DNA of 64,000 nt, from contig NZ_RHUM01000002.1 of assembly GCF_003937915.1 (NCBI RefSeq), positions 186,001-250,000 on the forward strand, in the 5' to 3' direction. The position numbers were made by a program, and so were the translations under genes. Position 1 is the stretch's first letter. Every line of letters starts with the position of its first letter. This DNA comes from Erwinia sp. 198 (lineage in GTDB: Bacteria; Pseudomonadota; Gammaproteobacteria; Enterobacterales; Enterobacteriaceae). Below, in pieces: positions 1 through 64,000 of the stretch. Under the pieces are notes generated by a model. The model was not told where the DNA came from. It made no database searches and worked only from the letters and a program-made list of their open reading frames with translations.

Positions 1-615
1 TTCCTGGCCTGCCTGATCCGCATTATCAATACGCTGTCGCTGTTTGGCTTTGCGGTGATTATGCCGATGCTGTTTGTCGGTCGCCTGGGCTTTACCATGT
101 CGGAATGGCTGCAAATCTGGGCGGTATTCTTTTTCGTTACCATCTTCACCAATATTATGTGGGGCGTGCTGGGCGAATATATCGGCTGGATCCGTCAGGT
201 GCGCTGGTTTGGCTGTCTGGGCTGCGCGATATCCAGCCTGGCATTCTATTATCTGCCGGTGACCTTTGGTCATAACTTCTGGATGGCGCTGGTGCCCGCC
301 GTCATGCTGGGTATTACGGTTGCGGCGTTTGTGCCAATGACGGCGGTATTTCCCGTGCTGGAGCCGAAGCATAAGGGGGCGGCGATTTCCATTTACAACC
401 TCTCCGCTGGCCTGAGCAATTTTCTTGCGCCCGCGATCGCCTCGCTGATACTGCCCTTTTTTGATATCAAGGGCGTGGTCTGGACCTACACCGCGCTTTA
501 CCTGTTTGCCGGGGTGCTGACATTGATTATTCAGGTAGAGCAACCTTCCAGAAAAAGCGCTAAAAGCAACCTTAATAACTACGGTTCAACGGCCGTGACG
601 CCTGATAAAACGTAG
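1..615 (+). CDS. MFS pentitol (ribitol/arabinitol-type) transporter, 3' part
   Basis: The frame is open from base 1, so the gene begins upstream and only the last 204 residues are seen. They form about six membrane segments, the C-terminal half of a major facilitator permease. The runs RIINTLSLFGFAVIMPM, SEWLQIWAVFFF and LEPKHKGAAISIYNLSAG strongly resemble the Klebsiella ribitol and D-arabinitol proton symporters RbtT/DalT as I remember them. The substrate is inferred from that resemblance; no catabolic gene is in view. An intrinsic terminator follows, so transcription ends before fnr. Confidence 0.75.
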   Translation, partial: FLACLIRIINTLSLFGFAVIMPMLFVGRLGFTMSEWLQIWAVFFFVTIFTNIMWGVLGEYIGWIRQVRWFGCLGCAISSLAFYYLPVTFGHNFWMALVPAVMLGITVAAFVPMTAVFPVLEPKHKGAAISIYNLSAGLSNFLAPAIASLILPFFDIKGVVWTYTALYLFAGVLTLIIQVEQPSRKSAKSNLNNYGSTAVTPDKT

Positions 616-641
616 GTTTGGCTTTTGACACTTTTTTAAAC

Positions 642-674
642 GGGACGTCACCAAAAGTGACGTCCCTGTTTTTT
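642..674 (+). terminator. Intrinsic terminator after the MFS gene
   Basis: GGGACGTCAC and GTGACGTCCC form a perfect 10-bp stem around a five-base loop, followed by a run of T. It separates the transporter gene from fnr. Confidence 0.85.
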
Positions 675-728
675 ATGTGGCTAAAAAGGCCTGGATGAGT
701 TCCCTTTGCTGAGCAAAAAATGTTAAAA

Positions 729-742
729 TTGACCTCAATCAA
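729..742. promoter_or_regulatory. FNR box in the fnr promoter
   Basis: TTGACCTCAATCAA matches the FNR/ANR consensus TTGAT-N4-ATCAA at nine of ten fixed positions and ends 20 bases before the fnr start codon. In E. coli FNR represses its own gene from a site near the transcription start, and this box lies where such a site would be. Confidence 0.75.
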
Positions 743-762
743 TAATCACTCGAGCCAACACT

Positions 763-1518
763 ATGATCCCGGAAAAACGTGTTATCAACAGACGTATCCA
801 GTCTGGCGGTTGTGCGATTCACTGTCAGGATTGCAGCATCAGCCAGCTCTGTATTCCTTTCACGCTGAACGAGCATGAACTCGATCAGCTGGATAACATC
901 ATCGAGCGGAAAAAGCCTATTCAGAAAGGGCAAACGCTGTTCAAAGCCGGTGACGAACTGAAGTCGCTGTACGCCATTCGTTCCGGGACCATCAAAAGCT
1001 ATACCATTACCGAACAGGGCGACGAGCAGATCACCGGCTTTCACCTGGCGGGCGACCTGGTAGGCTTCGACGCCATCAGCGGCGGTCAGCACCCCAGCTT
1101 TTCCCAGGCGCTGGAAACCGCTATGGTCTGCGAAATTCCGTTTGAAACTCTGGACGATCTGTCTGGCAAAATGCCCAGCCTGCGTCAGCAGATGATGCGG
1201 CTGATGAGCGGCGAGATTAAGGGCGATCAGGAGATGATCCTGCTACTGTCGAAGAAAAATGCGGAAGAGCGTCTTGCCGCCTTTATCTATGGCCTCTCCC
1301 GCCGCTTCGGCGAGCGCGGCTTCTCCCAGCGCGAATTCCGTCTGACCATGACCCGTGGCGATATCGGTAACTACCTCGGCCTGACGGTTGAAACCATCAG
1401 CCGCCTGCTGGGCCGCTTTCAGAAAAGCGGTATGCTGGCGGTAAAAGGCAAATACATCACTATCGAAAATCATGAGGTGCTGTCGCAGCTGGCTGGTCAA
1501 AGCCGCGCGATTGCCTGA
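763..1518 (+). CDS. fnr: FNR, oxygen-sensing global transcription regulator
   Basis: 251 residues of the CRP/FNR family, nearly identical to E. coli FNR with one extra residue near the N terminus. The 4Fe-4S ligands fall at C21, C24, C30 and C123. A cyclic-nucleotide-binding-like fold is followed by a long dimer helix and a C-terminal HTH that carries the recognition residues E210, S213 and R214 (VETISR). The protein switches on anaerobic respiration genes and represses aerobic ones when oxygen is absent. An FNR box sits in its promoter. A second box in this window, at 28912, precedes the sRNA FnrS, its classic target. uspE follows in the same direction but behind a terminator. Confidence 0.98.
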
Positions 1519-1525
1519 TGCCATG

Positions 1526-1558
1526 CCGGATTGGTTCGCCAGTCCGGCTGCTTTTTTT
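1526..1558 (+). terminator. Intrinsic terminator after fnr
   Basis: CCGGATT and AGTCCGG pair (one G-T wobble) around an eight-base loop, followed by CTGC and seven T. It begins eight bases after the fnr stop codon. Confidence 0.75.
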
Positions 1559-1755
1559 CGCTCGGTGGCCCGGTGCCAATGCGGCCGTTTTCCATTGCCT
1601 GGCCCGGCGCGCTGACCTGGCTGTTTTGCCCATCCTGCCGCTTGACTTGCCTCTTTTCACTTGCCCTTTACCAGACTGTCATCGCCCCCTTTAGCGGTTT
1701 TCTCACGGTGCCAAAGCGGACAGAAGACCGTACCAGCCGCTTTTGGCGAACCTTT

Positions 1756-1764
1756 TGTTATAAT
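1756..1764 (+). promoter_or_regulatory. Extended -10 promoter for uspE
   Basis: TGTTATAAT is a perfect extended -10 element 84 bases before the uspE start. No good -35 is visible, as expected for an extended -10 promoter. The rest of the 329-base gap between fnr and uspE (1519-1847) holds the fnr terminator and no convincing gene. Confidence 0.55.
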
Positions 1765-1847
1765 ATTGATCTGGCTATAACTTTTTCTTTCTTTCCCGAC
1801 GTTGATTGGGCTATCTTTTAAGCTAACCAGCGTATGGAGGACCCGTT

Positions 1848-2798
1848 ATGGCTAAGTACCAAAACATTCTCGTGGCGATCGACGCGCAACAGGACGACCA
1901 GCCAGCGCTGCGCCGTGCTGTCTATCTCAATCAGCGCCTCGGTGGTCAGATCACGGCTTTTCTGCCTATCTATGATTTTTCTTACGAAATGACGACGCTG
2001 CTGTCGCCCGACGAGCGCGTCACCATGCGCAAAGGGGTGATCAGCCAGCGCACCGAATGGATCCGCGAGCAGGCAAAAGCCTATCTGGCCGCGGGCGTGA
2101 ATATCGATATCAAGGTGGTCTGGCATAACCGTCCTTACGAGGCGATTATTCAGGAAGTGCTGGACGGCGGCTACGATCTGCTGCTGAAAATGGCCCACCA
2201 GCACGACCGGCTTCAGTCGGTGGTGTTTACGCCTACCGACTGGCACCTGCTGCGCAAGTGTCCCTGCCCGGTATGGATGGTAAAAGATCAGCCCTGGCCG
2301 GAAGGCGGCAAGGCGGTAGTGGCGGTAAACCTGGCCAGCGAAGAGCCGCATCACGACCCGCTAAACACTCAACTGGTTAAAGAAACGCTGGAGCTGGCGA
2401 AACAGGTCAACCATACCGAAGTCCATCTGGTTGGCGCCTATCCCATTACCCCGGTAAATATTGCCATTGAGCTGCCCGACTTCGATCCCAGCGTTTACAA
2501 CGATGCGATCCGTGGTCAGCACCTGCTGGCGATGAAGGCGTTACGGCAAAGCTTCAGCATCGACGAAAAGTTTACCCATGTCGCAAAAGGCCTGCCGGAA
2601 GAAGTGATCCCGGACCTGGCGGACCGTCTGGACGCTGGCGTGGTGGTGCTTGGCACCATTGGTCGCACCGGACTGTCAGCGGCTTTCCTGGGCAATACGG
2701 CGGAGCAGGTAATCGATCATCTGCGTTGCGATCTGCTGGCGATCAAGCCGGAAGGCTTCGTGTCGCCGATCGAACTGGATGATGACGAAGACGACTGA
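1848..2798 (+). CDS. uspE: Universal stress protein UspE
   Basis: 316 residues made of two tandem Usp domains (about 3-150 and 165-305), the layout particular to UspE. The sequence follows E. coli UspE closely through [19 protein letters not shown] and [17 protein letters not shown]. The second domain carries [17 protein letters not shown], the Usp nucleotide-site loop. The C terminus is acidic. UspE is a cytoplasmic protein linked to DNA-damage resistance, motility and aggregation in stationary phase. The start has the ribosome site TGGAGG. It sits next to fnr, as in E. coli. Confidence 0.97.
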
Positions 2799-2810
2799 TC
2801 GTTAAACAAA

Positions 2811-2837
2811 AAAAGGCCGGGGAACCCCCGGCCTTTT
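2811..2837. terminator. Bidirectional terminator between uspE and pntB
   Basis: AAAAGGCCGGGG pairs with CCCCGGCCTTTT, with A and T runs on both flanks. It serves uspE from the left and pntB from the right. Confidence 0.9.
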
Positions 2838-2851
2838 GCTGTGTGCGCCTG

Positions 2852-4240
2852 TTACAGCGCTTTCAGGATGGCATCCACGGTAGCTTTCGCATCACCAAAC
2901 AGCATCTGGGTGTTTTCACGGAAGAACAGCGGGTTCTGCACGCCGGCATAGCCGGTGTTCATGGAGCGCTTAAAGACCACCACGTTCTGCGCTTTCCACA
3001 CTTCCAGCACCGGCATCCCCGCGATTGGACTACGCGGATCTTCCTGCGCCGCCGGGTTGACGGTATCGTTGGCGCCAATCACCAGCACGGTATCCGTGTC
3101 GCCGAAGTCGTCGTTGATTTCATCCATTTCCAGCACGATATCGTAAGGCACCCGCGCCTCGGCCAGCAGCACGTTCATATGGCCCGGCAGACGTCCGGCG
3201 ACCGGATGAATGCCAAAGCGCACCTTAATGCCCTGCGCACGCAGCTTCTCGGTAATTTCCGCTACGGGATACTGCGCCTGCGCTACCGCCATACCGTAGC
3301 CCGGGGTGACGATCACGCTGCGCGAGTTTTTCAACAGTTCCGCCGTGCCCTGCACGTCGATTTCGCGGTACTCGCCCGCCTCCTCGCCTTCGCCGGTCGA
3401 GCTGCTGTCGGTGCCGAAACCGCCTGCGATAACGCTGATAAAGGAGCGGTTCATCGCCTTACACATAATGTACGAAAGAATGGCACCGCTTGAACCGACC
3501 AGCGCGCCGGTCACGATCAGCAGGTCGTTGCTGAGCATAAAGCCCGCCGCCGCCGCCGCCCAGCCCGAATAGGAGTTGAGCATAGATACCACGACCGGCA
3601 TATCCGCGCCGCCGATAGAGGCCACAAGATGCCAGCCGAACGCCAGCGCAATGATGGTCATCAGCAATAGCGCAAAGCCCTGCCATCCCGTGCTGTCGGT
3701 GCGCACAAAGATAATCAGCAGGCAAAGCGATACCACCAGCGCCAGCAGGTTAAGCCGGTGCCGGTGCGGCAGCGCCAGCGGTCGGGAAGAGAGTTTCCCG
3801 CACAGCTTGCCCCAGGCGACCAGCGAACCGGTAAAGGTCACCGCGCCGATAAAGATGCCGATAAAGACCTCAGTGAGATGAATATTCTCTATCACCGCAT
3901 CCGTTGCGGGCGCGTGATCGAGATAGCTGTTAAAGCCCACCAGTACCGCGGCCAGGCCAACGAAGCTGTGCAGCACTGCCACCAGCTCCGGCATTTCGGT
4001 CATTTCAACCTTTTTCGCCAGCCGTACGCCAATCGCGCCGCCAATCACCATCGCCAGCAGCACCCAGCCGACGCTGCTGCTGTCGGGGCCAAGCAGCGTC
4101 GCCAGTAGCGCAATCGCCATGCCGCTGATGCCAAACAGGTTGCCCTGCTTAGCGGTTTCATGCTTCGACAGCCCGGCCAGGCTGCAAATAAAAAGAATTG
4201 CGGCAACAATGTATGCTGCAGTCACTAATCCGCCAGACAT
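2852..4240 (-). CDS. pntB: Proton-translocating NAD(P) transhydrogenase, beta subunit
   Basis: 462 residues, the usual length. The N-terminal half contains about nine membrane segments that form part of the proton channel. The C-terminal 180 residues form the NADP(H)-binding domain III, with [19 protein letters not shown] and [16 protein letters not shown]. With PntA it makes an inner-membrane enzyme that uses the proton gradient to reduce NADP+ with NADH. It is the second gene of pntAB, 10 bases after pntA, and ends at a terminator shared with uspE. Confidence 0.98.
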
Positions 4241-4250
4241 TGATTACCCC

Positions 4251-5783
4251 TTAGTTCTTACGAAACATTTTCAGCATGCGCTGAGTCACGGTGAAGCCAC
4301 CAAAGATATTGATGCTGGCAATCAGCACGGCAATAAAGGAGAAGAAGCTGACCCAGCCGCCGTGCCCCATTTGCAGTACCGCGCCGACCACGATGATGCC
4401 GGAGATAGCGTTAGTAACCGACATCAGCGGCGTATGCAGCGCGTGGCTGACGTTCCATACCACGTAATAACCCACCACGCAGGCCAGCGCGAACACAGTA
4501 AAATGGGTCAGGAATGCGGGCGGCGCAACGTTAGCTAGCCAGCCGAACAGAACAATAGCCAGCGCAAACAGCGCATATTTTCGCAATGGTGAGGCGGGCT
4601 TCGCTTCTGGTTTCTCCGGCGCTTTGGCGGCCGCAGGCGCTGCCTTCGGCGCGGCGGAAATCTGAATCGGCGGCGCAGGCCAGGTGATTTCGCCCTGGCG
4701 CACCACAGTTACGCCGCGGATGACCACATCATCGAAGTCGATGACAATCTCGCCATTTTTCTCCTTGCAAAGCAGTTTGAGCAGGTTGACCAGGTTGGTA
4801 CCATAAAGCTGTGAGGACTGGCCAGGCAGGCGGCCCGGCAGATCGGTATAGCCGATAATTTTCACGCCGTTTTCAGTGGTGGTGACCTGGTCTGCTACGG
4901 TCAGCTCACAGTTGCCGCCGGTTTGCGCTGCAAGATCGACAATAACGCTGCCTGGCTTCATGGCAGCCACCATCCCGGCGGTGATCAGTTTCGGTGCAGG
5001 TTTGCCGGGAATCAGCGCAGTGGTGACAATGATATCCACTTCCTTCGCCTGCGCGGCGAACAGCGCCATTTCCGCTTTAATAAAGGCCTCTGACATCACT
5101 TTCGCATAGCCGTCGCCGCTGCCCGCCTCCTCCTCGAAATCAAGTTCAAGGAATTCCGCGCCCATGCTCTGCACCTGCTCTTTCACTTCCGGGCGGGTAT
5201 CAAAAGCGCGCACGATAGCGCCAAGGCTGCCCGCCGCACCGATGGCCGCCAGCCCGGCGACGCCTGCGCCGATAACCATCACCTTAGCCGGTGGCACTTT
5301 GCCTGCGGCGGTGATCTGGCCCGTAAAGAAGCGGCCAAACTCATGCGCGGCCTCGATGATCGCACGATAGCCCGCGATGTTAGCCATCGAGCTGAGCGCA
5401 TCCAGCGACTGCGCGCGGGAAATACGCGGCACTGCATCCATCGACATCACGGTGACATTGCGTGCCGCCAGCTTCTCCAGCAGCGCCGGATTTTGCGCAG
5501 GCCAGATAAAGCTGACCAGCGTACTGCCTTCACGGGTTTGCGTAATTTCTTCATCCCCGGGCGCGTTGACTTTGAGCACGATATCCGCCTGCCAGACGGC
5601 GTCGGTATCGACCAGCGTAGCGCCCACTGCGGCGTAGGCGTCGTCGTCAAAACTGGCTAACTTGCCTGCGCCCCGCTCCACCGCCACGCTGAAGCCCAGC
5701 GCCAGCAGCTGCTCAACCGTTTTTGGCGTGGCGGCAACTCGCGTTTCATTGGGCAACCGCTCTTTGGTAATTCCAATCAGCAT
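4251..5783 (-). CDS. pntA: Proton-translocating NAD(P) transhydrogenase, alpha subunit
   Basis: 510 residues, matching E. coli PntA. The NAD(H)-binding domain I fills the first 380 residues, with [20 protein letters not shown] as the dinucleotide site and [13 protein letters not shown] downstream. An Ala/Pro/Lys-rich linker leads to four C-terminal membrane helices. The frame is open for five more codons upstream (ATG at 5798), but that ATG overlaps the ribosome site AAAGGGA, which is correctly spaced for the ATG at 5783. Translation therefore most likely begins [10 protein letters not shown]. It is the first gene of pntAB. Confidence 0.97.
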
Positions 5784-6298
5784 AGTATTCCCTTTCATCA
5801 GAGGTAAGACGATTTCTTACTGCGGCGGCGCGGCTTAAGCGCCGCCTGTTTTACTACGAACACCTTATAAACTACTGAAAACGACACGGTCACACCAGCC
5901 GTTGCCGTGCCTTTTGCTCTTTTTATATCTGAAAAATCCGGTACAGGCGGCAAAAACGCGATTTTCAGCGCTTATTTCGCGTTATACCTCGCATAATCTG
6001 CTAAAGAAAAATAATCAAACGGTAAAAGAACGGCGATAAAAGGTAATATTTAACAGCCAATTAACTGTAATAACGATAGTATTTAGTGGCTTAAGTGGTA
6101 AAGCCGTGACCAAAGGTATTATTTAACATTTTTTTAATATACCCTGCCGCCGCTGCGCCTGTCGCCGTGCCGCCTGACTCAAAATGGCTGAGACAGGACG
6201 TATTATTACATGCAATAATCGAGAGCTAATCTGTTACACATCAAGAGTCCAGCACGTTTTCGTACTCATTTTTTTGCGCAAGGCGAAGGATTATTTTT
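5784..6298. other. Divergent intergenic region pntA/ydgH
   Basis: 515 bases with no credible gene. Near the pntA side an 8-bp GC-only hairpin (5824-5831 with 5839-5846) would sit in the pntAB 5' UTR. From about 5980 to 6180 the sequence becomes markedly AT-rich, probably carrying the ydgH promoter and possibly a binding site for a nucleoid protein. I could not choose a single promoter. Confidence 0.5.
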
Positions 6299-7249
6299 AT
6301 GAAGCTGAAGATTACTATTCTGGCATCAGCCCTGTTGTCGCTCACCTCACTTTCCGCTTATGCGGCCCAGGAACTGACGCCGGAAAAAGCGGCGGCGCTG
6401 AAGCCTTTCGACCGCATCAGCATTACCGGCCGTTTTAATGCCATTAACGAAGCCAACGAGGCAATGTCAAAACGTGCCGACGAGCTGGGCGCGAAAGCTT
6501 TTTACGTACAAAGTATTAACGACAGCAACAACAATGGCGGCAACTGGCGCGTGGTGGCGGATATCTATCGCGACGATGCGCCGCCAGCGCCAAAATCGCA
6601 GGATCGTGTGATTAATGGCGTGCGCGAGCTGACCAAGTCGGAAGCCTACAGGCTGGAACCTTTTGATACGGTTTCCGTCAGCGGCTTCTACCACAGCCAG
6701 CCTGACGTTAACGACGCTATTACCCGAAAAGCGAAAGAGAAAGGCGCGGCTTCGTTCTTTATTATCCGTCAGATCGACGCTAACAGCGGCGGCAATCAGT
6801 ATATTACCGCCTATGTCTACAAAGCCGATGCGAAAGCGCGCCGGGTGCAGTCTCCGGATCTGATCCCGGCCGATTCCCAGGCAGGTAAAGCCGCCATCGC
6901 CGCAGGCGGTACCGCCGCGAAGACCGTGCAGATCCCGGGCGTCGCCTCTTCCGAAACGCCAAGCAACAAAGTCGGCCGCTTCTTTGAAACGCAGTCCTCT
7001 ACCGGCGAACGCTATACCGTGAGAACGCCGCAGGGCAAAAGCGTACAGGAAGTCAACGCCATTACCGCAGCGCAGATGCAGCCGTTCGACAGCGTAACCT
7101 TTACCGGCCACTTCGGTACGCCTACGGAGATCTCCGATGCCGTGGGCCGCGCCGCCATTGAGAAAGGCGCCAAGTACTATCATATTACTCGCCAGTGGTC
7201 TAACCAGAGCGGCGGCAACCTGACCGTTTCTGCCGACCTGTTTAAGTAA
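6299..7249 (+). CDS. ydgH: YdgH, periplasmic protein with three DUF1471 domains
   Basis: 316 residues with a signal peptide cleaved around SAYA-AQ. Three copies of the DUF1471 (BhsA/McbA-like) fold follow at about 33-95, 113-180 and 255-316. Each contains a KPFDRISITGRF-like strand and a GAKxYxIT-like strand. The last ends AKYYHITRQWSNQSGGNLTV, as in E. coli YdgH. The family is linked to stress and envelope phenotypes; the molecular role is not established. The start has a clear GAAGGA ribosome site. A terminator follows. The gene lies beside pntAB, as in E. coli. Confidence 0.95.
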   Translation: MKLKITILASALLSLTSLSAYAAQELTPEKAAALKPFDRISITGRFNAINEANEAMSKRADELGAKAFYVQSINDSNNNGGNWRVVADIYRDDAPPAPKSQDRVINGVRELTKSEAYRLEPFDTVSVSGFYHSQPDVNDAITRKAKEKGAASFFIIRQIDANSGGNQYITAYVYKADAKARRVQSPDLIPADSQAGKAAIAAGGTAAKTVQIPGVASSETPSNKVGRFFETQSSTGERYTVRTPQGKSVQEVNAITAAQMQPFDSVTFTGHFGTPTEISDAVGRAAIEKGAKYYHITRQWSNQSGGNLTVSADLFK

Positions 7250-7259
7250 ACGTCAACAA

Positions 7260-7292
7260 AGGCGCGTCTGAGCTTCAGGCGCGCCTCTTTTA
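7260..7292 (+). terminator. Intrinsic terminator after ydgH
   Basis: AGGCGCGTCTGA pairs with TCAGGCGCGCCT (one G-T wobble) over the loop GCT. CTTTT follows. Confidence 0.85.
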
Positions 7293-7514
7293 CGCAAAAT
7301 GCCACGACTTTTACCGCCGCCTGCCTGCATAACTTCCCGCCATTATTTGCATACTCAATCACTTTTCGCCCTCTTTCGCATTGCATCTCGCTGGGCCACT
7401 CCGTAAAATCGCCGCCGGTTTCAGGGGATCTCTTCGGGTTTAGCCGTGCAAAGCGTATAAATTGCGAGCCATTCATCCTGTTATGGTTTTTTATTCTGGT
7501 TTTGGGATGCTTTT

Positions 7515-8906
7515 TTGGACAAAAAATTAGGTCTTACCGCGCTGACGGCGCTGGTACTGAGTTCCATGCTGGGCGCCGGCGTTTTTAGTCTGCCGCAAAA
7601 TATGGCGTTGGTGGCCGGGCCGGCGGCGCTGCTGATCGGCTGGGCGATCACCGGCGTCGGCATTATTATGCTGTCGCTGGCGCTGCTGCTGCTGACCCGC
7701 CTCAAACCCGAGCTGGACGGCGGCATCTATACCTATGCCCGTGCCGGTTTTGGCGAGCTGGTCGGCTTCTGCTCGGCCTGGGGCTACTGGCTGTGCGCGG
7801 TTATCGCTAACGTCTCCTATCTGGTGATAGTGTTCTCCGCCCTGAGCTTCTTTACCGACTCGCCGGGCCACGTCGTGTTTGGCGATGGCAATACCTGGCA
7901 GGCCATGTTGGGTGCCTCGGTGCTGCTCTGGCTGGTGCACTGGCTGGTGCTGCGCGGCGTGCAGACGGCAGCGAGTATTAACCTTGTCGCCACGCTGGGC
8001 AAACTGGTGCCGCTGGGGCTGTTTGTGGTGCTGGCGATAGCGGCCTTTAATCTCGATCGCTTCCGTTTTGATTTTTCAGGCATCGAGCTGGGCGTGCCGG
8101 TTTGGGAGCAGGTCAAAAATACCATGCTGATTACGCTGTGGGTGTTTATCGGCGTGGAAGGCGCGGTAGTGGTTTCAGCACGCGCAAGGAACAAAAAAGA
8201 CGTGGGACGCGCCACGCTGCTGGCGGTGATCGCCGCGCTGGTGGTCTATCTGTTGGTTACGCTGCTTTCTCTTGGCATTGTGCCGCGAGCGGAACTGGCC
8301 CAGATGCGTAATCCTTCGATGGCGGGCCTGCTGAATCGCCTGATTGGCTCATGGGGCGATATGGTTATCGCGCTGGGGCTGATCGTCTCGGTCAGCGGCG
8401 CCTATCTCAGCTGGACGATTATGGCAGCGGAAGTGCCGATGCTGGCGGCCGGAAACGGCACCTTCCCGCGCTCGCTGGCGAAACAGAACGCGCGCGGCGC
8501 GCCCTCTGCCTCGCTTTGGCTGACCAACCTGAGCGTTCAGGGCTGCCTGATCCTGATTTGGCTGACCGGTTCCGATTACAACACGCTGCTGACCATCGCT
8601 TCCGAAATGGTGCTGGTGCCCTATCTTCTGGTCGGCGCCTACCTGTTTAAAGTCGCTCGCGCGCAGCAGAAAACGGCGGCGCTGGTCGTCGCTTTGGGTG
8701 CCAGCGCCTACGGTTTGTGGCTGCTGTACGCCTCCGGGCCGCTGCACCTGCTGCTTTCCGTGGTACTTTATGCGCCCGGGATGCTGCTGTTTATCTGGGC
8801 GCGCCGCAACGGCCGTGGAAATGGCTATCTGAATAAGCTGGAAAAAATAGCGATGGGCGTGCTGATTGCCGGTGCGGCACCGGCAACGTGGATGCTGCTG
8901 CGTTAG
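7515..8906 (+). CDS. ydgI: YdgI, putative basic amino acid/polyamine antiporter (APC family)
   Basis: 463 residues with about twelve membrane segments. The N terminus LSSMLGAGVFSLPQNMA holds the APC substrate-binding GAG loop. The protein follows E. coli YdgI throughout, for example FGELVGFCSAWGYWLCAVIA and TMLITLWVFIGVEGAVVVSA. The closest characterised relatives are arginine/ornithine antiporters of the ArcD type, so that activity is predicted only. The start codon is TTG, which gives the family N terminus MDKKLGL. The 3' end overlaps the next, convergent gene by four bases. Confidence 0.9.
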   Translation: MDKKLGLTALTALVLSSMLGAGVFSLPQNMALVAGPAALLIGWAITGVGIIMLSLALLLLTRLKPELDGGIYTYARAGFGELVGFCSAWGYWLCAVIANVSYLVIVFSALSFFTDSPGHVVFGDGNTWQAMLGASVLLWLVHWLVLRGVQTAASINLVATLGKLVPLGLFVVLAIAAFNLDRFRFDFSGIELGVPVWEQVKNTMLITLWVFIGVEGAVVVSARARNKKDVGRATLLAVIAALVVYLLVTLLSLGIVPRAELAQMRNPSMAGLLNRLIGSWGDMVIALGLIVSVSGAYLSWTIMAAEVPMLAAGNGTFPRSLAKQNARGAPSASLWLTNLSVQGCLILIWLTGSDYNTLLTIASEMVLVPYLLVGAYLFKVARAQQKTAALVVALGASAYGLWLLYASGPLHLLLSVVLYAPGMLLFIWARRNGRGNGYLNKLEKIAMGVLIAGAAPATWMLLR

Positions 8907-9316
8907 TGAGAAAAAGCAGGCATGGCGATCGTTAACCGATCGTCATGCTGTTCCAGCGAAAGCGGCTTGACGTACTCTTCACGGATAGCCTCAAGCTGCT
9001 GTTCAGAAAGCGGATAAGGCAGCAGGATTTCAAAGCGTTCAATATGCTGTTGTTCAGCCAGGGTTATCAATCGGGCGATATTTATCTCATCGCTCACCTG
9101 GGTAGAAATGATTTGCAGCGCCAGCGCTTTCAGTCTTTCTGACGGTGGGCAGGATTGATCCGGCGAGTTTTTGGTCACCATGCCGAAAATAGGCATTACG
9201 CCATAAATAGCGTCGACAAAGCTCCAGCGTTTTTTACAGGAAGCCGCGAGGAAATCGATATAGTTCAGGCAGATATGGCAATCCCGTCCCGTTGAAGCCA
9301 GCTCTTTATCAGACAC
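8903..9316 (-). CDS. Conserved hypothetical protein, 137 residues
   Basis: I do not recognise this family. The predicted protein is soluble and starts with GTG (MSDKELASTG) after the purine-rich GGGGAG/AAGGG. It contains CHIC at about 13-16 and another Cys near 27, then a mostly helical C-terminal half with acidic patches. It takes the place that folM and ydgC hold in E. coli, between ydgI and rstA. It converges on ydgI with a four-base overlap and diverges from rstA. The ordinary base composition and well-placed ribosome site support a real gene. Confidence 0.7.
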   Translation of the reverse strand: MSDKELASTGRDCHICLNYIDFLAASCKKRWSFVDAIYGVMPIFGMVTKNSPDQSCPPSERLKALALQIISTQVSDEINIARLITLAEQQHIERFEILLPYPLSEQQLEAIREEYVKPLSLEQHDDRLTIAMPAFSH

Positions 9317-9494
9317 CCTTTTCTCCCCTTTCTCCGTTAATCAACGCACCGCGTCGTCAGGCAACAACCCTGTCGAATATAATGACATATTTTACGTCAT
9401 TTATACTACACATCGAGAGTTATTTAGCCCTGACTTATAGTAGTCAGCGTAAACATTGGGTAATGTTGTTACTCTCAGGTAAAAAAATGTCGCT

Positions 9495-10226
9495 ATGAAT
9501 AAAATAGTATTCGTTGAGGACGATCGGGATGTGGGCGAGCTTATCGCCGCCTACCTGAAGCGTCATGATATTGAAGTGATCGTAGAAAGCCGTGGCGATC
9601 AGGCCGAAGCCACTATTGAGGCCACCATGCCGGATCTGGTGATGCTGGATATTATGCTGCCCGGTAAGGACGGTATGACGCTGTGCCGCGATCTGCGCGC
9701 CAGCCAAACGTGGTCCGGCCCGATTGTGCTGCTGACCTCGCTGGACAGCGATATGAATCATATTTTATCGCTGGAGATGGGCGCCAACGATTACATTCTT
9801 AAAACCACACCCCCTGCGGTGCTGCTGGCGCGCCTGCGGCTGCATCTGCGTCAGGCCGCGACGCACAGCGGCGACGAGGCGGCTATCGCCCCGGCCGTGA
9901 GCGCACAGAAAACCCTGCGTTTCGGCACGCTGACCGTGGACGCCGTTAACCGGCAGGTCACGCTGGGCGGTGAAATTATCGCCCTTTCCACCGCTGACTT
10001 CGATCTGCTGTGGGAGCTGGCGACGCATGCCGGATCGATTCTTAACCGCGATGCCCTGCTGAAAACGCTGCGCGGCGTAAGCTATGACGGCATGGATCGC
10101 AGCATCGACGTGGCGATCTCACGCCTGCGCAAGAAACTGCTGGACAGCGCAACCGAGCCTTACCGCATTAAAACCATCCGTAATAAAGGCTATCTGTTTG
10201 CGCCGCACGCCTGGGACACCGAATGA
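9495..10226 (+). CDS. rstA: RstA, response regulator
   Basis: 243 residues of the OmpR/PhoB class. The receiver domain (1-118) has the acidic pair D9/D10, the phospho-acceptor D52 in VMLDIMLPGKDG and the conserved Lys in YILKTTPP. The winged-helix DNA-binding domain spans about 140-240. The sequence is very close to E. coli RstA. RstA is phosphorylated by RstB. In E. coli and Salmonella the pair lies downstream of PhoPQ and controls asr, among others; asr is also nearby here. The stop overlaps rstB by four bases. No convincing PhoP box was found upstream. Confidence 0.96.
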   Translation: MNKIVFVEDDRDVGELIAAYLKRHDIEVIVESRGDQAEATIEATMPDLVMLDIMLPGKDGMTLCRDLRASQTWSGPIVLLTSLDSDMNHILSLEMGANDYILKTTPPAVLLARLRLHLRQAATHSGDEAAIAPAVSAQKTLRFGTLTVDAVNRQVTLGGEIIALSTADFDLLWELATHAGSILNRDALLKTLRGVSYDGMDRSIDVAISRLRKKLLDSATEPYRIKTIRNKGYLFAPHAWDTE

Positions 10227-11524
10227 AGAAGCTGTTTATTCAGTTTTATCTGCTGCTGTTTGTCTGCTTTCTGGTCATGGCGATGCTGGTGGGGCTGGTA
10301 TATAAATTTACCGCCGAGCGCGCCGGGCGCGAGTCAATGGACGATTTGATGAAAAGCTCGCTCTACCTGATGCGCAGCGAGCTACGGGAAATCCCGCCCC
10401 GCGACTGGAATAAAACCATCGATAATCTGGATCTTAACCTCTCCTTTAAGCTGCATATCGAGCCGATGAGCAAGTACCAGCTGGATGCGCCTACGATGCG
10501 CCGCCTGCGTGCGGGCGGCATCGTCGCGCTTGATGACGAATACACTTTTTTACAGCACATTCCGCGCAGCCATTATGTGCTGGCCGTAGGGCCGATCCCT
10601 TATCTCTTTTTCCTGCATGAAATGCGCATTCTGGATATCGTGCTGCTGGCCTTTATCGGCATCTCGCTGGCGCTGCCGGTGTTTATCTGGATGCGGCCGC
10701 ACTGGAAAGACATGCTGCGGCTGGAGTCGGCGGCGCAGCGCTTCGGCCAGGGCCATCTGGATGAGCGGATCCACTTCGATAACGCCTCCAGCCTGTTCCG
10801 ACTCGGCGTAGCCTTTAATCAGATGGCGGACAATATCAATACGCTGGTGGTCAGTAAAAAACAGCTGATTGACGGCATCGCCCATGAGCTACGCACGCCG
10901 CTGGTGCGCCTGCGCTACCGGCTGGAGATGAGCGATAATCTTAGCGCCAGCGAAGCCGCCGCGCTGAATCGCGATATCGGCCAGCTGGAGTCGCTGATTG
11001 AAGAACTGCTGACCTACGCCCGCCTGGACAGACCAAAGGTCGATCTGCATCTTCAGTCGCTCGATCTGGCTGCCTGGCTCAGCGAACGGCTGGACGATAT
11101 CCGCATGGTGCACCCCGAATTTACCCTGGAGCTGGATACGCCGCAGCGTCAAAACCTGGGCGTGGCGGACACGCGGCTGATGGAGCGAGTGCTGGATAAC
11201 CTGGTCAATAACGCGTTGCGCTATGCCAAACAGCGCCTGCGCGTCGGGCTGTGGTTCGACGGCGATACCGCCTGCCTGCAGGTAGAGGATGACGGGCCGG
11301 GCATTCCGCTGGCCGAACGCGAGCGGGTATTCGAGCCTTTCGTGCGTCTTGACCCCAGCCGCGACCGCGCCACCGGCGGCTGCGGGCTTGGGCTGGCGAT
11401 TGTGCACTCGGTGGCGCAGGCCTTTGGCGGCACCGTGACTATTGACGCCAGCCCGCTTGGCGGCGCAAGCGTTCGCTTTTGCTGGCCGGTTGATTTACCC
11501 TTAACGCCTCCTCGCGCTGTCTGA
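10223..11524 (+). CDS. rstB: RstB, sensor histidine kinase
   Basis: 433 residues. A membrane helix near 7-28, a periplasmic segment of about 105 residues, and a second helix near 136-156 precede HAMP and the kinase core. The phosphorylated His lies in LIDGIAHELRTPL. The catalytic domain shows the N box NLVNNALRYA, DDGPGIP and GGCGLGLAIVHS. It is the inner-membrane partner of RstA and is translationally coupled to it by an ATGA overlap. The M32 carboxypeptidase gene follows about 25 bases downstream and could share the transcript. Confidence 0.96.
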   Translation: MKKLFIQFYLLLFVCFLVMAMLVGLVYKFTAERAGRESMDDLMKSSLYLMRSELREIPPRDWNKTIDNLDLNLSFKLHIEPMSKYQLDAPTMRRLRAGGIVALDDEYTFLQHIPRSHYVLAVGPIPYLFFLHEMRILDIVLLAFIGISLALPVFIWMRPHWKDMLRLESAAQRFGQGHLDERIHFDNASSLFRLGVAFNQMADNINTLVVSKKQLIDGIAHELRTPLVRLRYRLEMSDNLSASEAAALNRDIGQLESLIEELLTYARLDRPKVDLHLQSLDLAAWLSERLDDIRMVHPEFTLELDTPQRQNLGVADTRLMERVLDNLVNNALRYAKQRLRVGLWFDGDTACLQVEDDGPGIPLAERERVFEPFVRLDPSRDRATGGCGLGLAIVHSVAQAFGGTVTIDASPLGGASVRFCWPVDLPLTPPRAV

Positions 11525-11549
11525 CAGCGCCATGACTAAAAGGATATCT

Positions 11550-13031
11550 ATGTCATCCGCCTATGCAAACCTGACCCGAACCTTCACCCGTATTTCCCGC
11601 TTCGGTCATCTGTCAGCCATCGCCGGCTGGGATATGATGACCATGATGCCGCCCGGCGGCAGCAGCGCACGCGGCGCGGCGCTGGCCGAACTGAGCGTGC
11701 TGCGTCATGAAATCCTGACCGATAAAGCCGTGGCGCAATGGCTTGATCAGGCTGCCGATGAAACTCTGAATGACGTGGAGCGCGCCAACCTGCGTGAGAT
11801 GCGCCGCGCTTACGATCGGGCCGCCCTGCTGCCCGTCGCGCTGGTCGAGGAAAAATCTCTCGTCGGCGCCCGCTGCGAACACGCCTGGCGTCAGCAGCGC
11901 CCCGCCAATGACTGGCTGGGTTTTGCCGCCAATCTGAAGGAAGTGGTGAGGCTGAGCCGGGTGGAGGCCGAGCTGCGCGCGCAGGCGAACGGCTGCTCCC
12001 GCTACGATGCGTTACTGGATCTCTATGAGCCTGGCATGACCACCGCTAAGCTGGACAGCACCTTCGGCGAGCTGAAACAGTGGCTGCCTTCGCTGCTGGC
12101 GCGCATTGTCGAAAAGCAGTCGCGCCAGCCGGTTGCCGTACCGGTCGGCCCTTTCGCGACAGAGTCGCAGCAGCTGCTGGGCAACGCGCTGATGAAACTG
12201 CTTAATTTTGATTTTAACGCCGGGCGACTTGACGTCAGTGCCCATCCGTTTTGCGGTGGCGTCCCGGAAGATGTACGCATTACTACCCGCTATAACGCTA
12301 ACGAATTTATCAGCGCGATGATGGGCGTGATCCACGAAACTGGCCACGCCTGCTACGAGCAGAATCTACCGAAGCAGTGGGCCGGTCAGCCCGTTGCGCT
12401 GGCACGCTCCACCGCGATCCACGAGTCGCAAAGCCTTTTCTTTGAAAAACAGCTGGGCCGTAGCGCGGCGTTTTTGAGCCTGCTGCTGCCGCAGGTTAAA
12501 ACGCTGATGGGCGACCGTCCTGAGCTGGAAGAAGCTAACTTTATCGCCCTCAATCAGCGCGTTAAGCCTGGTTTAATCCGCGTGGATGCGGATGAAGTAA
12601 GCTATCCGGCGCATATCATTCTGCGTTATGAGATCGAGCGCGCGCTGATCGAAAGCGAGATTGAAGTGGACGACATCCCGACGCTGTGGCAGGAGAAGAT
12701 GCAGGCGCTGCTGGGGCTGGACACGGCCGGCAACTATCGCGACGGCTGTATGCAGGACATTCACTGGACGGATGGCTCGTTCGGCTATTTCCCGACCTAC
12801 ACCCTGGGTGCCATGTATGCGGCACAGCTTTTCCACAGCGTGAAAAAGGCGCTGCCGCAGGTGCACAGCGATATCCGCGAGGGGAATCTGCAACCGATTT
12901 TTGACTGGCTACAGCAAAATATCTGGCAGCACGGCAGCCGTTTCACCACCCGTCAGCTGATTGAAAACGCCACCGGCGAAGATCTTAATCCGCGCTTTTT
13001 CCGGCAGCATCTGGAAAACCGCTACCTGTAA
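11550..13031 (+). CDS. M32 family metallocarboxypeptidase
   Basis: 493 residues from the chosen start, the normal length of the M32 (Taq carboxypeptidase) family. The zinc motif HETGH lies in the middle, followed by the third ligand in STAIHESQSLFFEK. RVDADEVSYPAHIILRYEIE and DIHWTDGSFGYFPTYTLG are family signatures. The enzyme removes C-terminal residues from peptides in the cytoplasm with broad specificity. An ATG at 11532 is in frame, but AAAGGA lies just before the ATG at 11550 (MSSAYANL), so I prefer the latter. E. coli has no gene of this kind beside rstB. A short GC hairpin (13041-13063) follows. Confidence 0.9.
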   Translation: MSSAYANLTRTFTRISRFGHLSAIAGWDMMTMMPPGGSSARGAALAELSVLRHEILTDKAVAQWLDQAADETLNDVERANLREMRRAYDRAALLPVALVEEKSLVGARCEHAWRQQRPANDWLGFAANLKEVVRLSRVEAELRAQANGCSRYDALLDLYEPGMTTAKLDSTFGELKQWLPSLLARIVEKQSRQPVAVPVGPFATESQQLLGNALMKLLNFDFNAGRLDVSAHPFCGGVPEDVRITTRYNANEFISAMMGVIHETGHACYEQNLPKQWAGQPVALARSTAIHESQSLFFEKQLGRSAAFLSLLLPQVKTLMGDRPELEEANFIALNQRVKPGLIRVDADEVSYPAHIILRYEIERALIESEIEVDDIPTLWQEKMQALLGLDTAGNYRDGCMQDIHWTDGSFGYFPTYTLGAMYAAQLFHSVKKALPQVHSDIREGNLQPIFDWLQQNIWQHGSRFTTRQLIENATGEDLNPRFFRQHLENRYL

Positions 13032-13065
13032 CCAATCCGCAAGCCCGTCGCGCCGGCGGGCTTTG

Positions 13066-13079
13066 TACAATCGGTAACA
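13066..13079 (+). promoter_or_regulatory. Candidate RstA box upstream of asr
   Basis: TACAATCGGTAACA matches 9 of the 12 fixed positions of the published RstA box TACATNTNGTTACA. A plausible -10 (TATAGT, 13122-13127) lies about 43 bases downstream and the asr ATG is at 13184. In E. coli asr depends on RstA, and rstAB lie 1.7 kb away here. The match is imperfect and the assignment is inferred. Confidence 0.5.
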
Positions 13080-13183
13080 CGCCGATACCAATCACTCACG
13101 GAAAGCCCGCTTCCCTTCCCTTATAGTCTCTTCACCGGCCCCGCAGTGGGCTGAAAATGAAATAACACTTTGAGGGTTGTGCA

Positions 13184-13642
13184 ATGAAAAAATTATTCGC
13201 TCTGGTTGTAGCCGCTGCTATGGGTATGTCTTCAGTTGCTTTTGCTGCTGAAACCACCGCCGCGCCAGCCACTACCGCACCGGCTGCTTCTACTACCGCC
13301 GCGCCAGCTCATGCAGCCAAGCATCACAAAGCGCACAAGAAAGCCGAGCAGAAAGCGCAGGCAGCTAAAAAACACAAGAAAGCCGCTAAGCAGCCGGTAG
13401 CCCAGAAAGCTCAGGCAGCCAAGAAGGCCCATAAAAAAGCCGCTAAGCCAGCTGCACAGAAAGCGCAGGCCGCCAAGAAAGTGCACCATAAAAAAGCCAC
13501 TAAGCCAGCAGCGCAGAAAGCGCAGGCTGCCAAGAAAGTGCACCATAAAAAAGCAGCCAAGCCAGTAGCGCAGAAAGCTCAGGCCGCCAAGAAAGTACAC
13601 CACAAGAAAACCGCTAAGAAAGCCGCCGCGCCTAAAGCTTAA
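13184..13642 (+). CDS. asr: Acid shock protein Asr
   Basis: 152 residues with a signal peptide cleaved at AFA-AE. A Thr/Ala/Pro stretch comes next, then a very basic Lys/Ala/His region built from repeats whose core is AQKAQAAKK. The E. coli precursor is 102 residues, so this copy is enlarged by repeat gain. Asr is an intrinsically disordered periplasmic protein made in large amounts at low pH; its Lys/His content is thought to buffer or chaperone. It has its own promoter and a strong terminator, and the mini-gene ydgU follows. Confidence 0.95.
13405..13615 (+). repeat. Four degenerate 57-bp repeats in asr
   Basis: Four consecutive 19-residue units, of the form [19 protein letters not shown], fill the C-terminal half of Asr. 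The last three are nearly identical in DNA as well; the first has AHKK instead of VHHKK. An extra partial unit lies upstream. The array may expand or contract between strains. Confidence 0.8.
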
Positions 13643-13680
13643 TTGCCGAAGCAAGCCTTCAACTTAGTCTGTTCACTTAA

Positions 13681-13707
13681 ACACCCGGTTCAGCCGGGTG
13701 TTTTTTT
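13681..13707 (+). terminator. Intrinsic terminator after asr
   Basis: ACACCCGG and CCGGGTGT form an 8-bp stem around TTCAG, with a run of T directly after. Incomplete termination here could supply ydgU message. Confidence 0.9.
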
Positions 13708-13720
13708 CCTGGAGTATCGG

Positions 13721-13804
13721 ATGATGGTGCGCCGCTATTTATTCGAAATTATCCTGGCCTGTATGATTATCTGCGGCGCTATCGCCTTTAGCTTCTATCT
13801 TTAA
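13721..13804 (+). CDS. ydgU: Small membrane protein YdgU
   Basis: A 27-residue reading frame, MMVRRYLFEIILACMIICGA and then seven residues ending SFYL. It starts with GGAG about nine bases ahead. After a basic tip the whole peptide is one hydrophobic helix, so a single-pass inner-membrane protein is expected. E. coli has a 27-residue membrane protein, YdgU, at the same place just after asr and expressed from the asr transcript. I assign it on position, size and character. A second ATG follows the first, so 26 residues is also possible. Confidence 0.75.
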   Translation: MMVRRYLFEIILACMIICGAIAFSFYL

Positions 13805-13904
13805 AATCCGTAGCCTGCTGATTTATAAATTAAACTTCCTTTTTACCGCCAGCCGACTATAGTTATTACCACCTGCGGTTTTTAATCTCCATTCAGAGAG
13901 AGAC

Positions 13905-14705
13905 ATGCGCCTGAAAGCTTTTTTTTTAATGGGATGTTTAGCCCTTTCATTTTGTAGCCACGCCGGTGACGACGACGCACAGGATGTCAGAACGCTGTTT
14001 TTCGGCAAAGACGATCGTCACCCTGTCAGCGACACCGCCAGCCAGCCGTGGGAAGCAATAGGCCAGCTGGAAACCGCCAGCGGCAACCTGTGTAGCGCTA
14101 CGTTAATTTCGCCCCATTTAGCCCTGACTGCCGGCCACTGTCTGCTTGCGCCGCCGGGCAAAATCGATAAAGTCGTTGCGCTGCGTTTTATTGGGCATGA
14201 TGGCGACTGGCGCTACGAAATTCACGATGTGGATACCCGAGTCGATCCCGCTTTAGGCAGAAAGCTTAAGGCCGACGGCGACGGCTGGATCGTGCCTTCA
14301 TCGGCCGCGCCTTACGATTACGGACTGGTCGTATTGCATAATCCGCCTTCCGGCATAACGCCCGTGCCGCTGTTTGACGGCAGCCGCAGCGATCTGACCG
14401 CCGCGCTGAAAACGCAACAGCGTCGGGTAACCCAGGCGGGCTACCCGGAAGATCATCTTGATACGCTCTATTCACACAGCAACTGTCTGATTACCGGCTG
14501 GGCGCAGAAAAATGTGCTGTCGCATCAGTGCGACACCCTGCCTGGCGACAGCGGTTCGCCGCTCCTGCTAAAAAGCGACAGCGGCTGGCAGCTGATTGCG
14601 GTACAAAGCTCTGCACCGGCGGCGAAAGATCGTTACGAAGCGGATAACCGCGCCATTGCCGTCACCGCTTTCCGGGACAGACTGGAAACGTTGGCGCAGG
14701 AATAA
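13905..14705 (+). CDS. ydgD: YdgD, periplasmic trypsin/V8-like serine protease
   Basis: 266 residues with a signal peptide ending near CSHA. The catalytic triad is visible: His in LALTAGHC, Asp in [10 protein letters not shown], Ser in [14 protein letters not shown]. Two Cys pairs (around SATL/TAGHC and SNCLI/QCDTL) probably form the disulfides of the fold. It matches E. coli YdgD, which also follows asr-ydgU. It is predicted to be a secreted endopeptidase; its substrates are not known. It has its own start signal (GAGAGAGAC before the ATG). Confidence 0.88.
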
Positions 14706-15197
14706 AGGAACGCCGTGGGCTTGCGGCATTCAGGCAGTTTTTTAAGCCGGGCTGCTTGCTTTACTCTTGAATATCATTTGGGAATTTCAAAAAAAGAAAC
14801 AGCAATTAAGGTTGCAGCTGATAACGACAACACGATCGTTCAGGCTCTCGCAGCTGACTCTGTAAGCCATAACAGCGTCTCTACCTTAAGCCTGAAACGT
14901 TGCGTTGCTGAGTTGAATCGGTAAATAATCGAATGACTGAGTTCCCCCCTGATAAGATCAAAGCGCGTGAAAATACGCTAAAGATCCTTTCACCGGTATT
15001 AAGCCAGCCATAGGTTAAGTCCTGTCTGTTCAGGAAATACGCCAGTCCGGAACGGAGAAGTTTTATTATCTCCATGCGGGTGCAGCAGGCAAAGCCGCCC
15101 ACCAGGCCTCAGCGCGTTTTTACTGCTAACTCTTTTTAGCAATAGCTGGTTAAGTTTAAGAACGTCCGCTGGGCTGTATTGCCAGCGGACGAATTCC
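14706..15197. other. Gene-free stretch between ydgD and hrpA
   Basis: 492 bases in which I see no convincing gene. The open frames at 14715-14924 (+) and 14881-15102 (-) lack ribosome sites and family resemblance. Next to hrpA lies a 10-bp hairpin (15163-15172 with 15182-15191). It sits just past the hrpA stop and could stabilise or end that message, although the T run on the minus strand is poor. Confidence 0.5.
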
Positions 15198-18100
15198 TCA
15201 GAGCACTATTTCATCCATCGCCTGCTGAATACGCTTTTCCGAAACCGGATAAGGCGTGCCCAGCTGCTGGGCGAAATAGCTGACGCGCAGCTCTTCAATC
15301 ATCCAGCGGATCTCTTTTACATCCTCATCATCACGGCGAACCGGCGGCAGCTTGTTAAACCAGCCCTGCCAGGCCTGCTGAACTTTTTCTACCTTGACCA
15401 TTCTGGCGCGATCGCTGTGCGGATCGACCGGCAGTTTTTCAAGACGGCGCTCGATAGCCTGCAAATAGCGAAGGGTGTCGGCAAGCTTGTTCCAGCCGTT
15501 GCCGGTAACGAAACCGCGATATACCAGGCCGTTCATCTGCGCTTTGATATCCGAAAGCGCCAGCGCCATCGTCATATCCACGCGCCCTTTCAGCCGCTTA
15601 TTGATAGCAAAGACTGCCGTCAGGATCTGCTCGACCTTTTTGGCTATTTCCACCACGGTTTCGTTCAGCTCCGCTCGCACTTTTTCATGTAGCTGGCGGA
15701 ATCCCTCTTCCTGCCAGGTCGGGCCACCATATTCGGCAATCAGTTTGTCCACGCCGCAGGCGATGCAGTCATCTATCAAATCCAGCACTTTGCCATAAGG
15801 GTTAAAATAGAGCCCCAGCTTGGCTTTGTTCGGCAGCTTTTCGTGCAGATATTTAATCGGCGAAGGGATATTGAGCAGCAGCAGCCTGCGCTGACCGCGC
15901 CACATCGCTTTTTTCTGCTCGTGATCGGAATCAAACAGCCGGATCGCCACGCTCTCTTTTTCATCCACCAGCGCGGGCCAGGCCTTCACGCTGTAACTGC
16001 CGCGCTTCTGCTCAAAATGGTCAGGCAGATCGCCGAAGCTCCAGATATGCAGGCCGCTCTGCTCCAGCCCGTCATCCGCCACCAGCGACAGCGTTTCCTG
16101 CACTTTGGCCTTCAGCTGCTCTTTCAGCGCGGCGAGATCGCGCCCTTCCGCCAGCTTGCGGTTATGTTCGTCCACTACGCGGAAAGTCATTTTAAGATGA
16201 TCGGGCACCTGATCCCATTGCCAGGCCTCACGGTCGATAGTGACGCCGCTCATCCGACGGAATTCACGCTCCAGCGCGTCCACCAGCGGCAGCTCCAGAG
16301 GCACCGCACGCGCCAGAAAAGCGTCGGCGTAGTTGGGCGCGGGGACAAAGTTACGGCGTAACGGTTTTGGCAACGACTTAATCAGGGCGATAACCAGCTC
16401 CCGTCGCACGCCGGGGATCTGCCACTCGAAGCCTTTTTCCTCAACCTGGTTCAGCAACGGCAGCGGGATATGCACCGTGACGCCATCCGCATCGGTTCCC
16501 GGCTCGAACTGATAGCTCAGCTTCAGCTTCAGGTTGCCCTGCTGCCAAAAGTTAGGGTAATCCAGCTTGCTGATGTTCTCGGCGCCTTCGCGGATCAGCA
16601 TCTCTTTAGCAAAATTAAGCAGCTCGGGCTGCTCGCGGCTCGCCTTTTTCCACCAGCTGTCGAAATGCCGGGCGGAAATCACCTCGTGCGGAACACGCTG
16701 GTCATAAAAGGTAAACAGCGTCTCGTCATCCACCAGGATATCGCGACGGCGCGATTTATGCTCCAGCTCTTCCACCTCCTCACGCAGCTTAAGATTGGCG
16801 CGGAAGAAGGCGTGACGCGTCTGCCAGTCGCCTTCCACCAGCGCGTGGCGGATAAACAACTCGCGCGACAGCACCGGATCGATCGGGCCGTAGTTGACCT
16901 TGCGCGCCGCTACGATCGGCAGGCCGTACAGCGTGACTTTTTCACTGGCCATCACGGCGCCCTGGCCTTTTTCCCAGTGCGGCTCGCTGTAGCTGCGTTT
17001 AATCAGATGCTGCGCCAGCGGCTCGATCCATTCCGGCTCGATACGTGCGGCAATGCGGCCCCAGAGGCGGCTGGTTTCCACCAGCTCGGCGACCATCGTC
17101 CACTTCGGCGGCTTTTTGAACAGCCCGGAGCCAGGGAAAATGGAGAAGCGGGCGTTGCGCGCGCCGGAGTACTCCTGCTTCTCGACGTCTTTCTGACCAA
17201 TATGGGAAAGCAGTCCGGTCAGCAGCGCGGTATGCACGCCCCGGAAGTCCGCCGGTTCGCTGTTCAGCGGAATGCCCAGCTCGCGCACCACCTGCCGCAG
17301 CTGAGTATAGATATCCTGCCATTCGCGTACGCGCAGGTAGTTCAGGTAGTCCGTTTTGCACAGGCGTCGGAACTGGCTGGACGACAGCGCTTTCTGCTGC
17401 TCCTGTAGGTAGTTCCACAGATTGACGAAGGAGAGGAAATCGGATTCTTTGTCGGCAAAACGGCGATGCTTCTCGTCGGATGCCTGCTGTTTCTCTACCG
17501 GGCGCTCGCGCGGATCCTGAATTGAAAGCGCGGCGGTAATAATCATCACTTCGCGGGTACAGGCGTATTTCTGCGCCTCCAGCACCATTTTCGCCAGGCG
17601 CGGATCGACCGGCAGCTGCGCCAGCGAACGGCCGGAAGGCGTCAGCTTGTAGTGCTGGTCGTCCAGGGTTATCGCCCCCAGCTCTTCCAGCAGCTTAACG
17701 CCATCCTGAATATTACGTTTGTCCGGTGCTTCCACAAAAGGAAACGCGCCGATATCGCCCAGCCCCAGCGCGGTCATTTGCAGAATGACCGAGGCCAGAT
17801 TGGTGCGCAAAATTTCCGGATCGGTAAAGGCCGGGCGGCTTAAAAAATCCTCTTCCGAATAAAGGCGGATACAGATGCCCTCGGAAACGCGGCCGCAGCG
17901 CCCTTTACGCTGGTTTGCCGACGCCTGGGAAATCGGCTCGATCGGCAAACGCTGAACCTTGGTGCGGAAGCTATAGCGGCTGATACGTGCCGTGCCGGGA
18001 TCGATGACGTACTTGATGCCGGGCACGGTCAGCGACGTTTCCGCCACGTTGGTGGCCAGCACGATGCGCCTGCCGCTGTGCGGCTGGAAAACGCGGTTCT

Positions 18101-19094
18101 GTTCGGCGTTGGAAAGGCGCGCATACAGCGGCAGGATCTCCGTATGCGGCAGATCGCGCCGGTTCAGCGCATCGGCGGTGTCGCGGATTTCCCTTTCGCC
18201 GCTCATAAAGATCAGGATATCGCCACGGCTTTCCTGCCCCAGCTCGTCAACCGCGTCAAAAATCGCCTGTAGCTGATCGCGTTCGGTGTCGTCCGCCTCT
18301 TCCACAATCGGCCGGTAACGCACTTCGACCGGATAAGTGCGGCCGGAGACTTCAATCACCGGCGCATGGTGAAAGTGCCGGGAAAAGCGCTGCGGATCGA
18401 TAGTGGCTGAGGTAATAATAATCTTTAAATCGGGGCGGCGCGGCAGCAGTTCGCGCAGATAGCCCAGCAGGAAGTCGATATTCAGGCTGCGCTCATGCGC
18501 CTCATCAATAATGATGGTGTCATACTGCATCAACAGGCGATCCTGCTGGATTTCCGCCAGCAGGATACCATCGGTCATCAGCTTGACCTGCGTCGTTTCG
18601 CTGACCTGATCGTTGAAGCGCACCTTGTAGCCCACGCAGCCGCCGAGCGAGGTTTCCAGCTCGGCCGCAATGCGATCGGCCACGGTTCTCGCTGCCAGAC
18701 GACGCGGCTGGGTGTGACCAATCAGCCCCGTGATGCCCCGGCCCAGCTCCATGCAGATCTTCGGCAACTGGGTGGTTTTCCCCGAGCCGGTTTCGCCTGC
18801 CACAATCACCACCTGGTGATCGCGAATAGCCTCGGCGATTTCCTGTTTCTTCTGGCTGACCGGCAGGTTTTCCGGGTAGCGGATGGTCGGCGTGGCCGCT
18901 TTCCGCAGCGCCACGCGCTGTTCCGCCGCCGCGATTTCGCCGCTCAGCTCATCGGCTATCGCCTGCTGAGCCGCAGGGTTCTTCACTTTTTTTGCGCCAT
19001 GCAGGCGCTTTTGCAGCCGCTGACGATCTCTGAGCATTAGCGCTTCCAGGCGCGGCGCCAGCGTCGTTAAAGGCATACGGGGAGTATCAGACAT
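15198..19094 (-). CDS. hrpA: ATP-dependent RNA helicase HrpA
   Basis: About 1298 residues, very close to E. coli HrpA (1300). The DEAH-box core has Walker A GETGSGKTTQ, motif II IIDEAHERS, motif III SAT and motif VI QRKGRCGRVSEG. Winged-helix, ratchet and OB domains follow, then the long C-terminal DUF3418 region peculiar to HrpA. HrpA resolves stalled or collided ribosomes on mRNA and was earlier linked to daa fimbrial mRNA processing. The frame is open 11 codons further up, but the ATG at 19094 (MSDTPRMPL) has the ribosome site GAG at the right distance and fits the family better. Confidence 0.97.
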   Translation of the reverse strand: MSDTPRMPLTTLAPRLEALMLRDRQRLQKRLHGAKKVKNPAAQQAIADELSGEIAAAEQRVALRKAATPTIRYPENLPVSQKKQEIAEAIRDHQVVIVAGETGSGKTTQLPKICMELGRGITGLIGHTQPRRLAARTVADRIAAELETSLGGCVGYKVRFNDQVSETTQVKLMTDGILLAEIQQDRLLMQYDTIIIDEAHERSLNIDFLLGYLRELLPRRPDLKIIITSATIDPQRFSRHFHHAPVIEVSGRTYPVEVRYRPIVEEADDTERDQLQAIFDAVDELGQESRGDILIFMSGEREIRDTADALNRRDLPHTEILPLYARLSNAEQNRVFQPHSGRRIVLATNVAETSLTVPGIKYVIDPGTARISRYSFRTKVQRLPIEPISQASANQRKGRCGRVSEGICIRLYSEEDFLSRPAFTDPEILRTNLASVILQMTALGLGDIGAFPFVEAPDKRNIQDGVKLLEELGAITLDDQHYKLTPSGRSLAQLPVDPRLAKMVLEAQKYACTREVMIITAALSIQDPRERPVEKQQASDEKHRRFADKESDFLSFVNLWNYLQEQQKALSSSQFRRLCKTDYLNYLRVREWQDIYTQLRQVVRELGIPLNSEPADFRGVHTALLTGLLSHIGQKDVEKQEYSGARNARFSIFPGSGLFKKPPKWTMVAELVETSRLWGRIAARIEPEWIEPLAQHLIKRSYSEPHWEKGQGAVMASEKVTLYGLPIVAARKVNYGPIDPVLSRELFIRHALVEGDWQTRHAFFRANLKLREEVEELEHKSRRRDILVDDETLFTFYDQRVPHEVISARHFDSWWKKASREQPELLNFAKEMLIREGAENISKLDYPNFWQQGNLKLKLSYQFEPGTDADGVTVHIPLPLLNQVEEKGFEWQIPGVRRELVIALIKSLPKPLRRNFVPAPNYADAFLARAVPLELPLVDALEREFRRMSGVTIDREAWQWDQVPDHLKMTFRVVDEHNRKLAEGRDLAALKEQLKAKVQETLSLVADDGLEQSGLHIWSFGDLPDHFEQKRGSYSVKAWPALVDEKESVAIRLFDSDHEQKKAMWRGQRRLLLLNIPSPIKYLHEKLPNKAKLGLYFNPYGKVLDLIDDCIACGVDKLIAEYGGPTWQEEGFRQLHEKVRAELNETVVEIAKKVEQILTAVFAINKRLKGRVDMTMALALSDIKAQMNGLVYRGFVTGNGWNKLADTLRYLQAIERRLEKLPVDPHSDRARMVKVEKVQQAWQGWFNKLPPVRRDDEDVKEIRWMIEELRVSYFAQQLGTPYPVSEKRIQQAMDEIVL

Positions 19095-19105
19095 AAAAAA
19101 GCTCG

Positions 19106-19387
19106 CTAATCGCCAGCAGGCTGGCAAACAATAAAGTATGAATAAAATTTTGCGTATTGTAGCACAAACCCGGCACCGAAAATTCCTGCTGCATAGCCAA
19201 AAACGAAATATCCAGGCGTCTGCCGGCGCGTTAGTTCCTGCGCTATGACAATAAAAAACATCAAGTCAGCGAATGCCCCAAATACGATTGAATAATCGAC
19301 GCGTGTTATAAACCCTGTAAGTGTTGATGCGACTAATCCCCAGCCTGCCGCCGTCACCGTGGCACTGGTCGCTAACGGTTTTGCCAT
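19106..19387 (-). CDS. Phage holin, probably truncated
   Basis: 93 residues starting MAKPLATSATVTAAGWGLVA. The pattern of an N-terminal Ala/Thr segment, a hydrophobic stretch, a VFGAFADLMFFIVIAQELTR-like core and a second hydrophobic stretch is that of putative phage holins (Phage_holin_8-like, written from memory). Holins oligomerise in the inner membrane and release the endolysin. The family is usually about 110 residues or more with a third segment. Here the tail (FIVCQPAGD) looks out of register and stops 12 bases before hrpA, so it is probably inactive. Confidence 0.65.
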   Translation of the reverse strand: MAKPLATSATVTAAGWGLVASTLTGFITRVDYSIVFGAFADLMFFIVIAQELTRRQTPGYFVFGYAAGIFGAGFVLQYAKFYSYFIVCQPAGD

Positions 19388-19610
19388 ATGAGGCGCTTAA
19401 ATAAAAAAGGCCTGCCGAAGTGGCCTTAATTTGAATGCGGGCGCGAACCCGCCTTGTCGCGTGTTATAAGGCGCCGCGACGTCGTCACACTTGTCTGTAT
19501 ATTCTCCTGTATTTTTATTCTATTAATGATTTTATCCAAATTCATTTTTGAAAATTACTTTCCCGGATAATCTGCAAAAGCCCACGTTGTGGGCTGTTTC
19601 CTTCATTAAA

Positions 19611-19915
19611 TTAACTGTCCATCTCCCACTTCACATCCCGCATCGACAGACAACCTTCTACAAATCCTTCGGCCATTTGAAACTTTATCCTGATCGTGCC
19701 CTCTGACAGCATCAGCCGTCTTCCAATCGCCCGTTTTGAAATATCCTTGTGTAGTGATCCACCAGTAGTGCGTTCTCATCCGGGCGCTTTTGCTCGAGTC
19801 CTCCTACACATGAACCGGCTATGAGTGCGCCTGAATCTGTGCATGATGCGCCCGAACGTGTATCAGGACGCAACCCTTTAAAACCGGCAGAACCGGAGAT
19901 TCACAGCGGCTGCAT
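19611..19915 (-). pseudogene. Q-type phage antiterminator, broken
   Basis: On the minus strand one frame reads AGFKGLRPDTRS, then CTDSGALIAGSCVGG and LEQKRPDENALLVDHY. A one-base shift near 19755 then leads into DISKRAIGRRL and IKFQMAEGFVEGCLS, ending at the stop at 19611. These are the successive blocks of lambdoid Q-like antiterminators (phage_antitermQ/DUF1133 type), including the C-terminal HTH-like part. Upstream of AGFKG a stop codon interrupts the frame. Frameshift and stop together make it a pseudogene. It lies upstream of the holin on the same strand, as in a lambdoid late operon. Confidence 0.7.
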
Positions 19916-19959
19916 TGGGCGTCTCACTGCCAGAATTTATCAGAGAGGGCTATTTATCC

Positions 19960-20217
19960 ATGAATTTTAAATTTTCGTGCGGCGAGCTGGAGCGCCTGAC
20001 GAAAACAGATAGTGCGAAGCCCGGCGACGTGGCCGCGCTGGCGCAAATCGCGCTGGGCGTTCTGTCAGTGCGTCCGGTCGGTAGGGTTTTCACAGACGAA
20101 CCGCTGCTTCCCGGCGACGAACCATTTAGCTACGGCTGCGACGCGCTAACCTTATTCAGTAAATTCGAACACGGGCTTCAGAATATTGCACTATCCCTAC
20201 GGCTGATTTGCCAATAG
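19960..20217 (+). CDS. Small phage-type hypothetical protein
   Basis: 85 residues from the ATG at 19960 (MNFKFSCGELERL); the frame is open 15 codons further up. Ribosome-site-like GAGAGGG lies about 12 bases before it. The layout resembles the small ea22-like early proteins of lambdoid phages: a short N-terminal helix, then ALAQIALGVL and a PVGRVFTDEPLLPGDEPF segment. No function is suggested. It may be expressed or a leftover of the adjacent remnant. Confidence 0.45.
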   Translation: MNFKFSCGELERLTKTDSAKPGDVAALAQIALGVLSVRPVGRVFTDEPLLPGDEPFSYGCDALTLFSKFEHGLQNIALSLRLICQ

Positions 20218-20250
20218 AGTGTAAGTCATTGAGCGGACACATCCGCATAA

Positions 20251-20871
<621 letters not shown>

Positions 20872-20893
20872 TTTTTTCTTCCGATCTCGCCTG

Positions 20894-20920
20894 AAAAAGC
20901 AGCCGCCCGGCTGCTTTTTT
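20894..20920 (+). terminator. Intrinsic terminator after azoR
   Basis: AAAAGCAGCC and GGCTGCTTTT pair over a short loop, with six T. The A-rich left arm means it can also end ynbE transcription from the other side, overlapping the ynbE stop. Confidence 0.85.
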
Positions 20921-21110
20921 ATTGCCGCAGCGGCGCATCCTCGCCATTTTTTAGCAATGTCTGCACGTTTTTGTCCGCTTTAATCACGATTTCATGCTCG
21001 ATTTTCACGTTCATATTGATGGTAATCGGCTCTTTTGGAGCAGCGACCTCAATACGGGGCACGCAGCCGCTGAGCAGCATCCCGGCGAGGATCGGCAGAG
21101 CTGTTTTCAT
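20919..21110 (-). CDS. ynbE: Outer-membrane lipoprotein YnbE
   Basis: 63 residues with a lipoprotein signal ending in LLSGC. The mature part PRIEVAAPKEPITINMNVKI is the hallmark of YnbE. In E. coli YnbE is an outer-membrane lipoprotein that pairs with the AsmA-like protein YdbH to form a bridge carrying lipid across the periplasm. Its start overlaps the ydbH stop by four bases, so the two are coupled. In E. coli a third gene, ydbL, follows; here the azoR terminator follows directly and ydbL is absent. Confidence 0.93.
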   Translation of the reverse strand: MKTALPILAGMLLSGCVPRIEVAAPKEPITINMNVKIEHEIVIKADKNVQTLLKNGEDAPLRQ

Positions 21111-23725
21111 TCAGTTTTTCCTTGTGCTGACAGCGCGGCGTGCTGCTCTGTCCAGGATTGCAAATTGTCGCCAAAGCGCAGGCTGCGCCACAGCTGAAAA
21201 ATATTTTCCTGCTGCGTGTAGTGCAGCGAAACGTGCTGATTTTTATCGCTGAAGCGGCTGGTGCCGTTGACCTGCGCCGTCAGGGCCATGTTGCCTTTAT
21301 TATCAATATTCAGCGTGGCCCGACTGCGGGAAATTTCCATATAGCGCAGCCAGTCCATCGCCGCGCCGGTGGCAATATTACCGGAAGCCAGCGCGTCGGC
21401 GAAATCTTTATCCAGCCGCAGCGTCAGCGGGCCGCTGTTGGTGATCCAGCCCTCTTTAACCAGCCAGGCAGAGTTTTGCAGCCACAGCGGCAGCGCGCCG
21501 TCAACGCGGCCGGACATAGCGATTTTTTTCGGCTGAACGGCCGTTACCAGCTCGCTCATGCTGATCGCTTTCAGCCGTAGCGTGGCCGCTTCGGTTTGCG
21601 GTAGCTGAAGGCTAAGCAAACTCAGCTCGCCGCCCAGCACCTCCACCCCGACGTTGCTCAGGCGCAGCGGCCGCGCCGCGCTCCATGGATACCACCCCTG
21701 CAGATCGGCGCGAATATTTTTTAGCGCAAACTGGTTTTTGATTGCCTTGATGCGCAGCGAAACCGGGCCTTTCGCGCCAAAGTACCACTGGCCCGTTTGC
21801 AGCCTGAACGGCAAAGAGAAATCGATGCCGGTAAACTGATTGTCCGGCGTGCGCACGCTGCCGTCGCTAACCACCCAGTGGCCACCCGCGGCAAATCCCT
21901 GATCCGCTGCCGCTGAAAAAGCGACCTGAGCTTTTAGCGTGCCGCCGCGAACAGACATTTTCAGATCGTCGTTCAACAGTGACTGGAAAACCTTTAGCGA
22001 CTGCTGCGGCCACCAGGCCTGGCCGCGCAGCCGCGTACCGTCCCAGCGCCCCTGTATCCGTACCGGGCCGACCGGATCGGCGGTCAGTTTACCCTTACAG
22101 AGAAAATGAGCGGGATCGCTACCGTTGAGGCCAAGCGTTAACTCTGCGGGCGGCAGATAGCCACCGCTGCCGAAGCTGGTGCGCTGCGCGCGTAGTCGAA
22201 AGCCTGCGCTAAAAGCGGGGTTTTGCTCGTCGCGCCGCCAGCGAACCGGCTTCGCCAGCGTTAGCCTGGGCGCGGCCATTGTTACCCCGCCGTAACGAAT
22301 TTGATCGAACCCCGTGGACAAAGAAGCGAGTTCGATCTGCCGATCCTGCCAGCTTCCATGCCCTTTCACATCCCATTTGGCCGCCAGCGGCGCCATCAGC
22401 CCGTCGCCCCAATAGCGCCACAGCCAACGGCCTTTATCCGGCCAGAATTCCGTGGCGCGGCCGTCCAGATGCAGGCGAAAATGCCCTTTTTCCGTATCAT
22501 GCGCGGTAAGAATGGCCTGTAGCCGCCCCTCGATGCCCCCTGAAGAGACTGCCACCCCGGAAAGCGGCCAGCGCGCTTCGTCCACTTCCAGCGTAGAAAG
22601 CAGACGCCCGCGCATCCGCAGCAGCGCGCCGGGCTGAAGGCGCAGCACGGGATCAAGCAGCGGCCCTTGTAGCCTGCCGGGAATGCCAGCGAAAAAAAGC
22701 AGCTGCGCCAGTTTGCTCTCGCCCGTCAGGCGAAACGGCAACTGGCTCTGCGTCCAGTCCAGATGGCCCGGCCCTACTGACAGCACGACATTGCCTTTGC
22801 CGCCGCGGCCCTGCGTCAGCACGTTGAGTCGACCTGTGACTTCCATATCCGGCAGCCCTTGCCGCCAGTTCTTTAGCGTCAGGGCCACGCCGCCCGATAC
22901 CGGCTGTGAGGTCCAGGGCCAGCGCCATTTGCCCTGACTAATCGCAATTTGTTGCGCGGAAACCCGCCACGGCAGCAGCAACAGCGGCTCCTCCAGATCC
23001 TGCGCCCTGAGGATCAGCGTGCCGCTGTTCTGCTGCCAGTTGAGGCTGGCCCGCAGCGGCTGTGGAATGCTTGCCGTTTTCAGCGTCGCCGCCAGCTCGC
23101 CGCTATCCGGCAGCCGGTCAGGTATTTTCGGCAGCGTCAGCAAACCGCTCACGGTAATGGGATCGGTCATGCCCGATGCGCTAAGCGCCAGCGACTGTAT
23201 ATCCAGCTGCTGGCCCGCCAGAACGGCCTGTAACGAAAGGTTTTCACCCTGCCAGTGAATAAGCTGCCGTTGCGGATCGAGGTTAAGCCGCAGCGCTCCC
23301 GCCCAGCTTTGCCAGGGAAGCAGGCTGACGCGCTCAATGGCAACGTCTGCTTTTGGCAGCATTGACTGCCACTCCGCCAGCGAACGCGGCGCGGCAGGCC
23401 GATCGCCGCCTGCCGACAGCTTGCTGAAACAGGCGCTGTTGACTTCAAGCAGCGTCGCGCCCAGCGCCCAGCGGCCTACGGCTCTTCCCAGCGTCACGTT
23501 GCTCGCCCTCGCCAGCTCGCAGTCGCCTGTGCGGTAGCGGATGCCGGGCAGCCACAAGGCACCTGAACGCCAGCGGGGGTTGCCATCCAGCCTGACCGTG
23601 GTGGCAGCGGGTAGCCAGAAGCCTGCCAGCCGCGGCAGCCACCAGCTCAGCGTCAGCAGTCCGGCGCCGCTTAAAAACGCAGCGGCTGCGATGGCGATAA
23701 TAAATAGCTTCCAGCCCCGGCCCAT
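21107..23725 (-). CDS. ydbH: YdbH, AsmA-like intermembrane lipid transport protein
   Basis: 872 residues, against about 879 in E. coli. A single N-terminal membrane helix (about 8-28) anchors a very long beta-rich periplasmic region, as expected of the AsmA-like clan (TamB, YhdP, YdbH). The C-terminal part carries the family region ending in NGTSRFSDKNQHVSLHYTQQ. With TamB and YhdP, YdbH supplies glycerophospholipid to the outer membrane in E. coli. It is coupled to ynbE by an ATGA-type overlap. Neighbouring ldhA is divergent, as in E. coli. Confidence 0.93.
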   Translation of the reverse strand: MGRGWKLFIIAIAAAAFLSGAGLLTLSWWLPRLAGFWLPAATTVRLDGNPRWRSGALWLPGIRYRTGDCELARASNVTLGRAVGRWALGATLLEVNSACFSKLSAGGDRPAAPRSLAEWQSMLPKADVAIERVSLLPWQSWAGALRLNLDPQRQLIHWQGENLSLQAVLAGQQLDIQSLALSASGMTDPITVSGLLTLPKIPDRLPDSGELAATLKTASIPQPLRASLNWQQNSGTLILRAQDLEEPLLLLPWRVSAQQIAISQGKWRWPWTSQPVSGGVALTLKNWRQGLPDMEVTGRLNVLTQGRGGKGNVVLSVGPGHLDWTQSQLPFRLTGESKLAQLLFFAGIPGRLQGPLLDPVLRLQPGALLRMRGRLLSTLEVDEARWPLSGVAVSSGGIEGRLQAILTAHDTEKGHFRLHLDGRATEFWPDKGRWLWRYWGDGLMAPLAAKWDVKGHGSWQDRQIELASLSTGFDQIRYGGVTMAAPRLTLAKPVRWRRDEQNPAFSAGFRLRAQRTSFGSGGYLPPAELTLGLNGSDPAHFLCKGKLTADPVGPVRIQGRWDGTRLRGQAWWPQQSLKVFQSLLNDDLKMSVRGGTLKAQVAFSAAADQGFAAGGHWVVSDGSVRTPDNQFTGIDFSLPFRLQTGQWYFGAKGPVSLRIKAIKNQFALKNIRADLQGWYPWSAARPLRLSNVGVEVLGGELSLLSLQLPQTEAATLRLKAISMSELVTAVQPKKIAMSGRVDGALPLWLQNSAWLVKEGWITNSGPLTLRLDKDFADALASGNIATGAAMDWLRYMEISRSRATLNIDNKGNMALTAQVNGTSRFSDKNQHVSLHYTQQENIFQLWRSLRFGDNLQSWTEQHAALSAQGKTE

Positions 23726-23902
23726 ACTTCAATCCATTCCTTACGTTAAGGCGTAAATCATGGCACGTCCTGCGCGCCGCGAGAAGATTTTAGCGGGTAA
23801 TTATTCACCTGCCGAACAAATATTGCCTGCCGCTGGCTGACTAGCTGCCCAATGCGAAGTATTGTTAAGGAAGAGCTGTCTGACGGATACAGGAGATCAT
23901 GC

Positions 23903-24895
23903 ATGAAACTTGCGGTATACAGTACCAAGCAGTACGACCGGAAATACCTTGAGCAGGTTAACGAAAGCTATGGATTTGAGCTGGAATATTTTGATTTCCT
24001 GCTGACCGCGCGCACTGCGAAGACGGCGGCCGGCTGCGATGGCGTCTGCATTTTCGTTAACGACGATGGCGGCCGCGAGGTGCTGGAGGAGCTGGCGTCG
24101 CTGGGCGTCAAATATATCGCGCTGCGCTGTGCCGGATTCAATAACGTGGATCTGGAGGCGGCAAAAGCGTTGGGATTGCAAGTGGTGCGCGTGCCGGCCT
24201 ATTCGCCTGAAGCCGTAGCGGAACACGCCGTTGGTATGATGATGACGCTGAATCGCCGTATTCACCGGGCTTATCAGCGAACCCGTGACGCCAACTTTTC
24301 GCTGGAAGGCCTGATCGGCTTCAATATGCACGGCCGCACCGCCGGTATTATCGGCACAGGGAAAATCGGCCTCGCCACGCTGCGTATCCTGAAAGGATTT
24401 GGTATGCGGCTGCTGGCTTTCGATCCTTATCCCAATCCGCAGGCGCTGGAACTGGGCGCCACCTACGTCGATATCAAAACGCTGTTCAGGGAATCGGATG
24501 TGATTTCACTACACTGCCCGCTAACGCCTGAAAACAATCACCTGCTGAATATGGCGGCTTTCCAGCAGATGAAAGATGGCGTGATGATTATCAATACCAG
24601 CCGCGGCGGCCTGATTGATTCTCAGGCGGCGATTGACGCGCTAAAAATGCAGAAGATCGGCTCGCTGGGTATGGACGTTTACGAAAACGAACGCGATCTC
24701 TTTTTTGAAGATAAATCTAATGACGTTATTCAGGACGATATCTTCCGTCGCCTGTCCGCCTGCCATAACGTTCTGTTCACCGGCCATCAGGCTTTCCTGA
24801 CGGCAGAAGCCCTGACCAGCATCGCCGCGACCACATTGCAAAATCTGCAACAGCTGAAAAAAGGCGAAGTGTGCGATAACGAGCTGACGGGCTAA
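23903..24895 (+). CDS. ldhA: Fermentative D-lactate dehydrogenase
   Basis: 330 residues, matching E. coli LdhA from MKLAVYSTKQYDRKYLEQVN. It is a D-2-hydroxyacid dehydrogenase with the NAD site GIIGTGKIGLATL. The conserved Arg lies in NTSRGGLIDSQAA and the catalytic His in TGHQAFLTAEAL. It reduces pyruvate to D-lactate to reoxidise NADH during fermentation. The frame is open 17 codons upstream, but the ribosome site AGGAG lies before the ATG at 23903, where the family start is. Its 3' end runs into a short tandem repeat. Confidence 0.97.
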   Translation: MKLAVYSTKQYDRKYLEQVNESYGFELEYFDFLLTARTAKTAAGCDGVCIFVNDDGGREVLEELASLGVKYIALRCAGFNNVDLEAAKALGLQVVRVPAYSPEAVAEHAVGMMMTLNRRIHRAYQRTRDANFSLEGLIGFNMHGRTAGIIGTGKIGLATLRILKGFGMRLLAFDPYPNPQALELGATYVDIKTLFRESDVISLHCPLTPENNHLLNMAAFQQMKDGVMIINTSRGGLIDSQAAIDALKMQKIGSLGMDVYENERDLFFEDKSNDVIQDDIFRRLSACHNVLFTGHQAFLTAEALTSIAATTLQNLQQLKKGEVCDNELTG

Positions 24896-24910
24896 CGGGC
24901 TAACGGGCTA
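24887..24910 (+). repeat. ACGGGCTA x3 across the ldhA stop
   Basis: Three exact copies of the 8-base unit ACGGGCTA begin at the last coding bases of ldhA. The first copy provides the TAA stop. It looks like a replication-slippage tract. Confidence 0.9.
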
Positions 24911-24920
24911 ACGCCGCTTT

Positions 24921-25184
24921 TTAGCGAGCGCAGCTGCCGCTGGCTAGCGCGCTTTCGCCGCAGCGACGCCCGTTGGCCAGCTGGCACATCCCTACAGCAC
25001 TTCCATCCAGCTGGCGCGAAAGCGCCAGCGTTCCCCCGGCGTCTGAACAGGCGCTGGCGGCCAAATCGGACATCACGACTTTAGGCGGCACGTGGGCGCT
25101 GGTAGCCTGCTGCGGCGGCTCGTTATCGTGGCTACAGCCGGTCAGCAGGACGCAACCAGCAAGCAGAAATATCGCTGCTCTCAT
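24921..25184 (-). CDS. ydbJ: YdbJ-like DUF333 lipoprotein
   Basis: 87 residues. The lipoprotein signal ends in LLTGC with the lipidated Cys at 17. The mature part carries the DUF333 motif: ACSDAGGTL, then GSAVGMCQLANGRRC and the closing GSC, with the Cys spacing of that family. E. coli has a DUF333 lipoprotein, YdbJ, beside hslJ and ldhA. Position and domain support the name; the function of DUF333 is unknown. hslJ itself is not present here. The gene converges on ldhA. Confidence 0.8.
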   Translation of the reverse strand: MRAAIFLLAGCVLLTGCSHDNEPPQQATSAHVPPKVVMSDLAASACSDAGGTLALSRQLDGSAVGMCQLANGRRCGESALASGSCAR

Positions 25185-25579
25185 CAGAAAACTCCGGAAG
25201 AAGGACTTGGGCGTGGGTCAGCATATGTCAGGATGCCGCCAGGGTCGAGCGCAGTCACGAATATTTACTAAATTAAAAATAATGAATGGCAATAGCCACT
25301 GGTCTGATTTCACAAATACGTTCATTGACGTAAAAAATAGTGACGGTGTCACTACCATCAACTTAGCGCCCGCCTGAAGCGGAGCATGTACGTGACGTTG
25401 TCACATGCAGCAGCTTTTAGCTGTTGGCATTACGTGCGTTGAAACTGAAGCCCGGCTGAATAAATAGCGTAACGACCTGAAGGCTTAAGCAATTTATGGC
25501 ATGATGTCTTTCTCTCTTCGGCAGTTAATTCTGTCGAACGGAAACGGCCTTACACCGGGTTTTATCTAAGGAGAATAAA
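25185..25579. promoter_or_regulatory. Regulatory gap with two GTGAC-N3-GTCAC palindromes
   Basis: 395 bases without a credible gene. It holds two perfect dyads: AGTGAC-GGT-GTCACT (25339-25353) and GTGAC-GTT-GTCAC (25392-25404), the latter flanked by further GCATGT/ACATGC symmetry. They are about 52 bases centre to centre and lie 175-240 bases before the ABM-family gene. They look like paired operators for one dimeric regulator. I cannot name it. Confidence 0.45.
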
Positions 25580-25867
25580 ATGAGCGACAAACATGTGCGT
25601 ATCGTGGCGAAATTTACCGCCAGAGCAGGTAAAGCAGACGAGCTAAAGAAAGTGCTTAACGCAGGCGTTAAGCCGGCACGCGCGGAGGAAGGCTGTATTC
25701 ATTATGACCTGTACCGCAGTGTAGAAGACGGCAACGTGTTCCTTTTTCACGAAACCTGGCAGGACGCGCAGGCCGTAGAGACGCATGGCAATCAGCCACA
25801 CTTTAAAACGCTGATGGCCGATGCCGAACCTCTACTGGCGCAGCCGCCGGAAGTGCTGAAGTTCTGA
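25580..25867 (+). CDS. ABM-family putative quinol monooxygenase
   Basis: 95 residues, the size of a single antibiotic-biosynthesis-monooxygenase (dimeric ferredoxin-like) domain. RIVAKFTARAGKADELKKVL, EEGCIHYDLYRS and FLFHETWQDAQAVETHGNQPHF are the three family blocks seen in YgiN and YcnE. Such proteins bind or oxidise quinol-like or tetrapyrrole-like molecules without a cofactor; the substrate here is unknown. The ribosome site AAGGAG is strong. It stands alone behind a long upstream region. A GAACACCCT hairpin lies between it and dbpA. Confidence 0.85.
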   Translation: MSDKHVRIVAKFTARAGKADELKKVLNAGVKPARAEEGCIHYDLYRSVEDGNVFLFHETWQDAQAVETHGNQPHFKTLMADAEPLLAQPPEVLKF

Positions 25868-25911
25868 AGCAAGAACACCCTGTTAAGGGTGTTCCGGGCC
25901 TGCCGGGGCCG

Positions 25912-27291
25912 CTACTTCAACAGTCGGGCGCGGCAGGTTTTCCCTTTGATTTTCACCTGCTGCAGCTGCTTCATCACCTGACGCGCGCTGCTCTGACGGA
26001 TAGCGACATACGCCTGTGTTGGGCCAATATCGATTTTACCGATAGCGTCGCCGCTCAGCCCTGCCTCGCCAGTTAACGCGCCCAGAATATCGCCAGGGCG
26101 GATTTTTGCCTTACGCCCGCCGTCCAGGCTGAGCGTCGCCATTTCCGCCGGTAGCGGACGAGGCGCCACGCTTTTGAGCTCCGACACGCTTCGCCAGCTC
26201 AGCTTCTGCTGTAAAAAGTCCTCCAGCGCGTGGGCGCGGATCGTCTCGTCCGGTGCAACCAGACTGATTGCCAGGCCTTCTGCGCCCGCGCGGGCCGTAC
26301 GGCCAATGCGGTGCACGTGCACTTCCGGATCGTAAGAAAGCTGATAGTTGACCACCATCGCCAGCGCTTTAATATCCAGCCCGCGCGCGGCGACGTCCGT
26401 AGCCACCAGCACGCGACAGCTGCCGTTGGCAAAACGGATCAGCACCTGGTCGCGATCGCGCTGTTCCAAATCGCCATGCAGCGCCAGCGCGCTGATTTGC
26501 TGCCCTTCCAGCGCGGCGGCGATATCGTCGCATTCACGTCGGGTGTTGCAGAACACTACACAGGAAGACGGCTGCTTATCGCTAAGCAGGCCGATTAATG
26601 CGGGCAATTTCTCTCGCGAGCCGGCTTCATAAAAACTTTGCTCAACCGCCGGCAGATCGCTGACCACATCCGTTTCCACGCTCAGCGGATCGCGCTGAAC
26701 ACGCTGACTGATCTTTGCGATATCCTGCGGCCAGGTGGCGGAGAACAGCAGCGTCTGACGCGCGGGCGGTGTGTAGCTGATAATGGCGTCGATATCATCG
26801 CGGAAGCCCATCTCTAACATGCGGTCGGCTTCGTCCAGCACCAGCGTGCTTAGCTGACCCAGCTGCAAGGTTTCACGCTTCAGATGATCCAGAATACGCC
26901 CCGGCGTGCCGACGACGATATGCGGTGCATGCACCAGCGAATCACGCTGGGCGCTCATCGGCTGGCCGCCGCACAGGGTCAGGATTTTGATATTGGCGGT
27001 AAAACGCGCCAGGCGACGCAGCTCTTTGGTGACCTGATCGGCCAGCTCGCGCGTCGGACAAAGCACCAGCGATTGGGTAACAAACTGCGTGGCGTCGATG
27101 CGCTGCATCACGCCAAGGCCGAAAGCGGCCGTTTTGCCGCTGCCCGTTTTTGCCTGCGCGCGGACGTCGCGACCTGCCAGGATCGCCGGTAACGACGCGG
27201 CCTGAATGGGGGTCATGGTGTGGTAGCCCAGCTCGTTCAGATTGGCGATCTGGCTGGCTGGCAGGGAAGTCAGGGTTGAAAAAGCGCTCAC
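25912..27291 (-). CDS. dbpA: ATP-dependent RNA helicase DbpA
   Basis: 459 residues, against 457 in E. coli. Motifs in order: Q motif (PIQAASLPAILAG), Walker A AKTGSGKTA, PTRELA, VLDEADRMLEMGF, SAT, ARGLDIKAL and HRIGRTARAG. The last 75 residues form the DbpA RNA-binding domain (GDILGALTGEAGLSGDAIGK), which recognises hairpin 92 of 23S rRNA. It helps late assembly of the 50S subunit. It is a single gene ending close to the ABM gene. Confidence 0.96.
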   Translation of the reverse strand: MSAFSTLTSLPASQIANLNELGYHTMTPIQAASLPAILAGRDVRAQAKTGSGKTAAFGLGVMQRIDATQFVTQSLVLCPTRELADQVTKELRRLARFTANIKILTLCGGQPMSAQRDSLVHAPHIVVGTPGRILDHLKRETLQLGQLSTLVLDEADRMLEMGFRDDIDAIISYTPPARQTLLFSATWPQDIAKISQRVQRDPLSVETDVVSDLPAVEQSFYEAGSREKLPALIGLLSDKQPSSCVVFCNTRRECDDIAAALEGQQISALALHGDLEQRDRDQVLIRFANGSCRVLVATDVAARGLDIKALAMVVNYQLSYDPEVHVHRIGRTARAGAEGLAISLVAPDETIRAHALEDFLQQKLSWRSVSELKSVAPRPLPAEMATLSLDGGRKAKIRPGDILGALTGEAGLSGDAIGKIDIGPTQAYVAIRQSSARQVMKQLQQVKIKGKTCRARLLK

Positions 27292-27487
27292 AAATTACTC
27301 TCTGAAAAACCGGAGGGGAAATTGCCGCTGAGTGTAGCAGAAAAGCGCTGGTGGACGTTACTGCCGCAGAGGGAATTGTGTTCAGGGCCGAAGAAGGAAT
27401 GCGCGGGCAGCAGAAGCAGCGACTGAAAAAAGCAGGCGCGGCTGCCGCTGCACGGTTAACTGCAGGGAGCAGTTTCCCCCTGCTTAC

Positions 27488-28381
27488 TCAGATATTAGTG
27501 ACGTCGATAAACATTGCTTTATCAATGTTGGTGGAGGAAACCGTCGCTTCGGTAAAAGCGTACTCCTCTCTTTCGCCTTCGCGATCCAACGGCAGATTGA
27601 CGAAATCGAACAGATTGCGATCCGCCAGCTGGCTTGGACTGACGTTTTGCAGCGATTTGAATACGCTTTCCACGCGCCCCGGCTCTTTTTTATCCCATTC
27701 GGCAAGCATTGCTTTAATCGCCTGACGCTGTAGGTTTTCCTGCGATCCGCAAAGGTTGCAGGGAATAATCGGGAAATCTTTCTGTTCAGACAAGGCGATC
27801 AGATCTTTTTCACGGCAGTAAGCCAGCGGCCGGATAACCACATTGCGGCCATCGTCGGAACGCAGCTTGGGCGGCATTGCCTTCATGCGCGCACCGTGAA
27901 AGATATTCAGAAACAGGGTTTCCACAATATCATCAAGATGGTGACCCAGCGCGATTTTGGTGGCACCAATGCGTTCTGCAAAAGAATAGAGCGTGCCGCG
28001 GCGCAGTCTTGAACAGAGTCCACAGGTGGTTTTGCCTTCGGGGATCTTCTCTTTTACAACAGAGTAAGTGTCTTTATCCACGATATAGTAAGGGATATTC
28101 AGGCTCTCGAAGTACTCTGGCAAAATATGCTCGGGAAAACCAGGCTGCTTCTGGTCGAGATTCACCGCGACCACCTCGAACTTGACGGGCGCGACCTTTT
28201 GCAGACCCAGCAAAATATCCAGCATGGCAAAGGAATCTTTACCGCCGCTCATGCAGGCCATCACCACGTCGTTCTCTTCAATCATGTTGTAATCAATGAT
28301 GGCGTTGCCGACGTTTCTTCTGAGGCGCTTTTGCAGCTTGTTGAATTCGAGCGTCTCTTTTCTTGTATCAGTCTGATTCAT
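27488..28381 (-). CDS. ttcA: tRNA 2-thiocytidine biosynthesis protein TtcA
   Basis: 297 residues. The PP-loop is [12 protein letters not shown]. The cluster-binding CxxC is [12 protein letters not shown] with the third Cys in [15 protein letters not shown]. TtcA adds sulfur to cytidine 32 of some tRNAs using ATP and a 4Fe-4S cluster. Several blocks differ from the enterobacterial protein I remember: [19 protein letters not shown] versus HHRDDILQTLFLNMFYGGK, and a shorter C terminus ending in IDVTNI. It looks more like the versions in other gammaproteobacteria. The assignment is firm; the unusual ancestry is inferred. Confidence 0.92.
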
Positions 28382-28501
28382 AAATACTTATTACACCGAG
28401 CGGATAAACCGGCGGTGGGTTTCCTGGTTGAGCGTTGGACTGTCGCGGATTATACGGGTTTTTAACAGAGGTGGAAATATTCGGGAAGCGTCAGTTAGCA
28501 G

Positions 28502-28530
28502 CAAAAAAGGCCGGCGATGTTCGCCGGCCT
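28502..28530 (-). terminator. Intrinsic terminator after the proline-rich gene
   Basis: On the minus strand AGGCCGGCGA and TCGCCGGCCT form a 10-bp stem, followed by six T. It ends the small gene at 28538-28693 and isolates ttcA. Confidence 0.88.
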
Positions 28531-28537
28531 GGCCGAG

Positions 28538-28693
28538 CTACATGTGCGGCGGCGGATCGGTGATGGGATCCGGCATGTCAGGCGGCGGATCGGGCATCGG
28601 CTGCGGTGTTGGAATCGGATCGGGAATCGGTACGGGATCGGTCGGCACCGGATCGGAAGCTCTTGGTGTATCCATTACGTAGTCGGACAGCAT
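28538..28693 (-). CDS. Proline/aspartate-rich mini-protein
   Basis: 51 residues beginning MLSDYVMDTPRASDPVP. After the first dozen residues the protein is almost wholly Pro, Asp, Met, Thr and Ile in PxP and DP steps, ending DPPPHM. A textbook GAGGAGG lies seven bases before the ATG and a strong terminator follows the stop, so it is very likely a real gene although I do not recognise the family. It has no signal peptide or membrane segment. It lies just downstream of FnrS on the same strand and could receive read-through from it. Confidence 0.7.
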   Translation of the reverse strand: MLSDYVMDTPRASDPVPTDPVPIPDPIPTPQPMPDPPPDMPDPITDPPPHM

Positions 28694-28760
28694 ATCTTCC
28701 TCCTCGAACATAAGGTGAACTGTAAGCATAGGCACCACCGCCAGCGCTGGCAAACGGGCG

Positions 28761-28876
28761 AAAAAAAGCCGGCTTACGCCGGCCTGTATGAATTAAAAAT
28801 GCTATGCAGTAATTCAAAAAAGGAAGTAAGACAATATGGAGCGCAACGCCCATCGCTTGACGTTGCATTCACCTGC
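28761..28876 (-). ncRNA. fnrS: FnrS, anaerobically induced Hfq-dependent sRNA
   Basis: About 116 nt. The first 77 or so bases, from GCAGGTGAATGCAACGTC to TTACTGCATAGC, agree base for base with E. coli FnrS as I remember it. That stretch includes the 5' end, TTGTCTTACTTCC and the U-rich segment used for target pairing. The 3' end differs from E. coli but is a terminator, GCCGGC-GTAA-GCCGGC plus seven T (28761-28783). FnrS represses sodB, maeA, cydD, metE and others when oxygen is absent. In E. coli it lies between zntB and dbpA; here it follows zntB. An FNR box is centred about 42 bases before the 5' end. Confidence 0.93.
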
Positions 28877-28911
28877 GAGAAAGAGTTTGCCCCAGCCGCC
28901 TGCTCCTTTTA

Positions 28912-28925
28912 TTGATATCGATCAG
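28912..28925. promoter_or_regulatory. FNR box of the fnrS promoter
   Basis: TTGATATCGATCAG matches TTGAT-N4-ATCAA at nine of ten fixed positions. Its centre is 41-42 bases from the FnrS 5' end, the class II activating position. Confidence 0.85.
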
Positions 28926-28971
28926 CTTTATTGCCCCTTTTTGCGCTTTATCGCGGCAGAGTGGCGGTAAA

Positions 28972-29955
28972 TTACAGCCATTTACGGCGACGTAACCACC
29001 AGGCAACACCAAGTACCAGCGCCACCAACAAAAAGCAGAAGGTGGCAAAGCCGAAGCGCCACTCGCCGCCCGGGATGCCGCCAAGGTTGACGCCAAACAG
29101 GCCGGTGAGAAAGGTTGTCGGTAAAAAGACCATCGCCAGCAGCGACATGGTATAGGTACGCCGGTTCATCGCTTCCGCCATCACCGTGCTGATCTCATCC
29201 GACAAGACAGCCGTGCGTGCCACGCTGGCATCAAGATCGTCCAGTCCGCGACCCAGTCTGTCGGCGATATCCTGCATGCGTCGGCGGTCGTCATCGCTCA
29301 TCCACGGCAGCCTTTCACTGGCAATACGCGAAAATACGTCGCGCTGTGGCGCCATATAGCGCCGCATAATAATCAGCTGCTTACGGATCAGCGCCAGCTC
29401 GCCTCTGGGCGGTACCTGCTGATCGACTACCGCATCTTCCAGTTCGATAATTTTATCGTGTAAATCCTCAATAAACTCGCTGGTGTGATCGGTTAAGGCG
29501 TCGCATACGTCCACCAGCCAGCCGCCGCCATTGATCGGGCCGTTGCCGTTTTGCAGATCGGTCAACACTTCATCAATAGCGAAAACCTTACGCTGGCGGG
29601 TAGAAACAATGAGCCGGTCATTAATAAATACCCGGACGACCACCAACTGATCGGGACGTGATTCGCTGTTCAGGTTGACGCTGCGCAGCGTAATCATCGT
29701 CCCGTCGCCCAGACGATTGACTCTTGGGCGCATACTGTCGCCGCCCAGCGCGTCACGCACGGCGTCCGGGATCAGCGGCGTGGACATCAGCCATTCTGCA
29801 CTTTCCCGGTGGGTGTAATTAAGGTGCAGCCAGCAGGGCTTGTCACAGTGAATTACATCTTTATCATCAATCGGGATCAGTCCGCCCTTTCCGTCCAGCT
29901 GGCAGGAAATAATGGCGTCCGATACCTGTAAGGCCTTGCCTGCTATGCTTTCCAC
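28972..29955 (-). CDS. zntB: Zinc transporter ZntB
   Basis: About 327-328 residues. A large cytoplasmic domain ([39 protein letters not shown]) precedes two C-terminal membrane helices joined by the loop [11 protein letters not shown], the ZntB form (GVN) of the CorA GMN signature. It moves zinc across the inner membrane; early work suggested efflux, later work proton-coupled uptake. The frame is open further up, but GAGGAAAGG lies just before a GTG at 29955. Starting there gives [11 protein letters not shown], in line with the E. coli N terminus. The ATG at 29973 is the alternative. Confidence 0.93.
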
Positions 29956-30154
29956 AACCTTTCCTCGCAGCATAATCAATGCGATACAGTCTAGCCTGCG
30001 CGAATGCCAATGCAAAACCTCCTTTCTGACCACACAGGTTAAAAAGCGTGTCAGTGTGCAAATAAAACTCGATCCGCCTCACGATTCAGTCATCCACTCA
30101 CCACCGATGCTTGTTATTTGTTCGCCTTTAAGAAACTATCCTGAATGCTAATCA

Positions 30155-32154
<2,000 letters not shown>

Positions 32155-32162
32155 CTGCTTAA

Positions 32163-33560
<1,398 letters not shown>

Positions 33561-33657
33561 CGGCAGAGAAAGCAGGCCCGGCCAGGCTCAGTCCGGAAGG
33601 CAGTTAATCCCTTCCGGCACATGTCTTCACCGTGCTCTTTGCCAGCGCCTGCATGGG

Positions 33658-34521
33658 CTAAGCCTCATCCTCACTTTCTTTTAACGCCAGCGTCTCTTTT
33701 CTGACCCGCTCAATATGAATGGTCAGAAACATGCGTTCTTCCGTTCCCAGCGTATAGGCATAATTTTTTACGGTATGACGGTCAATCTTTTCTACGCAGC
33801 GATAGGCCTGTGGGTAGCGGTTGCGTACCACGTCGTGCAGCGAGCGGTCGTCACTGGCCACGCCGTTTTTTCCCAACATCCGCTGGGCAAAGAACTTGAG
33901 ATGGGTGACAAAGCGGTTATAGCTTAGCGAGTCAGGCTGGTATTCGATCTGTAAATGGTATTTCACAATATCCAAAATTTGCTGCATAAACCGCGTGATA
34001 GCGTGCACTTCCGGCATGGCGCTATGCAGCTGCGCGTTAACCAGATGCAGCGCAATGAAACCCGCTTCGTCTTCTTCAAGACGCACGCCCAGCCGCTTCT
34101 CAATAGTCGTCAGCGCCGCCAGGCCAAGCTCGTACTCTTTAGGGTAAAGCGAGCGAATTTCCCAACGCAGCACGTTGCGCAAGGGAATTTGCTGCCGCTG
34201 GCGCTGAAGCGCGAAGTGGATATGATCGGTCAGACCGATCGCCACGCTCTCATGCAGAGTGGTGGTCAGCACCCGCCTCGCCTGCGCGATAATACATTCG
34301 CTAACGGCAAGCACCTCTGGCGGGATCTCCATCAGTAGCTCGGCTAACCGCCCTGTCAGCTCGCTGCTTTGCAAGGCAAAGACTTTTTCCACCCGCGCGG
34401 GATCCAGCCGCTCGCCCGGTCGTTTCTGAAAGGCCAGCCCGCGCCCCATCACGACCTGCTCTTTGCCCTGTTTATCCAGCACTATCGCCACGTTGTTATT
34501 GAGTACTTTGATAATATCCAT
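33658..34521 (-). CDS. bglG: BglG-family transcriptional antiterminator
   Basis: 287 residues. The RNA-binding CAT domain fills about 1-56 (IIKVLNNNVAIVLDKQGKE, VMGRGLAFQKR). PRD1 (about 65-170) holds His in ESVAIGLTDHIHFALQR and LHLVNAQLH. PRD2 (175-280) holds His in VTHLKFFAQRML and FLTIHIERVRK. These His are the sites where PTS phosphates set its activity. Unlike E. coli bglGFB, the gene is convergent with bglF-bglB and has its own RAT and terminator, so it should positively autoregulate. Confidence 0.95.
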   Translation of the reverse strand: MDIIKVLNNNVAIVLDKQGKEQVVMGRGLAFQKRPGERLDPARVEKVFALQSSELTGRLAELLMEIPPEVLAVSECIIAQARRVLTTTLHESVAIGLTDHIHFALQRQRQQIPLRNVLRWEIRSLYPKEYELGLAALTTIEKRLGVRLEEDEAGFIALHLVNAQLHSAMPEVHAITRFMQQILDIVKYHLQIEYQPDSLSYNRFVTHLKFFAQRMLGKNGVASDDRSLHDVVRNRYPQAYRCVEKIDRHTVKNYAYTLGTEERMFLTIHIERVRKETLALKESEDEA

Positions 34522-34533
34522 TTAGTTACCCAC

Positions 34534-34602
34534 AAATAAAAAAACCTGACGTTCGGTTCGCGCCGATGTCAGGTTTTGCCTGCAGCGAAGCAGTAGCAAT
34601 CC
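34534..34602 (-). promoter_or_regulatory. RAT site and terminator before bglG
   Basis: On the minus strand GGATTGCTACTG, a seven-base loop and GCAGGCAAAACC form a RAT (34573-34602). It overlaps the left arm of a terminator (ACCTGAC...GTCAGGT, 34544-34574) that ends in TTTTTTTATTT. The loop is two bases longer than in the classic bgl RAT. It makes bglG itself dependent on antitermination. Confidence 0.9.
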
Positions 34603-34681
34603 AGTCGCTACCATAGATCATTGCGGGGGTAGCTCAAGTACGGCGTGATAAAACTGTGAGATCTCTCGTAAATAGCGTTTT

Positions 34682-35011
34682 TCAGCCCGGCAGCATGGCG
34701 GAACATTTGGTTTTTTCCAGCTGTTTCAACTGGATCATCCGCTGGTCGGCATGCTTCTGCGCCAGACTTTTCGCCACGCCGTTACCAATGCCAAAGTCTC
34801 CGATAAAGCCGAGGACGGTCAGGCCGCTGAACTCGCCGGTTTTATCAATCTGCTGCTGTACCTGCTGCTGACTGGCAATTTCCTTTTGCACTGCCGGACA
34901 GTCCAGGGTCGTTTTTTGTACTTCACTCACCGAGGGTGAGGAGGGATAGTGTTTCAACGCGCAGCCGGATAGCAGCACTATTAAAGAAAGCAGCGTAACG
35001 ATTTTAGTCAT
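34682..35011 (-). CDS. Hypothetical lipoprotein, 109 residues
   Basis: The signal peptide ends in VLLSGC (lipidated Cys at 17). The mature part has a helical stretch with Gln repeats (EIASQQQVQQQID), then a short glycine-rich segment GFIGDFGIGNGVAKSLAQKH and a charged helix, with two Cys at about 38 and 103. Similar GDFGIGN-containing small lipoproteins occur in other proteobacteria, but I know no function. The gene stands alone between bglG and mppA. Confidence 0.75.
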   Translation of the reverse strand: MTKIVTLLSLIVLLSGCALKHYPSSPSVSEVQKTTLDCPAVQKEIASQQQVQQQIDKTGEFSGLTVLGFIGDFGIGNGVAKSLAQKHADQRMIQLKQLEKTKCSAMLPG

Positions 35012-35173
35012 AAAGCACCTGATAACGGGGAGTCACTGTCCGCTATTATCTCTCGTCAATCGGATAACGATGCGTAAAGCACCTGCACGATTAGCTGGTT
35101 TATTGAGCGTTAGCGAAAAGCCCGCCTGTGGCGATGCTGCTATGGCCGGAGCGAGAGCTGCTCCGGCCTGTTC

Positions 35174-36793
35174 TTAGTTATGCTTAACGATATAAAGCAT
35201 CCGGCTGTACGCCACGTCCTCCGGGTTCGTTATCGGATAACCTTTGACCCATGGCTTGATCAGGCGGCCGTTAGAGAGTTGATAAAGAGGCGCGATGGGC
35301 ACCCGATCCGCCAGGATTTGTTCCGCCCGATTGTAATTATCATTACGGATACCGGCATCGGTTTCCCGGCTCGCTTTGGTCAGCAAGTCGTCATAGGCCG
35401 CATCTTTAAAGCGCGAAATATTGCCGCTGTGGCTGGCGGTCAGCAGGCTCAGAAAAGAGGACGGCTCATTATAGTCGCCCACCCAGGAAGCGCGGATCAC
35501 ATCGAAACTGCCGCTGTTGCGGCTGTCGATATAGGTTTTCCACTCCTGATTCTGTAGCTTCACGTTAACGCCCAGGTTTTTCTTCCACATAGACGCGACG
35601 GCGATGGCGACCTTCTGATTGTTTTCAGAGCTGTTATACAGCAGCGTCAGGCTGAGCGGGTGCGTTGGCCCGTAGCCCGCCGCCGCCAGCAGCGTTTTAG
35701 CCTGGGCGTCCAGCTCTGCCTGAGCGTGCTGCTGCAAAAAGCCCGGCTGTGGCTTAAAGCCGTTGGTGACGTCCGGGGTAAAATGCCAGGCGGGTTTCTC
35801 GCCGGTGCCCAGCACTTTCTCCGCAATAATGCGGCGATCGATACTCCACGAAAGCGCTTTGCGCACGCGCACATCCGCCGTCGGCCCCTTCTGCGTGTTA
35901 AAAGCGTAGTAATAGGTGCCCAGCTGATCCGGCGTATACACCTCGTCAGGGATCTGTTTTTTCAGCAGGCCATACATGTTTTTAGGAAAAGATTCGGTAA
36001 TATCGATATCGCCTGCGCGGTAGCGTTTGGTCGCGCTTGACTCCTCGTTGATGGGCACGAAAGTTACTTTATTAATGACGCTATGTGCGTTATCCCAATA
36101 GCGATCGTTGCGCACCAGCACCAGCTTTTCATTTACCACCCTTTGCTGCAATTTATAGGCACCGTTGCCTGTCAGCCTGTCGGGCTGCGTCCAGGCAGCA
36201 CCCTGCTGCTCAACTACTTTTTGCGGTACCGGATAGAGGCTGAAGTTAGCGGTCAGGCTGACGAAGTAAGGCACGGGCTTGTCCAGCGTCACTTTCAGCC
36301 TGTGGTCGTCCAGCGCGCTAACGCCCAGCTTATCCGGCGTCATGTCGCCTTTGGTGATAGCGGCAGCGTTAGCGATCCCGGCCAGATCGGCAAACCAGGC
36401 GAAGGTGGAGGCGGTTTTCGGGTCGACCAGCCGCCGCCAGCTGTAAACAAAATCGCTGGCGGTCACGGGATCGCCATTCGACCAGCGGGCATCCTTACGC
36501 AGCGTGAAAATCCAGGTTTTATTGTCGGTGGTTTGCCACTGGGTCGCCACGCCCGGCACGCTTTCGCCCTGCGCGTTTTGATTAGTCAATCCTTCAAAGA
36601 GATCGCGGATAACCTGGATCTCCGGCAGCCCTACCGCCTTAGCGGGATCGAGCGAGGCGGGTTCATCTTTGATATGCCGAACGATTTCCTGGCGAGCGGC
36701 CAGTTCGGTGCCGGCCGGCACCTCTGCAGCGCAGAGAGAAGCGCTGACGCTCAGGGCCAGCAGCGTCAGCGTAAAACGAAAAGCGTTCCTCAT
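35174..36793 (-). CDS. mppA: Periplasmic murein peptide-binding protein MppA
   Basis: 539 residues with a signal peptide cleaved near SLCAA-EV. It is an OppA-type solute-binding protein (SBP family 5): LFEGLTNQNAQGESVPGVAT, TFTLRKDARWSNGDPVTASDFVYSW-like blocks and the C-terminal GYPITNPEDVAYSRMLYIVKH. MppA binds the murein tripeptide L-Ala-gamma-D-Glu-mDap and hands it to the Opp permease for recycling. In this window it is divergent from mpaA and next to ycjG, so a murein-peptide recycling cluster is visible. OppA is the main alternative, but this context favours MppA. Confidence 0.92.
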   Translation of the reverse strand: MRNAFRFTLTLLALSVSASLCAAEVPAGTELAARQEIVRHIKDEPASLDPAKAVGLPEIQVIRDLFEGLTNQNAQGESVPGVATQWQTTDNKTWIFTLRKDARWSNGDPVTASDFVYSWRRLVDPKTASTFAWFADLAGIANAAAITKGDMTPDKLGVSALDDHRLKVTLDKPVPYFVSLTANFSLYPVPQKVVEQQGAAWTQPDRLTGNGAYKLQQRVVNEKLVLVRNDRYWDNAHSVINKVTFVPINEESSATKRYRAGDIDITESFPKNMYGLLKKQIPDEVYTPDQLGTYYYAFNTQKGPTADVRVRKALSWSIDRRIIAEKVLGTGEKPAWHFTPDVTNGFKPQPGFLQQHAQAELDAQAKTLLAAAGYGPTHPLSLTLLYNSSENNQKVAIAVASMWKKNLGVNVKLQNQEWKTYIDSRNSGSFDVIRASWVGDYNEPSSFLSLLTASHSGNISRFKDAAYDDLLTKASRETDAGIRNDNYNRAEQILADRVPIAPLYQLSNGRLIKPWVKGYPITNPEDVAYSRMLYIVKHN

Positions 36794-36959
36794 CAGGATA
36801 CCTCAGTCAGGGCAACGGAATTTAGAGGGAACTTTAGCGCAACTGATTGTGATAATTACAGCATTTTCCGGCTCGTCAGTTCACAACACGGAAAACATCC
36901 TCCTTTCAGTACGCCGAGTCTGCTATAAAAAGCTTTTGGACAAATCCTCTGGAGTCACT

Positions 36960-37667
36960 ATGCCTCAGAATCATCCACGGCCCCGGCGCGGCAAGCTGGA
37001 GGCCGATCGCCTGCGCTATGGCAGCAGCGTGCTGGGCGCCCCCCTGCTCTGGTTTCCCGCGCCGAATGCGGATGATGCCAGCGGGCTGATCCTGGCCGGG
37101 ACACACGGCGACGAAACGGCGGCGGTGATCACCCTTTCCTGCGCCATGCGCACGCTGCACGAAAGGCATCGTCGCCATCACGTGGTGCTGGCGGTTAATC
37201 CCGACGGCTGCCAGCTTGGCCTGCGGGCAAACGCGCGCGGCGTGGATTTGAACCGTAATTTTCCTGCGGCTAACTGGCAGCCGGGCGAGACAGTTTATCG
37301 CTGGAACAGCGCGGCGAATGAACGGGACGTGACGCTTTCCACAGGGGAAAGCGCCGGATCAGAACCGGAAACGCAGGCGCTGTGTGCGCTGATCCACCAG
37401 CTTAAACCCGCCTGGGTAGTGAGTTTTCACGAGCCGCTGGCCTGCATTGAGGATCCGCTCGACAGCGAGGCGGGACGCTGGCTGGCCGAAAAGATGGGCT
37501 TGCCGCTGGTGACGTCTGTCGGCTACGCCACGCCAGGCTCGTTCGGCAGCTGGTGCGCTGATTTAGGGCTGCCGGTGATCACCGCCGAGCTGCCGCCCGT
37601 TTCGGCAGACGAGGCCAGCGAAAAATATCTGACCGCGCTGGTCGAACTACTGAGTAAGACTTTCTGA
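36960..37667 (+). CDS. mpaA: Murein tripeptide amidase MpaA
   Basis: 235 residues from MPQNHPRPRRG, the ATG with GGAG five bases ahead; the same frame is open for almost 300 bases upstream but that part overlaps mppA antisense. It is an M14-type zinc carboxypeptidase: ligands His and Glu in GTHGDETAAV and His in VVSFHEPLACIEDP, catalytic Glu in ITAELPPVSADEASEKY. It splits the gamma-D-Glu-mDap bond of the recycled murein tripeptide, giving L-Ala-Glu for YcjG. Its last 21 bases overlap the end of ycjG on the other strand. Confidence 0.95.
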   Translation: MPQNHPRPRRGKLEADRLRYGSSVLGAPLLWFPAPNADDASGLILAGTHGDETAAVITLSCAMRTLHERHRRHHVVLAVNPDGCQLGLRANARGVDLNRNFPAANWQPGETVYRWNSAANERDVTLSTGESAGSEPETQALCALIHQLKPAWVVSFHEPLACIEDPLDSEAGRWLAEKMGLPLVTSVGYATPGSFGSWCADLGLPVITAELPPVSADEASEKYLTALVELLSKTF

Positions 37668-38627
37668 AAGCGCGATCCTGCCGCAGCGGAACGGCAAGGC
37701 GGTCACGTCCTGCGCCAGCCAGGTAGGCCCGTCCAGATCGACAAAGCGGGCCGTGCCGGCCAGCGGCAGCGCGGCGCGAATGGCTCTGGAGGTGCAAAGC
37801 ATACAGCCCAGCATCACCTCCAGCCCGGCCGTTTTGGCGGCGGCGGCCAGCGCCAGCGCCTCGGTCAGCCCGCCCGTTTTATCCAGCTTGATGTTAATCA
37901 TTTCATAACGTCCCGCCAGCTGAGGCAGGCTTTCGCGGGTGTGGCAGCTTTCATCGGCGCAGATCGGCAGCGGGTGGATAAAGTTGGCCAGCAGCGCATC
38001 GTCCGCCGCCGGTAAGGGCTGTTCAAGCATCACCACGCCCAGATCCGCCAGCAGCTGACAGCGCGCCGCCAGGCCTTCGCTGTGCCAGGACTCATTGGCA
38101 TCGACGATCAGCGTGGCGTCCGGCACGGCGGTACGGATAGCCACCAGCCGTTCCGTGATCATCGCGTTGTCCATTTTGATTTTCAATACCTTCGCGCCGT
38201 TCTGCCACAGCGCCAGCGCGCCGCTGGCCATAACTTCCGGCGAGTCGATACTGATGGTCTGAGCCATTTCCACCACATCGGGACGCACAACATGAGTCAT
38301 CCGCCACAGATCGCTGTTTGCCCTGCGGGTTTCCAGATCCCACAGCGCGGAGTCGATAGCATTACGCGCCGCGCCAGCGGGTAACACCTGCTGTAGCTGC
38401 TCGCGCGTCATGCCCTGCTCCAGATCTTTGGTCAGCGCCGTGATTTGTGCCTGCACTGAAGCCGCCGTTTCACCATAGCGCGCATAGGGCGTAGCCTCGC
38501 CGGTGCCGACGATCCCCTCTTCCTCCAGTTCCACCACCAGCACGTCCGCTTCGTTGCGGCCGCCGCGTGCGATAACAAAAGGCGCGCGCAACGGCCAGGT
38601 TTCCGGCCAGACTTTGACACTTCTCAT
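37647..38627 (-). CDS. ycjG: L-Ala-D/L-Glu epimerase YcjG
   Basis: 326 residues of the enolase superfamily, starting MRSVKVWPETWPLRAPFVIA at the ATG with AAGGAA ahead; the frame is open 16 codons further. Catalytic lysines lie in KVLKIKMDN and NIKLDKTGGLTEAL. Metal ligands lie in LIVDANESW, MLEQPLPA and ICADESCH. It epimerises the dipeptide released by MpaA so that it can be cleaved and reused. It is convergent with mpaA and divergent from tpx, as in E. coli. Confidence 0.95.
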   Translation of the reverse strand: MRSVKVWPETWPLRAPFVIARGGRNEADVLVVELEEEGIVGTGEATPYARYGETAASVQAQITALTKDLEQGMTREQLQQVLPAGAARNAIDSALWDLETRRANSDLWRMTHVVRPDVVEMAQTISIDSPEVMASGALALWQNGAKVLKIKMDNAMITERLVAIRTAVPDATLIVDANESWHSEGLAARCQLLADLGVVMLEQPLPAADDALLANFIHPLPICADESCHTRESLPQLAGRYEMINIKLDKTGGLTEALALAAAAKTAGLEVMLGCMLCTSRAIRAALPLAGTARFVDLDGPTWLAQDVTALPFRCGRIALSESLTQ

Positions 38628-38785
38628 TAAAGGTTCCTTTTGGCAGAGCAATGATTCTTTCCACACCATAGCCATTCCACGGGGATTTTGACAATAAAGC
38701 GGGAAATGTTGTGTTTAGCGCTGTTGGAGTTTAGCCCCATAGCTTACACTCAGACATTCGTTTACCGCGTTAATAAGGAAAAGTT

Positions 38786-39289
38786 ATGACTCAGACCGTA
38801 CATTTTCAGGGCAATCCGGTCGCCGTGGCAGGCGAGCTGCCGACGCCGGGCCAGACCGCGAAACCATTTACGCTGGTAGCTAAAGATTTTTCTGATGTTT
38901 CGCTCTCGCACTATGCGGGCAAGCGCAAGGTGCTGAATATTTTCCCGAGCGTGGACACCGGCGTTTGCGCCGCCTCGGTGCGTAAATTTAATGAGCTTGC
39001 CGGAAAGGTAGAAAACACGGTAGTGCTGTGCATTTCTTCCGATCTGCCATTTGCCCAGTCGCGTTTTTGCGGCGCGGAAGGCCTGAATAACGTGGTTACG
39101 CTTTCCACCCTGCGTGGCGAGACGTTTAAAGAAGCGTATGGCGTGGCGCTTAACGACGGTGCGCTAAGAGGACTGACGGCGCGTGCCGTCGTCGTGCTGG
39201 ACGAACAGGATAAGGTGCTGCATAGCCAGCTGGTCGATGAAATCGCGACCGAGCCGGATTATGACGCCGCACTGGCCGTGCTGAAGTAA
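38786..39289 (+). CDS. tpx: Thiol peroxidase Tpx
   Basis: 167 residues of the atypical 2-Cys peroxiredoxins. The peroxidatic Cys is C61 in [14 protein letters not shown] and the resolving Cys is C95 in [13 protein letters not shown], both at the exact E. coli positions. It reduces organic peroxides using thioredoxin, in the periplasm or cytoplasm. The ribosome site is AAGGAAAAG. It has its own promoter region and a strong terminator. Confidence 0.98.
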
Positions 39290-39296
39290 TTCGCCG

Positions 39297-39321
39297 GGCC
39301 GGTCGCCGACCGGCCTCTTTC
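39297..39321. terminator. Terminator after tpx
   Basis: GGCCGGTC and GACCGGCC pair over GCC, followed by TCTTTC. It lies within 10 bases of both the tpx stop and the convergent luxR stop. Confidence 0.75.
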
Positions 39322-39322
39322 A

Positions 39323-40030
39323 TTATTGCACCGGCTTTACCAGCTTAAGCTCCACGCCCAGACAAACTGCCTGCCTGGCATTGGCCACACCCAGTTTTTT
39401 CACTATATTCGCCATATGAAATTTAACCGTGGTCGTTTTAATGCCCAGTATCAATCCGGTTTCCTCATAGGTCTTACCCACGCTGGCCCAGTAAAGGATC
39501 GCATTTTCTCTGGTGGTGAAAAGCGTGGCTGGCGCCGACTCGCTTTGGGACGATAAAGCCAGGGAAAGATATTTTTCATGCAGGGCAGCCAAAAATAAAT
39601 TCAGCCGGCTCTGGTGAAACTGAAGAAGATGTTGAATTTCTTCTGATACCTCTTTATTAATAAGTAGCGACAGCATAGCCAGATTATTATTGTAATCATG
39701 AAGAACGAAGGTATAGCCCTCACTGATACTGTGCTGCGCCGCTTTACCCAGCAGTCCGCTGCCATGATGATAATTTTCCGCTTTGATTTGCTCATTCCAT
39801 GCAAATGGCGTCAGCCGTCTTAAAGCGGTAATGACTACCGGATCGGTGCATTGCAAATTATTTTCATAGTAGTGTTTCACCCACTTTTCCGGATAAGTTG
39901 TGGCATAGAAAGAAAGCAACATGCTCTTTTTTTCCATGACCACGTAAGCCCAGGTGAAATCACCAATTTTTTTTAATTCTTCTGTAATTTCATTTTCGAT
40001 AACGGCGCGGATATGAACATTATTATTCAT
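39323..40030 (-). CDS. Orphan LuxR-type quorum-sensing regulator (EsaR/ExpR-like)
   Basis: 235 residues. The autoinducer-binding domain keeps the invariant residues W50, Y54, D63, P64, W78 and G105, spaced as in TraR. The C-terminal HTH reads ENAILYWASVGKTYEETGLI and TTVKFHMANIVKKLGV. GYTFVLHDYNNNLAMLSLLI and the C terminus ARQAVCLGVELKLVKP resemble EsaR/ExpR of Pantoea and Erwinia. It should therefore respond to an acyl-homoserine lactone. No luxI-type synthase is in the window, so it is locally an orphan. The start chosen (MNNNVHIRAV) has AAGGA eight bases ahead; the frame runs ten codons further up. Confidence 0.9.
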   Translation of the reverse strand: MNNNVHIRAVIENEITEELKKIGDFTWAYVVMEKKSMLLSFYATTYPEKWVKHYYENNLQCTDPVVITALRRLTPFAWNEQIKAENYHHGSGLLGKAAQHSISEGYTFVLHDYNNNLAMLSLLINKEVSEEIQHLLQFHQSRLNLFLAALHEKYLSLALSSQSESAPATLFTTRENAILYWASVGKTYEETGLILGIKTTTVKFHMANIVKKLGVANARQAVCLGVELKLVKPVQ

Positions 40031-40087
40031 TAATAAATCCTTTTCCTGCTCATAAATCAAAAGCAGAGCCGAGGCTCTGCTTTTTAA

Positions 40088-41656
40088 TTATTTCCCTTCA
40101 CTGTCCGCTTTTTTACTCAGTCCATATTCCCTCAGCTTGTTGGCGATAGCGGTATGCGAGACGCCAAGACGTTTCGCCAGCTTACGCGTGCTGGGATAAG
40201 AGAGATAAAGTTTGGTCAGCACCGAGCGCTCAAAGCGGCTGGTAATGTCGTCGAGCGATCCTTCCATTGCCTCTTCGCCAAGCTGAATATCCATCGAAAA
40301 CTCCGGCAGAACGATATCCTGCGGCCGCAGCTCGTAGCCTTCCAACTGGGTCAACGCGCGATAAAGCGCGTTTTTCAGCTGGCGGACGTTGCCGGGCCAG
40401 GTATAACGGCTAAGAAAGGCATTAAGCTGAGGAGAAAGCCTGGGTCTGGCGACGCCCTGCTCGTCGGCAAAACGCGCAACAAACATTTCCGTCAGCGGCA
40501 AAATATCCTGAGGACGATCGCGCAGCGGCGGCAGATTCAGCGTCAGCACGTTCAGTCGATAAAAGAGATCTTCGCGAAACTCGCCGCGCTGCACCATTTC
40601 CGTCAGGTTTTTCTGCGTGGCGCAGATTACCCGCACGTCCACGTGCACTTCATGCTCTTCGCCCACGCGGCGGAAAGTGCCGTCGTTCAGAAAACGCAGC
40701 AGCTTGGTTTGCATTCTTGGCGACATCTCGCCTATCTCGTCCAGCAGCACCGAGCCGCCGTTGGCCTGCTCAAAAAAGCCCTTTTTGCCTTCCAGCGCGT
40801 TGGGATAGGCGCCGGCGGCATGACCAAACAGCTCGCTTTCCGCCACGTCGTCCGGCAGCGAGGCGCAGTTCAGCGCCAGGAAAGGTTTTTTACCGCGGGC
40901 GCTGCGCAGATGGCAGGCGCGTGCCAGCATATCTTTGCCGGTGCCGGTATCGCCTACGATCAGCAACGGCGCATCCAGCATCGCCAGCTTGCGTGCCTGC
41001 TCCACGACCTGACGCATTTTTGGCGTAACCGCCACGATATGCTGAAACTCGCTGTCGTCATTAACCGCCAGGTTCTGTAACTGTTGGCCCATCCGGGCGG
41101 TGGATTTAAGCATGACTACCGCGCCAGCGGGCCGGTCTGCCTGTTCGTGATCGCCTGCGGTAAAAATAGGCGTAATTTCCATCAGAAAGTCGCGCCCCTG
41201 CAATATCACATGGTGCGCCTGCGGCTCGAGGCGTTCGTTTTCCAGCCAGCGCTGAAAATTAAAGCCGCCAATCAGCGCGCCTGCGCCGTAGCTGCGCATT
41301 TTCTCTTGGTTAAGCGAAAACAGCGCCTGAGCCGCCGGATTCGCCAGCTCGATTTTGCTTTTCATATCGATGGAAAACACCGGCTCCGGCAGCGCAATCA
41401 GCAGCGCGCTCAGCGCCCGATGTTCGCGTTCCGACGGTAAAAACGCCACCGTACGCACGTCGGTGACGCTGGTAATACGACGGATTTCCGCCATCAGCTG
41501 GCTGAACTGCTCGAAGGGCACAGCTGAAAAGTTAAGGTAGATGCGGCCGATTGAGGCAATCTCGATACCGCGCAGGTCGATGTTCCTTTCAACCAGCAGA
41601 TCGAGCAGTTCACGGGTCAGACCAAGTCGGTCATGGCAAAAGACTTCCAGACGCAT
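40088..41656 (-). CDS. tyrR: TyrR, regulator of aromatic amino acid genes
   Basis: 522 residues. The N-terminal ACT domain (MRLEVFCHDRLGLTRELLDL), a PAS domain, an AAA+ domain (Walker A GDTGTGKDMLA, Walker B GGSVLLDEIGEM) and a C-terminal HTH (STRKLAKRLGVSHTAIANKL) are all clear. TyrR binds Tyr, Phe or Trp and controls aroF, tyrP, mtr, aroP and others through sigma-70 promoters; the sigma-54 loop GAFTGA is absent. Compared with E. coli it carries a short insert, HAAGAYPNALEGKKG, at that loop. It is transcribed alone. Confidence 0.96.
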   Translation of the reverse strand: MRLEVFCHDRLGLTRELLDLLVERNIDLRGIEIASIGRIYLNFSAVPFEQFSQLMAEIRRITSVTDVRTVAFLPSEREHRALSALLIALPEPVFSIDMKSKIELANPAAQALFSLNQEKMRSYGAGALIGGFNFQRWLENERLEPQAHHVILQGRDFLMEITPIFTAGDHEQADRPAGAVVMLKSTARMGQQLQNLAVNDDSEFQHIVAVTPKMRQVVEQARKLAMLDAPLLIVGDTGTGKDMLARACHLRSARGKKPFLALNCASLPDDVAESELFGHAAGAYPNALEGKKGFFEQANGGSVLLDEIGEMSPRMQTKLLRFLNDGTFRRVGEEHEVHVDVRVICATQKNLTEMVQRGEFREDLFYRLNVLTLNLPPLRDRPQDILPLTEMFVARFADEQGVARPRLSPQLNAFLSRYTWPGNVRQLKNALYRALTQLEGYELRPQDIVLPEFSMDIQLGEEAMEGSLDDITSRFERSVLTKLYLSYPSTRKLAKRLGVSHTAIANKLREYGLSKKADSEGK

Positions 41657-41747
41657 GTATAAACCTTTATCAATTCCGGGCGGATATTAATAATACCCCA
41701 TTGCCGCAGGGGTCAGAAGCGTTCTGGAAGGAAAAGTTGACAGTTGC

Positions 41748-42785
41748 CTACTTCTGCAACGTCTCTTTCAGTTTCACCACCAGGTCGCGCCGGAAATCGC
41801 CCAGCCTCGGCTTGTCGCCTTCCAGCCAGGGCAGCGGACGGCACAGCTCCATGGTCTTGATGCCCAGACGGGCGGTCAGCAAGCCTGCGCCGATACCCTG
41901 CGCGGCGCGAGCGGAGAAGCGCGCGGCAATGTCCTGCGACATCCAGTCCATACCCACTTCCCGCACCAGCTCGGAAGCGCCAGCGAACGCAATGTTTAAC
42001 AGCACCAGCCGGAACAGACGAATGCGGCTGAAATAGCCCAGCTCGATGCCGTACAGCGCGGCGATGCGGTTAACCAACCGCAGGTTGCGCCAGGCGATAA
42101 ACGCCATATCCACCAGCGCCAGCGGGCTGACGGCGATCATCAGCGTTGACTCGGCGGCGCTGCGGCCGATTTCGCGTCGCGCCTGGTTATCCAGCATCGG
42201 CTGCACTATCTGCGCATAAAGCGCCACCACCTCGCGATCGTTATGCGTTTCGTGCAGCGAGGCATGCCAGCGTTGTAGCGCCGGGTTGGCCCGATCCAGC
42301 CCGGCCTGGCGCGCCAGCCTTTCACAAAATTCGCGCCCTTTGCCCATGCTTTGGCTGTTTAACAGCTCGCGGCCGATATCGCGCTCTTCGGCCCGCTCGC
42401 GTAGCCGATAAAGCCGTCGCCACTCGCCTGTCAGGGAACCGGCTCCGGCCACGACGATCAGTCCGCCCGCCGCGCAGCCTCCCAGAGCGATCCAGTCCTG
42501 CGCCTGCCAGGCCTGATAAGTCCACTGTACGCCCTGCGCCACCACGCTCAGGCCAAACAACGCCAGGCCGGTTTTCACCAGCGTACGCCACAGGCTACGT
42601 TTGGGTCGCAGCGCGGCCTCGACCGCCTTTTCGCCCGCGTCTTCCTCTTCGACATGCGCTTCCGGCTCCGCAGCGATAAAGCTCGCCTCCTGCGGGGTAA
42701 AATGTCTGGCGGATTTTATAGCGGCGTCTTTTTCCTCGGTCAGCGGCTGCGCAAAGTCGATACGCGGTTTGAGCGGTGCGTTCAT
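41748..42785 (-). CDS. ycjF: YcjF, inner-membrane protein (DUF697)
   Basis: 345 residues. The N-terminal 70 are charged and cytoplasmic, two membrane helices follow near 72-93 and 98-118, and the C-terminal DUF697 domain ([34 protein letters not shown]) completes it. E. coli YcjF is the partner of YcjX in the Psp regulon; its task is unknown. The start overlaps the ycjX stop by four bases. Confidence 0.93.
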
Positions 42786-44179
42786 CGCAGTTTATCTCCC
42801 AGTAAAAATTCCAGTGCCGCGTCCAGACGGATATGCGGCAAAGCCCTGTCTGCGTCCAGCTGCTGCGGCCTGAACTGTTCAAAATGAAACCCCTGCTGCT
42901 GCCAGAATACGTTGCCCGGCAGGCGCGGCGGTACCTCGCCCGGATAGACGGTTAGCGGCTCGTTGTCGCTCAGCCGGTGACCGCGCAGCGCCGGTATCTT
43001 TTCGCCCTGATGATCGACCAGCCCGCTTTGCGTAGCCTGCACCGACGCCAGGCCCAGGCACTCCATATCGATACCCTCAAAAGCAGCATTCTGCCATGCA
43101 TCCTGTACCAGCTGCTGCAACAGTGACACCAGGTTGGCGTGCTGATCGCTGGTAACGTGATCGGATTTGGTGGCGGCAAACAGGAGCTTATCGATTACCG
43201 GCGAGAAAAGGCGGCGGAACAGCGTGCGCTGGCCGTAGGAAAAGCTTTGCATCAGCTGTGTCAGCGCCAGCCTCATATCATTAAACGCCTGTGGCCCGCT
43301 GTTAAGCGGCTGCAAACAGTCCACCAGCACGATTTGGCGGTCAAAGCGCAGGAAGTGGTTTTTATAGAAGTCTTTGACCACGTGCTGGCAATAGTAGTTA
43401 TAGCGCGCGCGCAGCATCCCGATATTACTGTTGGCATCCGCCTGCGCCAGCCTGGAGGCGTCCGCCTCTTCCGCCTGCGGCCAGGGGAAAAACTGTAAGG
43501 CTGGCGCGCCGGCCATATCGCCCGGCAGCACAAAGCGGCCAGGCTGGATAAAGTGCAGCCCTTCCCGTTTACACTTATGCAGGTAGTCTGTCCACGCCGC
43601 CGCGATTGCCGCCAGCCGGTTTTCATCCGCAGGCGCAAGCGGATCCAGACCGGCGCAAAGCTTGCGCCATGGCGCCGACCAGCCGGCTCGATCGCCATTC
43701 AACAGCCCCGTCATCTGTCGCGACCAGCCGAGATAGTCCTGCGCCAGCATGGGCAGATCCAGCAGCCATTCGCCGGGATAGTCGACAATTTCGAGATAAA
43801 GCGTGGAGGCATCTTTAAAATGGCGCAGCAGAGATCCCTGCGAGCGATAGCGCAGCGCCAGACGCATTTCGCTGACCCCGCGCGTCGGCGTCGGCCAGGC
43901 GGGTGGCTCGCCATACAGCTGCGCCAGGCCTTCATCATAGGTAAAGCGCTGAATACCCATATCGCGCTGCGGCACGCGCTTAACGCCCAGCAGACGGCCT
44001 TCCCGCGCAGCGGAAAACATCGGCAGACGCGCGCCGGCGTTGACGTTAAGCAGTTGATTGACCAGCGAGGTGATAAAGGCCGTTTTGCCGCTGCGGCTCA
44101 GGCCGGTGACGGCGAGGCGCAAATGGCGATCTGCGCCCCGGTTCATTAATGAAAGCAGTTCTGTCTGAAGTCGTTTCAT
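42782..44179 (-). CDS. ycjX: YcjX, DUF463 P-loop protein
   Basis: 465 residues, as in E. coli. The N-terminal Walker A is [33 protein letters not shown] serves as the Walker B/G3 segment, with [14 protein letters not shown] and [11 protein letters not shown] (NKxD-like) further on. It is a stress-induced GTP-binding protein of the extended Psp response. It is followed by ycjF with a four-base overlap and preceded by pspD 49 bases upstream, so pspA to ycjF probably form one stress operon. Confidence 0.94.
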
Positions 44180-44228
44180 TGGTCCATATCCTTAAGGCCG
44201 ACGGCTCAGAATAGCATAGCCGCGACGT

Positions 44229-44453
44229 TCAGGGTTTGTTCCAGCGCGCCGTTGCGCCCCGCAGCGCACGGCGAATAAGCGGTTCCAGCGCCCAGGCTAA
44301 TATAATTTTCAGCGGCCGACGCGCGACGGATTTTACCGCCCAGCCGGTCAGGCCGGCCGGGCCGTAGCTTAACGCGCCCAGCAGCACGAACTTACCGGCC
44401 TTTTTCAGCGTGGGCGCGGCGTTGCGGTGTAAAGCAGATTGCCAGTTACGCAT
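44229..44453 (-). CDS. pspD: Phage shock protein D
   Basis: 74 residues, against 73 in E. coli. The core ALSYGPAGLTGWAVKSVARR and the following hydrophobic helix are the PspD signature. It is a small peripheral inner-membrane protein of the Psp system without a defined biochemical role. It lies between pspC and ycjX on the same strand. Confidence 0.88.
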   Translation of the reverse strand: MRNWQSALHRNAAPTLKKAGKFVLLGALSYGPAGLTGWAVKSVARRPLKIILAWALEPLIRRALRGATARWNKP

Positions 44454-44469
44454 GGTGTTCTCCGGGCGC

Positions 44470-44811
44470 CTACAGCTGACGGAATCGGCTGCGCACGCTA
44501 AAGGTTTCAGAAGTGACGTAGCGTTCTATATCGCGTACGCCTGGCTCTCCGCCGCGCAGCTCCGCCTCCAGCTGGTCTAAAAGCATATGTGCCGTCGGGG
44601 CGTTTTCCTCCGCGCTTTGCGGCTTCTCGTCCAGCACAAAGGCCAGCAGAAAATAGGCGAGCAGCGTGAGCATAAACAGGCCAAAGATCATCGACAGCAC
44701 GACGATAACCCGCACCAGCCGAACCGGGATATCCAGATAGTCGGCGATCCCGGCGCAGACGCCTTTTACCTTGCCGCGCGCGGGAATGCGGTAAAGTTTC
44801 CTGCTGCTCAT
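44470..44811 (-). CDS. pspC: Phage shock protein C
   Basis: 113 residues. The PspC domain fills the first 65 residues (KLYRIPARGKVKGVCAGIAD, then a long membrane helix) and a cytosolic tail of about 45 residues follows. PspC and PspB sense envelope stress in the inner membrane and release PspF from PspA. The start overlaps the pspB stop by four bases. Confidence 0.95.
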   Translation of the reverse strand: MSSRKLYRIPARGKVKGVCAGIADYLDIPVRLVRVIVVLSMIFGLFMLTLLAYFLLAFVLDEKPQSAEENAPTAHMLLDQLEAELRGGEPGVRDIERYVTSETFSVRSRFRQL

Positions 44812-45035
44812 GGCTGCCTCCAGTTAGGGTGTTCAGCGTCGAGGATCTCCTCCAGCGCCTTGATACGTTCGCGCATCCTGCGGGCATCCTGAGTCAGCTG
44901 CTGCAGCCTTTGTAGCTCGCCTTGCGACAGTGTGGCATCACTGTTTTGACGCTTGCTGTAGTGCAGCCATAGCCAGACGGGCGCTACAAACAGCATAAAT
45001 ATCGTCAGCGGGATCGCCAGAAATAACGCGCTCAT
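44808..45035 (-). CDS. pspB: Phage shock protein B
   Basis: 75 residues. One N-terminal membrane helix (SALFLAIPLTIFMLFVAPVW), the conserved WLWLHY and a C-terminal coiled coil starting at QGELQRLQQLTQDARRM. It is the stress sensor partner of PspC. It lies 54 bases after pspA and is coupled to pspC. Confidence 0.96.
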   Translation of the reverse strand: MSALFLAIPLTIFMLFVAPVWLWLHYSKRQNSDATLSQGELQRLQQLTQDARRMRERIKALEEILDAEHPNWRQP

Positions 45036-45089
45036 TCATTCTCCTTGAATTGATATGCCGGGCATTCCGGGGAATGCCACCGGCAAAGA

Positions 45090-45755
45090 TTATTCGCTAC
45101 GGTTCATTTTTGCCTTCAGCGCCGCCAGCTGCTCAGAGATGGCATCATCGGCCTGAAGATCGGCGAATTGCTGATCCAGCGTTTTCTTTTTGCCAAAGCT
45201 GTGGCTTTCCGCCTCGGCTTCCATATGGTCGATGCGGCGCTCAAAGGATTCAAAACGCGCCATCGCCTCGTCAATTTTACCGCTGTCCAGCTGGCGACGC
45301 ACGTCGCGGGAAGAAGACGCGGCCTGATGACGCAGCGTCAACGCCTGCTGGCGAGCGCGCGTTTCGCTCAGCTTTTTCTCCAGCTCGCCGATTTCGCCTT
45401 TCATGCGAGTCAGCGTTTCTTCGACCTGTTCGGCTTCACGCGTCAGCGAGGCAGTCAAATCGCTCAGTCTTTGTTTCTCAATCAGCGCGGCGCGAGCCAG
45501 ATCGTCTTTATCTTTACGCAGCGCCAGCTCCGCTTTCTCCTGCCATTCGGCCTGCTGGATCCCGGCCTGCTCAATGCGGCGCTGCAGCTGCTTTTTCTCT
45601 GCCAGCGCGCGGGCCGAAGTGGAACGCACTTCCACCAGCGTATCTTCCATTTCCTGAATCATCAGGCGCACCAGCTTTTGCGGATCCTCTGCTTTTTCCA
45701 GCAGCGAATTGATGTTGGCGTTCACGATGTCGGCAAAGCGAGAAAAAATACCCAT
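45090..45755 (-). CDS. pspA: Phage shock protein A
   Basis: 222 residues, the E. coli length. [20 protein letters not shown] at the N terminus is the membrane-binding amphipathic helix and the rest is the long coiled coil of the PspA/IM30/ESCRT-III family. PspA inhibits PspF when idle and, under stress, assembles on the inner membrane to limit proton leakage. An ATG three codons upstream overlaps the ribosome site AAGAGG, so the ATG at 45755 is preferred. It is the first gene of the operon, behind a sigma-54 promoter. Confidence 0.97.
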
Positions 45756-45800
45756 AATCTTCATCCTCTTAAATTAGTTTTGGCGTTACGAGTATTACTA

Positions 45801-45817
45801 TTCAAATCGCGTGCCAA
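45801..45817 (-). promoter_or_regulatory. Sigma-54 promoter of pspABCD
   Basis: On the minus strand TTGGCACGCGATTTGAA has the -24 GG and a -12 TTG-type element at the right spacing, very like the E. coli pspA promoter. It lies about 46 bases before pspA and about 85 bases from divergent pspF, whose product activates it. Confidence 0.88.
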
Positions 45818-45910
45818 CTTTTATCTTATTGATTTTACTTAATTACGCCGGTTTACAGCCGCGCATTGTTTCTCTAAAGTGGCGTAATTAACCAATACCT
45901 GGTGAAAAAA

Positions 45911-46903
45911 ATGGAAAAAGAAACGCTGCTTGGCGAATCGAATAATTTTCTGGAGGTGCTGGAGCAGGTTTCACGCCTGGCACCGCTCAATAAACCGGTG
46001 CTGGTTATCGGCGAGCGCGGTACCGGTAAAGAGCTGATCGCCAGCCGGCTGCACTATCTTTCCGAGCGCTGGCAGGGTCCTTTTATTTCATTAAACTGTG
46101 CGGCGCTGAACGAGAATCTGCTGGACTCCGAGCTTTTCGGCCACGAAGCCGGCGCGTTTACCGGCGCGCAGAAGCGCCATCTGGGCCGGTTCGAGCGCGC
46201 TGACGGCGGTACGCTGTTTCTGGACGAGCTGGCGACGGCGCCAATGCTGGTACAGGAAAAACTGCTGAGGGTGATTGAATATGGACAGCTGGAACGCGTC
46301 GGCGGCAACCAGCCTTTGCAGGTCAGCGTGCGGCTGGTCTGCGCCACCAACGCCGATTTACCGCAGCTGGCCGGGGAGGGAAAATTCCGCGCCGATCTGC
46401 TGGACAGGCTCGCTTTTGACGTGGTGCAGCTGCCGCCGCTGCGCGAGCGTCGTAGCGATATCCTGGTGATGGCGGAGCATTTTGCTATTCAGATGTGTCG
46501 GGAGCTGGGCCTGCCTTTCTTTCCCGGCTTCTCGCCAGGGGCGCGGCAGGCTCTGCTGGACTATGGCTGGCCGGGCAACGTGCGGGAACTAAAAAATGTG
46601 GTGGAACGGTCGGTCTATCGTCACAGCGAAACGGAGCAGGAGCTGGATACCATTATTATCAATCCTTTTCAGCGCCTGTATGCTGCCCCCACAGCGCCAG
46701 CCGCTGAGCGGCTGCCCGCACTGCCGCTGGATCTGCGCCGCTGGCAGAATCAGCAGGAAAGGGATCTGCTGCAAAAGAGTTTAAAGCAGGCGCTCTACAA
46801 CCAGCGTCGCGCGGCAGATTTGCTGGGCGTCACCTATCATCAGCTGCGGGCGATGATGAAAAAGCACAACGTGGAGATCGGCGCTGAAGACGGCGAGCTA
46901 TAG
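45911..46903 (+). CDS. pspF: PspF, sigma-54 activator of the psp operon
   Basis: 330 residues. AAA+ domain with Walker A GERGTGKELIA, the sigma-54-contact loop HEAGAFTGAQKR, Walker B GGTLFLDELAT and sensor II WPGNVRELKNVVERS. A C-terminal Fis-type HTH (NQRRAADLLGVTYHQLRAMM) follows. There is no sensory domain, as is normal for PspF, which is held off by PspA. A GTG at 45902 is in frame, but the ATG at 45911 (MEKETLLGES) fits the family. It is divergent from pspA. Confidence 0.97.
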   Translation: MEKETLLGESNNFLEVLEQVSRLAPLNKPVLVIGERGTGKELIASRLHYLSERWQGPFISLNCAALNENLLDSELFGHEAGAFTGAQKRHLGRFERADGGTLFLDELATAPMLVQEKLLRVIEYGQLERVGGNQPLQVSVRLVCATNADLPQLAGEGKFRADLLDRLAFDVVQLPPLRERRSDILVMAEHFAIQMCRELGLPFFPGFSPGARQALLDYGWPGNVRELKNVVERSVYRHSETEQELDTIIINPFQRLYAAPTAPAAERLPALPLDLRRWQNQQERDLLQKSLKQALYNQRRAADLLGVTYHQLRAMMKKHNVEIGAEDGEL

Positions 46904-46909
46904 GCAGTT

Positions 46910-47431
46910 TTAGCCGCGCTGCTGGAGCAAATTGTGCCAGATAGCGTAACTCTCCTGCTCAAAGCAGACGATATTGACCTGTTCTACCGCCTCGTTCAGC
47001 CTGGCGGAAATCGCTTCAAAAGCAATTTCTGCCGCCAGCGTTTTAGGGAAACGATAGATGCCGGTGCTGATATTAGGAAATGAAACGGATTTAATTTTAT
47101 AGTCGTCAATCAAATCGAAGCAGCGGTGATAAGCGCTACGTAACCGATCCGGCTCGCCGTGCTGTCCGCCGTTCCACACCGGCCCCACGGTATGGATAAC
47201 GTAACGGGCAGGCAGGTTGCCCGCACCGGTGATCACCGCATCGCCTTCCTTACAGCCGCCCTGCCGGGCGCGGATCGCCTTACACTCTTCCAGAATGGCC
47301 TGGCCCCCGGCGCGATGTATTGCGCCATCCACGCCGCCCCCGCCCAACAGCGATGAATTAGCCGCGTTGACCATCGCCTCTACAGGAACTTGCGTGATAT
47401 CACCCTGTAATAATTTAATTTTATCAGACAT
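46910..47431 (-). CDS. YmdB-like macrodomain protein (O-acetyl-ADP-ribose deacetylase)
   Basis: 173 residues, one complete macrodomain. The ADP-ribose site is seen in LLQGDITQV, NAANSSLLGGGGVDGAIH, FPNISTGIYRFP and the VIHTVGPVW strand. The layout follows E. coli YmdB, which removes acetyl from O-acetyl-ADP-ribose and also modulates RNase III. Activity is inferred by family. It ends seven bases from the convergent pspF stop. A gene for a RyhB-type sRNA lies upstream on the same strand. Confidence 0.9.
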   Translation of the reverse strand: MSDKIKLLQGDITQVPVEAMVNAANSSLLGGGGVDGAIHRAGGQAILEECKAIRARQGGCKEGDAVITGAGNLPARYVIHTVGPVWNGGQHGEPDRLRSAYHRCFDLIDDYKIKSVSFPNISTGIYRFPKTLAAEIAFEAISARLNEAVEQVNIVCFEQESYAIWHNLLQQRG

Positions 47432-47514
47432 AAGCGCCTCCCTTTAGCTACCAGTATAGTCGGCCATAGCCTCTCTTTCACCGCGGCACGGTCGTAAACC
47501 ACCGCAGAATGCGC

Positions 47515-47605
47515 AAAAAAAAAGCCCGCGCAGGGCGGGCTAAAAATACTGGAAGCAATGTGAGCAATGTCGTGCCCTTCTCCGGTAGAGCCACCGTTGA
47601 AGCAC
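47515..47605 (-). ncRNA. ryhB: RyhB-type iron-sparing sRNA
   Basis: About 91 nt by inference (E. coli RyhB is 90). The core at 47546-47575 on the minus strand, GCACGACATTGCTCACATTG and then CTTCCAGTATT, is the conserved target-pairing core of RyhB. The 5' part forms a CGGTGGCTCTACCG hairpin. The 3' end is a terminator (AGCCCGC with GCGGGCT plus nine T, 47515-47541). A TTTACA -35 and a TATTAT -10 lie upstream, overlapped by a Fur box. RyhB acts with Hfq to repress iron-using proteins when iron is scarce. The locus differs from E. coli, where ryhB lies by yhhX. Confidence 0.92.
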
Positions 47606-47607
47606 AG

Positions 47608-47626
47608 AAGAATAATAATCATTCTC
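47608..47626. promoter_or_regulatory. Fur box over the ryhB promoter
   Basis: AAGAATAATAATCATTCTC matches 15 of 19 positions of the Fur consensus GATAATGATAATCATTATC and covers the -10 region of the sRNA. Confidence 0.8.
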
Positions 47627-47650
47627 ACACACAGCTGTAAAGTATTTATT

Positions 47651-47669
47651 GAGAATAATTCTCATTACC
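47651..47669. promoter_or_regulatory. Second Fur box upstream of ryhB
   Basis: GAGAATAATTCTCATTACC matches 14 of 19 consensus positions and contains the dyad TGAGAAT-A-ATTCTCA. It lies 43 bases upstream of the first, just before the likely -35 (47636-47641). Confidence 0.7.
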
Positions 47670-47892
47670 ACACTAAGATCGGGCGTATTTCGCCAAACTG
47701 ATCTTGCCCGCTGTTAAATAATACCCGGCGTTTTGCCCGGCGCGGTGCAATGTTTCATCAGTAACAAACGGGCAGCAGTTCCAAAGCACAGCACGTCCCG
47801 AGTATGAAAAAACGTCAGTTGTCCCCGCAAACTTTGGGGGAGCACCAAGAGTGCGGTACACTGTGAGGATTGCCTGATATTTCAGATGACCT

Positions 47893-49515
47893 ATGCGCAA
47901 ACTACTCTGCACTTTTCTTGTCGGCCTTAGCCTGTTCAGCGCTTTGGTTGCCGCCGCTCCGCCGGAAAACATCCGCCAGAGCGGCTTTGTCTATTGCGTG
48001 AACGGCGCGGCGACCACCTTTAATCCGCAGCTGGTCAGCGGCGGGCTGGTGGTCGATACGCTGGCCGCGCAGCTTTACGATCGCCTGCTGGATGTCGATC
48101 CCTATACCTATCGCCTGATCCCGGAACTGGCGGCAAGCTGGGAGACGCTGGATAACGGCGCTACCTATCGCTTTCATCTGCGGCACAACGTGTCTTTCCA
48201 GAAAACGGCATGGTTCACCCCTGGCCGACCTATGAATGCGGACGACGTGGTGTTCAGCTTTCAGCGTATTTTCGATCGCAACTCCGCCTGGCATGGCGTC
48301 AACGGCGGCAGCTATCCCTATTTTGACAGCCTGCAGTTCGCCGACAGCGTTGCCAGCGTAAAAAAGCTGAGCAGCGACACGGTCGAGATCCGGCTGAACG
48401 CGCCGGATGCTTCCTTTCTGTGGCACCTGGCGACCCACTATGCGCCGGTGCTTTCGGCTGAATATGCTGCGCAGTTGAGTAAAGTCGATCGGCAGGAGCT
48501 GCTGGATCGCCAGCCTGTCGGCACAGGGCCGTTTAAGCTTAGCGAATACCGCACCGGCCAGTATATCCGCCTCGCCCGCCATGCTAATTACTGGAAAGGA
48601 AAACCGCGGATGCCGATGGTAGTGATCGATATGGGCGCGGGCGGCACCGGGCGCCTTTCCAAACTCCTGACCGGCGAATGCGACGTGCTGGCCTATCCTG
48701 CCGCCAGCCAGATTTCGGTGCTGCGTGACGATCCGCGCCTGCGGCTGACGCTACGGCCAGGGATGAATATCGCCTATCTGGCGTTTAACACGCGCAAAGC
48801 GCCGCTGGATCGCGCCGAGGTGCGCCAGGCGCTGGCGCTGGCGATCAACAATGAGCGGCTGATGGAGTCCGTTTACTACGGCACGGCGGAAACGGCGGCT
48901 TCTATTTTGCCACGTGCTTCCTGGGCTTATGATAACAACGCGCGCGTCACCGAATACAATCCACAAAAATCACGTGAGATGCTTAAGGCGCTGGGCGTGG
49001 AAGATCTCCAGCTGACGCTGTGGGTACCGGCCACCTCGCAGGCCTGGAACCCCAGCCCGCTGAAAACCGCCGAGCTGATCCAGGCCGATCTGGCACAGGT
49101 TGGCGTCACGGTCAAAATTGTGCCCGTCGAGGGGCGCTTTCAGGAAGCGCGCCTGATGGAGATGAATCACGATCTGACGCTAACGGGCTGGGCTACCGAC
49201 AGTAACGATCCCGACAGTTTTTTCCGCCCGCTGTTAAGCTGCGCCGCTATCGGCTCGCAGACCAATTTTGCGCACTGGTGCGACGCCGCTTTTGACGAGA
49301 CGCTACAAAAAGCACTGCTCTCGCAGCAACTGGCGTCGCGCATCGAGTACTACGGCAAGGCGCAGGCTATGCTGGCGCAGTCGCTGCCGGTGCTGCCGCT
49401 GGCCTATTCGCTGCGCCTTCAGGCCTATCGCCACGATATTCACGGCCTGGTGCTCAGCCCGTTTGGCAACGCCTCTTTTGCCGGCGTTTACCGCGACCCA
49501 AGGACCAAGCCATGA
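47893..49515 (+). CDS. sapA: SapA, periplasmic peptide-binding protein
   Basis: 540 residues with a signal peptide ending near VAAA. It is an SBP family 5 protein close to E. coli SapA, for example [20 protein letters not shown] and [20 protein letters not shown]. In Salmonella and Haemophilus the Sap system helps resist antimicrobial peptides; in E. coli SapBCDF exports putrescine, so the true substrate is open. It is the first gene of sapABCDF. A possible promoter (TTGGGG, 17 bases, TACACT) ends at 47862. Confidence 0.95.
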
Positions 49516-50477
49516 TTATCTATACGCTGAGAAGGCTGGTGCTGTGGCTTGTGACGCTATTTTTGCTGACGGTGGTCGGTTTCAGCCTGAGCTATTTTAC
49601 GCCCCACGCGCCGCTACAGGGCGCTTCGTTTAGCGATGCAATACTGTTCTGGTATCAGGGACTGATGCAGTTTGATTTCGGCGTATCCAGCATTAACGGC
49701 GAGCCGGTTTCCCTGCAGCTGCTGGAAGTCTTCCCCGCTACGCTTGAGCTGTGCATTCTCGCTTTCGTGCTGGCGATGGCCGTTGGCATCCCGTTTGGCA
49801 TTGCCGCCGGCGTGATGCGTAACCGCTGGCAGGATAAAGCGATCAGCGCACTGGCGCTGCTGGGCTTTTCAATGCCCGTATTCTGGCTGGCGCTGCTGCT
49901 GACGCTTTTTTTCTCACTGGATCTGGGCTGGCTGCCGGTTTCTGGCCGCGTCGATCTGCTTTATCCCATGAAAAACATCACCGGTTTCGCACTGATTGAT
50001 GCCTGGCTGAGCGACTCGCCCTGGCGACACGAGATGTTAAAAAGCGTGCTGCTGCACCTGATATTGCCGGTGACGGCGCTGGCCGTGGCGCCTACTACGG
50101 AAGTAGTACGTCTACTGCGTATCAGCACGCGCGAAGTGATGGAGCAAAACTATATTAAAGCTGCCGCCACTCGCGGTCTTTCACGGCTGACCATTATCCG
50201 CCGTCACGTGCTGCATAATGCGCTGCCGCCGGTTGTGCCACGCCTGGGCCTGCAATTCTCTACCATGCTAACGTTGGCGATGATCACGGAAGTGGTGTTC
50301 AGCTGGCCAGGTCTGGGGCGCTGGCTGGTGGACGCCATCAGGCAGCAGGACTACGCGGCGATCTCCGCAGGCGTAATGATGGTTGGCGGTCTGGTGATTA
50401 CCGTCAACGTGCTGGCCGATATTCTGGGCGCGCTGACGACGCCGCTGAAGCATAAGGAATGGTATGCCCTCCGATAA
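49512..50477 (+). CDS. sapB: SapB, ABC permease
   Basis: 321 residues with about six membrane segments, of the DppB/OppB type. The cytoplasmic EAA loop reads [20 protein letters not shown], the contact site for the ATPases. It begins with an ATGA overlap on sapA and ends 14 bases inside sapC, so translation is coupled. Confidence 0.95.
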
Positions 50478-51354
50478 CATTTACGCCGAAAAACGGCTGC
50501 CCAGCACTTTCCGCAGCACCTGGCGGCTGTTTTATCATGACACCACCGCGATGATCGGTTTCTACCTGTTTATCGCGCTGCTGCTGCTGTGCCTGTTTGG
50601 TCGCCTGCTTGCGCCTTACGGGCTGGCGCAGCAGTTTTTAGGTTATCAACTGCTGCCGCCTTCCTGGTCGCGCTACGGCGATGTTTCATTTTTCCTCGGC
50701 ACGGACGATTTGGGGCGCGATCTGCTGAGCCGCCTGCTGAGCGGCGCGGCGCCAACGGTAGGATCGGCTATCGCCATTACCGTACTGGCCTCGCTTTGTG
50801 CCATGGTGCTGGGCGTTTTTGCCGGACTCACCAGAGGATTACGTTCGGCGGTGATGAACCATATTCTGGATACCTTTCTTTCCATTCCTTCACTGCTGCT
50901 GGCTATCATCGTAGTGGCGTTTTTCGGCCCAGGTTTAAGTCATGCCTGGCTGGCGGTATTCCTGGCGATAATTCCTCGTCTGGTGCGCTCGGTCTATACC
51001 GCCGTGCACGACGAGCTGGAAAAAGAGTATGTCACCGCCGCCCGACTGGATGGCGCCTCCAGCATGAATATTCTTCGCTATGCGATTTTCCCTAATATCC
51101 TGGCGCTGCTGGTTTCAGAATTTACCCGAGCGCTGTCGATGGCTATCCTGGACATCGCCGCGCTGGGCTTTCTGGATCTGGGCGCGCAGTTGCCTTCTCC
51201 CGAATGGGGAGCCATGCTTGGTGATGCGCTGGAGCTGATTTATGTCGCGCCCTGGACGGTGATGCTGCCCGGCGCGGCGATAATGCTCAGCGTGCTGATT
51301 GTCAATTTGCTGGGCGACGGTATTCGTCGCGCCATCGTTGCGGGAGTTGAATAA
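50464..51354 (+). CDS. sapC: SapC, ABC permease
   Basis: 296 residues, OppC-like, with five or six membrane segments. The N-terminal [19 protein letters not shown] and the EAA loop [20 protein letters not shown] are the family marks. The start lies 14 bases inside sapB. It ends TAATG with the sapD start. Confidence 0.95.
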
Positions 51355-52346
51355 TGCCGCTGCTCGATATTCGTAATCTGACCATTGAGTTTATGACCGC
51401 CGATGGCCCGGTAAAGGCGGTCGATCGCGTCAGTATTACGCTGACCGAAGGGGAAGTTCGCGGCCTGGTGGGCGAATCCGGCTCGGGCAAAAGCCTGATC
51501 GCCAAAGCGATCTGCGGCGTGACCAAAGATAACTGGCGGGTTACTGCCGATCGTATGCGCTTTGACGATATCGACCTGCTTAAGCTGTCGCCGCGCGAGA
51601 GGCGTAAACTTGTCGGGCATAACGTGTCGATGATTTTCCAGGAGCCGCAGTCCTGCCTTGATCCTTCTGAAAGCGTGGGTAAACAGCTAAAACAGGCTAT
51701 CCCCCGCTGGACGTGGAAAGGCCGCTGGTACCAGCGTTTTCGCTGGCGGCATCGTCGCGCTATCGAGCTGCTGCACCGCGTGGGCATCAAAGATCATAAA
51801 GATATTATGCGCAGTTTTCCCTATGAGCTGACCGAAGGCGAATGTCAGAAAGTGATGATCGCCATTGCGCTGGCTAACCAGCCGCGCCTGTTGATTGCCG
51901 ATGAACCCACCAACGCGATGGAGCCGACGACGCAGGCGCAGATTTTCCGTCTGCTTTCCCGGCTTAATCAGAACAACAACACCACGATTTTGCTGATCAG
52001 TCACGATTTGCAGATGCTGAGCCACTGGGCGAACCGCATCAACGTGATGTATTGCGGCCAGACGGTGGAAACCGCCACCAGCGAAGATTTAATCGTGCAG
52101 CCGCACCATCCTTATACGCAGGCGCTGATCAGGGCGATGCCGGACTTTGGCCGTTCGCTGCCGCATAAAAGTCGTCTGAACACCCTGCCCGGCGCTATCC
52201 CCTCGCTGGAGCACCTGCCCATCGGCTGCCGTCTGGGGCCGCGCTGCCCTTATGCACAGAAAAAATGTATCGAAACGCCCCGCCTGGCGGGTGGAAAATC
52301 GCACCTGTTCGCCTGTCATTTCCCGCTGAATATGGAGAGTCAGTAA
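51354..52346 (+). CDS. sapD: SapD, ABC ATPase
   Basis: 330 residues. Walker [17 protein letters not shown] and Walker [17 protein letters not shown] are intact. The signature motif is LTEGECQK in place of LSGGQ, as in E. coli SapD. The C-terminal oligopeptide-transporter extension has Cys-rich [16 protein letters not shown]. coli SapD is also needed for Trk potassium uptake. Start and stop overlap the neighbours. Confidence 0.95.
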
Positions 52347-53152
52347 TGGTTGAAACGCTGCTGGAGGTACGCAACCTCAGTAAAACCTACCGTTACCGAA
52401 CCGGCCTGTTCCGGCGTCAGCATGTTGAGGCGGTCAAAGAGGTCAGCTTTACGCTACGCGAAAGACAGACGCTGGCGATTATCGGCGAGAACGGCTCCGG
52501 CAAGTCGACGCTGGCGAAAATGCTCAGCGGCATGATTGAGCCGAGCGCGGGCGATATCCTGATTGACGATCGCCCGCTGCAATACGGCGATTACGGCTAC
52601 CGCAGCCAGCGTATCCGCATGATTTTTCAGGATCCGTCCACTTCGCTGAATCCACGCCAGCGCATCGGCCAGATCCTGGATTTTCCGCTGCGTCTGAATA
52701 CCGATCTGACCGCTGAAGCGCGGGAAAAGCGCATTATCGCCACCCTGCGCCAGGTCGGTTTGCTGCGCGATCACGCCGCTTATTATCCTCATATGCTGGC
52801 ACCGGGACAGAAGCAACGCGTGGGCCTTGCCCGCGCGCTGATCCTGCAACCTAAGGTGATTGTCGCTGACGAGGCGCTGGCCTCGCTGGATATGTCGATG
52901 CGCTCGCAGCTGGTTAATCTGATGCTGGAGCTCCAGGACAAGCATGGCATCGCCTATATTTATGTGACGCAGCATCTGGGCATGATGAAGCATATCAGCG
53001 ATCAGGTAATCGTTATGCATCACGGCGAAGTGGTGGAGCGCGGCAGCACCGCCGACGTATTGGCCTGCCCACTGCACGATCTGACGAAAAGGCTGATTAC
53101 CAGCCACTTTGGCGAAGCGCTGACGGCGGACGCCTGGCGTAAAGATCGTTAG
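52346..53152 (+). CDS. sapF: SapF, ABC ATPase
   Basis: 268 residues from [19 protein letters not shown] at 52346, which overlaps the last base of the sapD stop; the frame is open 27 codons further up, inside sapD. Walker A GENGSGKSTLAKML, signature LAPGQKQRVGLARAL, Walker B VIVADEALASLDMS. It ends LTADAWRKDR, as in E. coli. It is the last gene of the operon. In E. coli fabI lies between sapF and yciW; here it does not. Confidence 0.96.
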   Translation: MVETLLEVRNLSKTYRYRTGLFRRQHVEAVKEVSFTLRERQTLAIIGENGSGKSTLAKMLSGMIEPSAGDILIDDRPLQYGDYGYRSQRIRMIFQDPSTSLNPRQRIGQILDFPLRLNTDLTAEAREKRIIATLRQVGLLRDHAAYYPHMLAPGQKQRVGLARALILQPKVIVADEALASLDMSMRSQLVNLMLELQDKHGIAYIYVTQHLGMMKHISDQVIVMHHGEVVERGSTADVLACPLHDLTKRLITSHFGEALTADAWRKDR

Positions 53153-53342
53153 TCCCGCTCTTTTAAACGCCCGTTCCGCCAGGAATGGGCGAATTTCCAG
53201 CCGGTTCCGCTGTTTCTTTCACCATTATGCTTTTCCGCTATTTATTAGCACCGATCGGTCTTTGTCGGTTATTCCGCTTGCGCGAGGATAGGCTTGCCCT
53301 CCGGTCCGTACTCAGGGCCAGCCAACTTGAAAAGGAATGACT

Positions 53343-54479
53343 ATGGAACAGCGTCGGCTTAAAAGCCATAGCCACTGGTATCACGAAACCCAGGCCACGC
53401 TCGCCGGCCGGGCAGAGCCTTTGGTGCCCGAGGCCGCTGATATTGAAGACCGTTTTTTGCTGGGACTGGCCGCGCTTTGTGAAGGCGAGCTGCGGCAGAC
53501 GCTACAGGAAGCGCAGCCCGCGCTGCTGGCTTCCAGAGATCTCTACTCGCTGCTGTTTCCTTCGTCGTTGACTGCCTCGCTGACGCATACGCTGACGTTA
53601 TACGATCGTCTCAGCACCGCACTTACCGTGGCGCAGGTAACTGGCGTTCAGCGCCTGTGTAACCATTACGCCGCTCGCCTCAATCCGCTAAGCGGCCCGG
53701 ACTCCTCACGTGAGAGCAACCGTCGCCTGACGCAAATTACCGAATATGCCCGCCAGCTGGCGATGCAGCCGACGCTGATTGACGAGGCGGCATTGCAGCG
53801 GCTGGATGAGGCAGGCCTGACCGCGCCGGATATCATCACCTTTAGCCAGATTATCGGCTTTGTTTGTTATCAGGCGCGAGTGGCGGCTGGCGTGCATGCC
53901 CTGCTCGCCCTGCCGGTTCGCTGGATGCCTGGCGTAACGGTTCCGCCAGATGCGGACGAATGTGGCTTTACCAGCCAGCATAGCTGGCAGCCCCGGCTGA
54001 CGCCCGTTGAGCTGCGTTACGCCACGCACAGCCAGCTGGAAGCGCTGACCTTCTGCCAGCCGCAGCAGGCGTTAAGCCGCAGCGCCTGGCTGCTGGCGCA
54101 CGACGGGGACGCCCTGTACGGCTGGGGACAGCTGATTAAGGTGCTGGAAGAGCGAACGACGACGCCGGAAGGCCGGCTTGCCGCCGCCGTAGCCGCACGG
54201 ATCAACGGTAGTGCAGCCTGCTTTAACCGGTACGCGCCGGAAGCGCTGCGTAGCGCGTTGAAAAAAGGCGTTGATGACGCGATCGAAAGCGCCAGCGCCG
54301 TCGATCGGACAGTGATACAGACCGCCGCGCAGCTGACCCGCTCGCCGGAGCGCTTCAGCGCCGCGCATTTACAGCCGCTGGAAGAGGTGGGTTTTTCGCT
54401 GCAGAAAATGATGAACGTGATTTTCAGTACGGCGCTGGCAGGCTGGAATAACCGGCTGATGCAGTCGCTGGGGAGTTAG
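53343..54479 (+). CDS. yciW: YciW, CMD/AhpD-like putative peroxidase
   Basis: 378 residues. The N terminus MEQRRLKSHSHWYHETQ and the middle block LTLYDRLSTALTVAQVTGVQ resemble E. coli YciW. The protein holds two AhpD-like halves (YAARLNPLSGPDSSRES and later AAARINGSAACFNRYA; FLTRSPERFSA-like near the end). E. coli yciW is induced with cysteine genes and affects cysteine metabolism; the reaction is unproven. An ATG two codons earlier overlaps the ribosome site AAGGA, so 53343 is preferred. It ends six bases from a convergent LysR gene. Confidence 0.85.
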   Translation: MEQRRLKSHSHWYHETQATLAGRAEPLVPEAADIEDRFLLGLAALCEGELRQTLQEAQPALLASRDLYSLLFPSSLTASLTHTLTLYDRLSTALTVAQVTGVQRLCNHYAARLNPLSGPDSSRESNRRLTQITEYARQLAMQPTLIDEAALQRLDEAGLTAPDIITFSQIIGFVCYQARVAAGVHALLALPVRWMPGVTVPPDADECGFTSQHSWQPRLTPVELRYATHSQLEALTFCQPQQALSRSAWLLAHDGDALYGWGQLIKVLEERTTTPEGRLAAAVAARINGSAACFNRYAPEALRSALKKGVDDAIESASAVDRTVIQTAAQLTRSPERFSAAHLQPLEEVGFSLQKMMNVIFSTALAGWNNRLMQSLGS

Positions 54480-54485
54480 CGTTCG

Positions 54486-55391
54486 TCAGGGCTGACGTTC
54501 GCTAAGCCAGCGTCGTACCTCGTCAAAAAAGTGCTGGGACAGCGGCGTCGCTCTGCCCGGCTCGGCAATCACCACTGCTGCCTGGCGGCTCATCGGCGCA
54601 ATGGCCAGCGGGCGAGACTGCAATTCTGGCGTCATGGACGGCAGCAGATGGCCACGAGGCGAAATCAGGCAGCCCAGCCCTACCTGAACGCCCTGCGCCA
54701 GTTGAAACACGGAGGTGGTTTCCAGTATCACCCGCAGATGGATATCGGCTTCCCGAAAATGGGTGTCCAGATAGCGGCGGAAATAGCGCGTCTGCTCCGC
54801 CAGACACAGCGGGATCTCTTTTAATTCGTCCAGGCTCAGCGGCGCTTCGCCTACCAGCTGCGGAAAATGTTCGGGATGGAAAACCACTTCCACGCCATTA
54901 TCCGCCAGCGGTTCGGCCTGGAAATGCAGCTCGCGCAGCGTGACCAGCTCAAAAAAGCCAATGCCGACGTCCACCGTATAGCTGTTCAATGCGTCAAGCA
55001 GCTGGTCGGCGCTAAGCACCGAGACGCGATAGTTAAGCTGCGGATAACGTTCCTGGATGCCTTTCAGCACCAGCGGCAGCGAGATGCTGCACTGGGGCAC
55101 CACGCCAATACGTAGCGTGCCCGCGACGCCATGTTTTAACGATTCGACTTCCAGCTTGAGGCCCTGATAGACGGAGACGATTTCCCGTGCCCACGTCAGC
55201 ACCCTTTCGCCTTCTGGCGTAAAGCCGTCGAAGTTATTGCTACGGTTGATCAGCGATAGCCCCAGCTCGCGCTCCAGGTTTTTCAGACGCATCGACAGCG
55301 TCGGCTGGCTGACGAAGCTGGCCTCCGCCGCGCGGCCAAAATGGCGCTCGCGCTCAAGGTTACATAAATAAATTAATTGCTTAATGTCCAT
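54486..55391 (-). CDS. LysR-family transcriptional regulator
   Basis: 301 residues. The N-terminal winged HTH reads LERERHFGRAAEASFVSQPT, followed by the LysR linker helix and a substrate-binding domain (LRIGVVPQCSISLPLV, VDVGIGFFELV, LAEQTRYFRRYLDTHF). I cannot place it in a named subgroup or predict its ligand. It is convergent with yciW and has no divergent target next to it, only a mobile-element ruin. The ATG chosen gives MDIKQLIYL; a TTG five codons up is in frame. The ribosome site is weak (AAAGAAAA). Confidence 0.88.
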   Translation of the reverse strand: MDIKQLIYLCNLERERHFGRAAEASFVSQPTLSMRLKNLERELGLSLINRSNNFDGFTPEGERVLTWAREIVSVYQGLKLEVESLKHGVAGTLRIGVVPQCSISLPLVLKGIQERYPQLNYRVSVLSADQLLDALNSYTVDVGIGFFELVTLRELHFQAEPLADNGVEVVFHPEHFPQLVGEAPLSLDELKEIPLCLAEQTRYFRRYLDTHFREADIHLRVILETTSVFQLAQGVQVGLGCLISPRGHLLPSMTPELQSRPLAIAPMSRQAAVVIAEPGRATPLSQHFFDEVRRWLSERQP

Positions 55392-55462
55392 TTTTCTTTT
55401 TTTCAATGAGTTACACAGTATACTTTGCGTCTGATAAAAAAGTTATGTACTCAATTATGTAC

Positions 55463-55582
55463 TCATTTAAATTGTACTCGGCGGTAGCCCTGTTCGGCAT
55501 CCGATACTTTATACCCTCTTTTCTCTAAAAGCTGCGTAAGTAGTGCTTCCAATCCGATAATCTCATCGCCCTTCAGCGGCAT
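55463..55582 (-). CDS. Small ORF of possible phage origin
   Basis: 39 residues from the first ATG (MPLKGDEIIGLEALLTQLLE), closing in RRVQFK; the frame is open from 55654 without a start (SNGAVMPLKG). The helical GLEALLTQLLEKRGYKV segment looks like real protein sequence. I recognise no family and see no ribosome site, so it may be the C-terminal remainder of a longer gene cut by the IS relic next to it. Confidence 0.35.
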   Translation of the reverse strand: MPLKGDEIIGLEALLTQLLEKRGYKVSDAEQGYRRVQFK

Positions 55583-55704
55583 TACAGCGCCGTTACTATA
55601 AATAAGCGAGCGCCCGGGCTGCCGCACGGCCGCCGGTGATACCCCCCGGGCAGACTACCTGTCCTTTCAAAGTCAGAAAGCAAAAAACCTCGCCGGGGCG
55701 AGGT

Positions 55705-56154
55705 TCACAATTTATAAGCGCCGCATGCAAAGGTGACGCTCTCAATAAATCCGTTCTGCGTTGGCTTGCCTGGCTGGATTAAGCGCAACTCAACACCATT
55801 TTCAAAAGCCCCTTGCTCCAGCGCACGGCAGGTAAACTCCGGACCCTGATCGGTTCTTATCGTTGCAGGATAGCCACGAAACAGCGCAATGCTGTCCAGA
55901 GTGCGTGTCACCTGAACGCCTGCAATCCCGAATGCCGTGGTGATCGTCAGACACTCCTTCGTGAAGTCATCCACGCAGGTCAGACACTCAACCCGGCGGC
56001 CGCTGGCAAGAGCATTCATGACAAAATCCATTGACCATGTCAGGTTCGGCGCAGCCGGACGCTGAGCCAAATAACGGCAGATCGACAGGGACAAACCTGT
56101 GAGCCTGCAGGCACGACGTTGCGACAGACCGGTCGCATCACACATCAACACCAC
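55705..56154 (-). pseudogene. IS3-family transposase orfB, deleted and truncated
   Basis: The frame reads GLSQRRACRLTGLSLSICRY, then jumps at AQRPAAPNLTW (near 56050-56061) straight into the catalytic core LTWSMDFVMNALASGRR, losing roughly 70 residues. The joint is at RPAA, which occurs at both edges in intact relatives as I remember them, so recombination between short repeats is likely. The first two DDE residues lie in SMDF and RTDQGPEF. The third, in the block after GFIES, is gone; the last ten residues (VTFACGAYKL) come from foreign sequence. Confidence 0.85.
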
Positions 56155-56491
56155 GGCTTCCCGTTTCTGGTCTGTCGTCAGTACTTTCGGCCCGCGGCCA
56201 ACTGAAGCGCCTCCTTATCCAGCGTAGCTTCGGCCAGCAGCTTCTTGAGTCGTGCGTTCTCTTCCTCAGGCGACTTCAGCCGCTTAACCTCGGGCACCTC
56301 CATGCCGCCATACTTTTTACGCCAGGTATAAAACGTGGCATCGGAAATGGCGTGCTTGCGGCAGAGTTCACGGGCGGATATCCCGGCTTCGTGGAGAATA
56401 CTGATGATTTGTTCGTCGGAAAAACGCTTCTTCATGGGGATGTCCTCACGTGGCTTATGAAGACATTACTAATATCGGGGTGTGTTAATCA
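55738..56491 (-). mobile_element. IS3-family (IS407-group-like) element, truncated and deleted
   Basis: An orfA gene and a damaged orfB typical of IS3-family elements. Homology stops abruptly after the codons GFIES at 55738, so the right end with the last third of the transposase is lost. About 70 residues are also missing inside orfB. The other end is less sure; TGATTAACACACCCC at 56477-56491 could be the terminal repeat. A full element would be about 1.2 kb; about 0.75 kb remains. It cannot transpose on its own. Confidence 0.85.
56178..56435 (-). CDS. IS3-family transposase orfA
   Basis: 85 residues. HTH of the IS3/transposase_8 type (KKRFSDEQIISILHEAGISA, KHAISDATFYTWRKKYGGM) followed by a Leu-rich coiled coil (LKSPEEENARLKKLLAEATL). 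Intact relatives have two more residues around HEAG. In intact elements a -1 frameshift near its end fuses it to orfB; here orfB is broken. OrfA alone can still bind DNA. Confidence 0.85.
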   Translation of the reverse strand: MKKRFSDEQIISILHEAGISARELCRKHAISDATFYTWRKKYGGMEVPEVKRLKSPEEENARLKKLLAEATLDKEALQLAAGRKY

Positions 56492-56507
56492 ACGGCGAGC
56501 AGGTCAA

Positions 56508-56532
56508 TGCCAAAGCCCCCATTACTGGGGGC
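56508..56532 (-). terminator. Terminator after the chemoreceptor gene
   Basis: On the minus strand GCCCCC-AGTAAT-GGGGGC followed by TTTGGC. It begins nine bases after the chemoreceptor stop. Confidence 0.65.
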
Positions 56533-56540
56533 GAACCACA

Positions 56541-58187
56541 TTAGAAACTTTCCCAATCTCCGGCTGATACAGCAGCCGCCTTCGCGGGCGTACGGCTCAC
56601 GGATGGCTTAACGAAAGTTTCGGTTTTTTTGTATGTCGGCGTATCTGAAGTTAATTTAAAAGCAGACACCAGTTGGCTGAGCGTCTCCGCCTGATCCTGT
56701 AGCGATCTGGACGCGGACGAGGCTTCCTCGACCAGCGCAGCATTTTGTTGCGTCACTTCGTCCATCTGCCCGATAGCCAAATGAACCTGCTCAATACCGC
56801 GGCTTTGTTCCGCTGCCGAAGTAGCAATCTCATTGACAATAGTCGCGACCTGGTTGATTGAGCTGGTCACTTTTGCTGAGTTTTCACCCACGCTGGCCGC
56901 CTGCTGCGCCCCGCTTTCGACGTGCATAACGGAGGCGTTGATCAGATCTTTAATCTCTTTTGCCGCAGAGGAAGAACGCTGTGCAAGATTACGCACTTCG
57001 CTTGCCACCACCGCAAAACCTCTGCCATGCTCGCCGGCTCTTGCCGCCTCAACGGCAGCGTTCAGCGCCAGAATATTGGTCTGGAATGAAATCCCCTCGA
57101 TCAGCCCCGTTATTTCGGAAATTTTTCCGGAGCTGGTGCGGATATCTTCCATCGTATCCAACATATTCTTCACGGACTGGCCGTTTTCTGCCGACAGCCT
57201 ATTAGCGCTATCGGCCAGCGTGCTCGCCTCGCTGGCACTGAAAGAGTTGTTTTTTACCGTTTCACTCAGTGCAGCCATACTCGAAGAGGTTTCTTCAAGC
57301 GAAGCCGCCTGCTGCTCGGTACGGGAAGACAAATCTTCATTACCCGCAGCAATTTGCGAAGATCCAGAGCTTACGGATAACGATGCGCTATTAACAGCCG
57401 TTAACGTCTCTGAAAACTTAGTCAGTAATTTGTTGAATGCAGAAGCGGTTTTTCCTATTTCATCAGCGCGGCTGTCGTCAGCATGCCGGGTAAGGTCTAA
57501 CGTGTTGCTGACTTCCAGCATTGTCCCTTCTATATTCAGAAGGCTTCTTCTGATATTCAGAATGGTTTTTACAGCAAAAAAACTGAGTAGCACAATCACC
57601 AAAAGAACCGCAGTTGACATCATCCAGAGTGTTTTTGAATAGATTTCTTTATTGATTTTTTTTAGTTCATTGCCAATCTGGATATTAAGTTCAATCTGCT
57701 TATTCAAATCCGATGCTAATTTTCTGCCTGCGGCACCTATGCCAGATTCACCCTGAAGCAAGGCCAGCGTTACGCTCTCGTTTTGCGCACGGGAAGCGTT
57801 AAGAAACGCCGGTAAATCAGCCCGTACGGCGTCTATGTCACGATAGATCTGCTCTGTCATACTACGATCTTCAGCATTGGAGATGTCATTAGCCATATAG
57901 TAATCAGTCAGCTTTTTTAATTCATCCAGCGTGTCGTCAATATGGCGTTCAGCGGCAGGCAGCTTTGTATCATCGTTAAGCGCCTGGTGCTTGTATAAGG
58001 CAAGGCCCAGGCCGCTGGCAGCGCTAATGGATTTGTTAAGATCCTTAATGCTGGGAATAGCATTATTCTGCACATATTCAAAGCGGGATTGAAAACCCGA
58101 TATAATTGAAAAAGATACCGCTGCCAGCGTGCATAAAGCCACAGCCAGCAGGGTAAACGTCAGGAACAAACGCTGCGTAATATTCAT
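56541..58187 (-). CDS. Methyl-accepting chemotaxis protein
   Basis: 548 residues. A membrane helix at about 8-30, a periplasmic four-helix-bundle sensor of about 150 residues, a second helix near 190-210, HAMP, and the cytoplasmic signalling domain with the hairpin tip [20 protein letters not shown]-like ([20 protein letters not shown]) and [17 protein letters not shown]. The C terminus is DWESF, a close match to the NWETF tether that docks CheR and CheB, so it is probably a high-abundance-type receptor. The ligand is unknown. It lies in an accessory region away from any che operon. Confidence 0.93.
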
Positions 58188-58915
58188 ACCTACCTCAAAC
58201 CTGATAATTTAATAAGCCCTCAGAAGACGTTTTGTCCCCAGGGTAAGGTTATCGGTATGACGCTGAAAAAAATTAGCTTTTCCATCGCGTTTAAATTTTT
58301 TTTCTTGCAGGACTATGTAACCCATTATTACTATTGATTTTATTAGTTAAGTTACATTTGCTCACGTAATGCTGACATGCAAAGAATGCGTATTATGCTA
58401 CCAGCAATGCTTTTTATCTTTTTGGTTATTCTGTTGCTTTAATCGTTAGCCTGTAAGCCAAAGCTCACTGCATATGTTAATTAATTGAGAGGGTTATGTT
58501 TCATGTTTTAAGGATAAACCGACCGGACGTCCCTGTTCCTGACGCCGTAACGGCCCTTCCTGAAGCGGCCAGTATTAATCACGCCGATAAAACCGCCCGG
58601 AGGCGGCTTAGCGTTTTAGCATTATTCAACCATGGATAACAAAAAGGGATTTGCAATGTGGGCAGAGCAATGCCTGCTCTCGGGAAATTTTTGCAGCTGA
58701 ATGCCTGGAGCTTTTTCCGCATACAGGGCATTTGGCGTCAGCGTTTATCCTGGCGATACGGCCCATCATCTGAGCGAAAAAGGACATGGTATTTGGCCTT
58801 GTGAGAAGTGAGCCTGATTATACCACTCCTGCGCAAATTTTACCCAACTAACCTGCGTGCCCGCTCTGGATTAGGTCGCCACACTTCAAGGTATAGCTTG
58901 CTCTGTAAGCCCCGA
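58188..58915. other. Gene-free stretch upstream of the chemoreceptor
   Basis: 728 bases with no reading frame I trust. It is AT-rich near the chemoreceptor start, where its promoter must lie. A GC hairpin (AAGCCGCC-TCC-GGGCGGTTTTAT on the minus strand, about 58588-58608) resembles the terminators common at the ends of phage genes, suggesting more decayed phage DNA. Confidence 0.45.
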
Positions 58916-59299
58916 TCATTTGAGTGTCTCAATGGTTGAACCGTGCGAATTCATCACATATACCTTGTCTCCCGGATAGATGTATTGATATAGCGTTCCG
59001 TCCGCTTCTTTGAGGCCGGGCATTTTCACGCTATCCACCTCGCTGATGAGCACAGCTACAGCGTCCCTGACCAGTACGCCATCCCTTTCACTGATCATGA
59101 TGGCCTCTTGCTGTAAGACTTTGCTTTTCTCTTCGTTTTCATAGATAGCAGGCATCACCTCGGCAAAATCGGGATTGGGATGCTCTTTGGTCAGCGTCAG
59201 GACATAGCCGAAGGTTTCCGAACCGCGTCTTGCAATAGTGATATTGTTTACCTCACAGATATGCGTCACACCTCCGATGATACTTTTAACGGTCAGCAT
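58916..59299 (-). CDS. Hypothetical protein, 127 residues
   Basis: I do not recognise the family. The protein is soluble, acidic and beta-rich: MLTVKSIIGGVTHICEVNNI, RRGSETFGYVLTLTKE, then a Glu/Lys helix and GTLYQYIYPGDKVYVMNSHG near the end, which reads like a small beta-barrel strand set. GAAGGAGAG lies before the ATG, so translation is likely. It sits between phage-like and tRNA-like relics, so a mobile origin is possible. Confidence 0.65.
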   Translation of the reverse strand: MLTVKSIIGGVTHICEVNNITIARRGSETFGYVLTLTKEHPNPDFAEVMPAIYENEEKSKVLQQEAIMISERDGVLVRDAVAVLISEVDSVKMPGLKEADGTLYQYIYPGDKVYVMNSHGSTIETLK

Positions 59300-59332
59300 A
59301 ATACTCTCCTTCTTCCGGACGTAAAAAAGCCC

Positions 59333-59357
59333 CGCGTTGGCGAGGCTTGGGTTGTTT
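59333..59357 (-). terminator. Terminator upstream of the 127-residue gene
   Basis: On the minus strand AGCCTCGC-CAAC-GCGGGGCT followed by six T. It lies before the hypothetical gene, so it ends some short transcript that begins between 59358 and 59470. Confidence 0.75.
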
Positions 59358-59469
59358 GCGCGCCTTATTCAAATAACGGGCAGACAACGCTCAGAACGTC
59401 ACCCCTTAGGCTGATACCCATATAATATCTTTTATATCATTAGGTTATGATAAGACGCAGGCGCAAAAA

Positions 59470-59492
59470 AAGGCCACCCAGGGTGACCTTAA
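59470..59492 (-). terminator. Terminator after the tRNA-like sequence
   Basis: On the minus strand AAGGTCAC-CCTGG-GTGGCCTT with seven T, eleven bases after the encoded CCA of the tRNA-like gene. Confidence 0.75.
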
Positions 59493-59502
59493 GAACAAGT
59501 AC

Positions 59503-59578
59503 TGGACCGCCGTCAGGGATTCGAACCCCAAACCTTCAGCTCCGTGGCTGATGCTCTCTCCAGGTGAGCTAACGGCGG
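59503..59578 (-). tRNA. Degenerate tRNA-like gene, probable pseudo-tRNA
   Basis: The minus strand folds as a cloverleaf of 76 bases including CCA. A perfect 7-bp acceptor stem (CCGCCGT with ACGGCGG), D stem GCTC/GAGC, anticodon stem TCAGC/GCTGA, T loop TTCGAAT on stem TGGGG/CCCTG, discriminator T and encoded CCA are all present. The anticodon loop is CACGGA: only six bases, with no U33. No standard anticodon can be read; one lost T would give ACG (Arg), but that is speculation. It is followed by a terminator, so it may still be transcribed. Confidence 0.6.
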
Positions 59579-59584
59579 TTTAAT

Positions 59585-59634
59585 CCTGATGCCGGTTACG
59601 TTCCGGTAACCTGATGCCGGCTGCGTTCCGCTAA
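59585..59634. repeat. 25-bp tandem duplication
   Basis: CCTGATGCCGGTTACGTTCC and five more bases are repeated at once with three changes. The pair lies just upstream of the tRNA-like gene, where a promoter would be expected. Confidence 0.8.
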
Positions 59635-59736
59635 AATCGTTAGCGCGGCCTGCCCACTCGTCTTCCTGAGGAAAAGCATTGTTGATACGTCCTGCGCACA
59701 ACAGCATGTGCTGGTAGTGTAGTACATCTCAGACAG

Positions 59737-59763
59737 AAAAAAGGCCCTGCCTGAGCAGAGCCT
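59737..59763 (-). terminator. Intrinsic terminator, minus strand
   Basis: AGGCTCTGC-TCAG-GCAGGGCCT with six T. No gene is visible directly upstream of it on this strand, so it may mark an unseen short transcript or decayed phage DNA. Confidence 0.65.
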
Positions 59764-60074
59764 GAAATTTGGTGCGCCTGTTTATCATCACTGATTAAGG
59801 GTCAGTCCTTTGGTCGGGCGGCGCATTGACGACTACCTGATTAAGCATAGTTATGGTTTAGCAAATAGCAAATTAAGGGATGATGGCAAGGCGCTGTGGT
59901 TCAGGCGAGATAGCCAGCCACCGCGCCGGTAATAGCGGCTTAAAGTGGCCTGATGGTGGTACTTATGCTGCTAAACGTCTCTCCATACTTTGGTTCGCGC
60001 GATAGTACTGGCAGCATTTCAGGACAGGCTTCTCTTAATAAGATTCGTCTCAGAACAAAATTCAACCACCGGGA

Positions 60075-60090
60075 TGTGATTCGGATCACT
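60075..60090 (+). promoter_or_regulatory. Candidate CRP site
   Basis: TGTGATTCGGATCACT matches nine of the ten core positions of TGTGA-N6-TCACA. It lies 60-100 bases before an orphan terminator on the same strand. Confidence 0.5.
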
Positions 60091-60119
60091 TTATGATCCA
60101 CGTATTACTTTAGGGTGGT

Positions 60120-60176
60120 GAGGCAAAATAGAGTTAACTTCGTTTTTTGCCCGCGGCTCCCTGCGGGCTTTTTTTT
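60120..60176 (+). ncRNA. Candidate small RNA ending in a strong terminator
   Basis: GCCCGC-GGCTCCCT-GCGGGC followed by eight T (60149-60176) is a strong terminator with no gene before it. A near-perfect CRP site is centred at 60082-60083; a class II start would fall near 60124, giving an RNA of about 50-60 nt. It matches no sRNA I remember. The start and the very existence of the RNA are inferred. Confidence 0.4.
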
Positions 60177-60512
60177 ATATAAATAACCCTGGATAAAGCT
60201 TTGCCTGTCGGCACCAGAACAGGGATGAGTATGATATAGCTGCTATTTTTACCAAAAGCGTGCAGGGCTCTAATCTAATAAGGACTGAGATAAGCGCTAA
60301 TATTTTCTATCAGAGAGGTTACGCATAAAGCGTGACAGAAAGCAGATAGTTAATTTAAAGCAAAGTCAGATATTATAATAACTGTATTCAGCAGCACGCA
60401 GCCTTAACTATCCGCGTTTGATAAGAGGATTTCAGAACACAAGGTTTTAGTGCCACAGTAAAATACAGGAAAAGCATTACTCTAAACGCCGTTATCTTTA
60501 TTCCTACTGCTG

Positions 60513-60815
60513 CTAAGCCTTTAAAATTGATACCGGTACCGATATCCAGCTGCCTATTGAAGCGTGAACCACGGCGCGATAAACCGCCTCCGGTAAGGTT
60601 TTCCCCACGGAAGGCGCTCTTTCGTCCAGATAAGCGATAAACATCTGCTTATGGCCGCCGCTGCTCAGAAATATATTCAGATTGTTTATCAGATATCCGG
60701 CCTTGTCCCACGTCGTGGCAGCCCCTTTCGGCCAGGCGCCGCCGATAGCTTTAAGCACGGCCCATTCCAGGGCTTTGCCTTCCAGTTCGTCGGTTTGAAC
60801 GGTTTCAGTCTGCAT
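60513..60815 (-). CDS. DUF2591-like phage protein
   Basis: 100 residues. The opening TDELEGKALEWAVLKAIGGAW has the layout of DUF2591 proteins of lambdoid phages (SELTGxALDWAVA...). A middle part follows and then the closing TLPEAVYRAVVHASIGSWISVP, which matches the usual AAMRCYVASKLGDEIEVP-type ending. Function is unknown. It is probably a leftover of a prophage; no other phage gene flanks it intact. Confidence 0.65.
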   Translation of the reverse strand: MQTETVQTDELEGKALEWAVLKAIGGAWPKGAATTWDKAGYLINNLNIFLSSGGHKQMFIAYLDERAPSVGKTLPEAVYRAVVHASIGSWISVPVSILKA

Positions 60816-61105
60816 TATATTCCCCGTAAGCCTGCCTGCCTGGCAGAAAAGCGTTAGCTGTTAAATTGCTGCCAGTTATTCCATACTTCGTTAAAGAATG
60901 CACCCTGATAATGCTTTTGTCGCTTATATTCAGAATCAGACCAGGTCTGCATTGGCATCTTTTAATATTAACAACCCTCGGGCGAAACGGATTATTCTTA
61001 TTTGTAGGTGCTCCCGGTCCGGTATTTATAAATTGGTGCCTGATGTTAGTTTACGTGCCAGTACGATGCTTTTATGTGACAACGTCACGCCAACGCCTCT
61101 TCCGG
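60816..61105. other. Intergenic stretch with a GTGAC-N3-GTCAC dyad
   Basis: 290 bases with no convincing gene. GTGAC-AAC-GTCAC at 61076-61088 is the same dyad type as the two at 25339 and 25392. It lies just beyond the 3' end of the DJ-1/PfpI gene. Confidence 0.4.
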
Positions 61106-61813
61106 TTACTTCCCGCAGGCAGGATTGTTAAGCCGTAACGCCGCTTTTTGCGTTGCCTTCAGCCTTTTAGCAACGAATGCTGCCGTCTGGGCGCTGGCTC
61201 TTTCGACCTGCTCTGCTGAAGCCACGCGAGGGGAACCGCAGTTAAACGGTGGCGCGGGGTCGTATTCCATATGCAGCTGGATAGCCTGAGCAGTTTCATC
61301 GTCATAAAGCGCGGCCACCACGCCAAGCGCAAAATCGATGCCGGAAGTCACGCCTGCGCCAGTAATAAGGTTACCGTCCCGCACTACGCGTTCGCTCACC
61401 GGCTCGGCGCCCAGTAACGCCAGCTGCAACAGCGATCCCCAGTGGCAGGTCGCTTTGCGTCCCTGTAATAGCCCGGCGGCGCCCAGTACCAGCGAGCCGG
61501 TACAAACAGAGGTAAGCAGATTAACCTCTGCGCTTTTGCGGCGAATAAACGCCAGCGTGTCGCAGTCTTCCATCAGGGCAATCTGCCCTGGCCCACCGGG
61601 CACGCAAAGCACATCCAGCTTTGGGCAAGCCTCAAAGGTTGTGGAAGGCAGGATTGCCATGCCGCGATCGGAAACGACCGGCTCCCTTGTCTTCCAGATG
61701 AGATGCACCTGCGCGCCAGGCGCACGGGAAAAAACTTCAAAAGGGCCGGTGAGATCGAGCTGGGTTAGATCGGGATAAAGCAAAAGGCCAATTGCCAGGG
61801 TTTGGGCAGACAT
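61106..61813 (-). CDS. DJ-1/PfpI family protein (isonitrile hydratase-like)
   Basis: 235 residues from MSAQTLAIGLLLYPDLTQLD, whose ATG at 61813 has AGGAG before it; the frame is open 67 codons further up but that part looks non-coding. The nucleophile-elbow Cys is in LLTSVCTGSLVLGAAGLLQG and the family block GLLYPDLTQLDLTGPFEV-like start, TCHWGS and ITGAGVTSGIDFALGVV follow. The closest family members are isonitrile hydratase (InhA) and related ThiJ/PfpI enzymes; the substrate here is not proven. It is a single gene with a terminator upstream separating it from the KGG-repeat gene. Confidence 0.88.
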   Translation of the reverse strand: MSAQTLAIGLLLYPDLTQLDLTGPFEVFSRAPGAQVHLIWKTREPVVSDRGMAILPSTTFEACPKLDVLCVPGGPGQIALMEDCDTLAFIRRKSAEVNLLTSVCTGSLVLGAAGLLQGRKATCHWGSLLQLALLGAEPVSERVVRDGNLITGAGVTSGIDFALGVVAALYDDETAQAIQLHMEYDPAPPFNCGSPRVASAEQVERASAQTAAFVAKRLKATQKAALRLNNPACGK

Positions 61814-62033
61814 GGTTTTCTCCTGAAAAAATGAAGGCCGCATATTCTCATACAAATGGCGAACGTAAAAAGCTGTCTTATACGCCATACGCCCTTTCTC
61901 GTTATCTGAATTCTCTCTAAAAAGATATAAACGAAGCGGCGACAAGGTGGCTATGAAGGTATAAAACAGGGTAAAAGAGACAGAAAAATTTACGCTTCTG
62001 AGGGAGCTGAACAAAATAATAGCGAGGCATAAA

Positions 62034-62072
62034 AAAACCCGCTAACCCTGAAACAGAGGGATGCGGGTTTTA
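62034..62072. terminator. Terminator between the KGG-repeat gene and the DJ-1 gene
   Basis: AAAACCCGC pairs with GCGGGTTTT, with A and T runs on both sides and a second small CCCT/AGGG stem inside. It works in either direction; on the minus strand it ends the KGG-repeat gene. Confidence 0.8.
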
Positions 62073-62180
62073 GCCGGTTACGAAACAGCCCTGCACTACT
62101 TTCTTCGGCCTGCTTACAGCCGGATAAAGGTTTTAGCCGATTTAATCAACCGGGTGATACCTGTAGCTGTCCCGTGTTAC

Positions 62181-62345
62181 TTAGCTGCGGTGACTGTTCT
62201 GCCCACCTTTTTTACCGGCTTCGGAGGCCTTTTCGCGGTCATTTCTGAAATTACCGCTGCTGCTCTGGCCGCCTTTTTTACCTGCTTCTGAAGCTTTTTC
62301 ACGATCCTCGGCGAAGTTGCCGGAGTTTCCACGATGCTGAGTCAT
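62181..62345 (-). CDS. yciG: YciG-like KGG-repeat stress protein
   Basis: 54 residues, MTQHRGNSGNFAEDREKASE and on. Two copies of GNF-x-x-DREKASEAGKKGGQ make up the protein, the KGG (con-10-like) repeat of E. coli YciG and YmdF. YciG belongs to the RpoS-controlled yciGFE genes and helps swarming and stress survival; here yciF and yciE are absent. The ribosome site GAGGAAG is good. The small size hides it from ordinary gene finders. The name yciG rests on similarity to YciG over YmdF, which is a close call. Confidence 0.85.
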   Translation of the reverse strand: MTQHRGNSGNFAEDREKASEAGKKGGQSSSGNFRNDREKASEAGKKGGQNSHRS

Positions 62346-63078
62346 AATATCTTCCTCTTCGTGTATTCAATTTCTCACCGGATAATATAGCTCGGCTACT
62401 ACTTTTTTACCGAAAGCCGGTGAACGTCGTGCATAAGTAACTATAGCAACCTCTCGTCAGGCTGCAAGTGAAAACCTTATTTGACGCCAGAACGCCCGTC
62501 TACTTTTATATTTCACAGTTTCGCTAAAGACCTTTATGAAAAAAACAAATAAAATCAGCAAAATATATCACTGCGACGAATGTGATATAACTTTTCAGAA
62601 TTATTTATAATATTTCCAAATAAAAACCAGTAAGAGCCTGCCTTTATTTCTGCCGTAAAATACACCTGCCACAATTGCAAGACGACAGAAGCGGTATCCA
62701 TTCCTGTCTGATTACGGCTGGTCGCTGAACAGAGCGGTAAATAATGCTCGCAGCCAGCGGTGTCACACGTCACGATGCGTGTGGTCGTGCCACCTCAGAA
62801 TTTTGCTAAAGCCAGGGATGGGCATGGCTGGTCCGGCGAAGGCGAAACGCGGCTGGATGTGTATCATGCCTGGCTGCTGGAAGATTTGGCTGGCGGGCGC
62901 GTATCCTGACCCAGGAAACCCGGGATGGGAACCCGGCTAAAGCGCTGGCGAAAAAACGCCAAACCCGATGATTAACGGCCATCAGGCACCGCTGGATGGC
63001 CTGGTCGCCGCCGCCCTCGCCCGGCAAGCCTGACCAGGCGAACGTTCTGTAAACGCAGCCTGCCAGGGACGGCAGCCG
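62346..63078. other. Gene-poor stretch with coding relics
   Basis: 733 bases. A 24-residue frame at 62536-62610 (+) ends in IYHCDECDITFQNYL, and KYTCHNCKTTEA is readable in another frame about 65 bases later, as if a small CxxC protein had decayed. At 62774-62908 (+) a 44-residue frame reads ARDGHGWSGEGETRLDVYHA, also protein-like but cut. None has a good ribosome site. The rest shows nothing. Confidence 0.35.
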
Positions 63079-64000
63079 TCAGGCGACGCCCAGGGCAGCT
63101 TTCACTTCGCTGGCGATTTTTTCAACCTGCGGCCCGTAAATGACCTGGATATCGTGGTCGCTGACGCGATTGATGCCGTTGGCGCCCGTGGTCATCAGTG
63201 TTTGATCGACGACCTCTTTCATCTCTTTCACCCGCACCCGCAGTCGGGTAAAGCAGCAATCGACGTCCTCTATATTGCCTTCGCCACCCAGCCCGCTAAT
63301 GATGACGCGAATACGCTGGTCGGCCGCGACCGTTTTGCTTTCCGGCTCCGTTTCTTCCGCTTCCCTGCCCGGCGTTTCTACCCGCATACGCAGGATAACA
63401 AAGCGAAAACCGTAGTAGTAAACCGGCACGTAGATGGCGCCAAGCGCCAGCGTCCACCACCATTGGGTTTTGCTGCCGCCAAGAATACCAAACACCACGA
63501 GATCGATAGCGCCGCCCTGAATGTTGCCGATCATCAGGTGCAGCATCGACATCAGCATAAAAGACAGGCCGCTAAGGAGCGCGTGCAGCAGATAAAGGAC
63601 AGGCGAAACAAAGATAAAGCAGAATTCCAGCGGCTCGGTGATGCCGGTCGTAAACGAAGTAAGCGCGCCCGCCAGCATCAGCGCTTTGACCCGCTGCTTG
63701 TGCTCCGGCCTCGCGCAGTGATAGATCGCCAGCGCGGCCGCCGGCAGGCCAAACATCATCACCGGGATTTTTCCCTGAGCCAGGAACTGCGTGGCGTTTC
63801 TGATAATGTCATCCGGCACCGAGCCGGGATGGGTCAGCGCGGTATTGAAGATATTCAGCGCGCCCACGATGGTCTGATTATCCACGGTAGCGACGCCGCC
63901 GATAGGCGTGAAGCGCACCGTTTCGTTAAGGATATGATGCAGGCCGGTAGGGATAAGCAGGCGTTCGCTGGTGCCATACAGGAAAGCCCCATACTGCCCG
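63079..64000 (-). CDS. PTS alpha-glucoside-type enzyme IICB, 3' part
   Basis: 307 residues are seen and the frame is open to the window edge (GAFLYGTSERLLIPTGLHHI), so the start lies beyond base 64000. The end of the IIC domain has the signature TSFTTGITEPLEFCFIFVSP. After a charged linker the C-terminal IIB domain carries the phospho-Cys motif IEDVDCCFTRLRVRVKEM and ends VIYGPQVEKIASEVKAALG. That IIB form fits alpha-glucoside/isomaltulose transporters (AglA, PalE) or MalX better than PtsG. A partner IIA and the glycosidase would lie outside the window. Confidence 0.85.
   Translation of the reverse strand, partial: GQYGAFLYGTSERLLIPTGLHHILNETVRFTPIGGVATVDNQTIVGALNIFNTALTHPGSVPDDIIRNATQFLAQGKIPVMMFGLPAAALAIYHCARPEHKQRVKALMLAGALTSFTTGITEPLEFCFIFVSPVLYLLHALLSGLSFMLMSMLHLMIGNIQGGAIDLVVFGILGGSKTQWWWTLALGAIYVPVYYYGFRFVILRMRVETPGREAEETEPESKTVAADQRIRVIISGLGGEGNIEDVDCCFTRLRVRVKEMKEVVDQTLMTTGANGINRVSDHDIQVIYGPQVEKIASEVKAALGVA

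Follow-up and report, generated by a model that had tools for sequence, protein, structure and literature searches.

The window, i.e., the whole 64-kb stretch of Erwinia DNA that was analysed, contains a CRP-like site followed on the same strand by an intrinsic terminator; the two are referred to here as the element. The element and its nearest neighbours are arranged as follows (positions are counted from the first letter of the window):

60075..60090, + strand: CRP-like site TGTGATTCGGATCACT, centred at 60082.5, with 9/10 core positions of TGTGAN6TCACA
60143..60148, + strand: T6 run in the sequence directly 5' of the terminator stem
60149..60176, + strand: intrinsic terminator, a GC-rich 8-pair stem (60149-60168) and then T8 (60169-60176)
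59503-59578, - strand: broken tRNA
59737-59829, - strand: conserved phage element
60513-60815, - strand: 100-aa ORF with a PHROG match

The zone, which an earlier note had described as free of genes, is indeed poor in them, and the broken tRNA, the phage element and the 100-aa ORF are the nearest features. Coordinates read off the sequence also confirmed that a 9/10 CRP core and a strong terminator lie 58 bases apart (60091-60148, from the core to the terminator stem). The statement that no ORF lies between them is fair but not literally true: part of a 23-aa frame with a GTG start (60115-60186), which spans the gap and the terminator, falls there. Two further ORFs overlap the CRP core, one on the + strand (59953-60096, 47 aa, ATG) and one on the - strand (59940-60101, 53 aa, GTG), and the peptides over both had no match in Pfam or PHROG. 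A decayed protein gene was rejected as an explanation because 0 of 10 peptides matched up to E 0.1 in either database; so was the leader of a downstream + strand gene, since no later + strand ORF up to 64000 was taken for a gene. A small + strand gene, for instance the 47-aa ORF, could have the terminator at its end and the core within its coding sequence, but this is very improbable. This frame is open and stops 52 bases 5' of the stem; however, no ribosome-binding site is seen in the 20 bases before it, and, besides lacking a Pfam or PHROG match, it has no relative in BLAST searches with 59930-60230 (60 genomes) and 60000-60185 (392 genomes).

In shape, the terminator resembles those of sRNAs. 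The fold of 60147-60176 reaches a z of -3.20 against shuffled sequences, and the terminator tops the terminator list for 44001-64000. Eight hairpins of -8 kcal/mol or lower in the window are followed by at least seven T, and only two in the 64 kb, those of the element and of RyhB, are followed by at least eight. The T6 run and the U8 tail together resemble an Hfq-binding module. Between 54486 and 60815, where a part of the ORFs was tested, those taken for genes are on the - strand, and the nearest upstream + strand ORF taken for a gene, of 380 aa, ends at 54479, with ORFs of at least 130 aa and those reaching 56000 considered in 54480-56000; thus, the terminator serves no evident gene. A search for terminators was one route to the Hfq-regulated sRNAs of E. 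amylovora. That study (PMC4070566) required a hairpin, six or more U, four or more G+C among the final six bases and a G+C share of 50% or higher among the final 25; of the 117 terminators that it predicted, 23 marked the ends of short transcripts dependent on Hfq. By these measures, the hairpin of the element has 8 U, 6 G+C among the final six bases and 18/25 among the final 25.

The CRP core alone is not significant, since the 64-kb window holds one core of at least 9/10 and 30 Markov sequences hold an average of 1.0. The genome itself has nine TGTGAN6TCACT sites, the window's included, versus one for a reversed control; as equal base frequencies would by arithmetic give approx. 8.6, this count proves little, and only the placement of the sites is unusual. 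In particular, seven of the eight other TGTGAN6TCACT sites lie outside ORFs of at least 90 aa, where 14.3% would be expected (binomial approx. 9e-6); the yardstick is the share of 16-mers outside such ORFs in the window alone, and any ORF of at least 90 aa on either strand was counted, real or not. Of the 12 perfect TGTGAN6TCACA sites in the genome, eight are outside such ORFs. The window's CRP-like site therefore belongs to a class that is sited mostly outside ORFs in this genome, and we infer from this placement that such sites, where they are outside ORFs, are mostly genuine, the window's site probably among them. CRP prefers a T/A pair next to the half-sites. Such a pair flanks four of the nine TGTGAN6TCACT sites, including that of the window and also the one site inside an ORF (L061).

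The pairing of a core with a terminator is rarer than the core alone. Across 392 family genomes, the pattern TGTGAN6TCAC-N55-85-GGCTTTTT was matched 50 times, in 44 genomes, and the reversed control once; six genomes, including the one studied here, have two matches each. Several of these matches are visibly the same locus seen in different related species; the number of independent cases is therefore below 50. It is unlikely that the CRP site, be it genuine or due to chance, and the terminator are merely close to each other without an RNA being made from them. A window of this size should hold one such core by chance, the candidate -10 described below is poor and conservation was not found in the searches that follow; however, the placement of the site class outside ORFs, the excess of pattern matches over the control (even with several at one locus) and a strong terminator that has no evident upstream gene all argue against mere proximity.

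When 59930-60230 was compared with 60 genomes by BLAST, the element was matched only at the terminator region, in 3 of the 59 others. The same was seen among 37 Erwinia genomes (terminator region only, in 2 of 36 others) and with 60000-60185 as the query in 392 family genomes, where at most two candidates were scored per genome (terminator region only, in 4 of 391 others). Matches in G033, G019, G047, G102, G158, G163 and G272 all cover the terminator region only. The query used against the Erwinia genomes was a longer one and also picked up the phage element, in four of them, and the 60513-60815 ORF, in G033 and G019, where the element is not beside it. A covariance search, as proposed in the earlier note, was run with a model of the part 5' of the terminator, built from one sequence given twice, and found nothing but the genome of origin, both in the 392 family genomes (0 of the 391 others) and in the 37 Erwinia genomes (0 of the 36 others). 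The 392 family genomes, many of them small, were drawn evenly from a larger group, and we saw no second strain of this species in the set. The earlier note had named a lack of conservation of either element as one of two grounds for abandoning the idea of a small RNA. Across the other species searched, such a lack was found, save for terminator-like stems; however, the surrounding DNA is mostly unshared too. Synteny searches gave no counterpart of the element, either through the DJ-1/PfpI neighbour or through the 60513-60815 protein, for which there was one relative, in Erwinia phyllosphaerae. In E. amylovora, 13 of 40 Hfq-dependent sRNAs were mostly confined to the species (PMC4070566).

Other origins of the sequence were considered. 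The element had no match in E. coli genomes or plasmids, and while 21 phage records matched the region, those listed aligned at the phrog_1453 gene and at the tRNA and never over the element; hence, a sequence common to E. coli, plasmids or phages was rejected. An exact 27-mer search of viral contigs gave 0 matches. A repeated element was likewise rejected, as the genome holds one full copy and the other 29 matches are short, with E 0.001 or worse.

A decayed prophage adjoins the element on the left, as indicated by an unassignable tRNA, a phrog_1453 gene and the phage element at 59737-59829 (- strand). The tRNA-like gene (59503-59578, - strand), to which ARAGORN assigned no anticodon, is 84.7% identical, along 58 bases, to phage genes some of which are annotated as tRNA-Arg and is probably a decayed phage tRNA. 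The element could be a scar: a gene or operon may have been deleted, leaving its CRP-activated promoter and its terminator side by side, and these may still be transcribed into an RNA devoid of function; such an origin is conceivable, albeit on the unlikely side. The decayed prophage next door, the lack of any counterpart of the surrounding DNA in the related genomes searched, and a short gene-less distance of the kind that a deletion would leave are consistent with it, but no relative with the gene in place was found, and a second unit of the same geometry (see below) would have to be a coincidence. If the element is only a scar, it is a warning for the prediction of sRNAs from orphan promoters and terminators.

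The phage element is of interest in its own right. It is approx. 93 bp long, has its own terminator and is found with 79-85% identity in four other Erwinia genomes, and its central 20-mer occurs exactly in seven viral contigs (copies at L008-L011 and L041-L047). In L041, the order is a Q-like antiterminator gene, the phage element, and holin and endolysin genes, with one unmatched - strand ORF intervening in the stretch from the antiterminator to the lysis genes. In lambda, pR' and tR' are found at the leader of the late operon. The place of the phage element in L041, together with its own terminator, suggests that it may be the leader of the phage late operon, with a terminator similar to tR'. 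The phage element can also be read as an ORF of 12-13 aa (MR[RL]PxxG...N) that has no indels in 10 aligned copies (10 of 12, with L043 and L046 left out); in these 10 copies, both partners are changed in 1 of 21 predicted pairs, and covariation is therefore hardly informative. In Rfam, the phage element comes closest to Ysr49 (E 0.048; 20.3 bits versus 95). Farther away, an IS1222 frameshift element (RF00383) lies at 56094-56211 (- strand) between two transposase-like ORFs.

The sequence around the core can itself be folded, and one more feature has to be considered:

60065..60119, + strand: imperfect inverted repeat containing the CRP core, which would be a 5' hairpin if it were part of a longer transcript

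Accordingly, a longer structured sRNA of approx. 110-135 nt might start upstream of 60065 and carry the CRP palindrome as part of a 5' hairpin; CRP binding would then be incidental or, as for Spot 42, repressing. None of 200 shuffles folds as well as 60055-60176 (z -3.58), in which nested pairs surround the core (ACCACC/GGUGGU, GUGAU/AUUAC and GGAUCA/UGAUCC); for 60042-60176, z is -3.15 and 2 shuffles are as good. However, much of this signal comes from the terminator, whose z was given above; the 5' hairpin alone (60060-60121) has a z of -2.61 on the + strand and -2.90 on the - strand, and a CRP palindrome folds by itself. Moreover, no promoter-like + strand site is found in 59441-60207, and the covariance model met no relatives in the 392 and 37 genomes from which covariation could be read. 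We consider a longer RNA quite unlikely.

The short RNA favoured here would depend on two predicted features:

60111..60116, + strand: candidate -10 TAGGGT, 21 nt after the site, with T1, A2 and T6 matching (3/6)
60124..60176, + strand: predicted RNA of approx. 53 nt, composed of a weak hairpin, a U6 run, the terminator hairpin and a U8 tail

At a class II CRP site, the -10 lies approx. 21-22 bases after the core. TAGGGT would place CRP at -40.5 or -41.5, so the spacing proposed in the earlier note holds insofar as a hexamer with T1, A2 and T6 is in place, but that hexamer is poor. A scan for consensus promoters identified no sigma-70 site on the + strand of 59441-60207, which is not unusual for CRP-dependent promoters. 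When 16 CRP sites outside ORFs were scored on both sides, five of the 64 side-positions at offsets 21 and 22 had TANNNT, those of the window and of a second unit on contig C36 among them, versus 38 of 1600 over offsets 1-50; since offsets 4, 16, 25 and 35 have three occurrences each, the same as offset 21, the latter is no clear peak. TANNNT is also present at offset 16 in both the window and C36 units. The fold of 60124-60176 has an energy of -16.8 kcal/mol (z -2.45), and the 24 nt before the terminator are no better structured than shuffles (z -0.47).

From the DNA elements, their spacing and the placement of the site, we infer CRP binding, transcription, a start point, Hfq binding and any target, as follows. 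When cAMP is high, CRP would bind at 60075-60090, approx. 41 bases upstream of the start, and, acting as at class II promoters, would recruit RNA polymerase to the poor -10 hexamer TAGGGT. Transcription would start at approx. 60123-60124 and end in the T run at approx. 60176, yielding an RNA of approx. 53 nt. Hfq might bind the end of this RNA, formed by U6, the terminator and U8, and its short A/U-rich 5' part might base-pair with mRNAs. Judged by the DNA motifs, a lineage-specific CRP-activated RNA of approx. 53 nt is the best reading of the locus, although a tentative one; the notion of a CRP-activated sRNA is plausible, and its support is somewhat better than when it was first noted.

The arrangement was also compared at 21 strong CRP sites of the genome (9 TGTGAN6TCACT and 12 TGTGAN6TCACA, the window's included). 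A terminator follows within 260 nt at 5 of the 21:

L056: terminator 191 nt downstream of the CRP site
L063: terminator 226 nt downstream of the CRP site
L071: terminator 87 nt downstream, CRP site inside an ORF
L073: terminator 79 nt downstream of the CRP site
Window site: terminator 79 nt downstream of the CRP site

Among the 21 sites, a position outside ORFs is combined with a strong terminator no more than 100 nt away in two only, that of the window and C36:145953. In both, the terminator stands at 79 nt on the strand that has TANNGT at offset 21. The second unit is located thus:

C36:145870-145968 (L073:1118-1216), - strand: perfect CRP core with TACCGT at offset 21

The two units have the same GCCCGC/GCGGGC stem ends and agree at no more than 22 of the 56 bases that separate core from terminator, which does not establish kinship. 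In 36 other Erwinia genomes, the C36 unit was matched in the terminator region only, in three of them. The ORF divergent from it presumably encodes a threonyl-tRNA synthetase, and a 121-aa ORF follows its terminator on the same strand, so the C36 unit could be a leader. Taken as a pair, the two loci might mean that the lineage has at least two minimal CRP-switched RNA genes built on one plan, i.e., sRNAs of recent origin, not conserved, that would place new targets under the control of carbon status, a reading that we regard as distinctly doubtful. The shared plan would then consist of a CRP core, 20 bases, TANNGT, a transcript of approx. 53 nt and a GCCCGC/GCGGGC terminator, with the T run beginning 79 nt from the core.

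The proposed 53-nt RNA corresponds to no Rfam family at the cut-off. The earlier note had linked it to no sRNA, naming Spot 42, CyaR and McaS as different, and the Rfam search agreed: no family reached the gathering cut-off, so a known Rfam RNA was rejected, and none of the three was among the nine hits obtained in 59800-60500 up to E 10, in which agreement, where shown, was mainly in the terminator. McaS is under CRP control. It is an Hfq sRNA, as the proposed RNA would be. Spot 42 and CyaR are the best-known CRP-controlled sRNAs, and both are old and widely conserved (PMC4098024). CyaR is switched on by cAMP-CRP and bound by Hfq, as the proposed RNA would be, but is highly conserved in enterobacteria, which the element is not, whereas Spot 42 (spf), also CRP-controlled, is repressed by CRP (PMC4098024). 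The group 3 Hfq-regulated sRNAs of E. amylovora are similar in that they are intergenic and mostly found in one species; in contrast to the element, which is a prediction, they were seen by RNA-seq, and the term 'CRP' is absent from the main text of that paper (PMC4070566). If real, the element would add another CRP-activated sRNA to a known type. Such a very short, lineage-specific RNA would illustrate how a CRP site and a terminator beside a prophage scar can give rise to a new riboregulator.

Two Rfam families come closest. Anti-hemB (RF02837) has the best E-value over the element (0.0043, 23.3 bits) and agrees best over the terminator, but its gathering score is 49.5 and it is a Burkholderia family. 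RprA (RF00034) gives the top score (24 bits, E 3), again best over the terminator; it was rejected because its gathering score is 70 and the genome's own RprA candidate is elsewhere (C36:164181), where it scores 64.5 bits and so also stays below 70. A second, weaker RprA-like match (48.8 bits) is present at G033:C4:65098-65221, in a genome whose main RprA lies on another contig.
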